This document shows positions 1 through 64,000 of a stretch of DNA of 64,000 nt, piece by piece. A program made the position numbers and the translations under genes. The stretch comes from Cupriavidus sp. P-10 (lineage in GTDB: Bacteria; Pseudomonadota; Gammaproteobacteria; Burkholderiales; Burkholderiaceae): contig NZ_AP025172.1 in the NCBI RefSeq assembly GCF_003402535.2, forward strand, positions 496,001 to 560,000, written 5' to 3'. The notes under the pieces were generated by a model that saw only the letters and a program-made list of their open reading frames with translations, was not told where the DNA came from and searched no databases. The number at the start of each line of letters is the position of its first letter. Within the stretch, counting starts at the first letter, position 1.

Positions 1-2
1 AA

Positions 3-461
3 TCCTTCATGGCGCCTGTCCATGACCCGAGCGATATCAAGGCGACTTTCAAGCGCTTCGTGACCTGGACCAACGCCGAGGATCCGGGACAGTGGTGGAT
101 CGTGCAATTTCAATTGCTAGCCCAGGCGAAATGCGATCCGGCCCTCGCTGCCGTCTTCCAGCGGCGCAACGCCCAGTATCGGAGTAAGCGTGTGGCGCTA
201 CTGGAGAGGGGCCAGGAAGAAGGTCTAGTCCGCAGCGATGTCTCTGCAGACCTGCTCGCCGACCAACTTAGCGCGATGGGCGACGGCTGGATGATGATGC
301 TCCCCATCGAGCCGGAGCGATTCACGCCGAACCGTATCGATGCTCTTCTGGACGCCGTCATCACAGTGATAAGCCCACCCGGACCGCCACCTGCGAAAAC
401 AGATCCTGTGAAGCCGGCAGTCCGCAGGCGCCGCCCAAATAAGAGTCACCTAGCCGATTGA
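3..461 (+). CDS. TetR/AcrR-family regulator, C-terminal part (5' end outside window)
   Basis: The frame is open to the left edge of the window, so only the last 150 or so residues are visible. They are helical ligand-binding-domain sequence (QWWIVQFQLLAQAKCDP, LLADQLSAMGDGWMMML) of the kind that follows the HTH in TetR/AcrR repressors. The DNA-binding domain is not in the window, so its operator cannot be guessed. The protein ends in a basic tail (RRRRPNKSH). The assignment rests on the fold-type pattern only. Confidence 0.6.
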   Translation, partial: SFMAPVHDPSDIKATFKRFVTWTNAEDPGQWWIVQFQLLAQAKCDPALAAVFQRRNAQYRSKRVALLERGQEEGLVRSDVSADLLADQLSAMGDGWMMMLPIEPERFTPNRIDALLDAVITVISPPGPPPAKTDPVKPAVRRRRPNKSHLAD

Positions 462-794
462 AATGTTGGTCTCAGCGATTGCCGCGAAGACCAAACGTCG
501 ACTGACTTGGGCTGGAGATGCCCAAGAGCGCGCAGCGGGCCGAGTAGAGGCGAAGGAACGGGGCGCGGCCTTAACGTCTACTTCAACCGTTCCGAGTTGG
601 GGACACGGCGGGCAGCGCCAAGTTGTGGAGAGAATCAAGGGCGCTTTGCGACCCTTCTCCGCCGGTCGGCCGGTCCAACTGTTCTGACTGAAGTCGCGAC
701 AAGAGCGGTCGCCCGGCTCGGTGCTGCGACCGTCGCCCGCGAGTTGGATATCAGGTTTTGGCAGACGATCAGGCTGCAGTGCAGGAGATCAAGC
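462..794. other. Intergenic stretch, no supported gene
   Basis: Several overlapping frames are open here, but none has recognisable protein character or a convincing ribosome binding site. It separates the TetR gene from the convergent IclR gene. No terminator hairpin with a T-run was found. Confidence 0.5.
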
Positions 795-1655
795 TTATGT
801 TGTCGGATCGGCCAACGAGGCGAACGACAGGTTGCTCCCGCAGGACCGCGAGATGCTCACGCTTGCCTCGACCAGCGCTTGGATTGCCTTTGTCTTGATT
901 CGCCGGACATCAGGGCTTGCGCCGATTAGCGTCAGACAGGCGACTGCCTCGTTCTGAACATCGAGAATCGGCGCACTCATGGCTGACAGTCCTGGAATGA
1001 GAACCGATTCCGCTTCATCGTATCCGACTCGCCGGATCGTCGAAAGACGCTCAAGCAACTTCACTGGCGGCTGTTCATGGTTCTTCGAAACGGCCAACTC
1101 GATCAGGTCATCTCTGACCTGATCGGGGGTGAAGGCGAGTAGCACGCGACCTGTAGCCGAGTTCGTCAATTGGAATGTCGAGCCCACCGACAACGTAGTG
1201 ATGAACGGCACATAGCTGCGTTCCCATCGCACGATAGTGGGGCCGCGATCGCCGAGCACACACAGGAGGGCAGGCAATCCCGTGCTGGAAACTAGCTGTG
1301 GCATCGCTTCGCTGGCGAGGCGCAAATGATCAACACGCGCGAGGGCGGACGCGCCAATGCGTACCGCCGTCGGCCCAAGGTCGTAGAGACCGGTGACTTC
1401 ATCCTGTACCGCGAGACCGCTTGCCATCAGGCTCGCGAGGTAGCGATGCGCGAGGCTGTTTGGCATGCCGATGGCGCGCGCCAGATCTTTGAGGGGTGTC
1501 GCCTTACCCGCCTCGACAAGCGCAAGAAGAACCTCCGTTGCCTTGTCGGCCGACTGAATCCGGCGCCGTCCTGCGCCATTGCCGGCAGCAGTCGGTGGCA
1601 GGTCGTCCGCCGATACTGCCGATGGTTCTGCGATGGTTTTTTTTGCTTTTGTCAA
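795..1655 (-). CDS. IclR-family transcriptional regulator
   Basis: A 286-residue protein with an N-terminal winged HTH (about 35-95: ADKATEVLLALVEAG, IGMPNSLAHRYLASL) and an IclR effector domain (FQLTNSATGRVLLAF, VGYDEAESVLIPGLSAMSAP). The start is a TTG with GAGGAG about 12 bases upstream; no ATG lies early enough to include the whole HTH. IclR proteins usually control adjacent catabolic operons and bind short palindromes. The neighbouring leftward operon (ends 1743) and its divergent Bug gene are therefore the natural targets. That link is inference. Confidence 0.88.
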   Translation of the reverse strand: MTKAKKTIAEPSAVSADDLPPTAAGNGAGRRRIQSADKATEVLLALVEAGKATPLKDLARAIGMPNSLAHRYLASLMASGLAVQDEVTGLYDLGPTAVRIGASALARVDHLRLASEAMPQLVSSTGLPALLCVLGDRGPTIVRWERSYVPFITTLSVGSTFQLTNSATGRVLLAFTPDQVRDDLIELAVSKNHEQPPVKLLERLSTIRRVGYDEAESVLIPGLSAMSAPILDVQNEAVACLTLIGASPDVRRIKTKAIQALVEASVSISRSCGSNLSFASLADPTT

Positions 1656-1742
1656 AGCCGTCGATACTCCTCTCGGAAGGGGCGCTCGGATTCAGGGTGC
1701 GCGAACGACTTTTGAGTTTATCACGGGCGATGACACGTGAAC

Positions 1743-2039
1743 TCACCCGGCCCCTGGCAAGCAAATGACGCGCGCGTCGGCATTTCGCAGACGGAGCGGC
1801 AGAATGCGCTGATAGTCCGTGGAGGTGTACCAGGCTTCGGCTTGCTCAGGGCTCTCGAACTCCAGAACCACGAACGTCCCCGTCTTGGCGTCGCCCTCGA
1901 GGACGTTGGGCGTGCCTCCCCGAATCAGGAACACGCCGCCATAGGAATCCAGCGTGGGCTGGACCTTCCTGGCGTACTCATCCCACTCCGCGCCGGGGGA
2001 ATGGATGTCTACCTCGGCAAAAATATAACCTTTCGTCAT
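1743..2039 (-). CDS. DUF1330 family protein
   Basis: A 98-residue protein beginning MTKGYIFAEVDIH and containing GGTPNVLEGDAKTGTFVVLE and FESPEQAEAWYTSTDYQRI, the typical DUF1330 ferredoxin-like (dimeric alpha-beta barrel) pattern. The family has no settled biochemical role and often sits with catabolic genes. It is the last gene of the leftward operon starting at 6604 and lies 11 bases after the cupin gene, so it is probably co-transcribed. The start ATG at 2039 is preceded by a purine-rich stretch. Confidence 0.82.
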   Translation of the reverse strand: MTKGYIFAEVDIHSPGAEWDEYARKVQPTLDSYGGVFLIRGGTPNVLEGDAKTGTFVVLEFESPEQAEAWYTSTDYQRILPLRLRNADARVICLPGAG

Positions 2040-2050
2040 GTTGTCTCCCG

Positions 2051-2536
2051 TCAGAAGGATGAGGTGAAGTTCGCTGGCGGGTCGCAGGCCACCGTTCCCA
2101 TCTTTGCCGGAATCGAGACTTCGAGAAGCTCGAGGTCTGGTGAGATCGCCAGCTCGTTGTGCTTGAGTCCGCCAGGGATCAGGAGCGATTCTCCCGCGCT
2201 GATGCGAAGGTGGCGGCCGTCCTCGAAGACCAGGTCGACCCAGCCGCGCAGCGTATAAATGAACTGGGAATCGCAGAGGTGATAGTGCCACCCGGTTTGC
2301 TGCATTTCGCCGGTTGCAAGAGTTATCTGCGCGCGCATGCGGCCATCAGTGGCAGTCGTCACGCCCAGGTCCCGATACTTGAAGAATGAGCGGCGTCCCG
2401 GCACCTGTGGCGCCGTTTCGGGCGTGGCATAGGCAAGCTTTGCCGCAAGCGCTTCTGCGTCGGCAATCGACGCGTCGGAATGAACGTTGTCGGTGGATGA
2501 ATCCATGATCTGCTCCATGAGTGTTGTCGTTGTCAT
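2051..2536 (-). CDS. Cupin-domain protein
   Basis: A 161-residue single-domain cupin. Motif 1 is around residues 85-105 (TGWHYHLCDSQFIYTLRG, with histidines and Glu/Gln-type metal ligands); motif 2 is GESLLIPGGLKHNELA. It may bind a metal and act on, or sense, a small organic acid made by the operon. Start MTTTTLMEQIM at 2536 was chosen because longer readings overlap the upstream dehydrogenase gene. It lies in the operon between the dehydrogenase and DUF1330. The substrate is unknown. Confidence 0.82.
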   Translation of the reverse strand: MTTTTLMEQIMDSSTDNVHSDASIADAEALAAKLAYATPETAPQVPGRRSFFKYRDLGVTTATDGRMRAQITLATGEMQQTGWHYHLCDSQFIYTLRGWVDLVFEDGRHLRISAGESLLIPGGLKHNELAISPDLELLEVSIPAKMGTVACDPPANFTSSF

Positions 2537-2558
2537 GATTGAAGAACCGATTGGCGGG

Positions 2559-3467
2559 TCACCGCCGTGGTGCCCCGCGTACCAGCACGTTGGCGCGTTC
2601 TTCCACGCTTTTGATGATGGAAGTGAAATCGTCCTGGCTGCGTCCTTCTTCCATTGCCGTGTGCCAGACGCCCCGGGCCTGCTCCAGAACCCGCGCCGGG
2701 ACGCCCAGATTGCGGGCCTCCGTGATGGCGAGTTCCACATCCTTTGCGAGGATCGACATGTGTGCCCCGAAGTCGAACGATCCGGGGAGGGCGAAGCGAG
2801 CGAGTATGTCTGCCGCCGCGCTCTGCCCGGTACTGGATTGGATGACGTCAGCCATGGCGTCGGCGCTCAGGCCTGCCTTGGCGCCCATCGCCAGCGCCTC
2901 CGATGCAACGGCCATGTTGGCGGCCAGCATGATGTTGTTCACCAGTTTCATCGCCTGTGCCTGGCCGGGCTGATCGCCCAGGTTGTGAATCGTCTTCGCG
3001 ATGCGAGCCAGCGAGGGCATGACCAGCGCAATGTCATGGTTCGCGCCAGCCAGCATGATGGACAGCGTGCCCGCACGCGCGGCAGCCGGCCCACCACTGA
3101 CTGGCGCGTCCACCGTGGCGATATGCTGACGCTGAAGTCTCTCGGCGATGGAGGACACCGCGGTCGGACCGATGGTCGACATCTCGACGTATGTCTGCAA
3201 CGCGTTGCCGGCCGCCACGCCGTCCTGGCCGAAAATCGCCGCTTCGCATGCCGCCTCGCTTGGCAGGCAGGCCATGACGATGGCGGCGGCATCGGCCACC
3301 GAACGCGGACTGGCATGCGCCACCGCGCCAGCGTCCACGAGTCTCGACACGGCTCCCGGGTTGGGGTCGTAGACGTGCAGTCGGTACCCGGGATAAATAA
3401 GCCGCAATGCCATTGCGGCACCCATGTTGCCAAGGCCTAAAAAGCCGACGTGGGTCATCTCGCTCAT
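2559..3467 (-). CDS. NAD(P)-dependent 3-hydroxyisobutyrate dehydrogenase-like oxidoreductase
   Basis: A 302-residue beta-hydroxyacid dehydrogenase. The Rossmann signature GFLGLGNMGAAMA is at residues 6-18. The substrate-binding motif is DAPVSGGPAAARAGTL, and the catalytic-lysine helix is AQAMKLVNNIMLAAN, as in MmsB, GarR and tartronate semialdehyde reductase. It would reversibly oxidise a beta-hydroxy acid to the semialdehyde. With the adjacent ThDP enzyme and aldehyde dehydrogenase this gives a plausible decarboxylation/oxidation route. The exact substrate cannot be read from sequence. Confidence 0.87.
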   Translation of the reverse strand: MSEMTHVGFLGLGNMGAAMALRLIYPGYRLHVYDPNPGAVSRLVDAGAVAHASPRSVADAAAIVMACLPSEAACEAAIFGQDGVAAGNALQTYVEMSTIGPTAVSSIAERLQRQHIATVDAPVSGGPAAARAGTLSIMLAGANHDIALVMPSLARIAKTIHNLGDQPGQAQAMKLVNNIMLAANMAVASEALAMGAKAGLSADAMADVIQSSTGQSAAADILARFALPGSFDFGAHMSILAKDVELAITEARNLGVPARVLEQARGVWHTAMEEGRSQDDFTSIIKSVEERANVLVRGAPRR

Positions 3468-3566
3468 GTTCGTATGTCTCTGTATCTGGGTAGATCTCCG
3501 CGCGCCGCGACCAGCAGTTGGTGCCGCGCGGCGTGCTTCGGGTAACGTTGCAGTGCCGGCCTTCAC

Positions 3567-5111
3567 TCAGATCAACAGTTCGATCAGGAAGGGACCGTCC
3601 TGGCGGAAGCTCTGCTTCATGAGATCGGCGCACTGCTCGAGCGTCGTTGCGCGTGCGGCTTCCACCCCCATGCCGTTGGCGAGCCTGACCCAGTCGAGAT
3701 CGGGATTCGACAGATCGAGCATGCTCATGGCCGTGGGCCCCGGTAATGCTCCAACGTTCTCGTACTCGCCGATCAGGATGTTGTACTTGCGGTTGGCCAA
3801 CAGAAGCGTCGTGCAGGGGAGTCGTTCACGTGCCTGCGTCCAAAGCGACTGAAGCGAATACATCGCCGAGCCGTCAGCCTGCAGGCTGATGACCCGTCTC
3901 GAGCCCCCACAGGCCACCGCCGCGCCGGTTGCAACCGGGAGTCCGTCGCCGATGGCACCGCCGGTCAGTGAGAGCCAGTCATGTGGTGCTGCAGCGTGGG
4001 TGAATCGGTAGAAGCTGCGGCCATACGAAATGCTTTCGTCCGATACGATCGCGTTCTCCGGCATCACGGCGGCGATCGTCTGGGCCAGCCCTTCCGGCGT
4101 GGGGGCACCGGTAACGATTTCAGAGCAGGGCTGCGCGGGCGGCATATCGACCACTGGCGCGTTCAGCGCCTCCGCCAGCGCAAGCAGGGCCGCTTCGGGA
4201 TGCTGGTCGATGCGCGACAAATGATGGATCTGGGCTTCGCGCGGATACTGGAGGGACGGCTTGCCGGGATAGGCGAAAAATCCGACTGGTGGCCTGGCGT
4301 TGACCAGGATGATGTGCCGGAACGATGCCATCATCTTGATGGCTTGATCGGTGCTGTAGGGCACCCGCTCGATCGGCAGACGGCCTCGTCCACGCGAGAC
4401 GCGCCCCATCACGTACTCGTACTTCAGGGTCGCGCCCGTCGAACTGGCAATGCGCCAGGCGAGCGCCTGCGCTTCGGGCAGCGCGCATTCGCCGCCAAGC
4501 AGGATCAGCACGTCATTGGTGTTCTGGCGCAGAATGCGCGCCGCATTATCGACGGCAAATGGATCGATCGATGGCGCCGACGGTACGGGCAATGCGCGCG
4601 CGGCAACGCCGCCCGCATCCCAGGAAGTATCGGAAGGCAGGATCAGTGTGGCGATCTGTCCGGGCGCGGTGCGCGCAGCGGCTGCCGCGGCGGCCGCATC
4701 ACGACCGACGTCGGCTGCGGACTGGCTCGTGCGGACCCATGCCGATACGGCGCCCGCGAGCGCGGCCGTATCGGCAGTGAGGGGCGCATCATACGGGCGG
4801 TGATAGGTCGCCTGATCTCCCACGATGTTGACGACCGCGCTATTCGCACGGCGAGCGTTGTGAAGGTTCGCCCAGCCGTTGGCAAGTCCCGGGCCGCAAT
4901 GCAATAGCGTGCTCGCGGGCTTCCGGGCCATGCGGAAATAGCCGTCGGCCATGCCGGTAACGACGTTCTCCTGCAGCCCCAGCACACACCGCATACCTGG
5001 TATCTGATCCAGGGCCGCGACGAAATGCATTTCGCTGGTGCCGGGATTGGCGAAGCAGGTATCGATGCCCGACTCGAGCAGTGTGGTGACCAGACTTTCG
5101 GCGCCATTCAT
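3567..5111 (-). CDS. Thiamine diphosphate-dependent enzyme (acetolactate synthase large subunit / benzoylformate decarboxylase type)
   Basis: A 514-residue three-domain ThDP enzyme. The N-terminal Pyr domain has the conserved ThDP-activating Glu48 (GLQENVVTGMADGYF). A central Rossmann-like domain follows. The C-terminal PP domain carries the metal/diphosphate motif LQADGSAMYSLQSLWTQ ending LLLANRKYN. The length suits 2-oxo-acid decarboxylases or related lyases rather than full anabolic acetolactate synthase. It lies between the aldehyde dehydrogenase (42 bases upstream) and the hydroxyacid dehydrogenase. Likely role: decarboxylation of a 2-oxo acid to an aldehyde that the neighbouring ALDH oxidises (inference). 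Confidence 0.87.
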   Translation of the reverse strand: MNGAESLVTTLLESGIDTCFANPGTSEMHFVAALDQIPGMRCVLGLQENVVTGMADGYFRMARKPASTLLHCGPGLANGWANLHNARRANSAVVNIVGDQATYHRPYDAPLTADTAALAGAVSAWVRTSQSAADVGRDAAAAAAAARTAPGQIATLILPSDTSWDAGGVAARALPVPSAPSIDPFAVDNAARILRQNTNDVLILLGGECALPEAQALAWRIASSTGATLKYEYVMGRVSRGRGRLPIERVPYSTDQAIKMMASFRHIILVNARPPVGFFAYPGKPSLQYPREAQIHHLSRIDQHPEAALLALAEALNAPVVDMPPAQPCSEIVTGAPTPEGLAQTIAAVMPENAIVSDESISYGRSFYRFTHAAAPHDWLSLTGGAIGDGLPVATGAAVACGGSRRVISLQADGSAMYSLQSLWTQARERLPCTTLLLANRKYNILIGEYENVGALPGPTAMSMLDLSNPDLDWVRLANGMGVEAARATTLEQCADLMKQSFRQDGPFLIELLI

Positions 5112-5152
5112 GTTGTGTGTTCTCCGGTTCGATGAAGATTGGTCGCGTGGGG

Positions 5153-6604
5153 TCAGCGCGAGCAGGCAGGATCCGCCCAGCCAGAAACCGCCTTGGCTTC
5201 AAGAAACTCCTCAATGCCCCAGATCCCGCCTTCGCGGGCACGTCCGGACGCCTTGATGCCACCGAAAGGAGATCCCGGTGCGCGTGGCCTGCCATTCATC
5301 TCCACCATGCCCGAACGCAGCCGGCCCGCGACGCGGCGGCATCGTTCGTCATCGGTCGATTGCACGTAATTGGCCAGCCCATACGGCGTATCGTTCGCGA
5401 TGGCGATCGCCTCTTCCTCGGTGTCGAAGGGAATGATCGAGAGCACAGGGCCGAAGATCTCCTCGCGGGCGATGGTCATCTGGTTGGTCACGTCCGCGAA
5501 GACGGTTGGCCGCACGAAGTAGCCACATTCGTGCGCTTCGAGACGCCCGGGGCCGCCTGCAACAAGTCGCGCGCCCTCCGCCATGCCTGTCTCGATCATT
5601 TCTTGGACCTTCCTGAATTGCGCCGCCGAGGTCAGCGGGCCAAAGAACTTCCCCGGCGCGTGCGCCGCCTCGGCCGCGAAGTTCTCGGCGATTTCGCGGG
5701 CCTCGTCGACTACGCGCGCATAGACCGAGCGCTCGACCAGCATGCGGGTAGGGGCGTTGCAGCTTTGGCCGGTGTTCTTGAAGCAATGGAGCACTCCGCG
5801 ACTGACCGCATCCGCATCCGCGTCGGCAAAGACGAGGTTGGCCCCTTTTCCGCCGAGCTCGAGCACCACTCGCTTGAGCGTTTCGGCCGCGGCCTTGGAT
5901 ATGGCGACGCCAGCACGGGTCGAGCCCGTGAAGCTGATCATGTCGATATCGGGATGGGATGACAGGCGCGCGCCGACTCCGGTGCCGTCTCCGTTCACGA
6001 GATTGAACACACCATTCGGAAAGCCCGCTTCCTCAATGAACTCGGCAAAGAGCATCGAGGAGAGCGGCGCGATCTCGGATGGCTTCAGCACGACGGTGCA
6101 GCCGGCCAGCAATGCGGGCACGACTTTCAGCGTGACCTGATTCATGGGCCAGTTCCACGGGGTGATGAGGCCGGCGACGCCGATCGGCTCCATCAGGATC
6201 CGATCGTTGGGTGCATGCGTGCCGAGGGAACGTTCGAACGAGAACGTGCGAAACGCGGTAATGAAGTTCCTCATGTGATACGCGCCGGCGCCGACATGTT
6301 CGGAGCGCGCCATGTCTAAGGGCGCGCCCATCTCCAGGCTGATCATCCGCGCCATTTCCGTAGCGCGTCGCTCATAGATCTCCAGCAGGCGCTCTACCAG
6401 CCGAAGGCGCTCGCCCGGGCTGGTACGAGACCAGCCTGAGAAGGCTTGCCTTGCCGCCCGCACCGCAAGGTCCGCATCGAGCGCATCGCCGACGGATATC
6501 ACTGCGCAGGGTTGTTCGGTGGCTGGGTCGATCACCGTTAGGTCTTGGCGCCGCGAGGACGTGACCCACTCCCCATCGATATAGAACTGTCTCTTATCAA
6601 GCAC
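5153..6604 (-). CDS. NAD(P)-dependent aldehyde dehydrogenase
   Basis: A 483-residue ALDH with the full signature set: PWNWPMNQ, ISFTGSTRAG (coenzyme loop), LELGGKGANLVF (general-base Glu), and FKNTGQSCNAPTRM with the catalytic Cys. The chosen start is a GTG at 6604, preceded by GAGAGATAAC. It gives the usual family length; longer readings run through the divergent promoter. It is the first gene of the leftward operon and probably oxidises the aldehyde released by the ThDP enzyme. It is transcribed away from the inverted-repeat operator at 6691-6801. Confidence 0.92.
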   Translation of the reverse strand: MLDKRQFYIDGEWVTSSRRQDLTVIDPATEQPCAVISVGDALDADLAVRAARQAFSGWSRTSPGERLRLVERLLEIYERRATEMARMISLEMGAPLDMARSEHVGAGAYHMRNFITAFRTFSFERSLGTHAPNDRILMEPIGVAGLITPWNWPMNQVTLKVVPALLAGCTVVLKPSEIAPLSSMLFAEFIEEAGFPNGVFNLVNGDGTGVGARLSSHPDIDMISFTGSTRAGVAISKAAAETLKRVVLELGGKGANLVFADADADAVSRGVLHCFKNTGQSCNAPTRMLVERSVYARVVDEAREIAENFAAEAAHAPGKFFGPLTSAAQFRKVQEMIETGMAEGARLVAGGPGRLEAHECGYFVRPTVFADVTNQMTIAREEIFGPVLSIIPFDTEEEAIAIANDTPYGLANYVQSTDDERCRRVAGRLRSGMVEMNGRPRAPGSPFGGIKASGRAREGGIWGIEEFLEAKAVSGWADPACSR

Positions 6605-6690
6605 GTTATCTCTCGTTGATTTGCGTTGCGGCAGGCCGATCGCGCTGAAGGCCGCTGCCGATGAACCGAACGGTAGAACATCAGAGTCGC

Positions 6691-6801
6691 GTTGTAAATA
6701 GGGTTGTAGCGTTATCCATAGGATAATTTCGTCGAAGAGTGGGGCGTGGGGCACTTTGCGAAAAATTATCCTATGGATAACCATGAAACCGTATTTACAA
6801 C
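6691..6801. promoter_or_regulatory. Divergent promoter region with a 38-bp-arm inverted repeat and two 15-bp palindromes
   Basis: The arms are 6691-6728 and 6764-6801. They are near-perfect inverse copies, differing at only a few positions. Each arm contains a TTATCC-N3-GGATAA box (6712-6726 and 6766-6780). The region sits between the GTG start of the aldehyde dehydrogenase (6604) and the ATG of the Bug receptor (6873), about 90-110 bases from each. Such paired palindromes suit a dimeric IclR or GntR/FCD repressor; the IclR gene at 795-1655 is the local candidate. A hairpin in the DNA or RNA is also possible. Confidence 0.8.
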
Positions 6802-6872
6802 GCCAAGCGATCCGACTATGGTTGATCCGAGGGCGCTTCCGATCGCCAGGACAATCCAGGAGACAACCAACC

Positions 6873-7877
6873 ATGACCCACCGCTTCAGCCCCATTTCTC
6901 ATTTCCGTTCACGCCGCGCGGTACTGACGCTGGCTGCCGCCTTGCTGGCTGGTGCAGCGTTTCCGGCGGCAAGCCAGAGTCCCGCGTGGCCGGCACGGCC
7001 CATCCGCCTAGTGGTCGGTTTCGCTCCCGGCGGCGGAACGGACGTGATGGCGCGTGCGATTGCACAGTTGCTGAATGAAGCACTGGGGCAGACGGTGATC
7101 GTCGACAACAAGCCAGGGGCGAGCGGCAACCTGGCGCTCGGCGAAGTCGTGAGGGCGGCGCCGGACGGGTACACGTTTCTGATTGCGCCCACCTCGGTTG
7201 AGACGGCCAACCCATATCTGTTCAAGTCGAATCTCGTCCCGTCCCGGGATCTGACGCCCGTCATGGCGATCGGACGCGCCCAGATGTATCTGGTCGCCCG
7301 TCCAACACTTGAGGCCAGGGACGCCAAGCAGTTCATCGCTTTGGCGAAGTCGCAGCCGGGCAAGATAAACATCGCGTCGGCCGGTACCGGGACGGCACCG
7401 CATCTCGCCGCCGAGCTATTGAACCAGAGCATCGGCACGTCGATCTCGCACGTGCCTTACAAAGGCTCCGCCCCTGCGCTGCAGGATGTGATGGCCGGTC
7501 AGGCGGACGTCGTATTCGACCCGGGGATTGGTTTCCCCCACATCCGTAGTGGCAAGGTCAAGCTGCTGGCAGTGGCGAGCGAGAGCAGGTCACCGTTCTT
7601 TCCGGACGCGCCGTCATACGCGGACCTGGGCATCCGCAATGCGAGCCTTGATATCTGGTTCGGTGTCTGGTCACCGAATAAGGTCCCGGCCGACATCAGC
7701 GAGCGCTTTTCTGCGGCGTTAAAGAAGGTGTTGGCCTCGCCAGTGCTCAAGCAACGGTTCGCGCAACTCGGCGCCGAACCGGTGGCACTGGACAAGCCAT
7801 CTTTCCGAAGCCTGCTCAATGACGAGAGCAAGCGGCTGTCAACGCTGATCAAGGAGCGCGGGATCGTCGTCGAGTAA
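6873..7877 (+). CDS. Bug-family tripartite tricarboxylate transporter substrate-binding protein
   Basis: A 334-residue TctC/Bug periplasmic receptor. The Sec signal peptide is at about residues 1-33 (RAVLTLAAALLAGAAFPAASQ). Family motifs include WPARPIRLVVGFAPGGGTDVMAR, VIVDNKPGASGN and HVPYKGSAPALQDVMAG. AGGAG precedes the ATG at 6873. Bug proteins capture carboxylates and related acids. Burkholderiales have many more of them than transport membranes, and no TctAB genes are seen here, so the receptor may use a distant transporter or act as a sensor. It is divergent from the catabolic operon and probably shares its regulator. Confidence 0.92.
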   Translation: MTHRFSPISHFRSRRAVLTLAAALLAGAAFPAASQSPAWPARPIRLVVGFAPGGGTDVMARAIAQLLNEALGQTVIVDNKPGASGNLALGEVVRAAPDGYTFLIAPTSVETANPYLFKSNLVPSRDLTPVMAIGRAQMYLVARPTLEARDAKQFIALAKSQPGKINIASAGTGTAPHLAAELLNQSIGTSISHVPYKGSAPALQDVMAGQADVVFDPGIGFPHIRSGKVKLLAVASESRSPFFPDAPSYADLGIRNASLDIWFGVWSPNKVPADISERFSAALKKVLASPVLKQRFAQLGAEPVALDKPSFRSLLNDESKRLSTLIKERGIVVE

Positions 7878-7961
7878 GCACCTCAGCGGCTGCCTCTCAG
7901 GGAACGAATGTCGACAGAAGTAGGTCGGGAGCTTGCATGAGGTTCATTTGGATGGCCGAAG

Positions 7962-8475
7962 CTAAGCGTAGACTCGCCGTTCGGGGCGTGCGGTCGACCG
8001 TCGCTTCCTGGCCGGCAGGCGCCTGTCGGCGATGGTGCAACCGAATCCAGGCTTGAAGGTCGCATGCGATCCATGCCCTTGCGCGACGCTGGCTTTGAAG
8101 ATGATCGGTCGCTCTTCACGCCATCTGGTGGCGACGATCCCGATTCCAGTCTTCACGGCGTCGAATCTGAGGTCGCCGTACACGTCCTTCGCGAGTTGCT
8201 CCAAGGCTATCGTGCGCGGCCCCTTGAAATGCACCCCCATGATTCTGGGCACGTGCCCTTTGCAGGGCGTGGATGTCTTTGGCTGAATTGCCTAGCGCCA
8301 GCAGCGACGCGATGGCTCCCGTGCTGGTACCGAAGATCAAGTCGAACTTCGTGGCCAACGGCTCACCGCCGAGCAGTGCCTCAAGCTGCTTGAGGACGCC
8401 GAGCGTGTAGAAGCCTTTCGCACCACCGCCGTCGAGGGCGAGGATGCGACACGTCTTGGCAGGCTCCTCTTGCAT
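7962..8475 (-). pseudogene. Decayed patatin-like phospholipase (CapV-like)
   Basis: The N-terminal half is clear: TCRILALDGGGAKGFYTLG (oxyanion hole GGGAKG) and FDLIFGTSTGAIASLLAL (nucleophile GTSTG). The frame then breaks near 8262. Adding two bases there restores DIHALYKGHVPRIMGVHF, so a 2-bp deletion is the likely lesion. The second frame continues VYGDLRFDAVKTGIGIVATRW and FKASVAQGHGSHATFKPGFG, which resembles CapV-type phospholipases of CBASS. Similarity ends at about 8027, and the catalytic Asp region and C-terminus are missing. The start at 8475 follows the RAMA gene by 17 bases, so the pair was probably an operon. Confidence 0.75.
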
Positions 8476-8492
8476 CGTCCCTCCCTTGAGGA

Positions 8493-8963
8493 TCACTTCT
8501 GACCGACAGGCGGCCGAAGCGCGTCGATGAACTGTGCCCGGCCGTCCTTCTTGAACATCCAGAACTTCCAGCCGTTGGTCGATGCTGCTGTGTCGGTGGC
8601 ACCGCAGTCCTTCTTGGCGGCGAACGCAGACGGAGACACCTCATACGTCTTGCCCTTGTACTCGATGCCGCTCTTGGTTACCTTCGCGGTCAGGTGCTTG
8701 CCGTCGTAGTTGGCGAATAGCTCCAACCCGATCGGCAGCTCGAACCCCCGCTGAGTCTTGAAGGACTTCTGCTCTTGCTGAACTGGCATGGCCAAGACGA
8801 CGTGCTTCGGTTGGTTCGGGTACGCCGTGTCGTGTTCATTGAGGACCCGGGTCAGGATGCCTTCGAGGCCCTCGATCGCGGGCATCTCGGACTTGGCCTG
8901 GATACGCAGGAGCAGCGCCTTCGGGAGGCTGACGCTGACAGCGTCGTTCACGATGTTTGTCAT
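8493..8963 (-). CDS. RAMA-like (DUF4357-type) domain protein
   Basis: A 156-residue protein. Residues 1-60 resemble a small helical DNA-binding or coupling region (AVSVSLPKALLLRIQAKS). The C-terminal part, GIEYKGKTYEVSPSAFAAKK then NGWKFWMFKKDGR, matches the RAMA/DUF4357 pattern found with restriction-modification and other conflict systems. The start ATG at 8963 leaves a 9-bp inverted repeat just upstream. It directly precedes the patatin pseudogene. The function is not known; a sensor or modified-DNA-binding role is speculation from the domain family. Confidence 0.68.
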   Translation of the reverse strand: MTNIVNDAVSVSLPKALLLRIQAKSEMPAIEGLEGILTRVLNEHDTAYPNQPKHVVLAMPVQQEQKSFKTQRGFELPIGLELFANYDGKHLTAKVTKSGIEYKGKTYEVSPSAFAAKKDCGATDTAASTNGWKFWMFKKDGRAQFIDALRPPVGQK

Positions 8964-8973
8964 GGCAATCTCC

Positions 8974-9007
8974 AGAGTTACTGTGGAGTAAACTATAGAG
9001 TAACTCT
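8974..9007. promoter_or_regulatory. Inverted repeat upstream of the RAMA-domain gene
   Basis: AGAGTTACT at 8974-8982 is the exact inverse of AGTAACTCT at 8999-9007, with a 16-base spacer. A direct repeat GAGTAA also occurs at 8986 and 8998. It lies 11 bases upstream of the start codon at 8963, so it could be an operator, possibly autoregulatory, or form a 5'-leader hairpin. Confidence 0.55.
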
Positions 9008-9311
9008 TAAGAAGCAGCAAGGCCCTCTGTGGCAAGACAAACCGAGGGCCACTCAGGCGTCTCCGATGCACTGAATGACCGGCATGCAAGCCAAGGCCGT
9101 GACTACGAAGGCTGAAGGGCATACGACAGCAACCGCTGGGCTGCGCTGTAGTTCGGCCGGCCGACCCGAGCGGCTCCTGGTGGCCGATCTTGCTCGCCCG
9201 GCTACCTCCGCGACGTTCAGCATGACGGGCCGTATCACGCCACTGTGGGAGCATTGCCGGCCTCTATTCGTGGACGACCCGGGTCAAGTCTGCTATAGCC
9301 GCTAGTCCATA
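9008..9311. other. Intergenic stretch, no supported gene
   Basis: About 300 bases between the leftward RAMA gene promoter and the end of the fatty-acid hydroxylase gene. Open frames on both strands lack family character. Nothing further was recognised. Confidence 0.5.
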
Positions 9312-10049
9312 TCACCGCGAATCCGGCCGCTTACCAGCATGGACATCACGCCAGGTCAGCATCTCCGTCAGTCGCTGTTCGCGGTCGCCATCAAAGCCGC
9401 AACTGTCCCGCCATTTGGCTGGATTTTCATAGGTGCCGAAAAGCATGTCCCAGCAGGTGATGTCACCGTAGTTGTTCCGGTGATGCCCACGACGATGGTG
9501 GATACGATGCATTTCTGGCCGTTGGAACACAAATCCAACCCAACGTGGCGACCTGACATTGGTGTGATAGAAGAATTCACCCAACGCAGTGCACAGCGTA
9601 TAGACGCCGCCCGCCTCGAGCGACAGGCCAAGCAACGTGTAGACCAACAGGCTGCCGATTATTGAGTTGACAACCATCTCAGCGGGGTGCTTGTAGAACG
9701 ACGTGATCACCTCAAGCCGTTGCGGGCTGTGATGGATCTGGTGGAACAGGCGCCAGAGCAAGTCCGACTCGTGGCGCCAGCGATGCCACCAGTAGAATAC
9801 GAAGGTCGCGATGAAGTAGGCGACGAGCCCCCCGGCGGCCGGCGAAACATGGTCCGAGAGGCGGAACAGCGACCACGATGCCAGCCACCGTTCCCAACTC
9901 ATGCCGGCGAGCAAAACAACGCCGAGTTGGACGGAGTTGACCAGCAGGACTCGAACAGGCCATGTGCGCACGCGTGGCAGGGGCCAGCCTGGAGCAATGC
10001 GTTCCAGTACGAAGCAGCAAACACAGACGATAAGAATGACGGAAATCAT
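9312..10049 (-). CDS. Fatty-acid hydroxylase / sterol desaturase superfamily membrane protein
   Basis: A 245-residue integral membrane protein carrying the histidine clusters of the di-iron hydroxylase superfamily: HRWRH, HQIHH, HRIHH and HRRGHH. Hydrophobic segments lie at the N-terminus (MISVILIVCVCCFVLE), near LLVNSVQLGVVLLAG and around LVAYFIATFVFYWW. It would hydroxylate or desaturate a lipid chain using oxygen. The start ATG overlaps the stop of the upstream gene (ATGA), showing translational coupling with the YiiX-like hydrolase. The lipid substrate is unknown. Confidence 0.87.
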   Translation of the reverse strand: MISVILIVCVCCFVLERIAPGWPLPRVRTWPVRVLLVNSVQLGVVLLAGMSWERWLASWSLFRLSDHVSPAAGGLVAYFIATFVFYWWHRWRHESDLLWRLFHQIHHSPQRLEVITSFYKHPAEMVVNSIIGSLLVYTLLGLSLEAGGVYTLCTALGEFFYHTNVRSPRWVGFVFQRPEMHRIHHRRGHHRNNYGDITCWDMLFGTYENPAKWRDSCGFDGDREQRLTEMLTWRDVHAGKRPDSR

Positions 10050-10675
10050 GCTTGTGCTCCTCCGGACCGGTTGGCGGCGGCGTGCGCTGGCTGGACGATT
10101 CCATCGAAAAGCAGTTCCAGTGCGGGGCTGCGAAGGAGGCTGGCAGGTGTGACCGTCTCCCGTTCCCATGGAATCCGGCCGAAGTACCACAACCGCCAGA
10201 AACCAAGCGCGGCGTCAGGCTGACGCGCCAGCAGTTCCTTGAATGTCTCCAGTTCGCCGACACGGATATCGGCTGACTCCGCCAGCACTTCTCGCACGAA
10301 ACGAGAGCAGAACTGGCGTCGCGAGTGAAGGTTGAAGCCAGTGTCGTACCAGATGCCCATGCGGTGGCGCACGGCCTCAGACAGTCGGACTTGCTGCAAG
10401 GCCGTCAGCGGCTGCCGCGGCCGGGCGATGGCAATTCGCCCATGTTCGGAGCGCGCAGCAAAGCGTTTGAGGGAGGTGGTTCGACTGAGCGGGAACGTGC
10501 TTTCCGCTATCGACGTTTCGGTTCCCGAGTTGGCAACTACGATGCCGACGTGATTTGTCCAAGAGGCCGTGGCGGTGGCAACTTCACGAAAGGGGCGGGC
10601 TCGAACGCGGATAAAGACAACATCGCCAACCTGCAGCGTCGTGGCAAGGTCCAGAACGTTGGTATCGATCTGCAT
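10046..10675 (-). CDS. YiiX/YebB-like NlpC/P60-family cysteine hydrolase
   Basis: A 209-residue protein with the circularly permuted NlpC/P60 arrangement. LQVGDVVFIRV is at the N-terminus, the His motif is TNHVGIVVAN (about residues 40-50), and the nucleophile Cys is in SRRQFCSRFVREVL. Members act on peptidoglycan peptides, amides or lipids. Start ATG 10675 has GGGAGA 6-8 bases upstream. It overlaps the fatty-acid hydroxylase start by four bases and is divergent from the XRE gene across 154 bases. A lipid-related job is suggested by the coupled partner (inference). Confidence 0.75.
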   Translation of the reverse strand: MQIDTNVLDLATTLQVGDVVFIRVRARPFREVATATASWTNHVGIVVANSGTETSIAESTFPLSRTTSLKRFAARSEHGRIAIARPRQPLTALQQVRLSEAVRHRMGIWYDTGFNLHSRRQFCSRFVREVLAESADIRVGELETFKELLARQPDAALGFWRLWYFGRIPWERETVTPASLLRSPALELLFDGIVQPAHAAANRSGGAQA

Positions 10676-10829
10676 GGATGGTCTCCCTGGCAGCGCTATG
10701 TCGATGAACACAGCATGGCACGGGGTATCGAAAAATGTGAAAATCTCTGCCAGAGTGGCGATTGGATGGCCATCGAGTATCACAATTTGATACGTGGCTC
10801 CGATTTCTTCTAGCGTTAGGGGGCGAACC

Positions 10830-11570
10830 ATGAACGAAGTTGAACTACTCGTCGCCACAATCAAGCGCCAGCTCAAGGCGCAGGGGCTGACCTATCGCGA
10901 TGTCGCGAAAGAACTCGCCCTATCCGAAGCCAGCGTCAAGCGGCTGTTCGCCAGTGAACGGCTGAACCTGGACCGATTAGCCCAGCTCGCCGCGCTCCTC
11001 GGCTTTACGTTGGCCGAACTCACTCAGGAGGCCGCCGCCGCTCTGCCGGTATTGCGGGGGCTTACCCGGGAACAGGAGGCGCAACTGGTGTTAGACCGCA
11101 AGCTGCTGCTGGTTGCAGTCTGCGCGTTAAACCACTGGTCGGCGGATGAGATCGTGGTTGCTTACCGGATTACCCGCGCGGAGTGTGTGAAGCGGCTTCT
11201 TGTGCTTGACCGAATGGGTCTGATTACCCTCCTGCCCGGCGACCGGATCCGTCTGCGCGTCATGCGCGATTTTGACTGGCTGCCTGATGGCCCGATTCGT
11301 GATTTTTTCAGGGAGGAGGGGCTGAACGACTTTCTCGACAGCCCCTTTAATGCGCCGGGCCAGACCATGGAGTTTGCACACGCCATGTTGACCGGCCCGG
11401 CGCTTGAGCAACTGCGGTTGGAGCTGCAACGGCTTCGGGCCCGTGTTGCTCTGTTGCATGATGAGTCCGCGTCTGCGCCTCTGGCGCAGCGTCGTGGGAT
11501 CGGCATGCTTCTGGCCACACGGGAGTGGGAGCCAAGCGGATTTGCGAGCTTGCGCCAACGGCCTCGGTAA
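10830..11570 (+). CDS. XRE-family transcriptional regulator with C-terminal extension
   Basis: A 246-residue protein. The HTH_3 domain is at about residues 12-65 (LTYRDVAKELALSEASVKRLFASERLNLD, LAALLGFTLAELTQ). A helical region and what looks like a second winged-helix-type segment follow (HWSADEIVVAYRITRAECVKRLLVL, LRVMRDFDWLPDGPIRDFFR). The C-terminal layout recurs in proteobacterial regulators of unknown ligand. It has a strong purine-rich site (AGGGGGCG) before the ATG. Divergent from the YiiX/hydroxylase pair, so it probably regulates that pair and itself. Confidence 0.8.
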   Translation: MNEVELLVATIKRQLKAQGLTYRDVAKELALSEASVKRLFASERLNLDRLAQLAALLGFTLAELTQEAAAALPVLRGLTREQEAQLVLDRKLLLVAVCALNHWSADEIVVAYRITRAECVKRLLVLDRMGLITLLPGDRIRLRVMRDFDWLPDGPIRDFFREEGLNDFLDSPFNAPGQTMEFAHAMLTGPALEQLRLELQRLRARVALLHDESASAPLAQRRGIGMLLATREWEPSGFASLRQRPR

Positions 11571-11937
11571 GAGGGCGCTGACCGCCGTGCCACTCAGCCT
11601 GTCGGATCCGGCGGATCCAGCCTAGTGAAGGTGAAGTTTCGCAGGCCGAAGAGCGCGGCGCTGTAAGCCCTACGGCTCCCGCAGCGAAAATAAGCGGAAG
11701 CCCTCGGACTCTCGCCGCAGATTGGGGGGCGGCGCAGCACCTATGTGGGCTGATTCTCCAGTTCTCTGGGTCAACTGTCTGTTGGAAGCGCGAACGTTGC
11801 ATAGCGACCCGGAGCCGCCCTTCATTAAAGCCCGGCGAGTGACTCAAGTACGGCCAGAGCGGACGCCGAAGCCTTGCTTTGCCTCGGTAGGCAAACGCTA
11901 AACCCCGAGGCTGCCTGCCAGCCGCTCTGCCAGGCCC
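11571..11937. other. Intergenic stretch between convergent genes, no supported gene
   Basis: About 370 bases between the ends of the XRE regulator and the DadA-like gene. A GGATCCGGCGGATCC near-repeat is present at about 11605-11620, but no terminator with a T-run and no coding frame of recognisable family were found. Confidence 0.5.
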
Positions 11938-13260
11938 TCAGCGCGGAATGCTTCCACAACGTGGTCGATGAATAGGCGAGCCAAGTTTCCGGTAGTCGCG
12001 GCGCACGTTCCGACCTGCGAGCTGATATGGCGCCAGATCGAGCGCGGAGGAACGGCCGCACAACGTATCCGCAACGAGCTTGGCACTGGCGCAGGCGAGG
12101 GTGAAGCCAAGCGCCCCATGGCCAGTGTTCAGCAAAAGGTTCGAAACGTTGGTCTTGCCAAGGAGAGGCTTGCTGTCCGGAGTGGCCGGACGGGCGCCGG
12201 TCCAGACCTGTGCGTCGGGAAAATCCCCAGCATTCGGCATCGTGGCCGCGGCTTGCAACCTCAGGAGCTCGATCCGGGCCGCATCAACCTTCGAGCCGGG
12301 GGGCGTCATGTCGACCATCCCGGCAACTCGCAGGTGCTGCCCGAGTTTGGCATAGACGATCTTGTGATGGAGGTCGGTCACGCTCATCGAAGGTGCCCGA
12401 TGTGTCGGACCTACCGGAACCGTCAGGCTATATCCCTTTAGTGGATACATCGGCAGTCGGATGCCAACGTCGGCTGCAAGCTCCGAACTGCCATTGCCGA
12501 GGGCCAGGACGTAGGAATCCGCAATTAGTTCGCCAGAGTCGATGCGCACCGCCACCACTTTGCCATGTTCGCGGACCAGCCCATGGACGCGATTGTTGAA
12601 CAGGAACTTGACGTCATATTTTTCTTTGGCGACACGGCCCAGTTCCCGCGTAAAGAGATAGCAGTCCCCAGCGTCTTCGGAGGGGGTCAGGATGCCACCA
12701 GCCAACCTTTCACCGACTGCGGAAAGCGCAGGCTCCGCCAGCACGCAAGCCTTCGCGTCCAGCGCACTCTGTTCGGCGCCGAACTTCGCCTGGAAGTCCA
12801 TCTGCCGCTTCGCACCTTCGAACTCGACAGGATCACGATACACCACCAGCTTGCCACTTTTGCTATGGTCAAAATCGATGCCTTCATCTTGCATGACATC
12901 ATTCATCACCGCTTTGCTGTAGGCGCCAAGCAGGAGCATCTCTACGGTTGTCTGCCGACTGCGGTCAGTCGTGCAATGGCGCAGGAACTGCATGCACCAA
13001 GTCCACTGCGAAAGACTCAGACTGGGTCGGAAGATCAGGGGTGCCGTTTTGCTGAGAAGCCAGGCGGGCAAATGATGCAGAGCCGACGGGCCGGCGAGTG
13101 GTGCGACGTAGCTGTAGCTGAGCTGGCCACCGTTTGCAAAACTCGTCTCGACGCCGGCTTCCGGGTGTTGTTCGACGACTGTGACGCGGTGACCTTCACG
13201 AGCCAAGAAGTAAGCGGTGGTCACGCCGACGACGCCGCCGCCAAGCACACATACATGCAT
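11938..13260 (-). CDS. dadA: D-amino acid dehydrogenase-type FAD oxidoreductase
   Basis: A 440-residue DAO-family flavoprotein. The N-terminal FAD Rossmann motif is VCVLGGGVVGVTTAYFLAREG, followed by the DadA-typical ANGGQLSYSYVAPLA. The C-terminal WTGARPATPDSKPLLGKT and NTGHGALGFTLACASAKL complete the FAD site. It would deaminate D-amino acids to 2-oxo acids at the inner face of the membrane. The C-terminal tail after APYQLAGR is a little longer than usual. The start is ATG 13260 (MHVCVLGGG). Divergent from the ornithine-cyclodeaminase-like gene; one T-N11-A palindrome lies about 123 bases upstream. Confidence 0.87.
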   Translation of the reverse strand: MHVCVLGGGVVGVTTAYFLAREGHRVTVVEQHPEAGVETSFANGGQLSYSYVAPLAGPSALHHLPAWLLSKTAPLIFRPSLSLSQWTWCMQFLRHCTTDRSRQTTVEMLLLGAYSKAVMNDVMQDEGIDFDHSKSGKLVVYRDPVEFEGAKRQMDFQAKFGAEQSALDAKACVLAEPALSAVGERLAGGILTPSEDAGDCYLFTRELGRVAKEKYDVKFLFNNRVHGLVREHGKVVAVRIDSGELIADSYVLALGNGSSELAADVGIRLPMYPLKGYSLTVPVGPTHRAPSMSVTDLHHKIVYAKLGQHLRVAGMVDMTPPGSKVDAARIELLRLQAAATMPNAGDFPDAQVWTGARPATPDSKPLLGKTNVSNLLLNTGHGALGFTLACASAKLVADTLCGRSSALDLAPYQLAGRNVRRDYRKLGSPIHRPRCGSIPR

Positions 13261-13382
13261 AGTTTCGGATGGGGTTGTTATCCCAGTTACGTACTGGAGA
13301 GACGCTCGCTGTTGCAATTTCAGCGTTACGCCAGTATGCGAACGTCGGCTATTCGGCGCAATTGACAAAACGCTACCGGGTA

Positions 13383-13517
13383 TAACCCTTGGTTAATCCA
13401 TTTTGGTGCGTCGATGTATGCGTCGCACGATTTCGAGGCTAACGCTGTTCGGAAGGGCGCAATAGTCGCGCGGCCGTAGCTGGAAACGCACATCGCCCGG
13501 CATATAGCCTCAGGTTA
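13383..13517. promoter_or_regulatory. Pair of T-N11-A palindromes between divergent dadA and ornithine-cyclodeaminase-like genes
   Basis: TAACCCTTGGTTA at 13383-13395 lies 123 bases from the dadA start. TAGCCTCAGGTTA at 13505-13517 lies 108 bases from the 13625 start. Both fit TAACC-N3-GGTTA, a T-N11-A LysR-type recognition pattern. Similar pairs occur at 15057-15113 and 17367-17443. The LysR gene at 19151 is the obvious candidate regulator. Confidence 0.65.
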
Positions 13518-13624
13518 GGCGGGGCAAAAAAAACGCATTAGACGAAGGCGCGTGATCGGGAAACAATCGGCCTCTCTCACCACTATGCAGTACTGCCATT
13601 AGGCAGACGCGGAAGCACGCCACT

Positions 13625-14563
13625 ATGAAACTGATCACCGATGAGCAAGTCCGCAGCGTTCTCACCATGCGCGAGAGCAGCGCGGTTGTGCGCGATGCGT
13701 TCATCGCGGCAGCACAGGGACGCGCCGTAACCCTTCCCCGCTCGCGTACCTATCTCTACCATCTGACGCTCAGTGTTATGGGCGGCATCGTGGCGCCGGC
13801 CGGGATGTGCGGAGCGAAGGTCTATTCCACTAACGCTGGGCAATTCGACTTCGTTGTCGTGCTCTTCGATGGCAAGGACGGCCGCTATCTGGGGACTCTC
13901 CAGGGTAACGCACTGACGGAGTTCCGTACTGCGGCGACCACGCGTGTCGTCATCGAGGCGCAAATGCCCAAAGAGGCTTCCACGCTGACGATCTTCGGTG
14001 CGGGAGTTCAGGCGCGGGCACATCTCGCCGCGTTGCTGGAATTCGATGTGTTCCGCCGCGTTTTCATTGTCAGTAAGGGCGACGGAGAAGCAATGGCGGC
14101 CAGTTTCTCGCAAGCGCATCCGCACGTGGAGTTCCAGACTGCTGAGGCAATTACGGCTGTGCCGGAAGCGGATGTAGTGATCACATGCACCCGGAGCCCG
14201 ACGCCCTTGTTTGATGGCAAGCTCCTCAAGCCGCACGCGTTTGTCGCGGCGATCGGATCGAGCAAGCCACAGACGCGCGAAATTGATGATTCCACGCTGC
14301 AGCGCGCAACCCGAATTATCGTCGAGCACAAGGAGCAGGCGCGCAAGGAGGCTGGCGACCTGGTGATGGCGCAGGATGGCGTCGTCGACTGGGATCGCGT
14401 TCTGGAGATCGGGGAGGTGTTGCCTGAAGACGCTGCCGCTCACGGCGCAGCTCAAGGCATCGGTGTCTACAAGTCGGTTGGCGTGGGGCTTGTCGACGTT
14501 GCTCTTTCGGCTCTCGTCTACAAGAAGCTCGAAGCCCGTGCAGTCATAGATTCGCACACCTGA
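13625..14563 (+). CDS. Ornithine cyclodeaminase / mu-crystallin family protein
   Basis: A 312-residue NAD(P)-binding protein. The Rossmann motif TLTIFGAGVQARAHLAAL is near residue 120, and AFVAAIGSSKPQTREID and VVITCTRSPTPLFDG follow the family pattern. Members include ornithine cyclodeaminase, lysine cyclodeaminase, alanine dehydrogenase and ketimine reductases. Beside a D-amino acid dehydrogenase, an imine or amino-acid role is likely. The ATG at 13625 was kept because it opens MKLITDEQVRSVL, the normal family start. Promoter palindrome at 13505. Confidence 0.87.
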   Translation: MKLITDEQVRSVLTMRESSAVVRDAFIAAAQGRAVTLPRSRTYLYHLTLSVMGGIVAPAGMCGAKVYSTNAGQFDFVVVLFDGKDGRYLGTLQGNALTEFRTAATTRVVIEAQMPKEASTLTIFGAGVQARAHLAALLEFDVFRRVFIVSKGDGEAMAASFSQAHPHVEFQTAEAITAVPEADVVITCTRSPTPLFDGKLLKPHAFVAAIGSSKPQTREIDDSTLQRATRIIVEHKEQARKEAGDLVMAQDGVVDWDRVLEIGEVLPEDAAAHGAAQGIGVYKSVGVGLVDVALSALVYKKLEARAVIDSHT

Positions 14564-14673
14564 CACCGCTTCCAGTGCAAGCCCCCGGTTGGGGGATCTC
14601 ATAAGCGCAAAGCAATTATGCCGTTCATGGTAGTCCGGCGCTCGCTTTTTCAACGAGGGGAAACCTTAGAGCC

Positions 14674-14940
14674 ATGAAGAAGAAGGAAGTGTGGATGGCA
14701 GCGGCCGCTCTGGGCCTGGTTGCCGGGGAAGCATACGCGCAATCGTCGGTGACGTTGTACGGCGTAGCTGACGCTGGTGTCGAATTCGTGAATCACCAGA
14801 AGCCGGGTGACAGCACGGTCGTGCGCGTGCAGTCGGGCAATCTCTCAGGATCTCGCTGGGGTCTGCGCGGCTCCGAGGATCTTGGGGGTGGCTTGCGGGC
14901 GATCTTCGCCCTGGAGAGTGGCCGCAATACAAGCGGTCTT
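14674..14940 (+). pseudogene. 5' fragment of a Burkholderia-type outer-membrane porin
   Basis: The first 88 or so residues are a typical betaproteobacterial porin: signal peptide ending EAYAQ, then SSVTLYGVADAGVEF, GSRWGLRGSEDLGGGLRAIFALESG. Similarity stops at about 14937, where the sequence switches to unrelated DNA (NTSG then LLCSAES). A full porin is about 350-390 residues. It is followed at once by the opposed 5' end of another gene, which marks a deletion junction. The gene cannot make a barrel. Confidence 0.85.
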
Positions 14941-14970
14941 CTGTGCTCGGCTGAATCTGTCTTGCATCAT
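14937..14970 (-). pseudogene. 5' end of a leftward gene cut off by the porin-fragment junction
   Basis: On the minus strand AGGAGAAG is followed directly by ATGATG at 14970-14965, giving MMQDRFSRAQK before the reading runs into porin antisense sequence. A strong ribosome binding site, plus the paired T-N11-A sites 87-143 bases upstream, indicate a real but truncated gene. The family is not recognisable from 11 residues. Confidence 0.5.
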
Positions 14971-15056
14971 CTTCTCCTACTCACTGCTCTTCCTTTGATT
15001 GCGCTCATGGTGCGCGGTCCAGAACCCTGCGTCCAATGAAATGTTTGGGGTGGACA

Positions 15057-15113
15057 TAGACAGCGGTTATGCGAAACCCCGGATTGCCTGATACGGTGCA
15101 TAACCCTCAGTTA
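15057..15113. promoter_or_regulatory. Pair of T-N11-A palindromes upstream of the truncated leftward gene
   Basis: TAGACAGCGGTTA (15057-15069, followed by TGC) and TAACCCTCAGTTA (15101-15113, preceded by TGCA) are the second pair of GCATAACC/GGTTATGC-type sites. They lie upstream of the ATG at 14970 and downstream of the AtuA pseudogene. The arrangement closely resembles the 17367-17443 pair. Confidence 0.6.
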
Positions 15114-15289
15114 GTCTGTACGCATTGGTGCGGGCGCCGGATTGGTGCGCAGGTCTTAACAACATCACGTCGTGATGTGCCTGCGGACCACACTCGAAAG
15201 CTCGTCGTAAGGTCGATTCCAAAAATGAAAGAGACTATCGCTCGCATCCAACTTTCCGCTACTGGCCAGGGAAGTGTGGAGGAGAGATG

Positions 15290-16262
15290 GGCTACGTGCA
15301 CCCGGCCAGCAGACTCCTGCTGGCCGCAACCGTCTGGTCTAAGACTCGCTGGTGTCGAGGTGAGCCGCACGCGTTCTGGCGCCAGTTCAGTGACTTGCGC
15401 GTCCGATATGTCGGCGATCACGTCCAGCGTGAAGTACGCGGCTGGATCATGCACCTCGTACAGAAGCTGCTCCTTCATTGTATGTGCATCAATTCGTCAG
15501 CCCGTGCCAGCAGGTTTCGTGATGATGCAGTTTCCGTCATCATCAATTTCGACGATCGGATAGCCAAGGCATGCCATGCCGGGGACATCCTTATTACCTG
15601 GGTCGGCATACTAGCCGCCGGGCACCTGGGCGCCGCATTCCAACAGATGTCCGGCCAGGTCGCGCGAGCGATACGAGCCCAGTCATCACAGGCCCAGCCG
15701 AAATGCGCGAGTGCTGGCCCGGCCGCGAGAGACGGATCGGCAACGCGACCGCAGACTACGATGTCCCCGCCCGCAAGCAACGCGTCCGCGATGGCTTTTG
15801 CGCCCTGATAGGCGTTAGCCGATACGACATCCAGCGTGGAGAAGCTGGCGCCTACAGCCTGTTCCAACAGCGGCCGATGCGCCGGCCCAGAGACGTCGTC
15901 GCCTTAGACGATGGCGATGCGCAGCTTAGGAAGGCCGAGCTCGCTGGCGAGGGCGTGAATGCGCTTGGCCGCGCTTTCTGGGTTGGCTGCGCCGAGATTA
16001 CTGACGATGCGCACGCCATGGGCAAGGCAACGCCCGAGCACCAGGCGCAGGATGTCCACGAGCAGCGGTTCATAGCCAGCATTCGGATCCGCGCGCCACG
16101 CAAGCTGCGCCAGCGCGAGCGTGCGTTCCGCCAGCGTTTCAAAGATCAGGAAGGCTGGACCACCGGCCGCGATCAGCGCGTCAACGACGGGCCCGGGCAG
16201 CATCGGTGCGATCGCCAGCGAAGCTGGCGGCACACCCGCTGCGCAAGAGGGTGCAAGACTTC
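15290..16262 (-). pseudogene. AtuA/DUF1446-family acyclic terpene utilisation-like gene, multiply disrupted
   Basis: AtuA-family sequence is spread over frames. GCAASFAGDRTDAAR reads first, then a frameshift, then FLIFETLAERTLALAQLAW. The stop TAA at 15904 replaces a glutamine codon before GDDVSGPAHRPLLEQ. LDVVSANAYQGAKAIADALL continues in the same frame. A 1-bp deletion near ATWPDIC is followed by two more in-frame stops (GG*YADPG, GTG*RID), and then LLYEVHDPAAYFTLDVIADI. The C-terminal part is unrecognisable. It starts 18 bases after the Bug gene at 16280 and was probably in its operon. Confidence 0.78.
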
Positions 16263-16279
16263 TTTTGCGGCCAGCCCGG

Positions 16280-17248
16280 TCATTCGACCTTTGCACCGCT
16301 CTTGCGTACTACTTCACCCCATTTCGCACGTTCGGCCTTGATATGCTTCCGGGCATCGGCCGGGGTGCCACCCACAGGCAGGGAGCCCAGCTTCTGAAGC
16401 TGGGCCTGGACGTTCTTGTCCTGCATGACCTCATTGAATGCCTTGTTGAGCTTCGTGACGATCTCCGCCGGTGTGCCGGGAGGAGCGATGATGGCACCCC
16501 AGGCACTCATTTCGAAGCCCTTGACGCCTGCCTCATCCATCGTCGGGAGATCAGGGAAGAGTGGCGTTCGCGCTTTGGACGTGACTGCCAATGCGCGGAC
16601 CTTACCTGCCTTCACATTTGGCCCGATGGGGCCGAAGTTGTCGAACATGAACTGGACATTGCCAGCCATCAGGTCATTCTGAGCTTGAGGAGCCCCTTTG
16701 TACGGTACATGCACTGCCTTGATACCAGTCATGGTCTTGAAGAGCTCGGCACCAATGTGTGCCGAGGTGCCGATACCTGCCGAGCCGAAGGAAACCTTGT
16801 CGCCGTGTTGCTTGCAGTACTGGACGAGTTCCTGCACGTTTTTCACCGGCAGATCGTTGTTCACGACCAGCACGCTCGCGGTCCTGGTCAGAAGGACAAC
16901 CGGCTCTAACTTGTTGGGGTCATACGGCAGCTTCGTGAACAAGAATTCGTTCGTCGTCAACGTAGCGTTGTTGCCATAGCCGATCGTGTAACCATCAGGC
17001 TGCGCAGTCATGATGGCCTGCATGCCGATGTTGCCGGCGGCGCCGGGCCGATTGTCGACCACGAGCGATTGACCGAGCTTCTTGCCGATCTCGTTGCTAA
17101 AAATCCGTACAACGATGTCCGGGGCTCCGCCGGCGGCGGAGGGCACGATGACGCGGATGGGCCGATCGGGATAGCCCGCATGGGCGGCACCGATAGACAT
17201 GGCGAAGGCGGAGGCAACGAAGATTTTGCGAAGCAAGGAGTGGCTCAT
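16280..17248 (-). CDS. Bug-family tripartite tricarboxylate transporter substrate-binding protein
   Basis: A 322-residue periplasmic receptor. Signal peptide about 1-24 (ASAFAMSIGAAHAG), then YPDRPIRVIVPSAAGGAPDIV, LVVDNRPGAAGNIG, VHVPYKGAPQAQNDLMAG and PLFPDLPTMDEAGVKGFE, all Bug hallmarks. It is the first gene of a leftward unit that once continued into the AtuA-like gene, suggesting uptake of the substrate of that route. A T-N11-A site lies 119 bases upstream of its start. No membrane permease genes are adjacent. Confidence 0.92.
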   Translation of the reverse strand: MSHSLLRKIFVASAFAMSIGAAHAGYPDRPIRVIVPSAAGGAPDIVVRIFSNEIGKKLGQSLVVDNRPGAAGNIGMQAIMTAQPDGYTIGYGNNATLTTNEFLFTKLPYDPNKLEPVVLLTRTASVLVVNNDLPVKNVQELVQYCKQHGDKVSFGSAGIGTSAHIGAELFKTMTGIKAVHVPYKGAPQAQNDLMAGNVQFMFDNFGPIGPNVKAGKVRALAVTSKARTPLFPDLPTMDEAGVKGFEMSAWGAIIAPPGTPAEIVTKLNKAFNEVMQDKNVQAQLQKLGSLPVGGTPADARKHIKAERAKWGEVVRKSGAKVE

Positions 17249-17366
17249 GGTCTCAATTCAGCGAAAAATGCACGCAATCGTGGAAAACCGCCGCAAACGC
17301 GGCTGGGGGCGATGTCATATTGATGTGACAGGCGGTCCCCGTCTAATGAAAAGATAAGGGGCGACA

Positions 17367-17443
17367 TAGTTTTTGGTTATGCCGTAGGGTTTTTCTCTAC
17401 CTCGGTGCGTAACATCGCTATCATGGTGCATAACCACCGGTTA
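17367..17443. promoter_or_regulatory. Pair of T-N11-A palindromes between divergent Bug and M81 genes
   Basis: TAGTTTTTGGTTA (17367-17379, followed by TGC) lies 119 bases from the Bug start. TAACCACCGGTTA (17431-17443, preceded by TGCA) lies 123 bases from the M81 start. The latter is the most symmetrical of the six sites. Distances to the start codons match those at 13.4 kb, which supports a shared activator, most simply the LysR at 19151. Confidence 0.65.
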
Positions 17444-17565
17444 AGACGCCTCGCTTTTTCTCATTTGTCAGGTTCGGGCGCGCGCGCCATACTTTCCCCG
17501 TTCTGGCGCTCTTGCGTCACTTTTCCGGATCGGCTGCGGTCAGCGGCAAACGACAGGGGTAAACG

Positions 17566-19014
17566 ATGCGTGTATTTAGCGCCGGCATTGGCACCGAAAC
17601 CAACACTTTTTCTCCATTGCCTACGGGACTCGACGCCTTCAAGGAGGGTGGGTATTTCCCGGCCGGCACGCATCCAGAGCAGTCGACGCGCTACGCTGCG
17701 CCTCTCATCATCGCGCGGGAGCGCGCGCGTACCGAAGGTTGGACGGTGATCGAGGGGCTGTATGCGCAGGCGCAGCCGGCTGGGCTAGTGACGCGCGCTG
17801 CATACGAGGCCCTTCGAGACGAACTGCTCGACGACCTGAAGAAAGCACTGCCGGTCGACGTGGTCCTCCTCGGTCTTCATGGCGCAATGGTTACCGACGG
17901 TTACGACGACTGCGAAGGCGACCTGATTGCCCGCGTCCGCGGCTTGGTTGGACCAGAGGCAATTATTGGCTGTGAGTTGGATCCGCATGCGCACCTCAGC
18001 GAAGAGATGGTCTCCAAGGCGAATGTCCTGATCGCGTACAAGGAATATCCGCATACGGATATTAGGGAGCGTGCCGTCGAACTTGTTGATCTGTGTGCTC
18101 GCACGTACGCAGGCGAGATCCGCCCCGTAGCGGCAGTAGTCGACACCAACATGGTCGTGCCGATTCACACCTCCCGGAATCCGGGTAGATCGTTCGTCGA
18201 CAAGCTCTCCGCTCTGGAAGGCAAGAATGGCGTGCTGACCATTTCGGCGATCCAGGGTTTCGCGACGGGCGACGTGCCGGCCATGGGGACAAAGGTTCTT
18301 GTCTACACCGATGGGGACCCCGCAGGGGGACACGCACTTGCGCAAAGCCTGGCGGACGAGCTCGTCACGCTGCGAGAACAACTTCGGCCGAATTACCTGA
18401 CGATCGATGAAGCGCTCGACGGCGCGCTGAAGGAAGGACCGACGCCGGCCATCCTTGCGGACCGGTCCGACAATCCAGGTAGCGGCGCGGCTGGCGATTC
18501 GACCTTCATTCTCGAGCGGCTCATCGAGCGTGGTATTACCGACGTTGCCGTGGGCCCGCTCTGGGATCCCATTGCTGTACAGATGGCGTTCGCCGCGGGG
18601 GGAGGTTCGCGCGTCGGTATTCGGATCGGCGGGAAGATCAGTGCCGTATCCGGAGATCCGCTGGATGTCACGTGCCACGTCAAGGCGCTGCGTCGTGGCC
18701 ACGTCATGACCGGACTAACCGGCGATCCGCTATCCGTGGGGGACGCGGCACTGGTTGAATTCGATGGCATCGAGTGTGTGTTGATCTCGAACCGATGCCA
18801 GGCACTAAACGTGGATGTCTTCACTGGTCTTGGTTGCGACATCGCCAAGAAGAAGATCGTTGTCGTCAAATCGGCGCAGCACTTCTATGCCTCGTATTCG
18901 AAGGTCTCTCAACGTGTTCTCTACGTCGGTGCTCCGGGTTCGGCCACGCCGTGTTACGACTTGCTGACCTATAGGAAGGCTAAGCTGCCCAAATGGCCGA
19001 TCACGTTGAGCTGA
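17566..19014 (+). CDS. M81-family (microcystinase C/MlrC-like) metallohydrolase
   Basis: A 482-residue protein with the MlrC N-terminal domain (FSAGIGTETNTFSPLPTG, LLGLHGAMVTDGYDDCEGD, IGCELDPHAHLSEEM, YKEYPHTDIRERA) and the MlrC C-terminal domain (DRSDNPGSGAAGDSTFIL). The His and Asp residues DPHAH and YPHTD are the expected zinc ligands. Homologues occur widely in Burkholderiales catabolic clusters and hydrolyse small amides or peptides; microcystin is unlikely to be the substrate here. Start MRVFSAGIGTETN at 17566. Confidence 0.88.
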   Translation: MRVFSAGIGTETNTFSPLPTGLDAFKEGGYFPAGTHPEQSTRYAAPLIIARERARTEGWTVIEGLYAQAQPAGLVTRAAYEALRDELLDDLKKALPVDVVLLGLHGAMVTDGYDDCEGDLIARVRGLVGPEAIIGCELDPHAHLSEEMVSKANVLIAYKEYPHTDIRERAVELVDLCARTYAGEIRPVAAVVDTNMVVPIHTSRNPGRSFVDKLSALEGKNGVLTISAIQGFATGDVPAMGTKVLVYTDGDPAGGHALAQSLADELVTLREQLRPNYLTIDEALDGALKEGPTPAILADRSDNPGSGAAGDSTFILERLIERGITDVAVGPLWDPIAVQMAFAAGGGSRVGIRIGGKISAVSGDPLDVTCHVKALRRGHVMTGLTGDPLSVGDAALVEFDGIECVLISNRCQALNVDVFTGLGCDIAKKKIVVVKSAQHFYASYSKVSQRVLYVGAPGSATPCYDLLTYRKAKLPKWPITLS

Positions 19015-19150
19015 CGTCCTCGCCGTCGCGGGTAACTGGCAGGATGTGGTTGCAGATGCGAAGCTGGATCGTTTGGTGTGGTCGCCAATGAGGGATTTGC
19101 GCAAAAAGCATATCGTCACCGTCGGTGCGCGACTAACACATGGAACTGGC

Positions 19151-20020
19151 ATGCGGCTACGTCATATCGAGGTTTTCCACGCAGTCATGCAGGCAGGCTC
19201 GTTGTCGAGCGCCGCTGAATTGCTGAACATTTCGCAGCCTGCGGCGAGCAAGATGCTTGCGCAGGCGGAGCAGAGCCTCGGGATTTCGCTGTTCAAGCGC
19301 TTGCCCGGGGGGCTCAAGCCAACGCCTGAAGCAACGGTCCTGTTTCAGGAGACAAAACATCTCCATTCGAGTCTGGAGCGCGTCCGGCAACTCGCGCGCA
19401 ACCTCACTGCGCACCCAGGGGGAATACTGAGGATTGGATGCATTCCCAGTCTAGGACTCAGTCTGGTTCCTCAAGCGGTAGCACAGTTCATTCGCCAGTG
19501 TCCGGATGTCTCGATCAACATTCGTACCGAGAACAACGAGGTACTTTCGGCGCTACTGTTGGCGCGAGAGATTGACATTGGCATCGCTTTCGAACCGTCA
19601 GCGCCGCCGGGGATCACTGTCGAGGAATTGGGGCGAGCCCGCGCCGTTTTCTTTGGCCCGGAAAGTATTCGCCGCGGACGCAGCGTGGTTCATCTCGATG
19701 AGTTGGAACGTTCCGAGTGGATTCGCCTTGATTCTGCCGACCCCCTTGGTTCGCGCATCGCGGAGGTGCTTCCCGCCATAAACGATGGCAGTGCGACAAT
19801 TGAGGTCAAGACCTACTACCTCGCACGAGCACTTGTAGAGCGGGGCGTGGGTTTCGCGATAATTGACGAGTACACCGCTCAGTCCACTAGTGAGGAGTTG
19901 ACGTTTGTCGAGCCTCCGTTGTCGGTGGGTGTATGCATCATGACTGCGGCCAGCAACGTAGGAACACACGCCTTGAAGGTCTTTATCGAACAAGTTACGA
20001 AGCGTCTAAGCGGAAAGTAA
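19151..20020 (+). CDS. LysR-family transcriptional regulator
   Basis: A 289-residue LTTR. Winged HTH at residues 1-60 (LRHIEVFHAVMQAGSLSSAAELLNISQPAASKM), LysR substrate domain from about 90 (GILRIGCIPSLGLSLVPQAVAQF, EIDIGIAFEPSAPPG). ATG 19151 starts exactly at the family's usual MRLRHIEVF. It follows the M81 gene by 136 bases in the same direction. Six T-N11-A palindromes in the preceding 6 kb make it the likely regulator of the dadA / cyclodeaminase / Bug / M81 genes. The inducer is unknown. Confidence 0.9.
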   Translation: MRLRHIEVFHAVMQAGSLSSAAELLNISQPAASKMLAQAEQSLGISLFKRLPGGLKPTPEATVLFQETKHLHSSLERVRQLARNLTAHPGGILRIGCIPSLGLSLVPQAVAQFIRQCPDVSINIRTENNEVLSALLLAREIDIGIAFEPSAPPGITVEELGRARAVFFGPESIRRGRSVVHLDELERSEWIRLDSADPLGSRIAEVLPAINDGSATIEVKTYYLARALVERGVGFAIIDEYTAQSTSEELTFVEPPLSVGVCIMTAASNVGTHALKVFIEQVTKRLSGK

Positions 20021-20435
20021 AGCGGGGCCGGTCGAAAACTGAAGCGCTGCAGGGTGATCGCGACGGGTGGAGACCCCTAGCGCAAGCGTTCAAAGAAGAC
20101 GCCTGGCGCGTGGTTCAATGGTGCTCATTACCGCGCTCGAGGCATCATTTAGTTCTTTCCGGCTTAGCAGTGCAGGGGCGAGACGTAACGGCGTGAGGCC
20201 GCCACAATGGCGCAATTGAGGCCTTGTTCGGTCACGCAATCATCCTTATTGCAATGACCGTAATTGGCCGGCTACCGCCGTTGCGCTTTTGCCAGCTCCG
20301 GCGAGTCACGGTTAGCCGCAACTGCGCTGGGCCGAAATGCACGAGGCCTTGGCATAGCAGGTATGCGGCGATGGCTTAGCAATTTCGCCGCGCGTGTGAC
20401 GCGAGTTGGAGCCATCGGTAGTGGCTCGGCGCTCT
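20021..20435. other. Intergenic stretch, no supported gene
   Basis: About 415 bases following the LysR gene. No frame resembles a protein family, and no hairpin with a T-run was seen. It separates two convergent units. Confidence 0.5.
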
Positions 20436-20654
20436 TCAGCCGGTAACCTTACGAAGTTTGGCCTGATCGTTGGGTAACGCGAGCGCCCCGCCTCTTATCA
20501 CCTCGGCCCCGGGAAACTTGCGTCTTACGTGAGTTTCCGCGGCTCCGAGGCTATCGAACCCTGTCGCTCCTCCTTTCGCGCCATCGTGAAGGATGGGAGA
20601 AACGTACCAACGACCGCAGATCGCTCCGAAGATTACAACATGCGTGATCGGCAT
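20436..20654 (-). CDS. Small hypothetical protein
   Basis: A possible 72-residue protein starting MPITHVVIFGAICGRWYVSPIL. The amino-acid composition is plausible (FDSLGAAETHVRRKFPGAEVI). It follows a DUF2188-like gene on the same strand by 7 bases. No clear ribosome binding site precedes the ATG; a TTG at 20699 is an alternative. No family was recognised. The short spacing to the upstream small gene is the best argument for it. Confidence 0.4.
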   Translation of the reverse strand: MPITHVVIFGAICGRWYVSPILHDGAKGGATGFDSLGAAETHVRRKFPGAEVIRGGALALPNDQAKLRKVTG

Positions 20655-20661
20655 GTTCGGC

Positions 20662-20883
20662 TTAGTGCTGAGATGCGATGCCGCAATCCTTGAAATCAAG
20701 CTCCCTTCGCTCGCGTGTGCGGCTCAGAATTAAGAGTACAGCCTCGTTCTCGAGGGCCATATGAACGCCAGCGGCGATGGCTTCGGCGCGAGTGGAATAT
20801 GTCGTCCGGTCTTCGCTTTCGTCGCCTTCGACCTTCCACTGCCCCTCATCCGCCGGAATTACTTGAACAGTCGCAACATTCAT
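20662..20883 (-). CDS. DUF2188-like small protein
   Basis: A 73-residue protein: MNVATVQVIPADEGQWKVEGD, then YSTRAEAIAAGVHMALENEAVLLIL, the W-V-(E)G…T-(K/R)AEA pattern of DUF2188. AGGAGCGAGGTGACAAA lies just before the ATG, a good ribosome binding site. The family is of unknown function and common in Burkholderiales accessory DNA. It may be co-transcribed with the small gene at 20436. Confidence 0.62.
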   Translation of the reverse strand: MNVATVQVIPADEGQWKVEGDESEDRTTYSTRAEAIAAGVHMALENEAVLLILSRTRERRELDFKDCGIASQH

Positions 20884-21266
20884 TTTGTCACCTCGCTCCT
20901 ACAGGTCCATAACTACGGTGTAGAAGCCTTTCGCGACTACGGCTGTCGGGTGCCTTCTTACTTTCGTGAATCACGATGGCAAAAGTGGGGAAGCAAGCGC
21001 GCAAACCTACGGAAAGAGTACTCTCGTCCGCCCGTACCGGTTCGGTATTGCAGGTCGCTATCCCTTGATGCTGCGCGGATCGTTGTCGAAAGAGTTGCGC
21101 TCTCGGATCTGCCCGTCCGGGCCGTGTGCGATGCCGCCTAGGTTGCCTCCGCGGCACTGCGAAGCGATATGCTCCGCACCGACAGTATTTCCAACCCGCA
21201 GTGGGGGGGCAGTTCTCCGGTCGGTAGGACTATCGTGAAGTCATGTTTTCAACATAGAGAGCGAAC
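20884..21266. other. Intergenic stretch, no supported gene
   Basis: About 380 bases upstream of the flavin oxidoreductase gene. Probably holds its promoter and that of the divergent DUF2188-like gene; no element could be defined. Open frames lack family character. Confidence 0.5.
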
Positions 21267-22241
21267 GTGAAGACACGTCTCACCGAGTTGCTGGGCATCC
21301 GGTATCCGATCGTCAAGGGCGGCATGCAGTGGATTGGTCGCGCCAGGCTCGCCGCTGCGGTATCCAACGCCGGCGCACTGGGTATGGTGACCGCGCGCAC
21401 CCAGGCCACGCCGGACGAGCTGCGACGCGAGATCGAGCGCACGCGCGAGCTGACTGGCAAGCCGTTCGGCGTGAACCTTACTCTGTCATTCGCCGCCAAG
21501 GGCGTGACTTACGACGACTGGGTGGCCGCCATCGTCGACAGCGGCGTGAAGATCGTCGAAACGGCAGGCAACAACCCGCGTCCCGTGATCGATGCGTTCA
21601 AGTCGGCGGGCGTCACCGTCATTCACAAGTGCACGTCGGTGCGGCACGCGCAGGCCGCAGAACGTCTGGGCGTGGACGTGATCTCGATCGATAGCTTTGA
21701 GGCCGCCGGTCATATCGGGGACGGCGATGTAGGCAGCATGGTCATGATTCCAGCGACCGTGCGGGCCGTGAAGATCCCGGTCATTGCCTCGGGCGGTATC
21801 TGGGGCGGGCGCGCCATGGCGGCGGCGCTCGTGTTGGGCGCCGAGGGTGTGAACGTCGGCACGCGCTTCACGCTCACCCAGGAATGCGACACCCACGAGA
21901 ACGTGAAGCAGACGCTGATCAAGGGCTCGGAACTCGACTCGATTCTGATCAAGCGGACGCTCGGCCATACCGCCCGCTACTTCCGTACGGTAGTCTCGGA
22001 CGAAGTGCTAGCGATGGAGCATCGCCCCGGTGGTGCGACCTACAAAGACCTCGCGCACTTGCTGGCGGGGCCACGCGGACGTCAGGCCCTGGAGTCCGGT
22101 GATATGACCGCCGGGCTGATCTGTGCCAGCCAGGCAGTCGCTCTGATCGACGACATCCCGACGTGCGAGGAACTGGTCGCGCGCATGGTGGCGGAGTGTC
22201 GCAGCGCCGTGCAGGCGTCGCTCGGCCGGTTCGCCGCCTGA
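21267..22241 (+). CDS. NAD(P)H-dependent flavin oxidoreductase (nitronate monooxygenase family)
   Basis: A 324-residue FMN TIM-barrel protein: LLGIRYPIVKGGMQWIGRARLAAAVSNAGALGM at the N-terminus, GVNLTL, GVKIVETAGNNP, VISIDSFEAAGHIGDG with the family's His, and IPVIASGGIWGGRAMAAALVLGAEGVNVGTRF for phosphate binding. It belongs with nitronate monooxygenases / 2-nitropropane dioxygenases, though such genes beside acyl-CoA enzymes may instead reduce enoyl compounds. The start is a GTG at 21267. It is 13 bases from the enoyl-CoA hydratase gene, so the two form an operon. Confidence 0.9.
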   Translation: MKTRLTELLGIRYPIVKGGMQWIGRARLAAAVSNAGALGMVTARTQATPDELRREIERTRELTGKPFGVNLTLSFAAKGVTYDDWVAAIVDSGVKIVETAGNNPRPVIDAFKSAGVTVIHKCTSVRHAQAAERLGVDVISIDSFEAAGHIGDGDVGSMVMIPATVRAVKIPVIASGGIWGGRAMAAALVLGAEGVNVGTRFTLTQECDTHENVKQTLIKGSELDSILIKRTLGHTARYFRTVVSDEVLAMEHRPGGATYKDLAHLLAGPRGRQALESGDMTAGLICASQAVALIDDIPTCEELVARMVAECRSAVQASLGRFAA

Positions 22242-22254
22242 GGAGGACCACGAT

Positions 22255-23091
22255 ATGCAATCAGAAATCATCACCTTGCGCGAGTCGCGGCTCGACATCA
22301 GGGACGGCATCGCGGAGTTCACGCATACACAGCCACGGCGGCGCAATCCACTGTCTCTGGCGTTGCGCGAGGACTACATGGATATGCTTGACTATGTGGA
22401 AGGCGACGCAAGCATCCGCGCGCTGATCATCACCGGCGCGGACGGCGTGTTCAGCGCGGGAGGCGACCTCCGGGGCATGAAGGACCGCGTCGACAACCCG
22501 CAGGCCCCGCAGAACATGCCAGACGCGACGCGTCGCCGCGTGCTCGTGCTGCACCAGTGGGTCAGCCGGCTTCGTGACCTGCAGGTTCCCGTCATCGCCG
22601 CTGTGGACGGTCCCGCCGTGGGTGCCGGCATGGGTCTGGCACTTGTTGCGGATTTCGTGCTCGCATCGTCCTGCGCGTTTTTTGGCATGTCGTTCGCCAA
22701 GGTCGGCATGGTTCCGGACATGGCCGCCGCGTATTTTCTGCCGCGCGTGGTCGGCATGGCGACGGCCAAGGACATGATGCTGACCGCGCGCCGCATCAGC
22801 GTCGAGGAGGCAAAGAACGTGGGCATCGTGCATTCCATCTATCCGCCCGAGACGCTGATGGAGCAGGCCCGGCAGTTTGCGCGGCGCTTCCTTGATGGCC
22901 CTGGCCCGACCCTCGGAATGACCAAGCGCATGCTCAACAGCGCCTTCGAGTCGTCCTACGCCGCGTTCGTCGAACTCGAATCCAATGCACAGGCCGTGGC
23001 CACCACCACGCCGTTCCACAGGGACGCGCTGCAGCGCTTCATTGCCGGTGAGCCGGGGCGCTTCGACTGGGACCGCGTCGCAGCAAAATAG
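22255..23091 (+). CDS. Enoyl-CoA hydratase/isomerase family protein
   Basis: A 278-residue crotonase-fold protein. The oxyanion-hole sequence is FSAGGDLRGMKDR and the second is VIAAVDGPAVGAGMGLALVADFVLA; MSFAKVGMVPDMAAAYFLPRVVG carries the catalytic-region pattern. Members hydrate, isomerise or cleave acyl-CoAs. A strong GAGGAGG site precedes the ATG. Operon partner: the upstream flavin oxidoreductase. The specific acyl-CoA cannot be deduced. Confidence 0.9.
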   Translation: MQSEIITLRESRLDIRDGIAEFTHTQPRRRNPLSLALREDYMDMLDYVEGDASIRALIITGADGVFSAGGDLRGMKDRVDNPQAPQNMPDATRRRVLVLHQWVSRLRDLQVPVIAAVDGPAVGAGMGLALVADFVLASSCAFFGMSFAKVGMVPDMAAAYFLPRVVGMATAKDMMLTARRISVEEAKNVGIVHSIYPPETLMEQARQFARRFLDGPGPTLGMTKRMLNSAFESSYAAFVELESNAQAVATTTPFHRDALQRFIAGEPGRFDWDRVAAK

Positions 23092-23970
23092 TCGCTGCAT
23101 CCCCATGCCTGGCTCTGCTCGTGGCGCGGGACGGATCCCGCCGCTGCGAGTGAAGCTCCGGCCAATTGGTCGGAGTTTTCTCCTGCCACGGCTACTGCGG
23201 CATTGGCGATGCTATCTGGAGCTTGGGTGACGGTGCCAGTAGTCCTCCTGACCGATATGGTAGACGTGCGCGGGCCTGCGGGGGCCGCTGCAGTGGTCTG
23301 ATGTTGAGCAACTTGCTACGTCGCAATTTGGCCGCTTTTTTTTTCGCCTACTTGGGCCAGGCCAGCCATCCCCGGAGTATGGCCGCTCCTTGCGCCCGCT
23401 ACCTCCATTTCGAATCGCCAGTTTGTGGCAGTAGCGCCTTGATGAAGTGAGGGGAGCAGGGGGATCGTAAAGGCCGCGTACCGGGACGCGACGATAAGGC
23501 ACGATAACGTTGCGCTTATCGATGCTATCTAATACAGGTCTGGCGGGAGGGGATAGGCTATCGCGGCACAATTCTGTGTGGAATGGGGCGATTAGGTATC
23601 GCTTGCACGAGCTGGTACCCTCTTGAATGCTCAGGGCCTACGCGAAAGAGGCGATATTCACGAGAGTCGAGTGCCGAGATGGATTGACTTGGGTTCGTGG
23701 CGGCCTCAATGCTTGGCGCCCAACCTCCACTCGCTACGTACTGGTTGAGGCTTATTGATTCCAGGCGCGCAAAGAGCGTCATCGAGGGATACAAGTCCTT
23801 CACGTTAGGAATGGGATGCTCTGTGGTGACAGTGAGGTTCATTTACGCCCTTGTTTACGTCTGAGCCTAGTAATCCGGGTTACCTGCGGATCTCCTGCGA
23901 CACCTTGGATCATTGACACGAATGGTCGCTCTGCCTCTGCGTTCTCAGCGCTTGTGATACCGAGGCAAGC
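23092..23970. other. Long intergenic stretch, no supported gene
   Basis: Almost 900 bases between the enoyl-CoA hydratase and the end of the exopolysaccharide cluster. Frames at 23212-23571 and 23558-23842 (minus) are open but show no family pattern or good ribosome binding site. It may be decayed DNA. Confidence 0.5.
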
Positions 23971-24771
23971 TCACCGGGCCTTGCGCTCCCAGCTCATTGC
24001 CCACCCATAAAGGGCAATGCATCCGAATACAATCATCGTAGGGCCGAACACAAAGGACAACAGCGGCATCATCAACAATGAACAGCACGATAGTAGGTAC
24101 ACATGCAACGTCATCTGCAGCGGCACAGCGAGCACGACAAAGGCGATGCTCAGCACCGTGAGAAAGGCTTTCTTGGACCAAGAAAAATCGAAAATGTAAT
24201 AGACGAGCGCATGCCCCCAAGGCAGCAGCAGCAAGAACCCGGCGGAAGTTTTGATACCGTTGTCAACATAGCCGCTCACCGTGTACGGGAAGCTCTGCGG
24301 CGCTACTGCGAAGTACAGCAGGGCCGTGACCTGGATGAATACCGCGAATAGCAGGAAATACCGAAGAGGTAGGTACTGATCATTTATGCGCGGCACCAGC
24401 ACGCCGGCGGCGAGCGTGATGACAAACGTCGCCAACCACGTCTGTGAATCCGGCGCGTTAACGGCGACATCCAGGTAGGGCAGGGTGACGTCGAACCACA
24501 CGAGCGGCGTGGTGCGTTCGACGACCGTGCCATCGATGTGCAACTTGTCGAGCCAGAAGGCTAGCACCTTGGCCCAACTGGCGCTCAGGCGGTCGCTGAG
24601 CCCCCATTCGGCCAGATTGAATGCCACGGGCACCAGTAAGATGCCAACAAGCGTTGACCGGGACAGCGTCAGGCGATCCCGCGACCGGTGTCTGGCCAGG
24701 GCCAATACCGAAAGTCCGAGTGCGTCGCTCTTGTCCGGGGCAGGTTTCGCGTCACCAGGATCGTGTGCCAT
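23971..24771 (-). CDS. Polytopic membrane protein of the exopolysaccharide cluster
   Basis: A 266-residue protein with about six or seven transmembrane segments (for example STLVGILLVPVAFNLAEWG, YFLLFAVFIQVTALLYFAVA, TSAGFLLLLPWGHALVYYIF, AFLTVLSIAFVVLAVPLQM). The start ATG at 24771 is two bases beyond the stop of the YaiO-like gene, so the pair is tightly coupled. The family is not recognised. Position suggests a membrane partner of the polysaccharide synthase or an exporter part. It is the last gene of the eight-gene leftward cluster. Confidence 0.75.
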   Translation of the reverse strand: MAHDPGDAKPAPDKSDALGLSVLALARHRSRDRLTLSRSTLVGILLVPVAFNLAEWGLSDRLSASWAKVLAFWLDKLHIDGTVVERTTPLVWFDVTLPYLDVAVNAPDSQTWLATFVITLAAGVLVPRINDQYLPLRYFLLFAVFIQVTALLYFAVAPQSFPYTVSGYVDNGIKTSAGFLLLLPWGHALVYYIFDFSWSKKAFLTVLSIAFVVLAVPLQMTLHVYLLSCCSLLMMPLLSFVFGPTMIVFGCIALYGWAMSWERKAR

Positions 24772-24773
24772 GG

Positions 24774-25607
24774 CTAGAACTCGACGAAGAATCCTATCTC
24801 TGCCTGCTTGCGCTTGTAAGACGGGTTGTCGTAGTACACGGCGCGCAGGTTCATGCCGTAGCGCTTGGTGAACCATTTGCGCCAGTTTAGCGAGACCTCG
24901 TGGCTGGTGAAATCGCTCAGCAGCGACTGCTCGCCAGTCAGCTGGTAGGCTTCGCTGCCGCCGTCGTATTTCAGCGTAATGTACTGGTCCTTGTCGCGGC
25001 CATAGATGACGGCGATGATGCCGCGGTTGGAGCGGACATTGCCTGGATCGCTTCGATTCAGCCTTGCCCCGAGCTGGATGATCCACGGAGCGTCGAAGTA
25101 GTAGGTCAAACCGAGCAACAACGTCTTGTCCGTATAGACTTCCTTGGCCCGGTAATAGGTGAAGCCGACACTGGCCACCAGGTTCTTTTTTTCCAGTAGC
25201 TTGCGAAATAACGCGCCATCGAGCCGGAATTCCGGCAGGAAGAAGCCGCCCGCGCTAGTGCCGGCGCTCAGGAAGGCATACCAGTTCTCGTCAAAGGTGC
25301 GGGTGTAGCCAAGGCCGAAGAAGGTGCCCTGGTCATCGAAATGGCTCTGGTGGCTGATTTCACCGGTGACGTAGTCCTTGGGTGTCAAGTGCACGCCGCC
25401 GCGCAGGTACTGGTCATTCCAGTTGGCGTTGTTGCCGGTAAGGTTGGCATGGCCAATCCCGCCTTCCACGAACCCCGTGAGCAAGGGAACGAAGGTCCGT
25501 GGCGGCGTGGCTTCAGCCTGCGCGCTCGCATCTGTCGCCGCTGACATTGCCAGCAGCCAGGCCAGCGCGTATGCGCCGGGCGTTCCGGTTTGCGAGAGCT
25601 TCACCAT
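24774..25607 (-). CDS. YaiO-like outer-membrane beta-barrel protein
   Basis: A 277-residue exported protein: signal peptide about 1-30 (YALAWLLAMSAATDASAQA), then alternating amphipathic strands rich in Tyr/Phe (LRGGVHLTPKDYVTGEISHQ, FFGLGYTRTFDENWYAFLSA, WIIQLGARLNRSD) and a terminal aromatic Phe (IGFFVEF). This is the YaiO/PgaA-barrel-like pattern. It could be the outer-membrane export port of the cluster, as PgaA or BcsC barrels are. ATG 25607 is preceded by AGGAT; MKKLL at 25682 is an alternative start. Confidence 0.78.
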   Translation of the reverse strand: MVKLSQTGTPGAYALAWLLAMSAATDASAQAEATPPRTFVPLLTGFVEGGIGHANLTGNNANWNDQYLRGGVHLTPKDYVTGEISHQSHFDDQGTFFGLGYTRTFDENWYAFLSAGTSAGGFFLPEFRLDGALFRKLLEKKNLVASVGFTYYRAKEVYTDKTLLLGLTYYFDAPWIIQLGARLNRSDPGNVRSNRGIIAVIYGRDKDQYITLKYDGGSEAYQLTGEQSLLSDFTSHEVSLNWRKWFTKRYGMNLRAVYYDNPSYKRKQAEIGFFVEF

Positions 25608-25790
25608 GCGTATCCTGTCGTTCCAGTCGATCGCGAGCGAAGGATCCTTCAGGACCCACCGGCCCGGTAACAGCTTTTTCACGATACACCGCTTCGCGGT
25701 CAGAAGTCGATGCCGAGTCCCTTGTGTTGCGCGACAGCACGCATGCTCAGCGTTCGCCAGCGCTCATCTCCACGACGCTCATGCCGCCGC

Positions 25791-26795
25791 TCAGCGGCAC
25801 CGCACGCCTGTCGGCGGCGGCGCCAGGGCCTGTTCAGGTGTCAGGCGTGCGTCGAACGCAAGGTACAGCGCTTCTTCCAGGGCATTCCAGTGGCTTCCGT
25901 GCCGGAACTGGATCGAGCGTGTCCTCCAGCATGCGATCGCGTCCTTGTCGTTCATCTTGTCGGCGACAAGGGCCACCAGTCCCCACGGGAAATCTACTTC
26001 AGACATCTGCAGCCATGTCATGCGGTTCTGCTTCATCCAGGCGCCGTACGCAGCAGCATGAGGGTGGCTGGTGGGCTGGATGTCGGCAAGGATGGGAAAT
26101 ATTTGCGCTACCGTGTCGGGATAGAACTCGGTCTGGTTGCGCGGCTGGGTACTGACCAGGTAGCCCCGGCTTGCGTGCCAGAATACCCTTAGGATGTCCT
26201 GGTCGAGGTGCTGGGCCTTGTGCATCCAGGCGGCGGCGCCCGCATTGTCCCCGAGGCGCTGGCGATAGCGGCCGGCTGCCTTGAAGGCGCTGGAGATCTC
26301 AACGTTGTCCATCAGCAACGCCACTGGGAGGGCAGCCGAGATGTGGTAGACACCGGTGCGCTTGTCGCGCAGCGTTTCCAGGTACTTGCTGGCCTTGTCG
26401 AAACTTCCCTGCCAGGCAGGCGGCAATCCCTGTGGCGGTGCCGACCGCACAAGCAGTTCCATCCATGCTGCCATCATGGCATCGTCGGCATCGGCGGGCT
26501 GGCAGGAAACGAGCCGCTGGGCCTTCATGCAATAGCGATCGAATCGGCCGTCGGTGTGCTGGTGCGGCAGCAGCCAGGCGATCCACCGGCCTGCGGCGGA
26601 TGTCGTGGACATGCCAGCGTCCTGGGCTGCCAGCAGTGCCTTGGATGCAAAATAGGGGTCGACGGAGTCGCCCTCAAAGTAGGTGGTGATCGCGCCGTCC
26701 GCGCGCTGGTAGCCCCGTAGCGACAGTTCGGCGCAGGTGGCCATCTGGTGGCACTGGGCAGTGAGCATTAGAAGCAGGACAAGCAAGGTTTTCAT
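25791..26795 (-). CDS. GH8-like periplasmic glycoside hydrolase
   Basis: A 334-residue exported protein: short signal peptide MKTLLVLLLMLTAQC (Cys at 15, possibly lipidated), then an (alpha/alpha)6-type helical repeat. YFEGDSVDPYFASKALLAAQ supplies an acidic residue where GH8 enzymes have the general acid. PADADDAMMAAWMELL resembles the DASDL…AW motif of BcsZ. In cellulose and related synthase systems such an enzyme trims the polymer in the periplasm. It sits between the YaiO-like and bactofilin-like genes. Catalysis is inferred, not certain. Confidence 0.68.
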   Translation of the reverse strand: MKTLLVLLLMLTAQCHQMATCAELSLRGYQRADGAITTYFEGDSVDPYFASKALLAAQDAGMSTTSAAGRWIAWLLPHQHTDGRFDRYCMKAQRLVSCQPADADDAMMAAWMELLVRSAPPQGLPPAWQGSFDKASKYLETLRDKRTGVYHISAALPVALLMDNVEISSAFKAAGRYRQRLGDNAGAAAWMHKAQHLDQDILRVFWHASRGYLVSTQPRNQTEFYPDTVAQIFPILADIQPTSHPHAAAYGAWMKQNRMTWLQMSEVDFPWGLVALVADKMNDKDAIACWRTRSIQFRHGSHWNALEEALYLAFDARLTPEQALAPPPTGVRCR

Positions 26796-26810
26796 GGTGT
26801 CGGAAGCGCA

Positions 26811-27899
26811 TCAATCGGTGGGTGCGACGCCCGTGGAAACGACCCGCCCTTCCTCCAGCGCGCAGACCGCGCCATGGATCACCGCGCCAACCTGCACCCG
26901 GAGTACCGGTGCCACGACAGTGGTCGGCTGCGCCGCGGCACCAATCACACTGTGCGCACTGACGGCGATCTCGCGCTCGGCCGCCATTGGCCCGGCGACG
27001 CTGCAGGTGTCGCCAACTGTGATTGCGTCGGCGGCGACCAGTGCGCCGTCGATGCGCACCTGCGCTTGCAGCCATATGCTGCCGCTGGCCTTGACGCTAC
27101 CTCCGATACGTGTACCCGTCCCGAGCCAAAGGTTGCCGTGCACCACCAGATCGCCCAGATACAGGCTGTCGGCCGGCAACCGGAGGTCGTGCGTGACGAG
27201 CCAGCGGCCATCGCGGGCCTCCGCCGGCTCAAGCGGGGTTGCAGAGGCCTCGCGTGGCGCCGGTTGCGCAGCGCCTTTCGTGCGGCTGTCTCCACCCCGT
27301 ATCGGCTCGGCCGGCCCGAACCGAATCACCGGTGCGCTCACCGAAGCAAAGCGGCAATCGTCGTCGATGTGGACGGCATGCAGTGCGCAAAGGGGGCCGA
27401 GCAGTTGGCATTGCGGCTCCACTCGCACGCTGCGCGCGTGCGCCCACCGGTTCAATTCGCTGCCCTCGCGCAGCACGATCACGCCATCCGACAGCAGTGC
27501 CTGGACCCGATTCTTACGCCCGGTGCAAATGCCGTCTTGGCCGAAGATATCGCGGGCAAAAGTATAGCCGTCAGGCAGCGACAGGGCACCACGGGCGACT
27601 AGGGTCTGCGCGCACACGCCTGTCGCGATCTGCGCCGCGGTCGGCTCGAAGGTGTTCGTCACATGTGCGACGGGCCGCAGCGAACTGACCGGATGCTCCA
27701 TGCCGCGTTGGAAAGAGAGATCGTCCTGGCGCTCAATCATGGAGCGGAACCCGGCCGCCACTGCAGCCACGTCCAAGGTGTGCTCACCATCGATGGGAAG
27801 TGGTCGGATGTCACGCCTGCGCCGCCATTCCAGTATTGCCGGCAACAGCGGCAGCATGAAGGTGAGCAAGGTCAGCGCGGCAAGCAGCAGGGGCCACAT
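26811..27899 (-). CDS. Membrane-anchored bactofilin-like (polymer-forming) protein
   Basis: A 362-residue protein. One N-terminal membrane segment (MWPLLLAALTLLTFMLPLLP, 2-22) precedes a basic stretch and a long domain. The C-terminal third is a right-handed beta-helix-type repeat of the bactofilin pattern (DSLYLGDLVVHGNLWLGTG, GGSVKASGSIWLQAQV, RIDGALVAADAITVGDTCS). It may form a scaffold for the synthase. The start ATG lies two bases after the stop of the glycosyltransferase gene. A bactofilin-like protein inside a polysaccharide operon is unusual. Confidence 0.75.
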   Translation of the reverse strand: MWPLLLAALTLLTFMLPLLPAILEWRRRRDIRPLPIDGEHTLDVAAVAAGFRSMIERQDDLSFQRGMEHPVSSLRPVAHVTNTFEPTAAQIATGVCAQTLVARGALSLPDGYTFARDIFGQDGICTGRKNRVQALLSDGVIVLREGSELNRWAHARSVRVEPQCQLLGPLCALHAVHIDDDCRFASVSAPVIRFGPAEPIRGGDSRTKGAAQPAPREASATPLEPAEARDGRWLVTHDLRLPADSLYLGDLVVHGNLWLGTGTRIGGSVKASGSIWLQAQVRIDGALVAADAITVGDTCSVAGPMAAEREIAVSAHSVIGAAAQPTTVVAPVLRVQVGAVIHGAVCALEEGRVVSTGVAPTD

Positions 27900-27901
27900 G
27901 T

Positions 27902-29476
27902 TCAACTCCGCTGTCGATAGCGGATAGTCTTGTCCCAACGCAGTTCGCGGCGCAGCAGGTAGTCAAAGACGATCTGGTCCACAATTGCGCGCGACACGGC
28001 GAGGACGCTTACCAGGAAGCCAAAATAGTTCAGCGGCAGCAGGCGGATGCGCTCGCGGCTGCCATCCAGATACACGGCCGCTGCGATCTCGAAGAAGGCG
28101 GCGAAATTGCCAAGCGTGCCGTATGACATCAGCGCGAACAGCAGCACAGCTGTACCTAGCAGCGGCAGGCCGCCAGCATAGAACAGCAGAATCGCCAACA
28201 GCCAGCCAAACAGCATCAGCGGCGCCATCATATAGATGCCAAGGAGCGCGACACCGTCGAGCTTTTCCAGCAGGCCGTGGTGCCGACACGTCGCCATCCT
28301 CCACCCATGGCGATAGAGCGCCTGGTTGTGCCCCTTAGTCCAGCGCATGATCTGCCGTACCCGCACGGGCCAAGTTTCCGGCACCTCTTCGTAGCACTCG
28401 GACCAGTTCTGGTACACCGTCTTCCAATCCGACAGCAGCAGCCGGTAGGTCAGGTCGGTGTCCTCGGCCAGCACGTCGTCGTGCCAGCCGCCGGCACTGT
28501 GCAATGCCCGCATCCGGATGCCCCCCACCGTGCCACCGTACTGGGGCACCAGGTTCAGATTCATCCGCGCCTGCTGGTCAACCTGGTAGCCGCCGGAGCG
28601 CTCCAGGTCGAGCAATCGCGTCAGCAGGTTGCTGCCAAGGTTCATCGGCACTACGCGGCCCATCGTCGCACCGACCTCAGGATCAAAGAAAGGTGCCACC
28701 AGTTGCTTCAACAGCGCTACTGGGGGCAGGTAGTCGGCATCGAACACGACGACGATCTCGCTAGCGACCTCTGCGCTTGCATCCTTCAACGCGGCCGCCT
28801 TCCCCGGCTTGCCGCCAGTGCGGTGGAACGGGGTGATGCGCCCGGGGTACTTGGCCACAAAGTCGTCGATGATCTCGCGCGTGCGATCGCTGGAGCGGTC
28901 ATTGACAGGCATAAGCGTGAGACGGTCGGTAGGGTAATCGGCACGCAACAGGCACTCCAGCGATCCCGCAATGACCGCCTCTTCGTTGTGCGCGGCGATC
29001 ATGACAGTCAGCGTCGGCCAGCACGCGATATCAATGTCAAGGTATGGGTGACGCTGCCTGCCAAGCAGGCGGTTGAGCGTAAATAGGTAATGCCGCACGG
29101 CATAGAACAGCACCAACCCCACGATCATCAGGAGCAGAGTGGTCAGGGCCGCCACGCTATCCAGCGTGCCATCGGGGGCTTGGCGCTGGAGAGTCGGCGT
29201 AGTCCAGCCATGCGGGCGCAAGGACGGCTCGGCAGACTCGGCGCCTTCCAGAGAGTCTGTTTGCACCATCGCAAGTGCCACAGTGGCATCGACAGGCTTG
29301 TCGGTGGTGCGTTCCGCGACGCTGGATAGGGCTCTCGCTGCGGCTTCGGGGGCGTTGGCTGCCTGCACAAGCGCGGTACCATGGCCGAGGAGGTCCATGG
29401 CCTGCACTTGCGAGGCGAGTACGACAAGGAAGAGTTTCCCACTAAGGGACAGCAGCAGCCGGTACGGTAGGCGCAT
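27902..29476 (-). CDS. Processive family-2 glycosyltransferase (polysaccharide synthase)
   Basis: A 524-residue membrane GT2. It has an N-terminal signal/TM segment (LLLSLSGKLFLVVLASQVQA), then a low-complexity region, a TM at about residue 130 (LTTLLLMIVGLVLFYAV), and the GT core: TVMIAAHNEEAVI, NDRSSDRTREI, VVFDADYLPPVALLKQ (DxD-type), EDTDLTYRL and QIMRWTKG (QxxRW, mark of processive synthases such as BcsA/PgaC). C-terminal TM helices complete the channel. No PilZ domain is visible. It probably polymerises a UDP-amino sugar; the upstream epimerase suggests UDP-ManNAc as a possible donor. Confidence 0.88.
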   Translation of the reverse strand: MRLPYRLLLSLSGKLFLVVLASQVQAMDLLGHGTALVQAANAPEAAARALSSVAERTTDKPVDATVALAMVQTDSLEGAESAEPSLRPHGWTTPTLQRQAPDGTLDSVAALTTLLLMIVGLVLFYAVRHYLFTLNRLLGRQRHPYLDIDIACWPTLTVMIAAHNEEAVIAGSLECLLRADYPTDRLTLMPVNDRSSDRTREIIDDFVAKYPGRITPFHRTGGKPGKAAALKDASAEVASEIVVVFDADYLPPVALLKQLVAPFFDPEVGATMGRVVPMNLGSNLLTRLLDLERSGGYQVDQQARMNLNLVPQYGGTVGGIRMRALHSAGGWHDDVLAEDTDLTYRLLLSDWKTVYQNWSECYEEVPETWPVRVRQIMRWTKGHNQALYRHGWRMATCRHHGLLEKLDGVALLGIYMMAPLMLFGWLLAILLFYAGGLPLLGTAVLLFALMSYGTLGNFAAFFEIAAAVYLDGSRERIRLLPLNYFGFLVSVLAVSRAIVDQIVFDYLLRRELRWDKTIRYRQRS

Positions 29477-29566
29477 GATTAGTTCCGCTAATGCGGGTTG
29501 GCACGTTCGCTTGTTGCCGATGCGCCGGCTGCGCACCCACCCCGGGGCGCGGCCGGCTCCTGCGCG

Positions 29567-31393
29567 CTATAACTTCCCGCTGACGAAAGCCAGGGAGGTG
29601 CCGCCCAGCGATGTGACGATCCAGTTGTTGGCATCCCAGGTCACGATGCCAAGGCCCTGCGTCACCACGGGCTGGGTATAGGCTGATCGGGGCAGCACCC
29701 AAGCCATATCGGTCAGATCGCTCGGATGGCTGGCCTGGATTGTCCAGGCATTGCCCATGTCGGTAGCCTGCCAGATGGTCTGCTGGCGCCTTTGGCTAAA
29801 CTGCGCGAGCGTGTCCATCGTGTACCAGCTGAAGCGCCCGAGCGAGGCCTGGGACGCAGCCCGGTTGAAGAGCGCACTAAGCACCGTCGGGTAGTCGACC
29901 GCTCCGAGCGGATGCATGTAGATCAGGCGGCTCGTTCGATTCTTGACCACGAAATCAATGAGCTGGCGATACCAGGCGGTGATGCTGGACGCTGGCACAT
30001 TGAATTCCTCGAACTCCTCAAATGTCGCATACTGGCCGAACGGCATCACCGGGAAGGCGCGAATGGTCTCGTTCGAGAGCGCGCCATTACGGTAGCTGCG
30101 AGTCGGTGCCATGCCCGTATGGCCAAGGAAGTAGTAGCCGTTGTTGCCATTGGCCTCGAGCCAATTGACAGACCATTGGGGCGTATTACCTTCCGGCGCG
30201 GCGTACTCCTTCGCAGCTTGCCCTGTCACGCCTTCAACGCTCTGCTTGTTCATCACCAGGTACTGCTCGAAGGTTGCCTGATTCCCCTCGCTGGCATTGC
30301 CGCCCCAGTAGTCATGGATCCATCCGCCATGACTACCCACCTTGTGTCCTTTGGACACAAGGTATTGAACGAGCTGCTGCGCCGTCGCATTCTGCGACAG
30401 GTTGATGCCTTTTGCATCGCCAAAGGTGATCTGGTCGGAACCAGCAGTTACGGAGATGGAGAAGGGGCCGTTGTTGAAGGTGCCCCAGCCCTTCATCTTA
30501 TTGGCGGGGGCGATCTGGTCTCCGGCGCAAAAATGCATGTTCAGCACCATTCCGCCGCGCGCCTTCGGTTGCGCAGAGAGCCGCGGCATCTTCATCAAGT
30601 TGCTTCCAAAGTAGCGCAGGAAACCGTGCATCAACATGCCGTCGGTCTGGCCCTTCAGGTAGGCGAGCGGCGTGTTGATAAACAGCACGCGGCCCGAGCC
30701 AAAGCTGCGCAGCCCTGCCACGAGTCCGAAGTTTGGTGACGTCAGCAGTGCCGTGCCGGTGTATGTGCCCTGCGTCACGAAACTCGGATAGATCAGAAAC
30801 CCATAGACGTATCCCGAGATGCCTTCCACGGGATCGGTGGTGGATGGGCTCCACACCATTGATTTGCCGGGCGGAACCTGGATGGTCCTAAGCGTGCTGC
30901 TCAGCCCGGTGACCGGCCCCAGGCCAATCATATTGCCGAGCAACTGGTCGTACAGTACGTAGTCGACCCCAGCAAGATTGCTTAGGCGGCTGCGCTGAGC
31001 AGCGTAAAAGCCGGTCGTGGTCAGTGCGCCGAAATCGTAGACTAGCATCAGGTTCCCGCCCTGGCTGGCGTAGGTCTCCAGCGCTGCGATCAGCGCGTCG
31101 CTGGCGTTGACGTGCACCTGATCCGGCAGGATCACGCCGGAGAACTGCGCGGTTGTCGTGCCTTGCTGGAACTGCGTGTCGTTGATGACGGTGATCTTCA
31201 AGCCTTCTTCCTGAGCCGCATCCAGCCAGGCCGAAACGCGCGGGTCAGGAAGAGCGAGTTCGTCGGGTATCAGCAGCGCGATCTGGTTGGTGGCGGCATG
31301 CGCTATGACCGGCAAAGTCAACGCCAGTGCCAGCAGAAACTGGATGACCAACAAACTGCTTCGCTGCAAGAGCGGATGAGATTTGCAGTGCAC
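29567..31393 (-). CDS. Exported polysaccharide-deacetylase-like protein with GATase-like N-terminal domain
   Basis: A 608-residue secreted protein: signal peptide about 1-34 (IQFLLALALTLPVIAHAA), then a class-I GATase-like Rossmann domain (NQIALLIPDELALPDPRV, GVILPDQVHVNASDALIAAL, GGNLMLVYDFGAL). The C-terminal half has NodB-type metal-site patterns: NMHFCAGDQ, GHKVGSHGGWIHDYW and APEGNTPQW. It likely de-N-acetylates the nascent polymer in the periplasm, as PgaB, PelA and IcaB do. It lies upstream of the synthase. The two-domain architecture differs from those proteins. Activity is inferred. Confidence 0.72.
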   Translation of the reverse strand: MHCKSHPLLQRSSLLVIQFLLALALTLPVIAHAATNQIALLIPDELALPDPRVSAWLDAAQEEGLKITVINDTQFQQGTTTAQFSGVILPDQVHVNASDALIAALETYASQGGNLMLVYDFGALTTTGFYAAQRSRLSNLAGVDYVLYDQLLGNMIGLGPVTGLSSTLRTIQVPPGKSMVWSPSTTDPVEGISGYVYGFLIYPSFVTQGTYTGTALLTSPNFGLVAGLRSFGSGRVLFINTPLAYLKGQTDGMLMHGFLRYFGSNLMKMPRLSAQPKARGGMVLNMHFCAGDQIAPANKMKGWGTFNNGPFSISVTAGSDQITFGDAKGINLSQNATAQQLVQYLVSKGHKVGSHGGWIHDYWGGNASEGNQATFEQYLVMNKQSVEGVTGQAAKEYAAPEGNTPQWSVNWLEANGNNGYYFLGHTGMAPTRSYRNGALSNETIRAFPVMPFGQYATFEEFEEFNVPASSITAWYRQLIDFVVKNRTSRLIYMHPLGAVDYPTVLSALFNRAASQASLGRFSWYTMDTLAQFSQRRQQTIWQATDMGNAWTIQASHPSDLTDMAWVLPRSAYTQPVVTQGLGIVTWDANNWIVTSLGGTSLAFVSGKL

Positions 31394-31500
31394 GATCTTC
31401 TCCCAGCGAGAGGATTGTCAGATTGCGGTACAGGGCCGAACGGCCAGCTGGCGCGTCATCGTCAAAGCGGAAGGGCTCGCCATCCGCACGTTCTGGAACA

Positions 31501-31869
31501 TCATTGGAGCTCCGCTTCCGCTGCGGGTGCGGGTGCGGGTGTATAAGCGCCGCTTTTTACCTTGGGCCCACTCACAGCAGTCTTTGGCTTCTTGGCTTTC
31601 GCCTTGTCCTTGATCGCCTTGTTCTTGCCCACGCTGTGCGCTTCGAACGCAAGATCCATCTGGAAGCTGTGATCGTAGCCTTTCAGGCCGCCGGGATTCG
31701 TCGGGCTTGCCGGAAGGTAGAGCGGGGGCGCTGAAGCGGCTGTAGCAGCTTCCTCGGTCAAGGCGGCGAGGGCATTGGCCGATGTCAGGATACTGGCGGC
31801 GAACAACGCTGCGGCCCCTGCTACAAGCCGAGCGTTAGTTGTCACCCATGCAATACGTGAATGATTCAT
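31501..31869 (-). CDS. Small exported basic protein of the exopolysaccharide cluster
   Basis: A 122-residue protein. Signal peptide about 1-35 (LVAGAAALFAASILTSANALA), then TEEAATAASAPPLYLPASP, a short conserved-looking core GLKGYDHSFQMDLAF, and a lysine-rich tail (KAIKDKAKAKKPKTAVSG) ending in Pro/Ala. No family was recognised. It sits between wecB and the deacetylase-like gene. A basic periplasmic protein could bind an acidic polymer or act as an assembly partner (speculative). ATG 31869 chosen because it opens the signal peptide. Confidence 0.62.
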   Translation of the reverse strand: MNHSRIAWVTTNARLVAGAAALFAASILTSANALAALTEEAATAASAPPLYLPASPTNPGGLKGYDHSFQMDLAFEAHSVGKNKAIKDKAKAKKPKTAVSGPKVKSGAYTPAPAPAAEAELQ

Positions 31870-31963
31870 TGCCTTGCTCCTGCAGAGAGCGTCCAGCGAG
31901 CCGCAGGCGTTGCGGCGTTCCGCTGGGCGCACTGGTATCACTTTGTTGACCATGGCCGGCTGC

Positions 31964-33148
31964 CTATGAACTCACAACCCCGCTAAGGTTTATCGTTTCG
32001 CCGCATCGCAGATCCGCCTGCTGGCGCTTGCCTTGTAGCGCTAACACAATGCGTTCGCTCGCTCGCCCGTCACCAAACGGGTTGTGCGCCCGCGACATGC
32101 AGGCGTACTCATCGGGATCGTTCAGCAGTTGCTCCGCTGCGGCGATGAGGCGCGCCGGGTCGGTACCGACAAGTCGGGCAGTACCAGCCGCGACGGCCTC
32201 CGGCCGTTCTGTGGTTTCCCGTGTCACCAGCACTGGCTTTCCCAACGCCGGCGCTTCTTCTTGGATTCCGCCTGAGTCAGTGACGATCAGGCAGGCACGG
32301 GACATCAGGAAGACAAAGGGAAGGTAGTCCTGAGGCTCTATCAGATGGATGTTTTGATGGCCTGTTAGCAGCGCCTGCACAGGCTCGCGCACCTGCGGAT
32401 TAAGGTGCACCGGATAGACGATTTGGATGTCGGGGTTGCGGTCCGCCAGCGTGCGCAACGCAGTGAACAGCCGCTTGAAGGGCGCCCCAAAGTTCTCTCG
32501 GCGATGCCCGGTCACCAGAATCAGGCGCCTGGAAGGATCAAGGAAAGGGTACCGGCCGGCGAGTTCGCGCTGCATCTCGACATCCGTGTCCAACCGGCGT
32601 TTGACCTGCAGCAGCGCATCGATCCCGGTATTGCCGGTTAGGCTGATGCGGCTCGGGTCGACGCCTTCGCGTAGCAGGGTTTCCTGCGCTTGCTGCGTCG
32701 GCGCGAAGTGCCACGCTGCCATCACGTCGGTGACACGGCGGTTCATCTCCTCGGGCCATGGTGCGCTGAGGTTTCCGGTGCGCAAGCCCGCTTCAACGTG
32801 CCCGACTGCCACGTTTCGATAAAACGCGGCGAGCGTGGCAGCAAGCGTGGTAGTCGTATCCCCATGCACCAGCATGGCATCCGGCAGAAACCGGTCCAGC
32901 ACCTCATGCACGCCGCTGAGTACTCGTGTGGTGATGTCGGCCAGAGTCTGACCTTGGCTGAGCACGTTAAGGTCGAAGTCCGGGACGATCCCAAACAGCC
33001 GAAGCACCTGGTCCAGCATATGGCGGTGCTGACCAGTCACGCATACACGCAACGTGAATCCGTCGGATGCTTGGAGGGAATGAATAAGCGGCGCCATCTT
33101 GATAGCTTCGGGCCGGGTCCCGAATACAGCGAGGATGTTCTTTGGCAT
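31964..33148 (-). CDS. wecB: UDP-N-acetylglucosamine 2-epimerase
   Basis: A 394-residue non-hydrolysing epimerase: [19 protein letters not shown] at the N-terminus, [27 protein letters not shown], and the UDP-binding [18 protein letters not shown] with [16 protein letters not shown]. It interconverts UDP-GlcNAc and UDP-ManNAc in the cytoplasm. As first gene of the leftward polysaccharide cluster it would supply UDP-ManNAc to the synthase, or link to another surface glycan. Start ATG 33148, about 110 bases ahead of the next gene. Confidence 0.92.
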
Positions 33149-33792
33149 GTCAGTCTCTCGTCTTGCTGTTGGGTGCCAGACGGTCGCGGTCGAAGTTTGG
33201 GCCGCGGGCCTGCCGCATTAAGCGCTGGTGTGTTTCATCGCGCGGGGAAACGGATAGCGATGGCTGTGCCACCCGTGGGCAATTCCTGAATTCATGCGGG
33301 TTCTAGGACATTTGGACCTGAGCGACGGGGCCGCCTGTCATAAATGTGGTTGCAAAGCCGTAACAACGGCTTTTATTCGCGGCGTCCGTATGCTGGCGCA
33401 CAGATGTGGCTGCTACAGCACGATGCACCGCCGCAGCGCATGAAAGTGGATCATAGGGCGGTTGAGCGGCGGGATCGGCAAGCGCACTTTGCTGCGTGCG
33501 AAACGCAACCCTTCTAGTGAGGGTGCTTCACATTAGGGACTTCGATGCACAGGGGAAAGCGGTCTTTTAGGTCGCAAACAGCGGGACTGTTGCAGGACGA
33601 GAGACCGAAATAGCCAAAAGGCTTAAGACAAAAGGGGGGAAAGTAAGCACTTGACGCAGTTGGTTTGGTCACGGCACCCATCCATTCGAGGGAAGGGATC
33701 ACCCGAATGTGCGCATGCGGCAATCAACCGAATCGGTTTCACGAATGAAAAGGTGTCTATATTAGATATAAATAAAAATTAATCGCAATAAT
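33149..33792. other. Upstream region of the exopolysaccharide cluster; one hairpin
   Basis: About 640 bases without a supported gene; it must hold the cluster promoter, which I could not define. A perfect 7-bp hairpin, AAGCCGT-AACA-ACGGCTT (33355-33372), is followed by TTA on the plus strand and could be a weak terminator. An open frame at 33514-33723 (minus) lacks coding character. Confidence 0.45.
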
Positions 33793-34131
33793 ATGCAAGC
33801 AATACAAGTATCCGCACGCAAGAAGAAACGAGCGGATCGCACCGCCGAAGAGTTGCGCGCCGAACTGGCGGCGCGCAGCGGGGCCCGCGACGCGGCCGAG
33901 GCGCAGGCCGAAGTCCGCGCCCGGATTGAGGCGCAGTCCGCGGCGGTCGCCGATCGGCTCGCCAGCGCCGAGCAGCGCAGTGGAAAGCGGTGCACACGTG
34001 GACACGGTGCAGGCGGAGTTGGGCGACCGCAACGCCGAGGGGCAGAGCTGGGACGGGCAGGGCGAGATGCCCGCCTAGCTGCGGCGGGCGGTCAATGCAG
34101 GGCAATCGGTGGAGTTCGCCGCATCGGATAG
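33793..34131 (+). CDS. Possible short coiled-coil protein or relic
   Basis: The first 65 residues are Ala/Glu/Arg-rich and would form a coiled coil (RTAEELRAELAARSGARDAAEAQAEVRARIEAQ), like plasmid KfrA-type or phage structural fragments. After about residue 65 the composition turns to Gly/Arg, while another frame reads HVDTVQAELGDRNAEGQSW. This suggests a frameshifted remnant. No clear ribosome binding site. Confidence 0.25.
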   Translation: MQAIQVSARKKKRADRTAEELRAELAARSGARDAAEAQAEVRARIEAQSAAVADRLASAEQRSGKRCTRGHGAGGVGRPQRRGAELGRAGRDARLAAAGGQCRAIGGVRRIG

Positions 34132-34223
34132 CTTCGACAGCGGATAAGCTTGGATCTCGTCTGTGTCGCGGGGCGGTGGCGGCAAAGCGCCCATTAAAAT
34201 ACATTACAATGCACTAAATTTGT

Positions 34224-34242
34224 CATCAAATGATGCTATAAT
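34224..34242 (+). promoter_or_regulatory. vapBC promoter -10 and adjacent palindrome
   Basis: CATCA-AA-TGATG (34224-34235) is a short palindrome immediately before TATAAT (34237-34242), 25 bases upstream of the vapB ATG. This placement is typical of toxin-antitoxin autoregulatory operators bound by the antitoxin complex. Confidence 0.5.
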
Positions 34243-34266
34243 TTGTGCATACTTACGGAGATTTCC

Positions 34267-34464
34267 ATGCGTACGACTATTGCGCTTGATGACGACTTGA
34301 TCGCCAAGGCTCAAGCCTATACGGGCCTGGAGGAGAAAACGGCACTCGTGCGCGAAGCACTAAAGGCCTTGATCCAGCGTGAAGCCGCGAAACGACTCGC
34401 GAATCTTGGCGGTAGCCAACCGGGCATCAAGGGGGCACCGCGTCGCCGGCAGGACATCGAATGA
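34267..34464 (+). CDS. vapB: VapB-type antitoxin
   Basis: A 65-residue type II antitoxin of the VapB (DUF2191-like) type: MRTTIALDDDLIAKAQAYTG forms the ribbon-helix-helix DNA-binding part, LEEKTALVREALKALIQREAAKRL the helical part, and GGSQPGIKGAPRRRQDIE the toxin-wrapping tail. Overlaps vapC by four bases (ATGA). Expected to repress its own promoter together with VapC. Confidence 0.88.
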   Translation: MRTTIALDDDLIAKAQAYTGLEEKTALVREALKALIQREAAKRLANLGGSQPGIKGAPRRRQDIE

Positions 34465-34832
34465 TTCTGGTCGACACGTCGGTCTGGATTGACCACATCA
34501 ACGCTTCTGATCCTATGCTGATTAGCCTGCTTGCCGAGGAGCGTGTGCTGGCTCATCCCTATGTGATAGGCGAGATTTCGCTCGGTAGTCTGCGTGACCG
34601 TGACGTCGTGCTTGGCGCGTTGCTCGATCTGCCACGCGCGCCAGTTGCGACGCCGGAGGAGACGTTTTATTTGATCGAGCGCGAAGGGTTGTTCAATCGT
34701 GGAATAGGATATATCGACACGTCACTCCTGGCGTCCGCGCGCCTACAACCAGGCATCACCATCTGGACGCACGACAAGCGATTGAAGAAGGTTGCCGATG
34801 AACTTAATCTCGGCGCGGTGCTTGCGCACTAG
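34461..34832 (+). CDS. vapC: VapC-type PIN-domain toxin
   Basis: A 123-residue PIN-domain ribonuclease: MILVDTSVWIDHIN with Asp5, Glu38 (YVIGEISLG), GYIDTSLLASARL and ITIWTHDKRLKKVADEL give the acidic Mg-binding residues. VapC toxins cleave tRNA or rRNA. Full length for the family and translationally coupled to vapB, so it appears intact. The module sits at the edge of the mobile-element region. Confidence 0.9.
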   Translation: MILVDTSVWIDHINASDPMLISLLAEERVLAHPYVIGEISLGSLRDRDVVLGALLDLPRAPVATPEETFYLIEREGLFNRGIGYIDTSLLASARLQPGITIWTHDKRLKKVADELNLGAVLAH

Positions 34833-34923
34833 ATAAACAGTCTGGCGCGCTGGTCACTGCATTGCCTGAATTTCTGGAGGGTCACCCTTTTCGGCCAGAC
34901 CTTGCGGCATGTCGAAGCGGCGC

Positions 34924-35172
34924 CTACGACTCCAGAATCTCCAGCCCGTTTTCGGCACACCATTGCCTCAGAGCTCTTTCGACAGAGTCGGCTTCAAAGG
35001 AATACCAGATTTCGAGAATGCCTTCGCGCTCCACCAGATCCTTAAAGCGCGCGTAAGCCCCTTGCCGGCGGAAGAATTCTTCAACTTGATCGTAACGCTC
35101 AGGCAACTCTTGTGCGACAAATTGGAGGGCGAGACGTCTTCCGGAAAATACCCATACGGGGCTTTGGCTCAT
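34924..35172 (-). CDS. UPF0158-like small protein (short version)
   Basis: An 82-residue protein whose second half YARFKDLVEREGILEIWYSFEADSVERALRQWCAENGLEI matches the C-terminal pattern of UPF0158 proteins, which are usually about 140-150 residues. It may therefore be an N-terminally shortened copy. No good ribosome binding site precedes the ATG at 35172. The upstream small frameshifted gene (35227-35386) is on the same strand and may have been its operon partner. Function unknown. Confidence 0.55.
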   Translation of the reverse strand: MSQSPVWVFSGRRLALQFVAQELPERYDQVEEFFRRQGAYARFKDLVEREGILEIWYSFEADSVERALRQWCAENGLEILES

Positions 35173-35226
35173 TGGAGGGATTTCGCCATAACGCTGCGCA
35201 CGAGCGGTCCTTTTTCTGTTGTCGGA

Positions 35227-35386
35227 TTATGCAAGGTTAAGCGTAGCGAACAGATCGGACAGGGGCTTCAGAGCCAAGCGGACCTCGTCACCTGTCAAGC
35301 GTTCTTGGCGCAAATTGCGATTTTTCTTGGCAACTCCCAGCTTGCGATAGGTGTATTGCTCATCGAATTTTTTTCAGTAAGTCCAT
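35227..35386 (-). pseudogene. Small 53-codon gene with a frameshift in an A7 run
   Basis: AGGGGAG lies before the ATG at 35386. The frame starts MDLLKK, but seven A residues instead of six shift it into a stop. Reading past the run one frame over gives FDEQYTYRKLGVAKKNRN, LRQERLTGDEVRLALKPLSD and LFATLNLA, then TAA at 35227. The downstream reading is clearly protein-like. Either a one-base insertion inactivated it or the A7 run is a slippage site. Family not recognised. Confidence 0.5.
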
Positions 35387-35412
35387 TTCTCCCCTAAGCT
35401 CCGGCTTTGGGG

Positions 35413-35486
35413 GGGCTCTAGCACATGCCTGGTTAGAGCAGCGGACCTAATCCGTTGATGCCGCGTCCGACTCACGGCGCCCACCA
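35413..35486 (+). pseudogene. Decayed tRNA gene (Arg-CCU-like), possible old attachment site
   Basis: The stretch folds roughly as a tRNA. The 5' acceptor GGGCTCT pairs imperfectly with GGCGCCC before ACCA at 35483-35486. The D-loop CTGGTTA-GAGC is intact. The anticodon arm GCGGA-CCTAA-TCCGT has a five-base loop that would be CTCCTAA if two bases were restored. The T-arm GTCCGACTC has a mutated GTTCGA. These defects make it non-functional. It lies between the small toxin-antitoxin genes and the mobile-element stack. Confidence 0.55.
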
Positions 35487-35661
35487 TAAAGCCGCGAGAT
35501 CTTCAGTCACACCGTTCTGCGAAATCCGCCTCGGCCCCAGGGACCGTGACCAGACACGGCACTAAACGATGCCGCTGCCATTCTTCAAGAGAATGAATAC
35601 CTTGCAGGCCGTCGATGGAGTGCGTATAAGTCAATAGTGATCAAAAAAATTGGAGGCAAAA

Positions 35662-35979
35662 ATGGCAACGTATCAGCAACTACTGGAGCAAAAGGAAGCT
35701 TTGGAAGCGCGGATCGCAGAGGCGCGTTCGACTGAGGTCGCTGGTGTTATCGAACAGATCCGCGAATTGATGATTCGGTATAATCTCTCGCCCGAAGATG
35801 TGGCGCCTCGGCGTCGTCGCGGCCGGCCTGCCGGTGCAGCATCCGCTGGCACGGAGAAAACTCCGCTGCCGCCAAAGTACATGGATCCCAAGACCGGAAA
35901 AACCTGGTCGGGTCGCGGCCGGACGCCGGCGTGGCTGGGCAAGCGGCCCGAGCGTTTCCTTATCGAGCAGGTTGAATGA
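35662..35979 (+). CDS. H-NS-family nucleoid protein
   Basis: A 105-residue protein: N-terminal coiled-coil oligomerisation region (YQQLLEQKEALEARIAEARSTEVAGVIEQIRELM) and C-terminal AT-hook-like DNA-binding motif KTGKTWSGRGRTPAWLGK, with a basic linker RRRRGRPAG. ATG 35662 follows TTGGAGGCAAAA. Such accessory H-NS copies are common on Burkholderiales islands and plasmids and silence foreign AT-rich DNA. Confidence 0.92.
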   Translation: MATYQQLLEQKEALEARIAEARSTEVAGVIEQIRELMIRYNLSPEDVAPRRRRGRPAGAASAGTEKTPLPPKYMDPKTGKTWSGRGRTPAWLGKRPERFLIEQVE

Positions 35980-36051
35980 CACGCGCCGGAGCCGTTGACG
36001 ACTACGGCAGGTCCGTCATGAAGCCGGCCCATCTCTGAGTGATCGGCGCGC

Positions 36052-36088
36052 AAAAAGGGCGGCTCTCGAGCCGGTAGCAGAGAGCCGC
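36052..36088 (-). terminator. Minus-strand intrinsic terminator
   Basis: Perfect 9-bp stem GCGGCTCTC (36059-36067) / GAGAGCCGC (36080-36088) with a 12-base loop. Read on the minus strand it is followed by CCTTTTTG. It would stop leftward transcripts, for example from the CcdA relic at 36378. Confidence 0.6.
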
Positions 36089-36315
36089 GGAACGTCCATA
36101 AAGAAATCGGGTAATGGATACGTTACCCGTTCTCAGTATGACCCCGTCGCCCTTGCTAGGCAATGGACCTGCCCAATGAGTTCTCCTCCGCGCGGACTCA
36201 CCAAAAAAGTGCCCGCATGCCGAGGGACGGTGAATGCGGGCGGTAGCAGGACTGCCCCGATATCATAGGGTCCGATAAGCAAGCTCTAAATCTGAATTAA
36301 AGCCGCTTTCGCCCC

Positions 36316-36378
36316 TCAGTCAGCGGGCAACGTCATGTTAGTGGCCTTGCGCGGGCGGGCTTCGACTGTTTGACCCAT
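36316..36378 (-). pseudogene. Relic of a CcdA-type antitoxin start
   Basis: ACGGAGGTAGCT precedes an ATG at 36378. The 20 codons MGQTVEARPRKATNMTLPAD then stop at TGA. RKATNxTLPAD is the conserved N-terminal motif of CcdA-family antitoxins (about 75-80 residues), so the rest and any ccdB toxin are missing. The strong ribosome binding site shows it was a functional start once. Confidence 0.5.
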
Positions 36379-36757
36379 AGCTACCTCCGTATGGTCATTT
36401 TGCGCATGATAGCCTTATGACAGTGCGCAAGCCATGTCGGCGTGCGTCATCGGGAGCTATGCCGACGTGATTCCTGAGCCTGTCTCGTACGGTCCCAGTT
36501 TGGCGCGGTCTCCCTGGCACCACGGAACATCCCGCTTAGGCAGTCCGCAGCGAAGCAGGAACCTGAGTTGCGAAGCTCAGGAATCCCCTTCCTTTCCGGC
36601 ATTCGCCGGCGCCGCAAGGCGAGTGAGGGGAGATGGAATGAACACCGCCCGCCAGTAGCGCTAGCGGGGTTCCACGATGAGGGGCTATCGCTTGACCGAC
36701 GGCATCGATGTGCCAAAGTGAAGATCCGAACCATCACTTGAGGTAAGGAGAGCCCAA
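36379..36757. other. Intergenic stretch before the IS110/IS1111 start
   Basis: About 380 bases. The right part (about 36660-36757) should contain the left end of the IS110/IS1111-type element and its ribosome binding site (AGGTAAGGAG before the ATG at 36758). No gene is supported in the left part. Confidence 0.5.
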
Positions 36758-36803
36758 ATGAATGCTACGACATATGGGCTGGATCTTGCAAAGTCGATCT
36801 TCC
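36758..36803 (+). pseudogene. IS110/IS1111 transposase, first 15 codons
   Basis: ATG 36758 after AGGTAAGGAG encodes MNATTYGLDLAKSIF, the N-terminal DEDD-type motif (GLDLAK, first Asp) of IS110-family transposases. The reading is broken at 36804 by the IS66 end GTAAGCGC. The rest of the gene resumes at 46538. Confidence 0.82.
36796..36803. repeat. 8-bp target duplication of the IS66 insertion, left copy
   Basis: GATCTTCC here is repeated exactly at 46530-46537, directly outside the IS66 ends GTAAGCGC (36804-36811) and GCGCTTAC (46522-46529). IS66 elements make 8-bp duplications. Confidence 0.88.
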
Positions 36804-36845
36804 GTAAGCGCTAGTTTCTGCACACCTTGCGTGCGATGAACTTGT

Positions 36846-37421
36846 TCAGGCAGGATGCGGCGGGGCGAAGTTGAACGGCAACAGGTCGCTAATGTCAGCG
36901 TCTGGCGTTCGCTTTGGCAGCTCTGTGAGCACGTGGAGCAGATAGGCATATGGCTCGACGTCACTGGCGCGGCACGTAAGCATGAGGCTATAGATCATGG
37001 CGCTTGCCTTCGCGCCAGCCACCGTGTCTGCGAAGAGCCATGCCTTTCGACCTGTACAGAATGGCCGAATGTCACGTTCCACCGCGTTGTTATCCACCGG
37101 CGCCCGTCCCTCGATCGCATATCGACTCAGGTATTCCCACTGGTTGCGCGTGTAGGCGATGGCCTTGCCCAGGAGGCTTTCCGGCAGCACCTGTGGCGCC
37201 TGCTCATCCAGCCACGCCTTGAAGGCTTTCAGCAACGGTACGCTGTGCTGCTGGCGCAGCCGATACGTGTAGTTGGCGCGCGTTTCGCCATCGGGCAGAT
37301 CTTCCTTGGCGAGCGTCTCGACCTGATACAGGGCCTTGAAGTACTCGAGGGCCTTTCCCACTCGGGCGCTGGGCTTCTTTTGACCTTTTTGCGCATCAAC
37401 GAACATCCTCCTTGAGTGCGC
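36846..37421 (-). pseudogene. tnpC: IS66 TnpC transposase, C-terminal fragment
   Basis: AHSRRMFVDAQKGQKKPSA starts the fragment, which continues to the conserved IS66 end (GRAPVDNNAVERDIRPFCTGRKAWLFA with the catalytic Glu, then ASAMIYSLMLTCRASDVEPY). It is cut from the middle of the gene by the RIT element at 37422. The codons GCG CAC at the break continue those at 41535. Confidence 0.88.
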
Positions 37422-37422
37422 C

Positions 37423-37442
37423 GTATCTGGAGCTCCAGATAC
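37423..37442. repeat. Perfect 20-bp palindrome at the left RIT end
   Basis: The sequence GTATCTGGAGCTCCAGATAC is its own reverse complement. It lies between the IS66 flank and the left terminal repeat and has no counterpart at the right end, so the left end carries about 25 extra bases. It could be a recombinase site or a scar of an earlier event. Confidence 0.75.
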
Positions 37443-37446
37443 CGCT

Positions 37447-37470
37447 CAGTATCCCGAGTACCGTTTTATG
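37447..37470. repeat. RIT left terminal inverted repeat
   Basis: Begins CAGTATCCCGAGTAC and ends GTTTTATG; it matches the reverse complement of 41511-41534 at all but one of 24 positions. Confidence 0.8.
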
Positions 37471-37575
37471 TGGGGTGAGCGCCGTTCGGGCGCCAACGGA
37501 CGAGTTTGAAGGGCCAAACAACTCGGCATATTATCTGTCTGGACGCTATGCATGTACGGCGTCTGGGCGGTGAAC

Positions 37576-38316
37576 ATGCAGATCCCACTGCGAACGGTAT
37601 CGAGTGCCGAGAGCTACGTCGCGAATCGCGAATGGCTCATCGCGCGTTTGGACCGTTGTCCGTTGCATCCCTCTGGCGGTTGCTCGTTTGCTCGCCATGG
37701 CACCTATCGGCGTGCGGCACCATCAGGGATGCGCATTGCCAGGTGGTACTGTCCTCAGGGACACCGAACTTTCAGTCTCCTGCCTGATTTTCTCGCCGCA
37801 AGGCTGCCGGGTCTGCTTGCCTCGATCGACGCCGCCGTCGCAAGCTTGCCGCATGTGCGCAGCATGGAGGCCGCTGCCGATGCGCTACGGCGGGACGACG
37901 TGAGTTTGCCGTCGGCTGTACGTTGGTTGCGCCGCAGGGTACGCGCGGTTGAAGCAGCGCTGCATGCGGTATCTTCCCTGCAACTGCCAACGCCGAGCAT
38001 GCCGCAAAGGTGCCGCATGCCCGGCGAAGCCAGCCCGTACCGGACGCTACTGGAGTTGAGGCATGCGCTCCCACCACAGATACTCAGCGAACTACCGGCA
38101 CCGCTGGGTTTTCTGAGATTGCAGCGAGGCGTGTGGATCCGTCCTGCGCTTGACCAACAAGACACGGGGCCTGACGGGAGGCGCGAGCCGATCTACGCTG
38201 CAGCGGTCAACTTTGAGCAAACATTATGCAGCTTGATCCGACCGATACACGCCGATCCAGGCCGTCCCCGACGACGAGCGAGATCATCCACGTGTGGCGT
38301 GACGACCGCTCCGTAA
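37576..38316 (+). CDS. DUF6431-like protein associated with the RIT element
   Basis: A 246-residue protein with a Cys/His cluster (LDRCPLHPSGGCSFARHGTY) and ARWYCPQGHRTFSLLPDFLAARLPG, the pattern of DUF6431, likely a zinc-binding fold. A helical C-terminal part follows. It overlaps ritA by about 90 bases. Such a gene ahead of three recombinase genes may be a regulator or accessory factor of the element (inference). Start chosen at MQIPLRTVSSAES. Confidence 0.65.
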   Translation: MQIPLRTVSSAESYVANREWLIARLDRCPLHPSGGCSFARHGTYRRAAPSGMRIARWYCPQGHRTFSLLPDFLAARLPGLLASIDAAVASLPHVRSMEAAADALRRDDVSLPSAVRWLRRRVRAVEAALHAVSSLQLPTPSMPQRCRMPGEASPYRTLLELRHALPPQILSELPAPLGFLRLQRGVWIRPALDQQDTGPDGRREPIYAAAVNFEQTLCSLIRPIHADPGRPRRRARSSTCGVTTAP

Positions 38317-39461
38317 AGGACGGCAGTGCCTACGTGTATCTCCGGTGGATCAGGCGCTTCAGGGCATATTGCGACCAGCGCGGACTGCACGAGCAAGCCC
38401 AGTTGACTCTCTATGGTGCACGTCGCTTCGTCGATTGGTATTCCCGACGGCATGATATAGGTCCCGACGCAGCGGCGAACGCTAGGACTGCGGTTCACGC
38501 ATTGAATCGTGTTTATTGCGTGCTCGGAAGGGAAGCGCCGCCCTGGCGGGTTGCGCCGGTTGCCAGTTGCCCTGCGACGGGGGTACTGCGCGCATACACG
38601 GATCACCTCATAGCACATCGCGGCAGCCCGCAGACGACTGTGCACAAGAGGCTGATCCACATGGGCTATTTTCTGGAGCATCTTCGCAAGTGCGGTCAGA
38701 CGTGGCGCTCCATGACTCTGGTTGATATCGATACGTTTCTCGTTGACTGCAGTCATCGATACGCCCGTACCACGACGGCCGACATCGCTGGCAGCATCCG
38801 GTCTTTCGCGCGCTTTCTGATTGCCACCGCTCGCAGCCGGCGCAATCTCGCCGATTCAGTAATAGCGCCCGTACAGCCAAAGTATGAGCGTCCACGTCGG
38901 GCGCTGCCGTGGGAGGATGTGCAGCGGTTGCTCCATGCCGTTAGCCGGTCAAATCCGTGTGGTCTGCGCGACTACGCGATACTGCTAATGATGAGCACCT
39001 ATGGCTTCGGCGCCGGCGAAGTGATCGGGCTGCGACTTGACGATATCAACTGGAGCGCCGCCACGTTTCGGGTGATTCGACCGAAGACCGGAACGGCCTT
39101 CACGTTACCGCTGCTGCCGGCCGTCGCGAGGGCACTGGCTCTCTATCTTCGCGACGGAAGACCACCACACGCAACGACCCGCTATCTATTTCTTCAGTGC
39201 AAGTTGCCATTCGCCCCTCTGAGTTGCGCGTCCGCTGTCAGGCACATCGTGGTCAAGCATGCCACCGTGGCCGGCTTGACAGCTACTTACCTCGGCAGCC
39301 ACGTGCTGCGTCACTCCAACGCATCACGTCAAATTGACCTTGGTGCGGACCCGCGGGTAGTCTCCGATATTCTTGGCCATCGCGACCCGGATTCCATTTC
39401 TGCATACGTACGCATTGCAACGGAGTCGTTGCGGGACGTTTCACTGCCGGTGCCATCATGA
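38226..39461 (+). CDS. ritA: RIT tyrosine recombinase A
   Basis: A 411-residue tyrosine recombinase. SAM-like N-terminal domain (about 50-200), catalytic domain from about 225 (LPWEDVQRLLHAVS). Box II is clear: HVLRHSNAS, then LGHRDPDSISAYV with the nucleophile Tyr. Where box I normally has a catalytic Arg (GLRxGE) this protein has YGFGAGEVIGL, so the first Arg seems replaced. A four-base overlap joins it to ritB. First of the trio. Confidence 0.88.
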   Translation: MQLDPTDTRRSRPSPTTSEIIHVWRDDRSVKDGSAYVYLRWIRRFRAYCDQRGLHEQAQLTLYGARRFVDWYSRRHDIGPDAAANARTAVHALNRVYCVLGREAPPWRVAPVASCPATGVLRAYTDHLIAHRGSPQTTVHKRLIHMGYFLEHLRKCGQTWRSMTLVDIDTFLVDCSHRYARTTTADIAGSIRSFARFLIATARSRRNLADSVIAPVQPKYERPRRALPWEDVQRLLHAVSRSNPCGLRDYAILLMMSTYGFGAGEVIGLRLDDINWSAATFRVIRPKTGTAFTLPLLPAVARALALYLRDGRPPHATTRYLFLQCKLPFAPLSCASAVRHIVVKHATVAGLTATYLGSHVLRHSNASRQIDLGADPRVVSDILGHRDPDSISAYVRIATESLRDVSLPVPS

Positions 39462-40426
39462 GAACGCTTGTGACAGCGAGAGGGCTGGCCCGTGATGCAG
39501 CGAACTTTCTGAACTTCCGGCGTGCCATGGGCGTGCAATATCACCGCGGCGAGTTTGTGCTCAACGGCTTCGTGCTGTTCATTGCCGAACAATGGGGCGA
39601 GCAGACCGTGGCACTTGATGAGGCTATCCGGAGATGGTCGTCGCGCGTCGCCGGACGCAAGGCCGTCACGGTGAGCCAGGAATTCGGGGTGGTCCGCCAG
39701 TTGTGCCTTTACAGGCGCCGCACCGATCCGCGCGGATATGTTCCCGAACATGCGCTCGCGCCAGTCAAGGAATCGCCGTTTCTCCCGTACATCTTCTCGC
39801 ATGAAGAAGTGCTTCGGCTCCTGCATGCGGCGAGCAGCCATCGCGGTCGCTGGATTTGGGGGCCAATGTTTCGCGCATTGATGCTGGTGCTTTACTGCAC
39901 TGGCCTGCGACTGGGAGAAGCGGTCCACCTGAATATGGAGGACGTAGATCTCCGCCGCAACACGTTCCTGGTGTCGCACAGTAAAGGGCGATCCCGCATC
40001 GTGGCGTTTCGCCCGGATCTGGCCAGGGAGCTGCATCAATACCTGGAGGCACGTCGACAGCTCCTTCGGAATCGTCGCGTCAAAGAACCGCAAGCGTTGT
40101 TCATTCGTCTGGACGGCACACCACTTACGGTGAAGTCCGCATCGGAGGCAATTCGGCGGTTGCTTCGGCAATTGGCGATCAAACCACCCGCCGGCAGGAT
40201 CGGACCGAGACCGTACGAGTTCCGCCACGCCTTCGCGGTGCATCGTCTCACGGCATGGGCATCTACCGGAGTGGATGTCCACGCAAAGCTACCCTTACTA
40301 TCTGCCTATCTCGGTCATCAGGACGTGCTCGGTACAGAGGTCTACCTGAAGGCGACACCACAACTGCTGGATCTCGCCAGCAGACAGCTCCAGAATCATC
40401 TGCGCCATGCGCATAGTCCAGAATGA
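39458..40426 (+). CDS. ritB: RIT tyrosine recombinase B
   Basis: A 322-residue tyrosine recombinase with full catalytic set: TGLRLGEAVHL (Arg I), SKGRSRIVAF (Lys), YEFRHAFAVHRL (His-x-x-Arg region) and YLGHQDVLGTEVYL (His and Tyr). Start ATG overlaps the ritA stop (ATGA), stop overlaps ritC, so the trio is translationally coupled. Confidence 0.9.
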   Translation: MRTLVTARGLARDAANFLNFRRAMGVQYHRGEFVLNGFVLFIAEQWGEQTVALDEAIRRWSSRVAGRKAVTVSQEFGVVRQLCLYRRRTDPRGYVPEHALAPVKESPFLPYIFSHEEVLRLLHAASSHRGRWIWGPMFRALMLVLYCTGLRLGEAVHLNMEDVDLRRNTFLVSHSKGRSRIVAFRPDLARELHQYLEARRQLLRNRRVKEPQALFIRLDGTPLTVKSASEAIRRLLRQLAIKPPAGRIGPRPYEFRHAFAVHRLTAWASTGVDVHAKLPLLSAYLGHQDVLGTEVYLKATPQLLDLASRQLQNHLRHAHSPE

Positions 40427-41439
40427 AGAATGCACCATCCGCGGCCTTGTTCATTCGGGTCGAGTCGTTCTTTGCCGATTACCTGCAACGCGCGCGCGGT
40501 GCTAGCATCCATACGGTGCGCGCCTATCGCGATGCCCTGAAGCTTTTCTTTGAGTTCGTCGCGACGAACAAGGGGTGCAGCGTTTCGGCTATTGATCTTG
40601 GTGACATGAATGCTGCAACGGTTTCCCGATTCCTCCTTCATCTCGAGACGGACCGGTCAAACTCGGTGGCAACGCGCAACTGTCGACGTACCGCTATTCG
40701 AAGCTTCTTCAAACACCTGCTGCGCACAGACATCGTTCACTCGCATCAGTATGCCGGAGCGCTCGCAATTCCGGCAAAGAAGGCACGACATCAGCCGGCG
40801 ACCTATTTGGAAGCTGATGAAGTCCGTGCGATTCTTGCAACGCCCAACACAAAGACCATTCGTGGGCATCGCGACTACGCATTACTGCTGTTTCTCTACA
40901 ATACCGGCGCGCGTGTCAGTGAAGCGGCGGGTCTTTGCTGGAACGACCTGCAACTAGCCTCTCCACGGCAGGTCCGGCTCCACGGTAAAGGTCGCAAGGA
41001 TCGACTCCTGCCGTTGTGGCGCGAGACTGCCGATGCGCTTCGCCGGCTAGGAACGATCAACCATCCGGGCACACAGCCTCATGTTTTTCTCAATCGCCAT
41101 GGAGAAGCGCTAAGTCGTGATGGGATTGCCTACATTCTGCGCCGGCACGTGCAAGCCGCGGCTCGGGAACTGCCTGCGCTCGCTCATAAGCGGGTCACGC
41201 CACATGTACTGAGGCACAGTTGTGCTGTCGGATTGCTGCAATCGGGTAACGCCTTGCCGGTGATTCGCGACTATCTTGGTCATGCGAGCATTGCGACAAC
41301 CGGACGCTACATCGAGACAAACCTTCAGATGAAGCGCGATGCCCTGGAAATGTTCTGGCAGCATGCTGGGATCGAGCCTGCTCATGCGAGATCATGGAAA
41401 CCGAAACCCGACCTTCTCGCGTTTCTGAGTTCGCTGTAA
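40423..41439 (+). CDS. ritC: RIT tyrosine recombinase C
   Basis: A 338-residue tyrosine recombinase: N-terminal core-binding domain (SFFADYLQRARGASIHTVRAYRD), then NTGARVSEAAGL (Arg I), HGKGRKDRLLPL (Lys), HVLRHSCAVGLL (His/Arg) and YLGHASIATTGRYIE (Tyr). All key residues are present. It ends about 95 bases before the right RIT end. Confidence 0.9.
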   Translation: MKNAPSAALFIRVESFFADYLQRARGASIHTVRAYRDALKLFFEFVATNKGCSVSAIDLGDMNAATVSRFLLHLETDRSNSVATRNCRRTAIRSFFKHLLRTDIVHSHQYAGALAIPAKKARHQPATYLEADEVRAILATPNTKTIRGHRDYALLLFLYNTGARVSEAAGLCWNDLQLASPRQVRLHGKGRKDRLLPLWRETADALRRLGTINHPGTQPHVFLNRHGEALSRDGIAYILRRHVQAAARELPALAHKRVTPHVLRHSCAVGLLQSGNALPVIRDYLGHASIATTGRYIETNLQMKRDALEMFWQHAGIEPAHARSWKPKPDLLAFLSSL

Positions 41440-41510
41440 GCGATAAGATTTATGTGGTGACGCAGGAGCATCCGAAGTCTACGTAAAAGCGTCGACCGCT
41501 CGATGCTCAG

Positions 41511-41534
41511 CATAAAACCGTACTCGGGATACTG
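41511..41534. repeat. RIT right terminal inverted repeat
   Basis: Begins CATAAAAC and ends CTCGGGATACTG; inverse of the left repeat at 37447-37470. IS66 sequence resumes directly after it. Confidence 0.8.
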
Positions 41535-41653
41535 CGCTAGGCAGCCGAAGTGCGTGACGCCTTCGAGTGTGCGCCAGGCACTGTAGCCATCGGTCATCTG
41601 CATGCCCTCGTAGCCGGCGAGGAACGCCTGCGGATACTCCCCCCGCGGCAGAA
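41535..41653 (-). pseudogene. tnpC: IS66 TnpC transposase, middle fragment
   Basis: Minus-strand reading GEYPQAFLAGYEGMQMTDGY then SAWRTLEGVTHFGCLA is the central IS66 transposase region (DGY with catalytic Asp). It is bounded by the RIT element on the left and the IS3-family element on the right, and links the other two tnpC pieces. Confidence 0.82.
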
Positions 41654-42132
41654 TAGATGTCGCCCCTATAGAATTTGAACCCTGGGGGCGATGAGAGAGA
41701 GAAGTGGCTCGTTACGGGAAGGATTTCAAGGACCGGGCGGTAGCGCGGTTGTTACCGCCGGAGAGTGCGGCGGTGGAAGTGGTTGCAAGGGAACTGGGTG
41801 TGGCAGTGGCCACGCTGGAGCGCTGGCGTGCGGACGCTATGTCCATGCCCGCTCGCGAGCGGGCATGGACAGCGGCGGCCAGGTTTGAGGCGGTGCTGGC
41901 GACGGCTGCGATGGACGAGGCCAGCAAGAACGCCTGGTGCCGTGAGAACGGTGTGTATCCGCAGGAGTTGGAGCAGTGGCGTGCTGCCGCCACGCAGGCG
42001 CTGGCGGAGCCCGAGGATGCGCGCGCCACCCCTCGCGAGACGAAGGCCGATCGGCGCCGCATCAAGGAACTCGAACGCGAGCTGCGCCGCAAGGAGAAGG
42101 CGCTGGCTGAAGCCGCCGCCCTGCTGATACTC

Positions 42133-42140
42133 TCAAAAAA
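42133..42140. repeat. 8-bp target duplication of ISL3 element, left copy
   Basis: TCAAAAAA directly precedes the element end GGTTCTTC (42141) and is repeated at 43473-43480. ISL3-family elements make 8-bp duplications. Confidence 0.88.
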
Positions 42141-43472
42141 GGTTCTTCACCGATTTCCGGGGAAGGCTGCCCGGATTTTCAGGAAGAAGTAATAGTCATC
42201 GCGGAAGCCGTAGGCCATGCGTTTGATGACCTTGATCCGGTTGTTGATGCCTTCCACCAGATTGGTCCCCAGTGGCCAGCGGCTGTGGGCGAGGATGCCT
42301 GGCAGGTATGGCTTGAGCCGTTTGGCGAAGAGACATAGTGGGGCGATGCCGCTGGCCATGGCTCGGCCGTACCACTCATGCCAGAAGCGCCTGGCGTAGC
42401 CGGGATGCCGATATGCCCAAAGCGTCTTGAGGTCGTCCTTGAGCACGTAGACGGTCATCAGCGCCTTGTTGGCCGCCAGTATTTCCTCAAGCCGGATCTG
42501 ATCGGCCTCACGCGTGACGTTCTCCCGATTGCGCAGCAGCAACCAGCGAGATGACTTGACCACCTTACGGGCGGTCTTGTCGCCGCGCAGCCGATTAGCC
42601 TCATCCACCCTGACGCGGTCGATGACCTCACGGCCGTACTTGGCCACCACGTGGAACAGGTCATAGACAACCTCCGCTTGCGGGCAGTGCATCCGCACTT
42701 CAAGGTCGTAGGCGGTATTCATGTCCATCACCGCGGCGCGAAGCCGGGCACAGCCTTCAGGGCCAAGCAGCTTGAAGAAGGGCCGGATTTCCTCTCGGGA
42801 GCGACCGCGCCCGACCCAGAGTACCCGCTTGCTCGACGGCTCGACGATGACTGTGGCATAGCGATGGCCCTTCTGGATCGCAAACTCGTCCATCGCGATC
42901 ACCGTGACCCCGCTCAGATCGACCGGCCCCAATTCCCGCTCGAGATGGCGCAGATCGATGCGCTTGACCGTGGTCCAGGCCAACCGGTAGAAGCCCGCGA
43001 CATGGCGCAACGACATAACCTTGCATAGTCGCGCTACGCTGGCCGCTAACCGCGTCGTGACCCGCGCATAGGGCGCGAGCCAGTCCAGGCGCTCCAGCTT
43101 CGGGCCACATCGCCGGCAAGCTAGACGAAGCCGCGGCACGACCAGCTCTACCGGAATCTCGAACACCGGAAGATCCCGCACGCGCCGCTCCACTCGGTCG
43201 TGGATACTGCTAACACCTCGACCACAGCCATCGCAGCACCGCCTCCGACGTGCCTTGGGTTCCAGCCGGATGATGCAAAAACGCTGCCCATTACGGGTCT
43301 CCTCCCAGCTATCGCGTAAGCGATAGCCTTCCCAGCAGCCGAGCTGGGCCATACAATCGCGTGGGGCCAACCTCCACCTTCCTGATTCTTGTTGTGTCGC
43401 AACTCCAAGATACCAGTGGTGGGCGGTTGGCCCTTTTTGTTTCTAAACGATCACGCAGATCGGCGAAGAACC
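42141..43472 (-). mobile_element. ISL3-family insertion sequence (1,332 bp, complete)
   Basis: Inverted ends GGTTCTTCACCGAT (left) and ATCGGCGAAGAACC (right), flanked by TCAAAAAA duplications. It carries a single intact transposase gene on the minus strand and is the innermost and therefore youngest layer of the nested stack. Confidence 0.92.
42147..43352 (-). CDS. ISL3-family transposase
   Basis: A 401-residue transposase. N-terminal zinc-finger-like region with paired cysteines (CCDGCGRGVSSIHD, ACRRCGPKLERLDWLAPYARV) precedes the DDE core (VIAMDEFAIQKGHRYATVIVE; AAVMDMNTAYDLEV; TNLVEGINNRIKVIKRMAYGF with the Glu). Starting at ATG 43352 gives MAQLGCWEGYRL, the normal family start; an in-frame TTG at 43370 is less likely. 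The gene appears intact. Confidence 0.92.
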   Translation of the reverse strand: MAQLGCWEGYRLRDSWEETRNGQRFCIIRLEPKARRRRCCDGCGRGVSSIHDRVERRVRDLPVFEIPVELVVPRLRLACRRCGPKLERLDWLAPYARVTTRLAASVARLCKVMSLRHVAGFYRLAWTTVKRIDLRHLERELGPVDLSGVTVIAMDEFAIQKGHRYATVIVEPSSKRVLWVGRGRSREEIRPFFKLLGPEGCARLRAAVMDMNTAYDLEVRMHCPQAEVVYDLFHVVAKYGREVIDRVRVDEANRLRGDKTARKVVKSSRWLLLRNRENVTREADQIRLEEILAANKALMTVYVLKDDLKTLWAYRHPGYARRFWHEWYGRAMASGIAPLCLFAKRLKPYLPGILAHSRWPLGTNLVEGINNRIKVIKRMAYGFRDDYYFFLKIRAAFPGNR

Positions 43473-43480
43473 TCAAAAAA
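43473..43480. repeat. 8-bp target duplication of ISL3 element, right copy
   Basis: TCAAAAAA directly following GAAGAACC, the right end of the element. The two copies are identical, which points to a fairly recent insertion. Confidence 0.88.
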
Positions 43481-43519
43481 GCTAGAGGGCATCTTCCCGA
43501 AGGACAAGGACGAGGACGC

Positions 43520-44617
43520 ATGATCGGCCTGGAAGATCGCCACACGATGGTCCGCCATATCGAAACCGCGCATGCAGGCGGCGCTCGCCTGCGCCTGGCG
43601 TGCGAGGTAGCTGGCATAACCGTGCGCACTCTGCAACGCTGGAAGGCCCACGATGGCCTGGTGGTCGGCGACCGCCGCCCCGGGGCCGAACGGCCCACGC
43701 CCGCGCATGCGCTGAGCATTGAGGAGCGCGAACGCATTCTGGCCGTTGCCAACGAGCCGCGCTTCGCCGACATGCCGCCGGCGCGCATCGTACCGATGCT
43801 GGCCGACGAGGGTGTCTACCTGGCCAGCGAATCGAGCTTCGGTCGGGTGCTGCGCGCCCATGGGCAGACCCGGCATCGAGGACGCGCTAAGGCGCCGCGC
43901 CAGCGCCGTCCGCCCACCACGCACGTGGCCACGGGGCCGCGCCAACTGTGGTGCTGGGACATGACGTATTTGCCGGCCGAGGTCGCCGGGCGCTGGTTTT
44001 ATCTGTACCTCATCCTGGACGTGTACAGCCGCAAAATCGTGGGCTTCGAGGTCCACGACCGCGACGACGCCGACCACGCGGCGCATCTGGTCAAACGCAC
44101 AGCGCTGGCCGAGGGCATTCACGCCATGGCGGCCAAGCCGGTGCTGCACGGTGACAACGGCGCCACGCTCAAGGCCACCACGGTGTTGGCGATGTTGCAC
44201 TGGCTGGGCGTCAAGCCCTCGTACTCGCGTCCGCGGGTGAGCGACGATAACGCCTTCGTGGAAAGCCTGTTCCGCACGGCCAAGTACCGGCCGGAGTTCC
44301 CGTCTACAGGCTTTGCCGATCTGGTCACGGCACGTACGTGGGCGGCCCACTTCGTCCACTGGTACAACCATGAGCACCGGCACAGCGGCATCCGCTACGT
44401 GAGCCCGGCACAGCGCCATGCCGGAGAGGACAACAAGATTCTGGCCGCGCGCCACGCGCTCTATGTTCAGGCTCGTGACTGCAACCCGCGTCGCTGGTCA
44501 CGACACACGCGCGACTGGTCGCCAATCGACACGGTCACGCTCAATCCGGAGCGCGAGATTGCCGTGCCCACCGGTGGTATCAAGCCAGGAGCCGAAAACC
44601 AGCGTTTGGCTGCATGA
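43520..44617 (+). CDS. IS3-family transposase OrfB
   Basis: A 365-residue rve-type integrase. N-terminal HTH (ACEVAGITVRTLQRWKAHDG) and catalytic DDE core: LWCWDMTYLPAEVAGRWFYLY (first Asp), KPVLHGDNGATLKA (second Asp) and RVSDDNAFVESLFRTAKYRPE (Glu). All residues are present. The start overlaps the orfA stop, consistent with coupled or frameshifted OrfAB production; orfA is interrupted, so the element may be inactive. Confidence 0.9.
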   Translation: MIGLEDRHTMVRHIETAHAGGARLRLACEVAGITVRTLQRWKAHDGLVVGDRRPGAERPTPAHALSIEERERILAVANEPRFADMPPARIVPMLADEGVYLASESSFGRVLRAHGQTRHRGRAKAPRQRRPPTTHVATGPRQLWCWDMTYLPAEVAGRWFYLYLILDVYSRKIVGFEVHDRDDADHAAHLVKRTALAEGIHAMAAKPVLHGDNGATLKATTVLAMLHWLGVKPSYSRPRVSDDNAFVESLFRTAKYRPEFPSTGFADLVTARTWAAHFVHWYNHEHRHSGIRYVSPAQRHAGEDNKILAARHALYVQARDCNPRRWSRHTRDWSPIDTVTLNPEREIAVPTGGIKPGAENQRLAA

Positions 44618-44632
44618 ATGAGGCGACATCTA

Positions 44633-45564
44633 CCTTGACGCGCGCCGTACTCCTGTCCGCGCCCCGGCTGGTAGTCGAACAGCACCACCGGATGCTCGCA
44701 GTCCTCCGCGCTGCGGTAGACCCACATATACGATTTGCTCTGCGCGGTCTTGCCTTCTTCCTTGAGCACCTGCACCGTCGTCTCATCGGCATGGATCAGC
44801 GGCTGCGACAGCAGCGTGCGGCGTAGCGCCTCGTACAGACGGCTGTAGTGCAATTGTGCGGGGCGAATGATCCAGTTCGCCAGCGTGCCACGGCCAACCC
44901 CGATCCCAGCGCGCCCCAGCGCATCCTCCATGCGGTACAGCGGCGTGCCGTCAACGTACTTGCCGATAGTCACCGTCGCCAGCATTGCCGGGCTTGCGTT
45001 GCTGCCCGGCAGTGGTTGGGCTGGCATCGGCGCGGTCAACACCGGCGTGCGCTCGGCATTGCGATCGCAGTGCCGACACGCGTATTTGAAGCGTACGTGC
45101 TGCAGTACCGAGACCTTTGCTTCGATGTGCAACTGTTCGCTGACCTCCTCGCCCATGCGGTGCATCGAGCCCTGACAGCATGGGCAGATCTTCTGGTCTT
45201 CAGTCAGGTCGTACTCGATGCGCTGGCGCGGTAACTCCGCCGGCAGCGGCTTGCGTCCGCGTTTGCCGCCTGCAGGCCTATCAGGTTCCGGCAACCCCGT
45301 GTCCGGAAGCGCGAACGCGTCATCCTGATCGTCCGACAGGGCCGTGGCAGCCATCTGCTCAGCTTCATCGAACACGCGGTCCTTGAGCTTCTCGCTGCTC
45401 GGTGCGAAGCGTTTGGACTGTGCGAGGCGGAACTGCTCTTCGAGGAGCTTGATGCGCTCCGTCAGCTCGGCGATGTGCTGGGCGTTGGTGGCAGCCCGCG
45501 CTTCGAGTTCGCGGATATAGGCCTGGGCGGCCGGCGGCAATCGCGAGAAGTCGTGTTCATTCAT
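44633..45564 (-). pseudogene. tnpC: IS66 TnpC transposase, N-terminal fragment
   Basis: The fragment starts MNEHDFSRLPPAAQAYIRELEARA with a leucine-rich coiled coil, then KRFAPSSEKLKDRVFDEAEQ, a CPCC zinc motif (DQKICPCCQGSMHRMGEE), and LIHADETTVQVL with the first catalytic Asp. It ends at FDYQPGRGQEYG where the IS3-family element begins. The other pieces are at 41535-41653 and 36846-37421. Confidence 0.88.
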
Positions 45565-45621
45565 GCTGAACACGATAGTGCAGCTACTGCGCTGATAGGT
45601 ATACGTCACCCCGCACGGCCA

Positions 45622-45975
45622 TCAAGCCGTATGCTGATATTGGCGTGACGGATGGCGCTTCACTGCGTCCACATCGATACCGTCCAGCAGCCAGTGCAAC
45701 TGCTCGGTTGTTAGCTCGACCACCATCTGCTGACGCCGTGGCCACGCGAAGCGGTCTTCCTCCAGGCGCTTGAGTAGCAACCAGAACCCGTTGCGGTCCC
45801 ACAGCAACAGCTTGACGCGGTTGCGCCGACGGTTATGGAAGGCATAGACGGCGCGGGCAAAGGGATCAAGCTGCATCGACTGCTCGACCAGCGCAACCAA
45901 CCCATTGATCCCGAGGCGGAAATCCACCGCATTGCGGTGAAGGTAGACCTGTACGTCAGAGCCGAATCGGAACAT
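45622..45975 (-). CDS. tnpB: IS66 Orf2 / TnpB protein
   Basis: A 117-residue IS66 accessory protein: VDFRLGINGLVALVEQSMQLDPFARAVYAFHNRRRNRVKLLLWDRNGFWLLLKRLEEDRF. TnpB is needed for IS66 transposition, but its biochemistry is uncertain. The start ATG overlaps the tnpA stop. Intact. Confidence 0.93.
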   Translation of the reverse strand: MFRFGSDVQVYLHRNAVDFRLGINGLVALVEQSMQLDPFARAVYAFHNRRRNRVKLLLWDRNGFWLLLKRLEEDRFAWPRRQQMVVELTTEQLHWLLDGIDVDAVKRHPSRQYQHTA

Positions 45976-46445
45976 CAACGCGCTCCCAACGCTTCGATCA
46001 TCGCCTTCACCAGCGCAACGTCCTGCCCGCCGCATTCAAGTTCGACCGTCACGCCGTTGGGTAGCCGCGCCTTCAGTAACGCTGGTGTCAGAGATAAGCG
46101 CTGCGGTGGCTGCGTGCGAGCTGGCGCCTCGGCCGGCGGACGTCCCCGCACCACCGGCGATTCCGTGACGCGCATCACGTCGTTCACCTCGACGACCGGC
46201 ACGAACGCCGGCAACGTAGACCCTGTGGCCGCGGTGGCTTCATTTGCCACCTGGTGCAGCCGAATCCACTTGCGCAACTGGTTCGTATTGATACCGAGCT
46301 TGAGGGCCATCCCGGATACCGATACCCCAGGCCGCAGACATGCCTCGACTAGTCGGCGCTTGTCCGTCCGGTCAAAGTCTCGCTTCCCGTTGGAGCGAAC
46401 ACGGATCACCCTCAGCGGCAGAACGTCAAACTCGGCTTCCATCAT
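45975..46445 (-). CDS. tnpA: IS66 Orf1 / TnpA protein
   Basis: A 156-residue HTH protein of IS66: DFDRTDKRRLVEACLRPGVSVSGMALKLGINTNQLRKWIRLHQ, then a variable C-terminal region. Start ATG 46445 chosen because the hairpin at 46448-46478 lies just upstream; a second ATG is at 46442. Overlaps tnpB by one base. Intact. Confidence 0.88.
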   Translation of the reverse strand: MMEAEFDVLPLRVIRVRSNGKRDFDRTDKRRLVEACLRPGVSVSGMALKLGINTNQLRKWIRLHQVANEATAATGSTLPAFVPVVEVNDVMRVTESPVVRGRPPAEAPARTQPPQRLSLTPALLKARLPNGVTVELECGGQDVALVKAMIEALGAR

Positions 46446-46447
46446 GA

Positions 46448-46478
46448 TTGCGTCCGCAAATAGTGGTTGCGGACGCAA
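46448..46478. promoter_or_regulatory. 12-bp-arm hairpin immediately upstream of IS66 tnpA
   Basis: TTGCGTCCGCAA (46448-46459) and TTGCGGACGCAA (46467-46478) are exact inverse copies around ATAGTGG. It is two bases before the tnpA start, so in RNA it would occlude the start region, or in DNA be an operator. Confidence 0.7.
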
Positions 46479-46529
46479 GCCTGCCCACTCTCAGCCGCAA
46501 ATACTAGGTGGGGTCAATTTCGCGCTTAC

Positions 46530-46537
46530 GATCTTCC
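46530..46537. repeat. 8-bp target duplication of the IS66 insertion, right copy
   Basis: GATCTTCC, second copy. Removing one copy and all between restores the IS110 transposase frame. Confidence 0.88.
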
Positions 46538-47514
46538 AACTCTACTGGGTCGACCCAGAGACGGGCGAGACGCACAGCCGGCGCCTCAGCAACACCCACC
46601 TGATTTCCTTTCTGAGTAATCGCAGCCCCGGCAAGGTCGTACTGGAGGCGTGTGGCGGCGCGCACTGGTGGGCAAGAAAGATTATCCGCCTGGGCCATGA
46701 AGCCATCCTGCTTCACCCAAAGTACGTGCGACCGTTCGTGCGGACCAACAAGACCGATGCGGCCGACGCGCGCGCGATCTGGACAGCCGCGCAGCAACCT
46801 GGGATGCGACCGATACCGGTAAAGACTGAGGCACAGCAAGCCATACTTGGATTGCACCGAATTCGCTCGGAACTAGTCGACAGCCGCACGCGGCAAGTGA
46901 ATCAGATTCGCGGCTTGCTGGGCGAATACGGCCTGCACTTCGTGCTTGGTCGCAAGGCCGCCATGGCGCAGTTTGTCACCCGACTGAGCGAGATCGAGCA
47001 AACCATCCCGGCTCCCTTGTGGAGACTGTTGTCGCGCCAGTTACAGCGACTCAGGCAGTTGGACGCTGAAATCCTCGCGGCCGAGCAAGAGATCGCTGCA
47101 TGGCTAAAAACCGAGCCTGCCGCCCAATGTGTGGATGCGATTCCGGGAATTGGCCCTATCACCGCCACGGCTCTGGTTGCCACCATGGGATCTCCCCAGG
47201 CTTACCGCTCAGGCAGAGCCTTCGCAGCCAGCCTGGGCCTGGTACCAACCCAGAGTGGCACCGGCGGCAAGGTTCACCTCGGCCATATCAGCAAACGTGG
47301 AGATCCCTATTTGCGCAAACTGCTGATCCATGGCGCACGCATCGTACTGACCCGCTCGAAGCGGCGCCCGTGCTGGGTTGAGGCCCTGCTGGTCAGGCGC
47401 CCGACCAATGTTGCCATCGTCGCGCTAGCCAACAAGATGGCGCGCACCGCCTGGGCATTGCTTGCCCATCGCCGCGTCTATGAACCCGGCTATGTCAGCG
47501 CACGGCCTGTGTAG
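46538..47514 (+). pseudogene. IS110/IS1111 transposase, remainder
   Basis: From QLYWVDPETGETHSRRL the sequence runs to the end of the protein: LHPKYVRPFVRTNKTDAADARAIW (DEDD region), then the Transposase_20 helix-hairpin domain AIPGIGPITATALVATMG, SGRAFAASLGLVPTQSGTGGKVHLGHISKRGDPYLRKLLIHGAR with the conserved Ser. Only the first 15 codons are missing; they lie at 36758. The frame upstream of 46538 belongs to IS66 DNA. Confidence 0.88.
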
Positions 47515-47799
47515 CGAAAGCACGACCACAGCAAGGCACAAACGAATACCTCAGGGTTGCACAGGGTAAGGAGATAAGGTGTGATGGCAAACTAGGTCGG
47601 ACCGCGGGAACGCAAACCCGATGACGTCCAAGCGGCTTACAGCCCGTCGTGGGAGATGGGGACGTTCCCGGCTGATTCCATCAAGGCCCGCAGGCACGTT
47701 CCTGCAGCAAGGTCGGATATAAGACAGCAACCCATACCTACAAGCCAAAGCCCTTCAATTTACCTTGGCATCCGGGCGGTGTTCATATAAGGACGTCAA

Positions 47800-49137
47800 T
47801 CAGGCGGCTTCTTTCTCCAAAGTTTCCAAGGACCCTCGAATTCCTTCGAAGAGGCGGTCCGCAACAGCTGCAGGGAAGTTTGGCGGAAGTCGATCTGCCA
47901 CGTTAGCAACTGCCGTCGGAACTTGTGCCAACAGCTCCCTGAGAAGGGGCTCCGCAGATTGGCCATAGAAGCACTTGGGTGCCATGGCGTTGAAGTGCCG
48001 ACGCTTGATGTCGTTTAAGTGGTAGTGCCGATTCTTGCTCGCAACGGCCATTGCAAGTCTCGCCTTCTGGTACGGAACTTGGTTCGGTCCATCGCCGATG
48101 ATGGGCCAAACCGTCATGATGTCGTAAAGCGGCGTCAGTTTGTAGCGGCCGCCAGGCAACAGGTGAATACTGAAGTTTTTTGCATGCCCATCGGTAGCCG
48201 CAAACATCCAGAAAAGGACCTGTGCAGTAAAAAATGTCCTCAGATCTTCTTCAGCCGTCTCTGACTGTCGCAGCGTAGAGGCGATATCGATCATGCTTGG
48301 CCCGCCAACGTTTTCGTATTTGAGGTGTGACGGCACACCAAATGCTTGGCAGAAGTCTTCCTGCGGTAACCGCATAATCCACTTACCACTGGAGTGCATC
48401 TGCCGGTCGAATCGACTGACGACAAGCACTGTATGCTTGCCGAAGGTCTGTATCTCACAGTCGGCGGTGGGAAGGCCGAGTTCTTTGAAGAGCTGCATGC
48501 AGAGCCATTCGTTCTCGACCGAAGTCGTGAAGTCCGCATTGCGGCCACCCACCAAGCCAATAGGCAGTTTGAGAATGTGCGTGGTCGGAGTGGCTCCATG
48601 CGGGAGTAGCCACTGGCCTTCATGGAAGAGCAGGGCGGTTTTCTCTTGTGCACCAGCTATCGAGATTCGGAAATCTTCTTCTTCCGAAAAATTGGCAGGT
48701 CCGGTCGACGTAATGGCGTGGTTAAGTAGCGTTTCGATGTCAGCTTCTGCCTGCGGCGTTCCGTCGATGCACTGGACATTCTGCGGCACATCGTCCTCCT
48801 CAAGGAGCTGTACAGCACCTACACAATCACGGCCAATTGCTTCTAGCAGGTCGAAGGCGTCCGTAGAGCCAGTATGATATTTTGTGGCGAGGCGTCGACG
48901 AATGGGGTCACTGTCGGGCAGCAGGTTGTCGAAGTAATTCTGGACGTTGTCGCCTCGGAGCGGAGCGTTATCAATTCCAAACGGTAGTGAAAGGGACAGT
49001 GGTCGCCCGGCCTGCGAGGCGACCCACTCCGCGTCATATTGGAGTTCCATTGGCCGGTGTGGGGCCATTCGCCAAGTGCCGACGCGTAGGCCGTTGGCCC
49101 AGACCGACAAAGCTCGTGTGTGCGATTTTCTTCCCAT
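47800..49137 (-). CDS. hipA: HipA-type serine/threonine kinase toxin
   Basis: A 445-residue HipA protein. N-terminal couple_hipA domain (ALSVWANGLRVGTWRM, LSLPFGIDNAPLRGDNVQNYFDNLLPDS), kinase fold with FRISIAGAQEKTALLFHEGQW (phosphate loop), FAATDGHAKNFSIHL (catalytic Asp/His/Lys/Asn) and TPLYDIMTV (metal-binding Asp). HipA kinases phosphorylate aminoacyl-tRNA synthetases and induce dormancy. Two bases separate it from hipB. All key residues are present, so it appears functional. Start ATG 49137; a GTG at 49146 overlaps hipB. Confidence 0.92.
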   Translation of the reverse strand: MGRKSHTRALSVWANGLRVGTWRMAPHRPMELQYDAEWVASQAGRPLSLSLPFGIDNAPLRGDNVQNYFDNLLPDSDPIRRRLATKYHTGSTDAFDLLEAIGRDCVGAVQLLEEDDVPQNVQCIDGTPQAEADIETLLNHAITSTGPANFSEEEDFRISIAGAQEKTALLFHEGQWLLPHGATPTTHILKLPIGLVGGRNADFTTSVENEWLCMQLFKELGLPTADCEIQTFGKHTVLVVSRFDRQMHSSGKWIMRLPQEDFCQAFGVPSHLKYENVGGPSMIDIASTLRQSETAEEDLRTFFTAQVLFWMFAATDGHAKNFSIHLLPGGRYKLTPLYDIMTVWPIIGDGPNQVPYQKARLAMAVASKNRHYHLNDIKRRHFNAMAPKCFYGQSAEPLLRELLAQVPTAVANVADRLPPNFPAAVADRLFEGIRGSLETLEKEAA

Positions 49138-49139
49138 CG

Positions 49140-49397
49140 TTACCACTCAGATTCCGAAGATTCCGCGGCATGTGTTGTTGAAGGTTTCGATTGGATGACT
49201 AGTTCGAGCCCGTAAAGGCTGACCAAGGCAAGCAGTTGCTCTGCCGTAATAGCCTTAGGATCAAGCTCCATCGCGGACAACCGGCTCTGGCTGAGCCCGA
49301 GTCGGGGCGCGGCCTGACCTTGCGTAAGCTTCTTGGCGCGGCGCGCGGTGCGCAAAAGGTTGCCGAGTTGCGAAGGAGAGGACACCACGAGTTTCAT
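49140..49397 (-). CDS. hipB: HipB-type XRE antitoxin
   Basis: An 85-residue HTH_3 protein: LGNLLRTARRAKKLTQGQAAPRLGLSQSRLSAMELDPKAITAEQLLALVSLYGLELVIQ, followed by a short flexible tail. It should neutralise HipA and repress the operon. First gene of the leftward pair; the AT-rich upstream region (49398-49440, CTATACGCATATATTC) probably contains promoter and operator. Confidence 0.92.
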   Translation of the reverse strand: MKLVVSSPSQLGNLLRTARRAKKLTQGQAAPRLGLSQSRLSAMELDPKAITAEQLLALVSLYGLELVIQSKPSTTHAAESSESEW

Positions 49398-49559
49398 ATC
49401 AATTACCTGCTATACGCATATATTCATATTACTCGTTTTGCAGCTAAAAACAAGATACCTTCCACAGAGGTATCACAAATTTACGCGTTTGGCAGGTATT
49501 ACTTGGTCTAAATGTGGCTCATGAGCCTCGTGCAGCCGCTCAGCCGGCCGACTAGTCTC

Positions 49560-49811
49560 TTGGCGGGTGCCCAAGTTCGCGCCGTGGGCTGGGATCTGGA
49601 AGCTAAGGCCAGCCCCGAAGAGGCTAAGCTCCTCGGCAAGCTCGAAGAGTTCATTGTCTACCTCGACAACGATCGGCACTTCATCGTGAACTACGGTGAC
49701 CGCTATCGGCATGGGGAGCCCATTGCATCAGGTTTTGTCGAGTCGGCCGTCAACCAGGTGGTGAGCAAGCGATTCGTCAAACAGCAGCAGATGGCCTGGG
49801 ACACCAGATCG
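49560..49811 (+). pseudogene. Transposase C-terminal relic (ISKra4-like)
   Basis: KLEEFIVYLDNDRHFIVNYGDRY and RHGEPIASGFVESAVNQVVSK, then RFVKQQQMAW, match the C-terminal region of a transposase type where the Glu of FVESAVNQ is conserved. There is no N-terminal part, and the similarity ends at 49811. The family name is tentative. DNA beyond is unrelated. Confidence 0.55.
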
Positions 49812-50077
49812 AGAGTTCGGCGGATCGCAGACAGCATGCCAAGCGCGAACACGTCGACCTTGAGCAGACTGCCGCGAGCGCAGGTGCTGCTCGGCGTTGG
49901 GCAGTACATACCCACACTCGGGAACCGGGCGATGCACACGAATGGCAGTCAGCCATGCAGGGGCTTGCGCGAGCGCACGTGCCATACCGTATTCACCTGT
50001 ACGGAACGCAACACGGCGCCCGCGTCTCGTCCCATCGTTTCAAGAAGCTCAAATGGGAATGTCAGGAAATCCGTCAG

Positions 50078-50632
50078 TTGTCACGTAACAATCGACACCT
50101 GCGGAAGCACATTTTGGCGCAATGGGAGGCGTTTGTTGCCACCCAACTGCCTGCTGCCAAAAACCTGGATTCCCTCGCCCTGCGCGACCACGCGCCGCAG
50201 ATCCTGCAAGCCATCGCTAAGGATTTGATGACTCCGCAAACAAGCAAGGCACAACACGAAAAATCATTGGGACGGGCCCCGAAGGTGCCCGGCACGCCAG
50301 ACACCGCCGCACAAATACACGCCGTCATCCGCGCTCGCGGTGGCTTCAACATCAACCAGTTGGTCGCCGAGTACCGGGCGCTGCGCGCCAGCGTGCTGCG
50401 TTTGTGGATGGACGATTTTGAGTTAGTCGCCGCGGATTTGGACGACCTGATGCGATTCAACGAGGCGATCGACCAGGCCGTCGCGGAATCGGTGGATTAC
50501 TTCAATACGGAGGTCGAGCAGTCTCGCAATCTCTTGCTCGGAATGCTTGGACATGATTTGCGCAGTCCCCTGCAGGCCATCCAGATGACCGCCTCATATC
50601 TGGCGACGCTGAACGCCGGGGAGACGGTAGAC
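50078..50632 (+). pseudogene. Sensor histidine kinase with RsbRD-type N-terminal domain, truncated by IS21
   Basis: HLRKHILAQWEAFVATQLPAA and RDHAPQILQAIAKDLMTPQT form an RsbRD N-terminal (RsbR-like) sensor domain. VEQSRNLLLGMLGHDLRSPLQAIQM is a HisKA box with the phospho-His. The gene is cut after YLATLNAGETV by the IS21 end, so the ATPase domain is missing. The 5' end is uncertain: TTG 50078 after AGGAAAT is one option, ATG 49955 another. The remaining kinase half was not found beyond the IS. Confidence 0.7.
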
Positions 50633-50703
50633 AGCGTCAAGCAGGACGGCCGGTCCAGCGACAACCATCTTGGCCGGTTAGCCGGGATGATTGTCGGTAG
50701 GTC

Positions 50704-51531
50704 TTAGGTCATGGTTGTCGCTCCGATATCGTTGTGATTGTCGTTGTCGCTGGATGATCGTCGTCGGCTGGACTGGTTGTCGCTGGCGGTGCGCCGGCGG
50801 TAGCTTTCGACGTTCATTTCGAAGATCGTCGAATGGTGGACGAGCCGGTCGATAGCGGCGATGGTCATGCCCGGATCGGGGAACACGTTGTCCCACCCAG
50901 AGAACGGCTGATTGGCCGTAATAAGCAGACTGCGCCGCTCATACCGTTCTGCGATCAGTTCGAACAGCACGCTCGTTTCCGCCTGGTCCTTACGGGCGTA
51001 CGAGAGATCGTCAAGGATGATCAGGTCGAAGCGGTCGAGCTTGGCCAGCGTGGCGGGCAACTGCAGGCTTTGCCTTGCCGCCTGGAGTTTCTGGACGAGC
51101 TCGCTGGTACGCGTAAGCAGCACCCGGTAGCCAGCGTCGATCAGCGCGTGTCCGATGGCCGAACCAAGGTGGCTCTTGCCGCCGCCAGGCGGGCCGAAGA
51201 TCAGAACATTGGCGCCTTTCTCCAGCCAGGAATCCCCGGTAGCCAACGCCATGACGTGAGCCTTGGAGACCATCGGCACCATGCTGAAGTCGAACGTGGC
51301 CAGCGTCTTCGTCAGGTCCAGGCGAGACTCGGTGCGGTGGCGTTCGATGCGGCGCTTGGCTCGTTCGGCTAACTCATGCTCGAGCAAGGCACCAAGCAGG
51401 CGGGTGGCCTGCCAGCCTTCCTTGTCGGCACGCTGCGCAAACTCTGGCCACAGGCGGCCGATAGTAGGCAGGCGCAGCTCGTTGAGCATCAGGGTCAGGC
51501 GCGCGGAGTCGTGGGGGATGGGTGCGTTCAT
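50704..51531 (-). CDS. istB: IS21 IstB ATPase helper
   Basis: A 275-residue AAA+ protein: Walker A VLIFGPPGGGKSHLGSAIGHA, Walker B FDLIILDDLSYARKD, sensor LLITANQPFSGWDNVF. It assists the IstA transposase. The start overlaps the istA stop by four bases. The C-terminal tail (SSRRRSSSDNDNHND) is longer than usual. Intact. Confidence 0.92.
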   Translation of the reverse strand: MNAPIPHDSARLTLMLNELRLPTIGRLWPEFAQRADKEGWQATRLLGALLEHELAERAKRRIERHRTESRLDLTKTLATFDFSMVPMVSKAHVMALATGDSWLEKGANVLIFGPPGGGKSHLGSAIGHALIDAGYRVLLTRTSELVQKLQAARQSLQLPATLAKLDRFDLIILDDLSYARKDQAETSVLFELIAERYERRSLLITANQPFSGWDNVFPDPGMTIAAIDRLVHHSTIFEMNVESYRRRTASDNQSSRRRSSSDNDNHNDIGATTMT

Positions 51532-53027
51532 GCTGCCGCCCCCTGGCCCAGCAGGGCGTCATAACAACTGGCCGGTGGCATCTGGACATGAATGACCGGG
51601 CAGTCGGCTTGCCGCGGCGCAAACTCCTCGCGCAGTGCCTCCAGGTTCGGTAGCGCCCCGTCGGACAGCATCGCCTCCAGGCGCGTGGCCAATACAGCCT
51701 CGATGCCGTCCATGGCAGCCAGCTCAAGTAGGCCAACCATCGTCTTGCATGCATCGCGTTGCGACACGCGGACGTCAAGCTGCTCCCAGGTTCGCCGATA
51801 GGCCTCCCGCGGGAACAGTTCGTTGCGGAAGGCTAGTCCCTTGAAGGCCTGCGGCTTACGCTTGAGGCCGTCTATGAAGTGCCGATAGTCGATGGACCGC
51901 CGGGTACTGTTGGCGGCGTGGGAACCACGAGGGGTGCTGAACACCATCGCTCCAGACAGATAGCAGTCCAGTCGATCGCCATAGACACGGACCTTCAGAC
52001 GGTGGCCAATCAGGCGCGACGGCGCGCTGTAGAGGATGCCGCGCACGGTAAAGGTGCTGCACCGGGTAACTCGCGCTTCCTCCTCGGCGAAGTCGGTTGT
52101 GCGCCGAGGCGGCAAGTCCATAAGCTGCTCGCGCTCGATGCGGAACGCCGCAGCATTACGTCGGTTGCGACGCATTACAACGTCGCGCAGGAATTCCTCA
52201 TAGGCGGCTCGATCCTCGAAGTCCCGGTGACCGCGCAACATCAGCGCCTGGTCAACGGCCTCCTTCAGATAGCGGTGGGACGATTCTACGCTGCCGTTCT
52301 CGTGGCCTTTGCCGCGGTTGTTACGCGTGCCATTCATCCCATAGTGTTCCAGCAACGCCTCGTAACGCGTTGTGAAGTCCTCCCGCTCCCGCAGGTTCTT
52401 GAACGCCGCAGACAGGCTGTCGGTGCGATGCTCGCGCGCGCAGCCGCCGGCCTGCCAGAGCGCGTTCTGCAAGCCTGAGGACAGTGCCTCGAAGCTCTCT
52501 CCACCTTCGACCACCTGCGCATACTCCCATCGAGAGAACGCGAACACAAAGTGATACAGGCGGTGATCGAACCGGAGGCCGGCGATGGTGACGTCTAACG
52601 CCCGCATATCGGTGAAGTCCGACAGCGCCCGGATGCCCGGCGCATGCTCCTGCGGGAAGAATATCTCCTTGGCCGGGCCGGACACGGCCCGCCATTGGCT
52701 GATGCGTCGCTCGAGCGTGCGGCGTACGCTGTCGGGATATTGGCCGGGGTGGTCGTCCTGGAGCTTGCGTAGGATGGTGATGGCCTGCAGACGTGGCTCG
52801 CTCTTGAGCATCGGAACGACTTCCGTGTCCCAGACATCGGTGAACGGATCGGGCCGTGATCGCCAGTAGCGACGCGGCTTCTGAGACGGCAGACGGGCAT
52901 CACATTCGATACGCCGAGCGCTGCGTACGCTGATGCCGGCCTTGGCGGCGGCAATCTCCTGGCTGTGTTCTTTGCGTTTAGACATGTAGAGGCGAACCTG
53001 TTGGTCGGTAATACGGGGTCCAGACAT
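51528..53027 (-). CDS. istA: IS21 IstA transposase
   Basis: A 499-residue rve-family transposase. HTH at the N-terminus (HSQEIAAAKAGISVRSARRIE), integrase core with ALSDFTDMRALDVTIAGLRF (Asp), REHRTDSLSAAF (Asp) and KGHENGSVESSHRYLKEAVDQ (Glu), then the C-terminal FTVRGILYSAPSRLIGHRLKVRVYGD barrel. All DDE residues visible. Intact. Confidence 0.92.
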   Translation of the reverse strand: MSGPRITDQQVRLYMSKRKEHSQEIAAAKAGISVRSARRIECDARLPSQKPRRYWRSRPDPFTDVWDTEVVPMLKSEPRLQAITILRKLQDDHPGQYPDSVRRTLERRISQWRAVSGPAKEIFFPQEHAPGIRALSDFTDMRALDVTIAGLRFDHRLYHFVFAFSRWEYAQVVEGGESFEALSSGLQNALWQAGGCAREHRTDSLSAAFKNLREREDFTTRYEALLEHYGMNGTRNNRGKGHENGSVESSHRYLKEAVDQALMLRGHRDFEDRAAYEEFLRDVVMRRNRRNAAAFRIEREQLMDLPPRRTTDFAEEEARVTRCSTFTVRGILYSAPSRLIGHRLKVRVYGDRLDCYLSGAMVFSTPRGSHAANSTRRSIDYRHFIDGLKRKPQAFKGLAFRNELFPREAYRRTWEQLDVRVSQRDACKTMVGLLELAAMDGIEAVLATRLEAMLSDGALPNLEALREEFAPRQADCPVIHVQMPPASCYDALLGQGAAA

Positions 53028-53469
53028 TGACTGACCGCTTCGAGATGCGATCAGCCATCGTAGAACCCGGCCAACTCGGCGCCGCCGGTGGCGGGAACTC
53101 TCCGGCGGCTACGCCGCCTCCGAGTCCCCGCCACCGGCCAAGATGTTTGTCGCTACGCCGGACAAAATGATTGTCGCCGCCCACTCCAGGCTTTTTTGTT
53201 AGGGCGTGCCTACGGGCTCAACGACAACTCCTTCAAAATGCAATTGGTCCCGCTAGCTCCAGAAGGGGCCGCGCGAGCAACAAAAATTGGGAGCCAGCAG
53301 GGGCCGCAGACATCGGCCACTCGATCGGCGGGTTCCATTGGCCGTGCGTCAACATTCGCCGGCGGTGTAATGCGGGGTAACGTGCAGTGCCTTCTTGTTT
53401 TCGACATCGGCCGCTGCAATTCCCAATCTGGTCGAGCAGTCTCTACTCGACCTTAGGACGCGTACCGAG

Positions 53470-55191
53470 TCACCCGAGCTCGGCTTCTAGGATGAACCTG
53501 GAAGTCGGGTTCCTCTTGGTCATGGATACCCGCAGATCCTGCCGGGCACGAGTCACTGCTACATAGAAGAGGCGGCGCTCCTCAGCCTCGGTGCTCTTCT
53601 CGTCGGGGACGACCGTCTCTTCCGCCCTAATAATCCAGACGCGGTCCCATTCGAGGCCTTTTGAGCTGTGCATCGTCGTCAGCACCAGCGCATCCGGCGC
53701 CGGCTTGTTGTTGTCTCGCCGCAGAAAATCCAAACGATCCGAGAAGGGACCGTTCAACCGCGACAGCACGTCATATGTGGTGGTGATGGCGCGGCGTGCC
53801 TGATCTGCACCTGCTTGCTGCATCATCCACTCGTGCACGCCCTCCAAAACTAACGAGTAGAACTGCCGGTCGCAGAGCGCGCGCCATTCAGCCAAACGCT
53901 TCATTAGCTCGCGATACTTGCCGGCCGAACTCTCGGAGAGACCCAACTCGACCAAGTCCTTCCTCTGATGCTGCTCGCCAGTCGCCTTGCCACTGTTGTG
54001 GAGTAGTCGCAGTTCATGCGTTCCGATACCCACGAACGAGAGCAATGCGTCGATCCCGGTCTTCCTAGTCTTCTGGACGAGTTCCAGAAGGTTGCACATC
54101 AGGGCACCCTCAGGGCGGCTGAGAATAGATTTTCCCGACGCCCGGTAGTATTTGATGCCGTGGGAGCGACAAACCGCCTCGACCGGATCGAGGACGCGAT
54201 TCGTCCGGGCCAATATCGCCGCCGACTGACTTTTTGAAAGCGCAGGTGCGAGGTGTTCCATCGCGGCGACTGCCTCGGCGTACTCGTCCGGGAACCGCTG
54301 GAATGCTACTTCGCCGCCTGGGCCCTTGTGAGCAACGAGGGCTTTCGGAATCCGGTCGCGGTTGTGGCGGATGATCTTGTCGGCAGCACCGAGAATCTCG
54401 GCATGACAGCGATAGTTTTTTCCCAGCACCACAGGTTGCGCGTCAAACTGCCGAATGAAGGACTCCATGCCGCGGAAGCCGAGGGCCGATCGAAAGCCGT
54501 AGATGCTTTGATCGTCGTCGCCTACGACCGTAATAATCGAGCCCGCCTGAGCATGGAGCGCGATCCACTGGTATTGCAGCGGATCGGTGTCCTGAAATTC
54601 GTCAACGAGCAGATAGGTGAGGGGGTAAGGCGCGATCGTGCCGAGTTGCATGCCTTCGACCGCCAGGCGCAGCATGTCCTGAAAATCGATCTTCCCATTA
54701 CGCTCCAGCGAATCCTGATAGGCGCGGTACAGGACCTCCTCGGTTGTCCCTGCCTGGACTTGGCCAAAGTTTGTCTTGATGGCCTCGATGGCGGTGATAG
54801 CGTCCTCAACCTTCCAGTCCAATCCTGTGTCAGCAAGCGCCTGAGTGAGCAACCCAATGCGATCGCCATCGGTGGCGATATCACGCTTTCCCTCAACGCC
54901 GCTGCTGAGTTGTTTGTAGGCGAGTGAATGGAACGTGCCGGCCATCAGCCTCTTCTTGGCGACACTGCCCGCAAGTGATCCAATGCGATCGCGCAACTCA
55001 ACGGCGGCATCCTTGCTGAAGGTGACGGCACCAACCGTCGCGTTGGGCGCTGAGAGCAACATCGCGGCCTTTGCCGCGATGGTCGCCGTCTTTCCGGCGC
55101 CCGGGACAGCGATTGCAACGCAATGGGCGCGGCAGTCAACGACTTCGCGTTGCGACGGATTGAGCTTATCAAGGGTCTCTGCGAGAGACAT
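53470..55191 (-). CDS. UvrD/Rep-family DNA helicase
   Basis: A 573-residue SF1A helicase: Q-motif LNPSQREVVDC, Walker A AIAVPGAGKTATIAAKAA, VGAVTFSKDAAVELRDRIG (Ia), YLLVDEFQDTDPLQYQWI (II), VVGDDDQSIYGFRSA (III), VVLGKNYRCHAEIL (IV), LTTMHSSKGLEWDRVWI (V) and EERRLFYVAVTRARQDL (VI). Shorter than UvrD, as in plasmid/ICE-borne copies. Last gene of the leftward conjugative-module remnant. Start ATG 55191 chosen for the canonical MSLAETLDKLN; the longer reading has no family sequence. Confidence 0.92.
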   Translation of the reverse strand: MSLAETLDKLNPSQREVVDCRAHCVAIAVPGAGKTATIAAKAAMLLSAPNATVGAVTFSKDAAVELRDRIGSLAGSVAKKRLMAGTFHSLAYKQLSSGVEGKRDIATDGDRIGLLTQALADTGLDWKVEDAITAIEAIKTNFGQVQAGTTEEVLYRAYQDSLERNGKIDFQDMLRLAVEGMQLGTIAPYPLTYLLVDEFQDTDPLQYQWIALHAQAGSIITVVGDDDQSIYGFRSALGFRGMESFIRQFDAQPVVLGKNYRCHAEILGAADKIIRHNRDRIPKALVAHKGPGGEVAFQRFPDEYAEAVAAMEHLAPALSKSQSAAILARTNRVLDPVEAVCRSHGIKYYRASGKSILSRPEGALMCNLLELVQKTRKTGIDALLSFVGIGTHELRLLHNSGKATGEQHQRKDLVELGLSESSAGKYRELMKRLAEWRALCDRQFYSLVLEGVHEWMMQQAGADQARRAITTTYDVLSRLNGPFSDRLDFLRRDNNKPAPDALVLTTMHSSKGLEWDRVWIIRAEETVVPDEKSTEAEERRLFYVAVTRARQDLRVSMTKRNPTSRFILEAELG

Positions 55192-55387
55192 GATGTTTGA
55201 CCGGAAAAAAGGGACTTGGACTACTTCAAGCCTGACTCGATGTGGCACGCAGTGATAGCAAATGTCACTTGCAAACATCCAATGTCAGAAGGTGCCATGA
55301 AGATTCACGAGGTGTCAGGACGTGGCACACAGCTAAACGAAAGGGACTGGACATTAGGTGCGACATACTCACAGCAAGTGACACCTA
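55192..55387. promoter_or_regulatory. Intergenic region with repeated TGTCA motifs
   Basis: TGTCACTTGC (55263-55272) is the exact inverse of GCAAGTGACA (55374-55383). AATGTCAGAAGGTG and GTGTCAGGACGTGGCAC lie between. The repeated TGTCA/GTGACA half-sites suggest a binding region for a conjugative-element regulator ahead of the helicase gene. Confidence 0.4.
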
Positions 55388-56239
55388 TCAGATCCCGCGC
55401 ACAGTCGTCATCAGCTTCAGATGAGTGGTGTAGCTGCGCAGACCCAGCGGCTGGAACTTGCGCAGGAAGCGCGTGACTTCGTCGTTGACGTCGCTCTGGT
55501 CCCGAATGCCGTTCCAGACCATGAAGTCGAACTGGTCCATGGTTTGATCGAACTTGATCAGAACCTGCAGGGCGCGTACCGAGAAGCGCGAGTAGGCCTG
55601 GACCTCCAGCGCAAGGGATGGGCGTTGGATCGTTGGCACGAACACGATCTCGTCCTTTGTACGCATCTCCTGTTCCCGTTGTTCGCGGTAGGCTTTCGCC
55701 ACACGCAGCTGCTCGTCCACGTAGTCCTCAATCTTCGAGAGTTCACGTTCGAGGTAGTTCTCGAGCGTCGACAGTTCGGTGCGCGAGAAGGTAGCCGCAC
55801 CAAAGCGCTGCAAGTTCAGCGACATGCGGTTCATGTACGGCCACCATTGCTCGAAAAGCGGGCGCAGGCGCGTGTGATTGAGCTTCAGCGCCACAGGAAC
55901 AACTGCCGCGCCGGCGAGCTCGCGATTGAGGATCAGCAGGCCGAGTTCACGGCGACGGCGAACGATTGCCTGGCGGTCCTCGGGCGCGAGATCACGGAAC
56001 AGCTTGCGAGTGCGTTCCACTTGGGCCTTGCGCTCCTCATGGTCCACCGTCGAGATCAGACCCTCGTTGCGCAGTACATCGGCGGACTGCTCCATCTCCG
56101 CAAGCTCTGTCTCGACATCGCCAGAGCTATCGATCGAGCCAAGCGTGGTAGGCGATTCAGTGAGCAGCGCAACGGTATCGTCGGTCGGACCAACTTCCTG
56201 GAGCGGCGCATCGGCAGGGGTCAGATCGGTCATTGTCAT
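55388..56239 (-). CDS. DUF1845 (integrating conjugative element PFL_4669-type) protein
   Basis: A 283-residue protein. Helical, highly charged sequence (ERTRKLFRDLAPEDRQAIVRRRRELGLL, TRTELSTLENYLERELSKIEDYVDEQLRVAKAY) and FDFMVWNGIRDQSDVNDEVTRFLRKFQPLGLR resemble the DUF1845 family found in integrative conjugative elements and related plasmids. Its role is not known. AAAGGAGAAATC precedes the ATG at 56239. It lies between the helicase and DUF4400 genes. Confidence 0.7.
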   Translation of the reverse strand: MTMTDLTPADAPLQEVGPTDDTVALLTESPTTLGSIDSSGDVETELAEMEQSADVLRNEGLISTVDHEERKAQVERTRKLFRDLAPEDRQAIVRRRRELGLLILNRELAGAAVVPVALKLNHTRLRPLFEQWWPYMNRMSLNLQRFGAATFSRTELSTLENYLERELSKIEDYVDEQLRVAKAYREQREQEMRTKDEIVFVPTIQRPSLALEVQAYSRFSVRALQVLIKFDQTMDQFDFMVWNGIRDQSDVNDEVTRFLRKFQPLGLRSYTTHLKLMTTVRGI

Positions 56240-56293
56240 GATTTCTCCTTTAGTAGGCTGGACACCCGGCCTTGTTAGTCGCTGCGGAGTCGG

Positions 56294-56911
56294 CTACTTG
56301 CCGACGTGGAATGACGCTGCAAGGCGCCAGCAGAGCAGGCCGACCAGACAGACCCCGAAGGTCCACCAGGTCGCCAGCATGGGAAGAGGTAAGAGCAGGG
56401 CGGACGCGCCGAAGCCAAAGCAGAGCATCAAGCCGTGTGCCGCCACATGGAAGGACACCGGGTTGGCAAAGCCAGCGCCAGCAGCGCGAATCTTGCGCGA
56501 CACCGTTCCATCGTTGAACAGGGCAAGGAACAGCACGATTGCGCCAACGAGCCAGTAGTGGCCGACCGCTGCGCGATACAGTGCGCGGTAGATCGTTAGC
56601 CAGAAGTGCTGCATCCAGCTTCTACCGAAGGCAGACGCGCCGCCATCGGCAAAGCCGGTCTGGGCGTCGGAGCCGGAGAACGACGACTTGACGACGCCGC
56701 TCTCGATGAACCATTGGTGAAAGCGGGCGTTGGCCAGTGTCACGGCGACGTCAGCCCTGTCCTGACCGAGCACCCGCTCAACCGACGCCTGTTCCGCCTC
56801 ACTGATTTCAAAAGCGCTTTCGTCTTGGATGAACGGAGCGAGCGTGCAGATCATCAGCGGCGAAAAGATCAGCCACAGGCGGACGTGCGACGCGAATCGA
56901 CTATTTGCCAT
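56294..56911 (-). CDS. DUF4400 integrating-conjugative-element membrane protein
   Basis: A 205-residue membrane protein with an N-terminal TM (LWLIFSPLMICTLAPFI), a periplasmic region and about three C-terminal TMs (LVGAIVLFLALFNDG, HGLMLCFGFGASALLLPLPM, FGVCLVGLLCWRLA). The motif AAHGLMLCFG with GTVSRKIR is typical of the DUF4400 family that follows traD in ICEs. Probably part of the mating channel. Two bases separate it from the upstream gene. Confidence 0.8.
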   Translation of the reverse strand: MANSRFASHVRLWLIFSPLMICTLAPFIQDESAFEISEAEQASVERVLGQDRADVAVTLANARFHQWFIESGVVKSSFSGSDAQTGFADGGASAFGRSWMQHFWLTIYRALYRAAVGHYWLVGAIVLFLALFNDGTVSRKIRAAGAGFANPVSFHVAAHGLMLCFGFGASALLLPLPMLATWWTFGVCLVGLLCWRLAASFHVGK

Positions 56912-56912
56912 G

Positions 56913-57203
56913 TCAGCTAAGGGCGAGCAATACCGGCAGGCTCAGGAAAGCGACCAACGCGCCCCAGAAGACAGCCGGCTTGACCACGGAGATCTTGATG
57001 AGCGCAAAGCACGCTGCCGCGGCTCCAGTGGTGAAGGCTAGCGGCATTGCCGGCGCGCCCGGAGGCGGAGCGGTCAGCCACTCATGCATGTGCAGGGCGA
57101 GCGCCAGGTCGACGCCGCAAAGCTTGGCTGCCATGCGCGTCGGAGCCTGTTTGAGGCGGATCGCAAGCCGGCGCGCGTCATTGTGCAAAGTTGCCAGCGA
57201 CAT
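56913..57203 (-). CDS. Small membrane protein of the conjugative module
   Basis: A 96-residue protein: an N-terminal soluble helix (LATLHNDARRLAIRLKQAPTRMA) and two C-terminal hydrophobic segments (LAFTTGAAAACFALIKISVV, VFWGALVAFLSLPVLLALS). It overlaps the preceding gene by 26 bases and ends one base before DUF4400, so it is in the operon. No family recognised. Confidence 0.68.
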   Translation of the reverse strand: MSLATLHNDARRLAIRLKQAPTRMAAKLCGVDLALALHMHEWLTAPPPGAPAMPLAFTTGAAAACFALIKISVVKPAVFWGALVAFLSLPVLLALS

Positions 57204-57684
57204 CGTAGCTCTCGAAGTAGCGGGTAAAGGTGTAGCCCGTCAGCACGCGGGCGGCGAGCTGAAACGCAGCGCAGCGTTGGGTGATTGCGCCCGGAGCCGG
57301 CTCGTCGACAACCCGGCACACATAGCCTTCGGGCTGGCGCTGCTCGAACGCCGGAATGGACTCGTGAAAGGGATACCAGACGTTGTACTTCTCGCCTTTG
57401 AAAGCTGCGTACCGCTTGCCGTAGAGTTCATGCGCGCGGGAGAACAGGCCCTTCATGAATGCCACGTTGGGGTCGCCGTGCTTGCGCGCGGCACGCCAGG
57501 CGGCGATGCCATCGGCCAGCATTTCCTTGACCAGGGGCTCTTCGCGGACGCAGAAGTTCACGCCGATGTAGTCGACCACACGCGTGCAAATGTCATCGAG
57601 ATCCGGCGATAGGGAGAACACCGGCGAAAGCTTCGCCGAGAGCTTGTGGTCCTTGACGATTTGTCGGAACAGGCTGCTGCGCAT
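57178..57684 (-). CDS. Conserved-looking conjugative-module protein of unknown function
   Basis: A 168-residue soluble protein (LFRQIVKDHKLSAKLSPVFS, MKGLFSRAHELYGKRYAAFKGEKYNVWYPFHESIP, YTFTRYFESYDVAGNFAQ). It begins six bases after the TraD stop and overlaps the next gene, showing an operon. No family recognised; position between traD and DUF4400 suggests a transfer-associated role. Confidence 0.68.
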   Translation of the reverse strand: MRSSLFRQIVKDHKLSAKLSPVFSLSPDLDDICTRVVDYIGVNFCVREEPLVKEMLADGIAAWRAARKHGDPNVAFMKGLFSRAHELYGKRYAAFKGEKYNVWYPFHESIPAFEQRQPEGYVCRVVDEPAPGAITQRCAAFQLAARVLTGYTFTRYFESYDVAGNFAQ

Positions 57685-57690
57685 GGGTGT

Positions 57691-58920
57691 TTAGTCTTTG
57701 ATGATGGGAATTCGGCCCTGGTAGACAGCGCCTCCAGAAATTCGCAGGAAGTACTGCAGGTTCGGTAGTTGCATGACAAGGTCGTGCGTAATCAGTGGTA
57801 CCTTCTCAAGCTGGGCCGAACGGGACACCGACCCGCTGAACTCGCCGATGTGGGCCTCTGTTCCGGTGCTGGTGCTGCTCGACACGACCAGGTTGCGGAT
57901 AGCGGTGGTACCGGCCTTTTCGGAGAACCATTGCGCCGTGTCGATGTCTTCCAATCGTAAGACGATCTGGTTGTTCAAATTGCCCAAAACCTGCTGCATT
58001 TTGGCTACGTTTCCGAGTTTGGCCGTGAAATCGGAGCGGGTCTGGTAGGCAACGAATGCCTTGAAGCCGGCGCCGCGGCCCTTGTTCAGCAGCTGGAGCA
58101 ATTGCTCGTTGATGGCCTCGGCCGCTTCGTCGACTACCAGGACGATCTCGGGTGGCTTGGCGTAGAAGTTGTAGATCGCGCCGGCGACAGAAGCGATGTC
58201 AGCCAGCAGCATCGACATGACAGCCTGTGCCACCATCGAATTGGATAGGGAGTCCGCACCCACGTAGAGCACGGCCTTCTGCTTGATGACCTTGTCGATA
58301 TCCCAGATCTCGCGGTCGTCCTCAAAGTCGTCGGCCTTTGGTGCCAGCATTAGACCTGTCTCGCCGGTCGCCAGCATCTGCAGCAGGGGCAGGGCGGATG
58401 CAATGATCCGGCCGTAGTGATCGCGGTCGTGTTGATAGGTCGAGATGAGGCCGTCGATCGCTTCATGCCCGTTGCCGAGCTTGGAGAATCGGTCGATGTA
58501 CAGGCTGACCATGGCGTCCAGGCGGGTGCCACCCGCCTTCTGCGCAACCTTCTGCATATACCCCGCGACTTCCTCTTCCCAATCCGGCTTCCCAGCTTCC
58601 GGGAAGAAGCGCTCCAGCCCGCGCTCAAGCAGATTGTTGATGCCGTTCTGTGCGTACTGCAGGATCGAGCGCAGGTTCGGCTTGTCGCCGACGTAGAGCT
58701 CGCCCTTCACGGCGCGGTCGATGAACAGGAAGGCGAACTGGCGGAAGGGGCCTTCCTCCATCAGTTGGGCGATACGCGTCGGGATCTCCGAGGGCTGAGA
58801 CCAATTTTCCAGTGGATTCAACCGGATGGACTGCGATGGGGCGGCTTGCTTCCAATACAGGAACTTGCGGCCGGTCCGCTCGCATTCGCGCTTGCACCGA
58901 GCGACCCAGTCGTGTCCGGG
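57691..58920 (-). pseudogene. traD: TraD-type coupling protein, N-terminally truncated
   Basis: About 410 codons remain. HDWVARCKRECERTGRKFLYW and SQSIRLNPLENWSQPSEIPTRIAQL follow the site where TraD has its PKG motif. The Walker B strand EIVLVVDEAAEAINEQLLQLLNKGRGAGF, the VAYQTRSDFTAKLG motif and a full C-terminus are present. The N-terminal membrane helices and the Walker A P-loop are missing: at 58915-58920 the sequence switches to an opposed ATPase gene. Without a P-loop it cannot power DNA transfer. Heads the leftward module. Confidence 0.8.
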
Positions 58921-59184
58921 GGGCAGAAGGTGTGGATCAATGAGTGTCTGACCCGCGGAATCGCGCTCTACCGGGCGCAGGACGAGCAGCAACCGTTCCA
59001 GACCCTCTTTACCGATGAGGCCGATGGCCCCTTGGATCCGGAGCGTAAGCGCGCCTTCATGAGAATGAAGCGCGAAGTGCTGCGGATCGGCGGCTACGAA
59101 CGGGAGTTCTTCATCTCGCAAACGCCGGACCTCGTCGACGAGGCTGACGGCGTCATCGATGTCGTTGCCCTGGCGGCGCAGTAA
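58912..59184 (+). pseudogene. C-terminal tail of an SbcC/SMC-type ATPase
   Basis: From the ABC signature VSGGQKVWINECLTRGIAL the reading goes through the Walker B TLFTDEADGPLDPERKRAFM and the D-loop/His region GYEREFFISQTPDLVDEADG to a stop at 59184. This is the last 90 or so residues of an SbcC/SMC-like protein. The long N-terminal part is absent because the truncated traD lies there on the opposite strand. Confidence 0.72.
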
Positions 59185-59242
59185 GGCTGGCCCATCAACT
59201 ATCACGCCCCCCATCTCCGAAAGTAGGGCGGGCTTCTCTTTT

Positions 59243-59755
59243 ATGACTCCAACCATGACTTTGACCAACCCACTTCTGAGTGAGGACCAGGATCGGCTTG
59301 TGGCCGTCTCTATCGAGCTTGGCATGCAACAAATCCAACGAGAGATTGCCGCGGGCCGGATTCCGCCGACCATCACCGAGTTCTCCGCGCTGCACGACTA
59401 TGTCGATGCCAACGAGTTTGGCGGGCTGTGCGAGGAAGACGGACAGTGGCGTAGGTTGTTTCCCCGCGAGACCGCCACGGACGAGGAGATCTTCTGCGAG
59501 GCCGCCAACCGAGTGCAGGACGCATTGGCGAAGTGGTTGGCGAACAGTGCCGAGCGCAACACATTGCTGGTCGCCCAATTAGTCGACGATGCGCTCAATG
59601 CGGCGTGCTTGGCCGTCCAGACGCGGTTGAAACTGGACTATGGAGATGTGGCCGGCGTCTTCTTCTCTGGCGAGCAGAAGGTGGCATTTCAGAAGATGTT
59701 TGCCCGATATGCGCTTTGCGAGATCGCAATGATGTCTAAAGACGAAGGTGCGTGA
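59243..59755 (+). CDS. Hypothetical protein of the accessory element
   Basis: A 170-residue soluble protein (LLSEDQDRLVAVSIELGMQQIQREIAAGRIPPTITEFSALHDYVDANEFGGLCEE, FCEAANRVQDALAKWLANSA). Start ATG 59243 follows a weak site; ATG 59255 is an alternative. It follows the ATPase tail on the same strand and begins a run of short genes. Similar small proteins occur on Burkholderiales plasmids; no function is known. Confidence 0.68.
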   Translation: MTPTMTLTNPLLSEDQDRLVAVSIELGMQQIQREIAAGRIPPTITEFSALHDYVDANEFGGLCEEDGQWRRLFPRETATDEEIFCEAANRVQDALAKWLANSAERNTLLVAQLVDDALNAACLAVQTRLKLDYGDVAGVFFSGEQKVAFQKMFARYALCEIAMMSKDEGA

Positions 59756-59862
59756 GGTTTTGCATGCCCTTTCAATCTCGCCTTTCGGGCACGGCAGTCC
59801 TTGCAGTCAAATCCGATACCTGCCGGGCATCGCATCGCGCGACGCCCGGCTGGAGCTAAGTC

Positions 59863-60045
59863 ATGAACCATATTCAAACGGCTGTGAAGGCCGAGCTCGA
59901 CGCGCTGCGCGATTTCCGCAACGTGCCCGCCGCAGCCTACCTATACGTCGAGACGCACGCGGCCAAATTGGCCGATTGGGATGCAACGGGCGAAAGCGTC
60001 TCGAACATTGCCGATCTCGTGCTAGACATTGTCGCTGCAAGGTAA
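59863..60045 (+). CDS. Small hypothetical protein
   Basis: A 60-residue protein (MNHIQTAVKAELDALRDFRN, VPAAAYLYVETHAAKLADWD) with GGAG before the ATG. Helical, acidic, no family recognised. First of several closely spaced short genes up to the terminator at 60742. Confidence 0.52.
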   Translation: MNHIQTAVKAELDALRDFRNVPAAAYLYVETHAAKLADWDATGESVSNIADLVLDIVAAR

Positions 60046-60048
60046 GCC

Positions 60049-60249
60049 ATGAACCGTCGGAACGAGCCTGCGAAGTCTTTGCGGTTCGAACCGCGATCAG
60101 GCGTGCGGCGGTGGCGCCTTTACGGACGCTTAAGCGCATTCTCCCTACCAATCCCTTGCGGGCTCTTGCTCGCAAGCCTACATATTTCAAGCCATGTCAA
60201 AGATCATGATTACGGCGGAACACGCCGCAAAGTTGCTGCCTCGCGGTAA
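60049..60249 (+). CDS. Doubtful short reading frame
   Basis: ATG 60049 opens 66 codons (MNRRNEPAKSLRFEPRSGVRR, LASLHISSHVKDHDYGG). It overlaps the better-supported gene at 60194. Composition is not convincing; another frame across 60060-60209 looks equally plausible. Listed only because the stretch would otherwise be empty. Confidence 0.2.
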   Translation: MNRRNEPAKSLRFEPRSGVRRWRLYGRLSAFSLPIPCGLLLASLHISSHVKDHDYGGTRRKVAASR

Positions 60250-60469
60250 GAAGGTGCACACGTTTTTCAAAGTTTTCGGCTGGATTGGTGCCGACGTTGA
60301 CCGGACCAAGGTGCTGGCGGCATTTGCGTCAGCCCAGGAGGTTGAAGTGTCTCCCGATGCTGCGTGCTTCGGCCATCAGCTGGCCGTAAGGCTGGACGGC
60401 ATGCGAACCTACATCGACACCAACCAGAAGGCCTTGCGCAAGCTGGTACCGCAAGCGGTTGCCGCGTGA
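60194..60469 (+). CDS. Small hypothetical protein
   Basis: A 91-residue protein (MSKIMITAEHAAKLLPRGKK, VHTFFKVFGWIGADVDRTKVLAAFASAQE, CFGHQLAVRLDGMRTYIDTN). The sequence is well behaved and typical of a real plasmid/ICE small gene. No family recognised. It is 9 bases from the next small gene. Confidence 0.6.
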   Translation: MSKIMITAEHAAKLLPRGKKVHTFFKVFGWIGADVDRTKVLAAFASAQEVEVSPDAACFGHQLAVRLDGMRTYIDTNQKALRKLVPQAVAA

Positions 60470-60478
60470 GGACGGATC

Positions 60479-60676
60479 ATGCACCTCATTGTCGACATTG
60501 ATATTGGTGGCGCAGCGTTGCAGAGGACGGCCAGTCCCGCCGAAGCCGCGCAGCAATTGCGCGAGTTGGCCAACGAGATCGAACGCAAGGTAGTTGATTT
60601 CTCCGTCTGCCGCGAGGGCCAACGCCTGGCTGGCACGGACGGCGGATGCGCAATCGCCTATCTCGCCGATCTGTAG
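60479..60676 (+). CDS. Small hypothetical protein
   Basis: A 65-residue protein: a beta-rich start MHLIVDIDIGGAALQ, a helix SPAEAAQQLRELANEIERKV, then DFSVCREGQRLAGTDGGCAIAYLADL. Good coding character; GAGGACG before the ATG. It ends about 65 bases before the terminator. Confidence 0.6.
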   Translation: MHLIVDIDIGGAALQRTASPAEAAQQLRELANEIERKVVDFSVCREGQRLAGTDGGCAIAYLADL

Positions 60677-60741
60677 CACTTCCAAGTTGGCGTGGTGGTA
60701 AGTTGCTACGCCTCGGCTCGCTATCTTCTAAGAGCCAATGG

Positions 60742-60780
60742 AAAAAGCCCCGAGATCCGCAAGGACTTCGGGGCTTTTCT
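60742..60780. terminator. Bidirectional intrinsic terminator
   Basis: Perfect 11-bp stem AAAAGCCCCGA (60743-60753) / TCGGGGCTTTT (60768-60778) with a T-run on both strands. It ends the rightward small genes and the leftward HU-like gene. Confidence 0.92.
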
Positions 60781-60804
60781 TTGGCTCTCGATAGCCAGGT
60801 GCGA

Positions 60805-61248
60805 TTACGCTGCGGCGTCCTTCAGCTTCTTCATCGCGCGAACCTTCACCTTCACGCTGGCCGGTTTGGCGGCAAACCACTGGTCCTGGCCCGTGAACGG
60901 ATTCTTGCCGAAGCGCTTTTTCGTGGCCGGAACCTGGATGGCTGAGACCTTGAACAGGCCGGGGAAGGTGAACTCGCCTGCGCCTTTCTTGTGGATCGCG
61001 CTCACCATCGTGTTTTCCAGGTGAGTCAGAACAGTTTGGACGGTCTTCTTGTCCAGTTCGGTCTGGGCGACCAGGTGGGCGAGGAGGCTCGACTTGTTGA
61101 ACGTGTCCTTCAGCGGCTTGGCAACCGGGGCGGCTGCGGCAGCCTTCTTAGCCGGAGCGGCTTTCTTTGCCGGGGCAGCCTTCTTTGCGGGGGCAGCCTT
61201 CTTTGCGGCGGTCTTCGTTGCAGTCTTCGCGGATGCTTTCGTGGCCAT
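60805..61248 (-). CDS. HU/IHF-family DNA-binding protein with histone-H1-like N-terminal tail
   Basis: A 147-residue protein. Residues 1-45 are Lys/Ala/Pro repeats (AAPAKKAAPAKKAAPAKKA), as in H1-like tails. The HU-type domain follows (FNKSSLLAHLVAQTELDKKTVQTVLTHLENTMVSAIHKKGAGEFTFPGLFKV) with the beta-arm RFGKNPFTGQDQWFAAKPAS. Such fusions are known in Burkholderiales. Nucleoid compaction of the element is likely. The terminator at 60742 lies just downstream. Confidence 0.9.
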   Translation of the reverse strand: MATKASAKTATKTAAKKAAPAKKAAPAKKAAPAKKAAAAAPVAKPLKDTFNKSSLLAHLVAQTELDKKTVQTVLTHLENTMVSAIHKKGAGEFTFPGLFKVSAIQVPATKKRFGKNPFTGQDQWFAAKPASVKVKVRAMKKLKDAAA

Positions 61249-61360
61249 GTCGTACCTGTAAGAAATGCGTGCGCGCGGGATATCGCGTACATCGCATCCG
61301 CGAAGAATAGCAAATGCAAGCGCGAGTGCAATAGCGAAATGCGCTGAAACCCCGGTCATT

Positions 61361-61770
61361 TCAGGATTTTTCGCCGCCGGGCAGCCGAAATGGTACGGAA
61401 ATGCGGTCGCAGGTGCGATTGCTGGCAAGTTCTAAGATGCGGGTCACGTCGTCGTGCGTACAGCCTGCGAGCAGCTGACGCCGGCAAAATGTATTGCGCA
61501 GCGTGCGGGGACTTGGCTCGACGCCGGAGAATTTTATCGATTCCAGCGCGGCGGCCACGATCCGGCCAAGCTCATGTCGGTAATGGGATGGCCATCCGGG
61601 AGCAGGGTAGAAAGCAGGTTGCCTTTGACGGCAAGCGTTGCGTGGCGAGCGTGCCAGGCCTGAAGTAGCGGTACAGCGAATGCGGCCAAGTGAACAGTGC
61701 GCCCATCCCGCGCCCTATGTCCCGTCACGAAGAGATAGGCCGGGTTTGCATCTGGCACTGGGTCGCCCAA
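61361..61770 (-). pseudogene. Tyrosine-recombinase-like gene relic, frameshifted
   Basis: GDPVPDANPAYLFVTGHRARDGRTVHL and LLSTLLPDGHPIT read in one frame to about 61570. The continuation RIVAAALESIKFSG and PSPRTLRNTFCRRQLLAG then HDDVTRILELASNRTCDRI lies one frame over, ending at 61361. RTLRNTFCRR and the following helix look like the His/Arg-box region of phage-type integrases. The N-terminal half was not recognised. The joining point is near 61565. Confidence 0.45.
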
Positions 61771-61812
61771 ACGCGCAGGCTTCCGCTGCGGTAATCCCCG
61801 TTGAGCGAGAGG

Positions 61813-62145
61813 TCAGAATCGCGGCCGCCCATAACGGTTGCGGCGCGCGGCGAGCCTTGCGCGGGTGCAGGCATAGCGCGGGTAGGCGGCATCGAGCATG
61901 CCCGCGATCCGCTCCAAGCGATCCTCCTGAGTGAAACAGCACGCGAGCAGGCATTCGTCGGCGCAGTAGCGGATGATTTCCTGTAGCAGCGCATACCGCT
62001 TCTCGGGCGGGAACTGGAGATTGCCGGCCTTCGCCCACGCCTTCAGCCCTGTCTGAGCCAGCGCTACGAGTTTGTCGGGTTTTGCTGGCCCGGTTTGACA
62101 CAGTTCAACCGCTTCACGATGCAGCTGTCGGTCGAAATCGCTCAT
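61813..62145 (-). CDS. Hypothetical protein coupled to the DUF6884 gene
   Basis: A 110-residue soluble protein (MSDFDRQLHREAVELCQTG, LPPEKRYALLQEI-like stretch FPPEKRYALLQEIIRYC, CADECLLACCFTQEDRLERI) with clustered cysteines. The start ATG overlaps the DUF6884 stop by four bases. Family not recognised. Confidence 0.62.
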   Translation of the reverse strand: MSDFDRQLHREAVELCQTGPAKPDKLVALAQTGLKAWAKAGNLQFPPEKRYALLQEIIRYCADECLLACCFTQEDRLERIAGMLDAAYPRYACTRARLAARRNRYGRPRF

Positions 62146-62939
62146 GCTGGCTCCCCGATGAGAGGCTGGAGATCCGCGACGCTGACCCAGCGGGGGCAGA
62201 CTTTCACGCGCCCGCGGACAAACTCTTCCACCTCAACATCGGCCGTGGGGCCGCTCGGCCCGTTGAAGACCGAATTGACGCGAGCCTGACGGGCGGGGAG
62301 CGCGGGCGCGGCCCGGTAGCGCAGGGTGGCAATTGCGCCGGCTTGGATCCGTCCATAGGCGCGAAAGACGGGCGTGCCGTTGGCATGCCGGCCGATCTGG
62401 TCGCGGAACGCTGGCCTCAGCTCGTCGAGAAAGGCTCCGAGCTGCGATCGTTGCATGCCGATACCACCACAGGTTTCCTGCAGGACAGGCAGGTCGTGGC
62501 CGTATCGGCGGGCCAACGCAGCACGCATGACGCGCCGATACTCGGCGCCGCCGGCGAGCATCACCGATCCGATGCGCGTGGGCCATGCAGCGGGCCGAAG
62601 GTAGCTCGACAGATCCGCCATCATCTGATCGGCCCGTTGCCGGGTCATTCGTTGATCGTAGGGTGCGATCTCAGTGTCGGGTTCCAGGAAGCCATGGCGC
62701 GCGGATAGGATCAGGACGCGCGGCACCGCATCGCTGCGCAGATGTGCCCGGTACGATTGGTACATGACGCCTCGGTATAGGTCGATAGCCCGCGCATCCC
62801 GATCGAGCTTCGAGCCGGAACAGGCCATCAAAAGCAGGGCTGGCTCGACGGCTTCGTCGCAGAGCGCTGGCGCGGTCGGAATCAGGGAAAGTTGCGTGGT
62901 GGAGAGCATGGGCATGGTGTCGCGTTGCATGCTTTTCAC
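62142..62939 (-). CDS. DUF6884-domain protein
   Basis: A 265-residue protein. The core LLLMACSGSKLDRDARAIDLYRGVMYQSYRAHLR then VLILSARHGFLEPDTEIAPYDQRMT is the DUF6884 pattern (C-S-x-x-K, L-Y, LSA-G-L, P-Y-D), related to nucleoside/base-handling proteins often found in mobile elements. The C-terminal 90 residues are unassigned. Its start is uncertain: GTG 62939, ATG 62930 or a later Met. Operon partner of the 110-residue gene. Confidence 0.7.
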   Translation of the reverse strand: MKSMQRDTMPMLSTTQLSLIPTAPALCDEAVEPALLLMACSGSKLDRDARAIDLYRGVMYQSYRAHLRSDAVPRVLILSARHGFLEPDTEIAPYDQRMTRQRADQMMADLSSYLRPAAWPTRIGSVMLAGGAEYRRVMRAALARRYGHDLPVLQETCGGIGMQRSQLGAFLDELRPAFRDQIGRHANGTPVFRAYGRIQAGAIATLRYRAAPALPARQARVNSVFNGPSGPTADVEVEEFVRGRVKVCPRWVSVADLQPLIGEPA

Positions 62940-62960
62940 TCTACAGACCTACCGTGAAAG

Positions 62961-63095
62961 TCAAGGCAGCCGCGTACCCAGGTATTTGTTGGACCGTGCC
63001 ATCGGCCGCTCCCACCGGCAATCGAACCTGCCGAGGGTTGGTTGGCCCAGGATCGCCGCCGGGACGGCGATGGAAGCGAGGATGAGTTTGGTCAT
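62961..63095 (-). CDS. Possible very small protein
   Basis: ATG 63095 opens 44 codons starting MTKLILASIAVPAAILGQ and ending RSNKYLGTRLP, 21 bases before the DUF6884 gene. It has a hydrophobic start but only a weak ribosome binding site. Listed because of its position and composition. Confidence 0.33.
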   Translation of the reverse strand: MTKLILASIAVPAAILGQPTLGRFDCRWERPMARSNKYLGTRLP

Positions 63096-64000
63096 GCTGG
63101 CCTTGTAGTCGGATTCATTGGGGCGGGCGATACCTCATAGTGCCGCCGTTACCCGCGAACTTCCGCGATGAAGCCATAGCGACAGGCTGATACGAATGCG
63201 ATCTCGCTTCAACCGAAAAACCAAAAAAATCAAATGAAGAAGACCACATTGTCGACCTGCCGATACGGCATCGGTGCCCACTGCGGAACTCGCGCATCAT
63301 CGAGACGAAAGACGCTGAACCATGTGACTGTCCGGGATAGGGCGCTACGGGCTGGGACACGCATCGAGGCTGTTCAGCCAGTGATGCACCAAACCTGCCT
63401 GCTCGACCTTGTCCATCAGGCGCACCACGGATTCGCCGAAAACCAGTTCCGGCTCCGCCAGGGCTTGCCCGGTGGCACGCGTTGCGGACCCAGCGCGATG
63501 CCGTGCGCGATGCTGAACTATGCATCGTGCACATGCCGGATATCCCAGTTGAGTCATACCGGCTGCTCGACGAAGCCTTCGACCCAGACCTTGATGCCGT
63601 TGATCCCATCCGGTCGCAGCTCGTCTGGCCGACGATCTCGTTGAGGCTGTTCGACGCCGAAACGTTTTCCACGCCGGGGTCCCTCGTCACACAAATTGCG
63701 GAAGCCCCGTCTTTACTACCCTTCACAGGGGTCGCTGGCGATGAAGATCAAACGCGACACGCTGGGCGCGGCGCGTCAGGGGTGAACGGGCCGGTCCCTC
63801 GAGACGAGAGGCCTACGCCTCTATCTGGTCCTCTCTTCCCGTCTCTGCCGCTCGGCCCGACACTGCTTCAAAGTCGGCTATCGCAAGTACTACGGCCATC
63901 AAGTCAGCCGACACATCTGGTCGGCGGACATCTTCAAAAGTCTTTGAGCCGTTACATCTAATCAATTCTACGCGACAACGGATCAATTCTGTCGAGGCGG
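63096..64000. other. Decayed right edge, no supported intact gene
   Basis: Several long frames overlap on both strands, but none is convincing. A minus-strand frame across 63440-63640 reads GINGIKVWVEGFVEQPV, a stop, LNWDIRHVHDA, a stop, FSIAHGIALGPQRVPPG, which looks like a gene relic with in-frame stops. A further frame ends FKVGYRKYYGHQVSRHIW near 63930 (plus). No family was recognised. Confidence 0.4.

Follow-up and report, generated by a model that had tools for sequence, protein, structure and literature searches.

A candidate undescribed synthase-dependent exopolysaccharide operon in Cupriavidus sp. P-10 and related bacteria

Does the genome of Cupriavidus sp. P-10 encode a synthase-dependent exopolysaccharide system of a kind distinct from those already named? 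Described systems of this type form a short list, and several of them are switched by c-di-GMP. The locus that raises the question lies in a window of 64,000 nucleotides (the whole stretch of DNA analysed here; contig NZ_AP025172.1, positions 496,001 to 560,000), to which all coordinates below refer. An earlier note on the window had described eight leftward genes at positions 23971–33148 and had read them as a dedicated exopolysaccharide system unlike the named ones; all eight frames are indeed open on the minus strand. A scan for promoters and terminators returned fewer sites than were present in shuffled sequences. No published description of the gene set was found among the matches listed in the literature searched, in which subscription journals are thinly covered. 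In the portions available, the operon survey PMC7112194 treats cellulose, PNAG, alginate and Pel, and the subject of PMC7112168 is Gram-positive Pel.

A survey of gene neighbourhoods found the genes linked in relatives. The seven-gene core, comprising genes for the epimerase, the GT2 synthase, the bactofilin-like protein, the putative hydrolase, the NodB-like protein, the YaiO barrel and the polytopic protein, is found together in 27 of the 31 deacetylase-bearing loci, which come from Cupriavidus, Burkholderia and what we infer to be Ralstonia and Trinickia, and in three of five loci further out, one of them in a gammaproteobacterial metagenome-assembled genome that displays an identical gene order. 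The core occurs in several gene orders across loci, and two gene pairs are constant: the bactofilin-like gene adjoins and follows the synthase gene in all loci containing both (33/33), and the yaiO-type and polytopic genes are adjacent wherever both are present (32/32). The NodB-like gene is missing at the site in two loci (L129 and L130). Among 299 genomes of the family, the NodB-like gene is present in 32 (E≤1e-20) and the synthase gene in 34 (E≤1e-100), with all 32 being among the 34 (Fisher p 5e-41, for genomes that are related and not independent). The distribution is patchy: within the genus, seven genomes (including that of Cupriavidus sp. P-10) carry the cluster and at least 20 do not, and the wider spread amounts to 5 of 349 genomes at the order level and 2 of 369 at the class level, the same genome being counted in each. 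Cupriavidus sp. P-10 also carries a second full copy of the cluster. Recent duplication as the source of the two copies is unsupported, since in a tree of NodB-like proteins (38 rows; L019, with a frame of only 295 codons, was omitted) the two copies fall into different pairs, that of the window with P0002 and the second one with L008.

The first gene of the set (31964–33148) encodes the UDP-GlcNAc 2-epimerase that had been proposed, an enzyme of the non-hydrolysing WecB type, scoring 498.6 bits against TIGR00236 (cut-off 210.15) and 404.9 bits against PF02350. The only two UDP-GlcNAc 2-epimerase genes of the genome are those of the two cluster copies, one in each, and the gene is present in all 27 full deacetylase-bearing loci. 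A divergent epimerase is encoded in L123 (362 bits) and L129 (334 bits), compared with 570–800 bits for the ten further loci that were scored and are full or nearly so; even this divergent form resides within the cluster. In addition, a glmS-like gene adjoins the locus in three lineages: it was seen in Burkholderia (12/12 loci from L014 to L025, as well as L061 and L065; the copy of L018 was typed by TIGR01135), in C. pauculus (L005) and in L129. It stands beside only one of the nine Cupriavidus loci surveyed and beside neither copy of Cupriavidus sp. P-10, and was not seen next to Ralstonia-type loci, Trinickia-type loci, L121 or L125. The epimerase is likely to supply UDP-ManNAc. Its membership of the set, together with the glmS-like neighbour in three lineages, favours an amino-sugar polymer, possibly one containing ManNAc.

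The protein encoded at 27902–29536 (start probably at 29476) is a processive GT2 synthase, matching PF13641 with 93.3 bits (cut-off 27). The signature of processive membrane GT2 enzymes (D, DxD, ED, QxxRW), the last element of which had been pointed out in the earlier note, is intact: D192, D245, D247, E337-D338, Q374, R377 and W378 are invariant in 12 of 12 alignment rows. The closest NCBIfam model is PgaC_IcaA, although the score of 108.7 bits is far below its cut-off of 422.3; the CelA model yielded 45.4 bits (cut-off 699.1). When compared by hhalign with four E. coli synthases, the protein matched PgaC (probability 99.6), YaiP (98.5), BcsA (98.1) and NfrB (78.8), the latter over 115 columns only. 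It is thus conceivable that the locus is a divergent PNAG system, in which the GT2 enzyme would make poly-GlcNAc, the NodB-like protein would replace PgaB and the epimerase would serve some other need. The leading position of PgaC in both comparisons speaks for this possibility, which we nevertheless consider unlikely: the synthase score falls short of the PgaC_IcaA cut-off, neither the TPR porin PgaA nor PgaD has a match among the eight proteins, PgaB was unmatched by hhalign (a weak test), and the epimerase is a constant member of the 27 full loci, the genome of Cupriavidus sp. P-10 having no other such enzyme outside its two copies.

The identification of a YaiO-like outer-membrane barrel (24774–25682) was confirmed by a score of 207.4 bits against TIGR04390 (cut-off 32; E. 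coli YaiO scores 182.4 bits) and by 118.1 bits against PF19413. The protein, a putative exporter, has no TPR match, and domain and family profile searches recognised no TPR scaffold among the eight proteins. It was also observed that hhalign missed the relationship between E. coli YaiO and the YaiO-type proteins of the loci, although both match TIGR04390. The neighbouring protein is, as the note had stated, a polytopic membrane protein, with about five hydrophobic segments. Its start was moved: the frame spans 23971–25086, and relatives place the start near 24771 (gene at 23971–24771), so that the apparent 313-base overlap with yaiO disappears. It belongs to no known family, and its profile gave no useful match to solved structures. 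No c-di-GMP signalling domain was recognised in the set, in agreement with the initial reading that no PilZ or GGDEF gene is present: PilZ, GGDEF and MshEN domains had no match on any of the eight proteins at E≤0.1, and a crude motif scan detected no GGDEF motif in the window.

These results bear on a second alternative, namely that the locus is a ManNAc glycan system of the Nfr/NGR type that is no longer controlled by c-di-GMP and has acquired modifying enzymes. The logic is the same, with a WecB-type epimerase, proposed in the available portions of PMC8669469 and PMC8669472 to feed a ManNAc polymer, a processive GT2 and an outer-membrane barrel; according to PMC8669472, again in part, Achromobacter xylosoxidans has nfrA, nfrB and wecB in a cluster that also contains other exopolysaccharide genes. 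However, NfrB is more distant from the synthase than PgaC, YaiP and BcsA are, no MshEN match was obtained, and NfrA, a 983-residue TPR protein, gave no TIGR04390 hit at E≤0.1. We therefore regard descent from such a system as improbable, somewhat more so than the Pga-like alternative.

The product of the gene following the synthase gene (26811–27938, start perhaps at 27899) had been described as a membrane-anchored bactofilin-like protein. The anchor is apparent as a single N-terminal hydrophobic segment followed by RRRR, and the resemblance to bactofilins is seen across the family: PF04519 is found in all 13 of the members examined when E values as high as 10 are admitted (best 2.3e-7), and the family profile retrieved bactofilin A (chain 2n3d, E 0.002), among other beta-helix proteins, from the solved structures. 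The window protein itself scores 19.7 bits, below the curated cut-off of 27.9, and searching the whole genome at E≤0.001 retrieved the second copy (8.1e-4, also below the cut-off) but not the window copy. A bactofilin-like partner of the synthase could hint at a stalk-, holdfast- or spore-coat-like structure attached to the cell and placed by this protein, as opposed to matrix slime, but with the partner below the bactofilin cut-off and no other appendage gene recognised in the window flank or the gene set, this is very improbable.

Three labels of the earlier note needed revision. The protein that it had called a GATase-NodB-like deacetylase (29567–31393) is predicted to be exported and has a GATase-like N-terminal part. 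PF01522 is found in 16 of 18 members and PF08532 in 8 of 18 (E up to 10); the window protein scores 22.6 bits against PF01522, just below the cut-off of 23.1. Among the 120 relatives listed, H287 of motif 1 is present in all, and position 289 is Cys in 96 and Asp in 24; H355 is found in 114 (Gln in the other six), and H360 as well as H494, the histidine of the last motif, in all 120. The spacing of the histidines in motif 2 is H-x4-H and not H-x3-H. Because the Asp-Asp pair of CE4/CE18 motif 1 (CE18 motif as in the available part of PMC7229062) is missing from these proteins, the activity is uncertain and 'deacetylase' is a guess at the level of the fold. PelA (eight PelA-like proteins), PgaB and YaiS had no hhalign match to the NodB-like protein; these negatives weigh little because hhalign also missed E. 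coli YaiO. The family profile gave no useful match to solved structures, and the protein had no match in the plasmid collection.

The small exported basic protein (31501–31953, start probably at 31869) does carry a signal-like segment and an excess of basic residues (K+R 19 versus D+E 10). It has no family match in profile searches, and corresponds to an insert within the NodB-like protein of most relatives. Finally, the putative hydrolase (25791–26795), originally labelled GH8-like, is not detectably GH8: searches of 13 members that admitted E values as high as 10 gave no match, nor did hhalign, and the GH8 matches of the genome are located elsewhere. The MGH1-like glycosidase domain PF22422 was found in 7 of the 120 relatives listed, and P0169 (63% identical) exceeds its cut-off; the window protein has only a weak TED match, and its profile produced no useful match to solved structures. 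Judging from the relatives, it is a putative six-hairpin glycosidase.

Conserved linkage, co-occurrence and family matches fit a dedicated exopolysaccharide system unlike the named ones, and we consider it probable that the locus is an undescribed synthase-dependent exopolysaccharide operon. In such a system, the epimerase would convert UDP-GlcNAc to UDP-ManNAc, and the synthase, clustered or positioned by the bactofilin-like protein at the cytoplasmic face, would polymerise ManNAc, GlcNAc or a mixture of these amino sugars across the inner membrane. The NodB-like protein, whose insert module would be a separate protein in Cupriavidus, may modify the chain in the periplasm, the six-hairpin protein may trim or clear the polymer, and the YaiO barrel together with the polytopic protein may serve export. 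Taken jointly and quite tentatively, the polymer would be a ManNAc-containing exopolysaccharide, its synthase governed by a dedicated membrane-anchored bactofilin-like partner rather than by c-di-GMP, with a NodB-fold enzyme having a new metal site (His plus Cys/Asp for Asp-Asp) and TPR-less YaiO export, altogether a synthase-dependent secretion system of a class of its own that is common to Cupriavidus, Burkholderia, Ralstonia-/Trinickia-type genomes and at least one gammaproteobacterium. If true, this new class would differ in its control part and barrel and include a non-canonical NodB-like enzyme; it would hint at what YaiO-family and membrane-anchored bactofilin-like proteins do, and indicate that many Burkholderiaceae have a surface or matrix glycan so far unrecognised.

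How does the proposed operon compare with known systems? As regards alginate (the Alg8/Alg44/AlgX/AlgE set), the eight proteins gave no NCBIfam match to an Alg model. With Pel it shares putative deacetylase and hydrolase functions within one locus, but it has a GT2 synthase, whereas PelF of Pel is a GT4. The likeness to Bcs consists of a processive GT2, a putative periplasmic hydrolase and an outer-membrane protein; however, the synthase is below the CelA cut-off, the hydrolase is not GH8 (BcsZ) by profile, and PilZ and BcsB are without match among the eight proteins. The psc1 cluster of Rubrivivax, as far as the available text of PMC3684757 goes, is far larger and different, and was rejected as the same system. 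The yaiO-yaiP-yaiS neighbourhood of E. coli, in which yaiX is annotated as broken by an IS element, also combines a YaiO family barrel with a GT2, but YaiS does not match the NodB-like protein by hhalign and the stretch shown contains no epimerase gene. Pga/Ica offers the nearest synthase (PgaC/IcaA), a NodB-fold protein and an outer-membrane barrel; the locus differs in the sub-threshold synthase, the YaiO type of its barrel and the extra epimerase, bactofilin-like and six-hairpin genes. Nfr/NGR of E. coli (NfrA, NfrB, WecB) resembles it in UDP-GlcNAc 2-epimerase supply, processive GT2 and outer-membrane barrel, whereas the locus, without an MshEN match or a TPR barrel and with a synthase only distantly alike, has the NodB-like, six-hairpin, bactofilin-like and polytopic proteins in addition.

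The operon is probably a synthase-dependent exopolysaccharide system of which no description was found in the literature searched; the case for this reading is strong with regard to linkage, moderate for function and weak for chemistry. All eight leftward genes claimed in the earlier note are present at 23971–33148 on the minus strand, separated by short gaps or overlaps. From 5′ to 3′ they encode a UDP-GlcNAc 2-epimerase (epi), a small exported protein (sml), a NodB-like protein (dac), a GT2 synthase (gt2), a bactofilin-like protein (bac), a hydrolase-like protein (hyd), a YaiO barrel (yaiO) and a polytopic membrane protein (poly), the start of which appears better placed at 24771. The left flank (16280–23091) looks catabolic, judging from matches to a TctC-type binding protein, an M81/MlrC protein, a nitronate monooxygenase and an enoyl-CoA hydratase. 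To the right of the operon (33779–45000), inspection by eye revealed a toxin-antitoxin-like pair (34243–34832), a transposase-like piece (36846–37406) and integrase-like genes (38226–41439); the operon may border a mobile region.

The genome (9.08 Mb in five contigs) carries the window on contig C3, together with a second copy of all eight genes (C3:203345–212503, equivalent to 5346–14504 of locus L056). The nearest named relatives of the window Dac are from Cupriavidus, and the Dac proteins of the two copies are 81% identical. The second copy belongs to a different lineage from the window copy, and a recent duplication as the source of both is not supported, because in the Dac tree the window copy pairs with the related protein P0002 and the other copy with locus L008. 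A galactose-oxidase-like gene (L056:2667–4694 and L008:16485–18509) adjoins the second copy and one of nine Cupriavidus loci in a set of 21 dac-bearing loci; it scores 146.9 bits against the GlxA model NF052501 (cut-off 800). In Streptomyces, GlxA works with a GT2 glycan synthase.

The gene-neighbourhood check proposed earlier bore out the cluster. The seven-gene core (all genes except sml) is found together in 27 of 31 dac-bearing loci (the set of 21 plus ten from this and other genomes) and in three of the five loci obtained in order- and class-level surveys (L121, L123 and L125; L122 and L124 hold a lone dac), counts which measure linkage and not frequency, since every locus was picked for holding dac. 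Among the four of 31 loci without the full core, the cluster of L010 is cut by a contig end; in L062, L063 and L064 dac stands alone, each source genome having another dac beside gt2 and hyd. Short frames of epi (260 codons in L005 and L007, 195 in L012), gt2 (272 in L012) and dac (295 in L019) are either broken genes or assembly errors. In five loci (L059, L060, L062–L064) a secreted protein lies beside dac; it has no NCBIfam or Pfam match, and we take it to resemble sedolisin-type serine peptidases.

Gene order varies between lineages, the taxon labels of surveyed genomes being inferred from protein identity: the L057 hydrolase is 92% identical to a protein of Ralstonia, the L059 Dac 96% identical to one from a Trinickia MAG, and the L121 Dac 100% identical to one from a gammaproteobacterial MAG. 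Cupriavidus loci read epi-sml-dac-gt2-bac-hyd-yaiO-poly, an order shared by L121 minus sml; Ralstonia-type loci (L057, L058) and L125 read epi-gt2-bac-hyd-dac-yaiO-poly; Burkholderia loci have a divergent epi, then gt2-bac-yaiO-poly-dac-hyd and a glmS-like gene. In L060 epi is reversed at the far end of the cluster, and L129 and L130 hold six genes, dac being absent at the site. Two pairs are constant wherever both genes occur, gt2-bac (33/33 loci) and yaiO-poly (32/32).

Among 299 family genomes, dac occurs in 32 (E≤1e-20), gt2 in 34 (E≤1e-100; the same 32 plus G048 and G072) and hyd in 48 (E≤1e-20; those 34 plus 14 others); in G229 dac lies on a different contig from gt2 and hyd. Four of the 14 were inspected (L126, L127, L128, L131); they retain only epi and hyd, with a glmS-like gene alongside and the inner genes gone, and seem to represent a reduced cluster. 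At order and class level dac was found in 5/349 and 2/369 genomes, respectively, this genome included in both.

The window Epi exceeds the curated cut-off of its model, and the genome has two epi genes, one per cluster copy. A glmS-like gene, which in L018 passes TIGR01135, adjoins all 12 Burkholderia loci of the 21-locus set, the four reduced loci, L061, L065 and the Cupriavidus locus L005, as well as L129, where its orientation differs; none was found beside the other eight Cupriavidus loci of that set, either copy in this genome, or Ralstonia- and Trinickia-type loci. Together, epi and the glmS-like neighbour favour a putative amino-sugar precursor route. ManNAcA dehydrogenase models matched none of the eight operon proteins.

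The closest NCBIfam model to Gt2 is PgaC_IcaA, at a score far below cut-off, and hhalign ranked PgaC, YaiP, BcsA and NfrB in that order. Bac has one strong N-terminal hydrophobic segment followed by four arginines, and a weak segment near the C-terminus; since the arginines follow the hydrophobic segment, the positive-inside rule would place the β-helix in the cytoplasm, and Bac might act as a scaffold or switch of the synthase. As had been claimed, no GGDEF gene was detected in the window by a crude motif scan, which found the motif in 2/42 fetched loci (L062, a lone dac, and L129).

Matches of Dac to PF01522 (16/18 members, best 8e-5) and GATase-like PF08532 (8/18, best 0.003) are weak, at E up to 10. 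The first motif of classical NodB enzymes is TFDDG; Dac proteins have L-N-W-H-x-[C/D] instead. CE18 enzymes use an Asp-Asp pair (PMC7229062), and neither a CE4 nor a CE18 assignment was made for Dac. Of 905 Dac relatives, the 120 that were listed share invariant H287, H360 and H494; R432 is present in 118 of them and H355 is replaced by Gln in six. The protein may use a different metal site, or bind without cleaving. An insert (median 120 residues) is present in 95 of these 120, compared with 17 residues in the window Dac; the 25 short forms are P0001–P0025, the named ones being from Cupriavidus except for one from Ralstonia. A profile of Cupriavidus Sml proteins matches insert-bearing Dac in 8/15 scanned loci (best 1e-11), a Dac profile matches the separate sml gene of the second copy (1.9e-7), and single-sequence tblastn with Sml matches 5/12 Burkholderia loci (E≤0.001). 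From these matches and the insert, the separate sml gene in Cupriavidus appears to encode a split-off portion of Dac, and Sml is a likely partner of Dac. Sml had no match in Ralstonia-type loci, L121, L122, L123 or L125; Dac is short in L057, L058 and L125 as well, and in L121 has a long, diverged insert.

The earlier description of the hydrolase as GH8-like had to be abandoned: 13 members gave no GH8 match at E up to 10, and the GH8 matches of the genome are located on contig C2. PF22422 (MGH1-like glycosidase) was found on 7/120 listed relatives, and six of the 120 are 610–642 residues long and bear CBM25, RGI_lyase or fn3 domains. One relative, P0169 (63% identity to the window Hyd), exceeds the PF22422 cut-off (31.3 vs 27 bits) and has trehalase and rhamnosidase six-hairpin matches below their own cut-offs. 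Hyd is probably a trimming glycosidase. In outline, the operon is a machine of a known kind, in a variant that is apparently undescribed.
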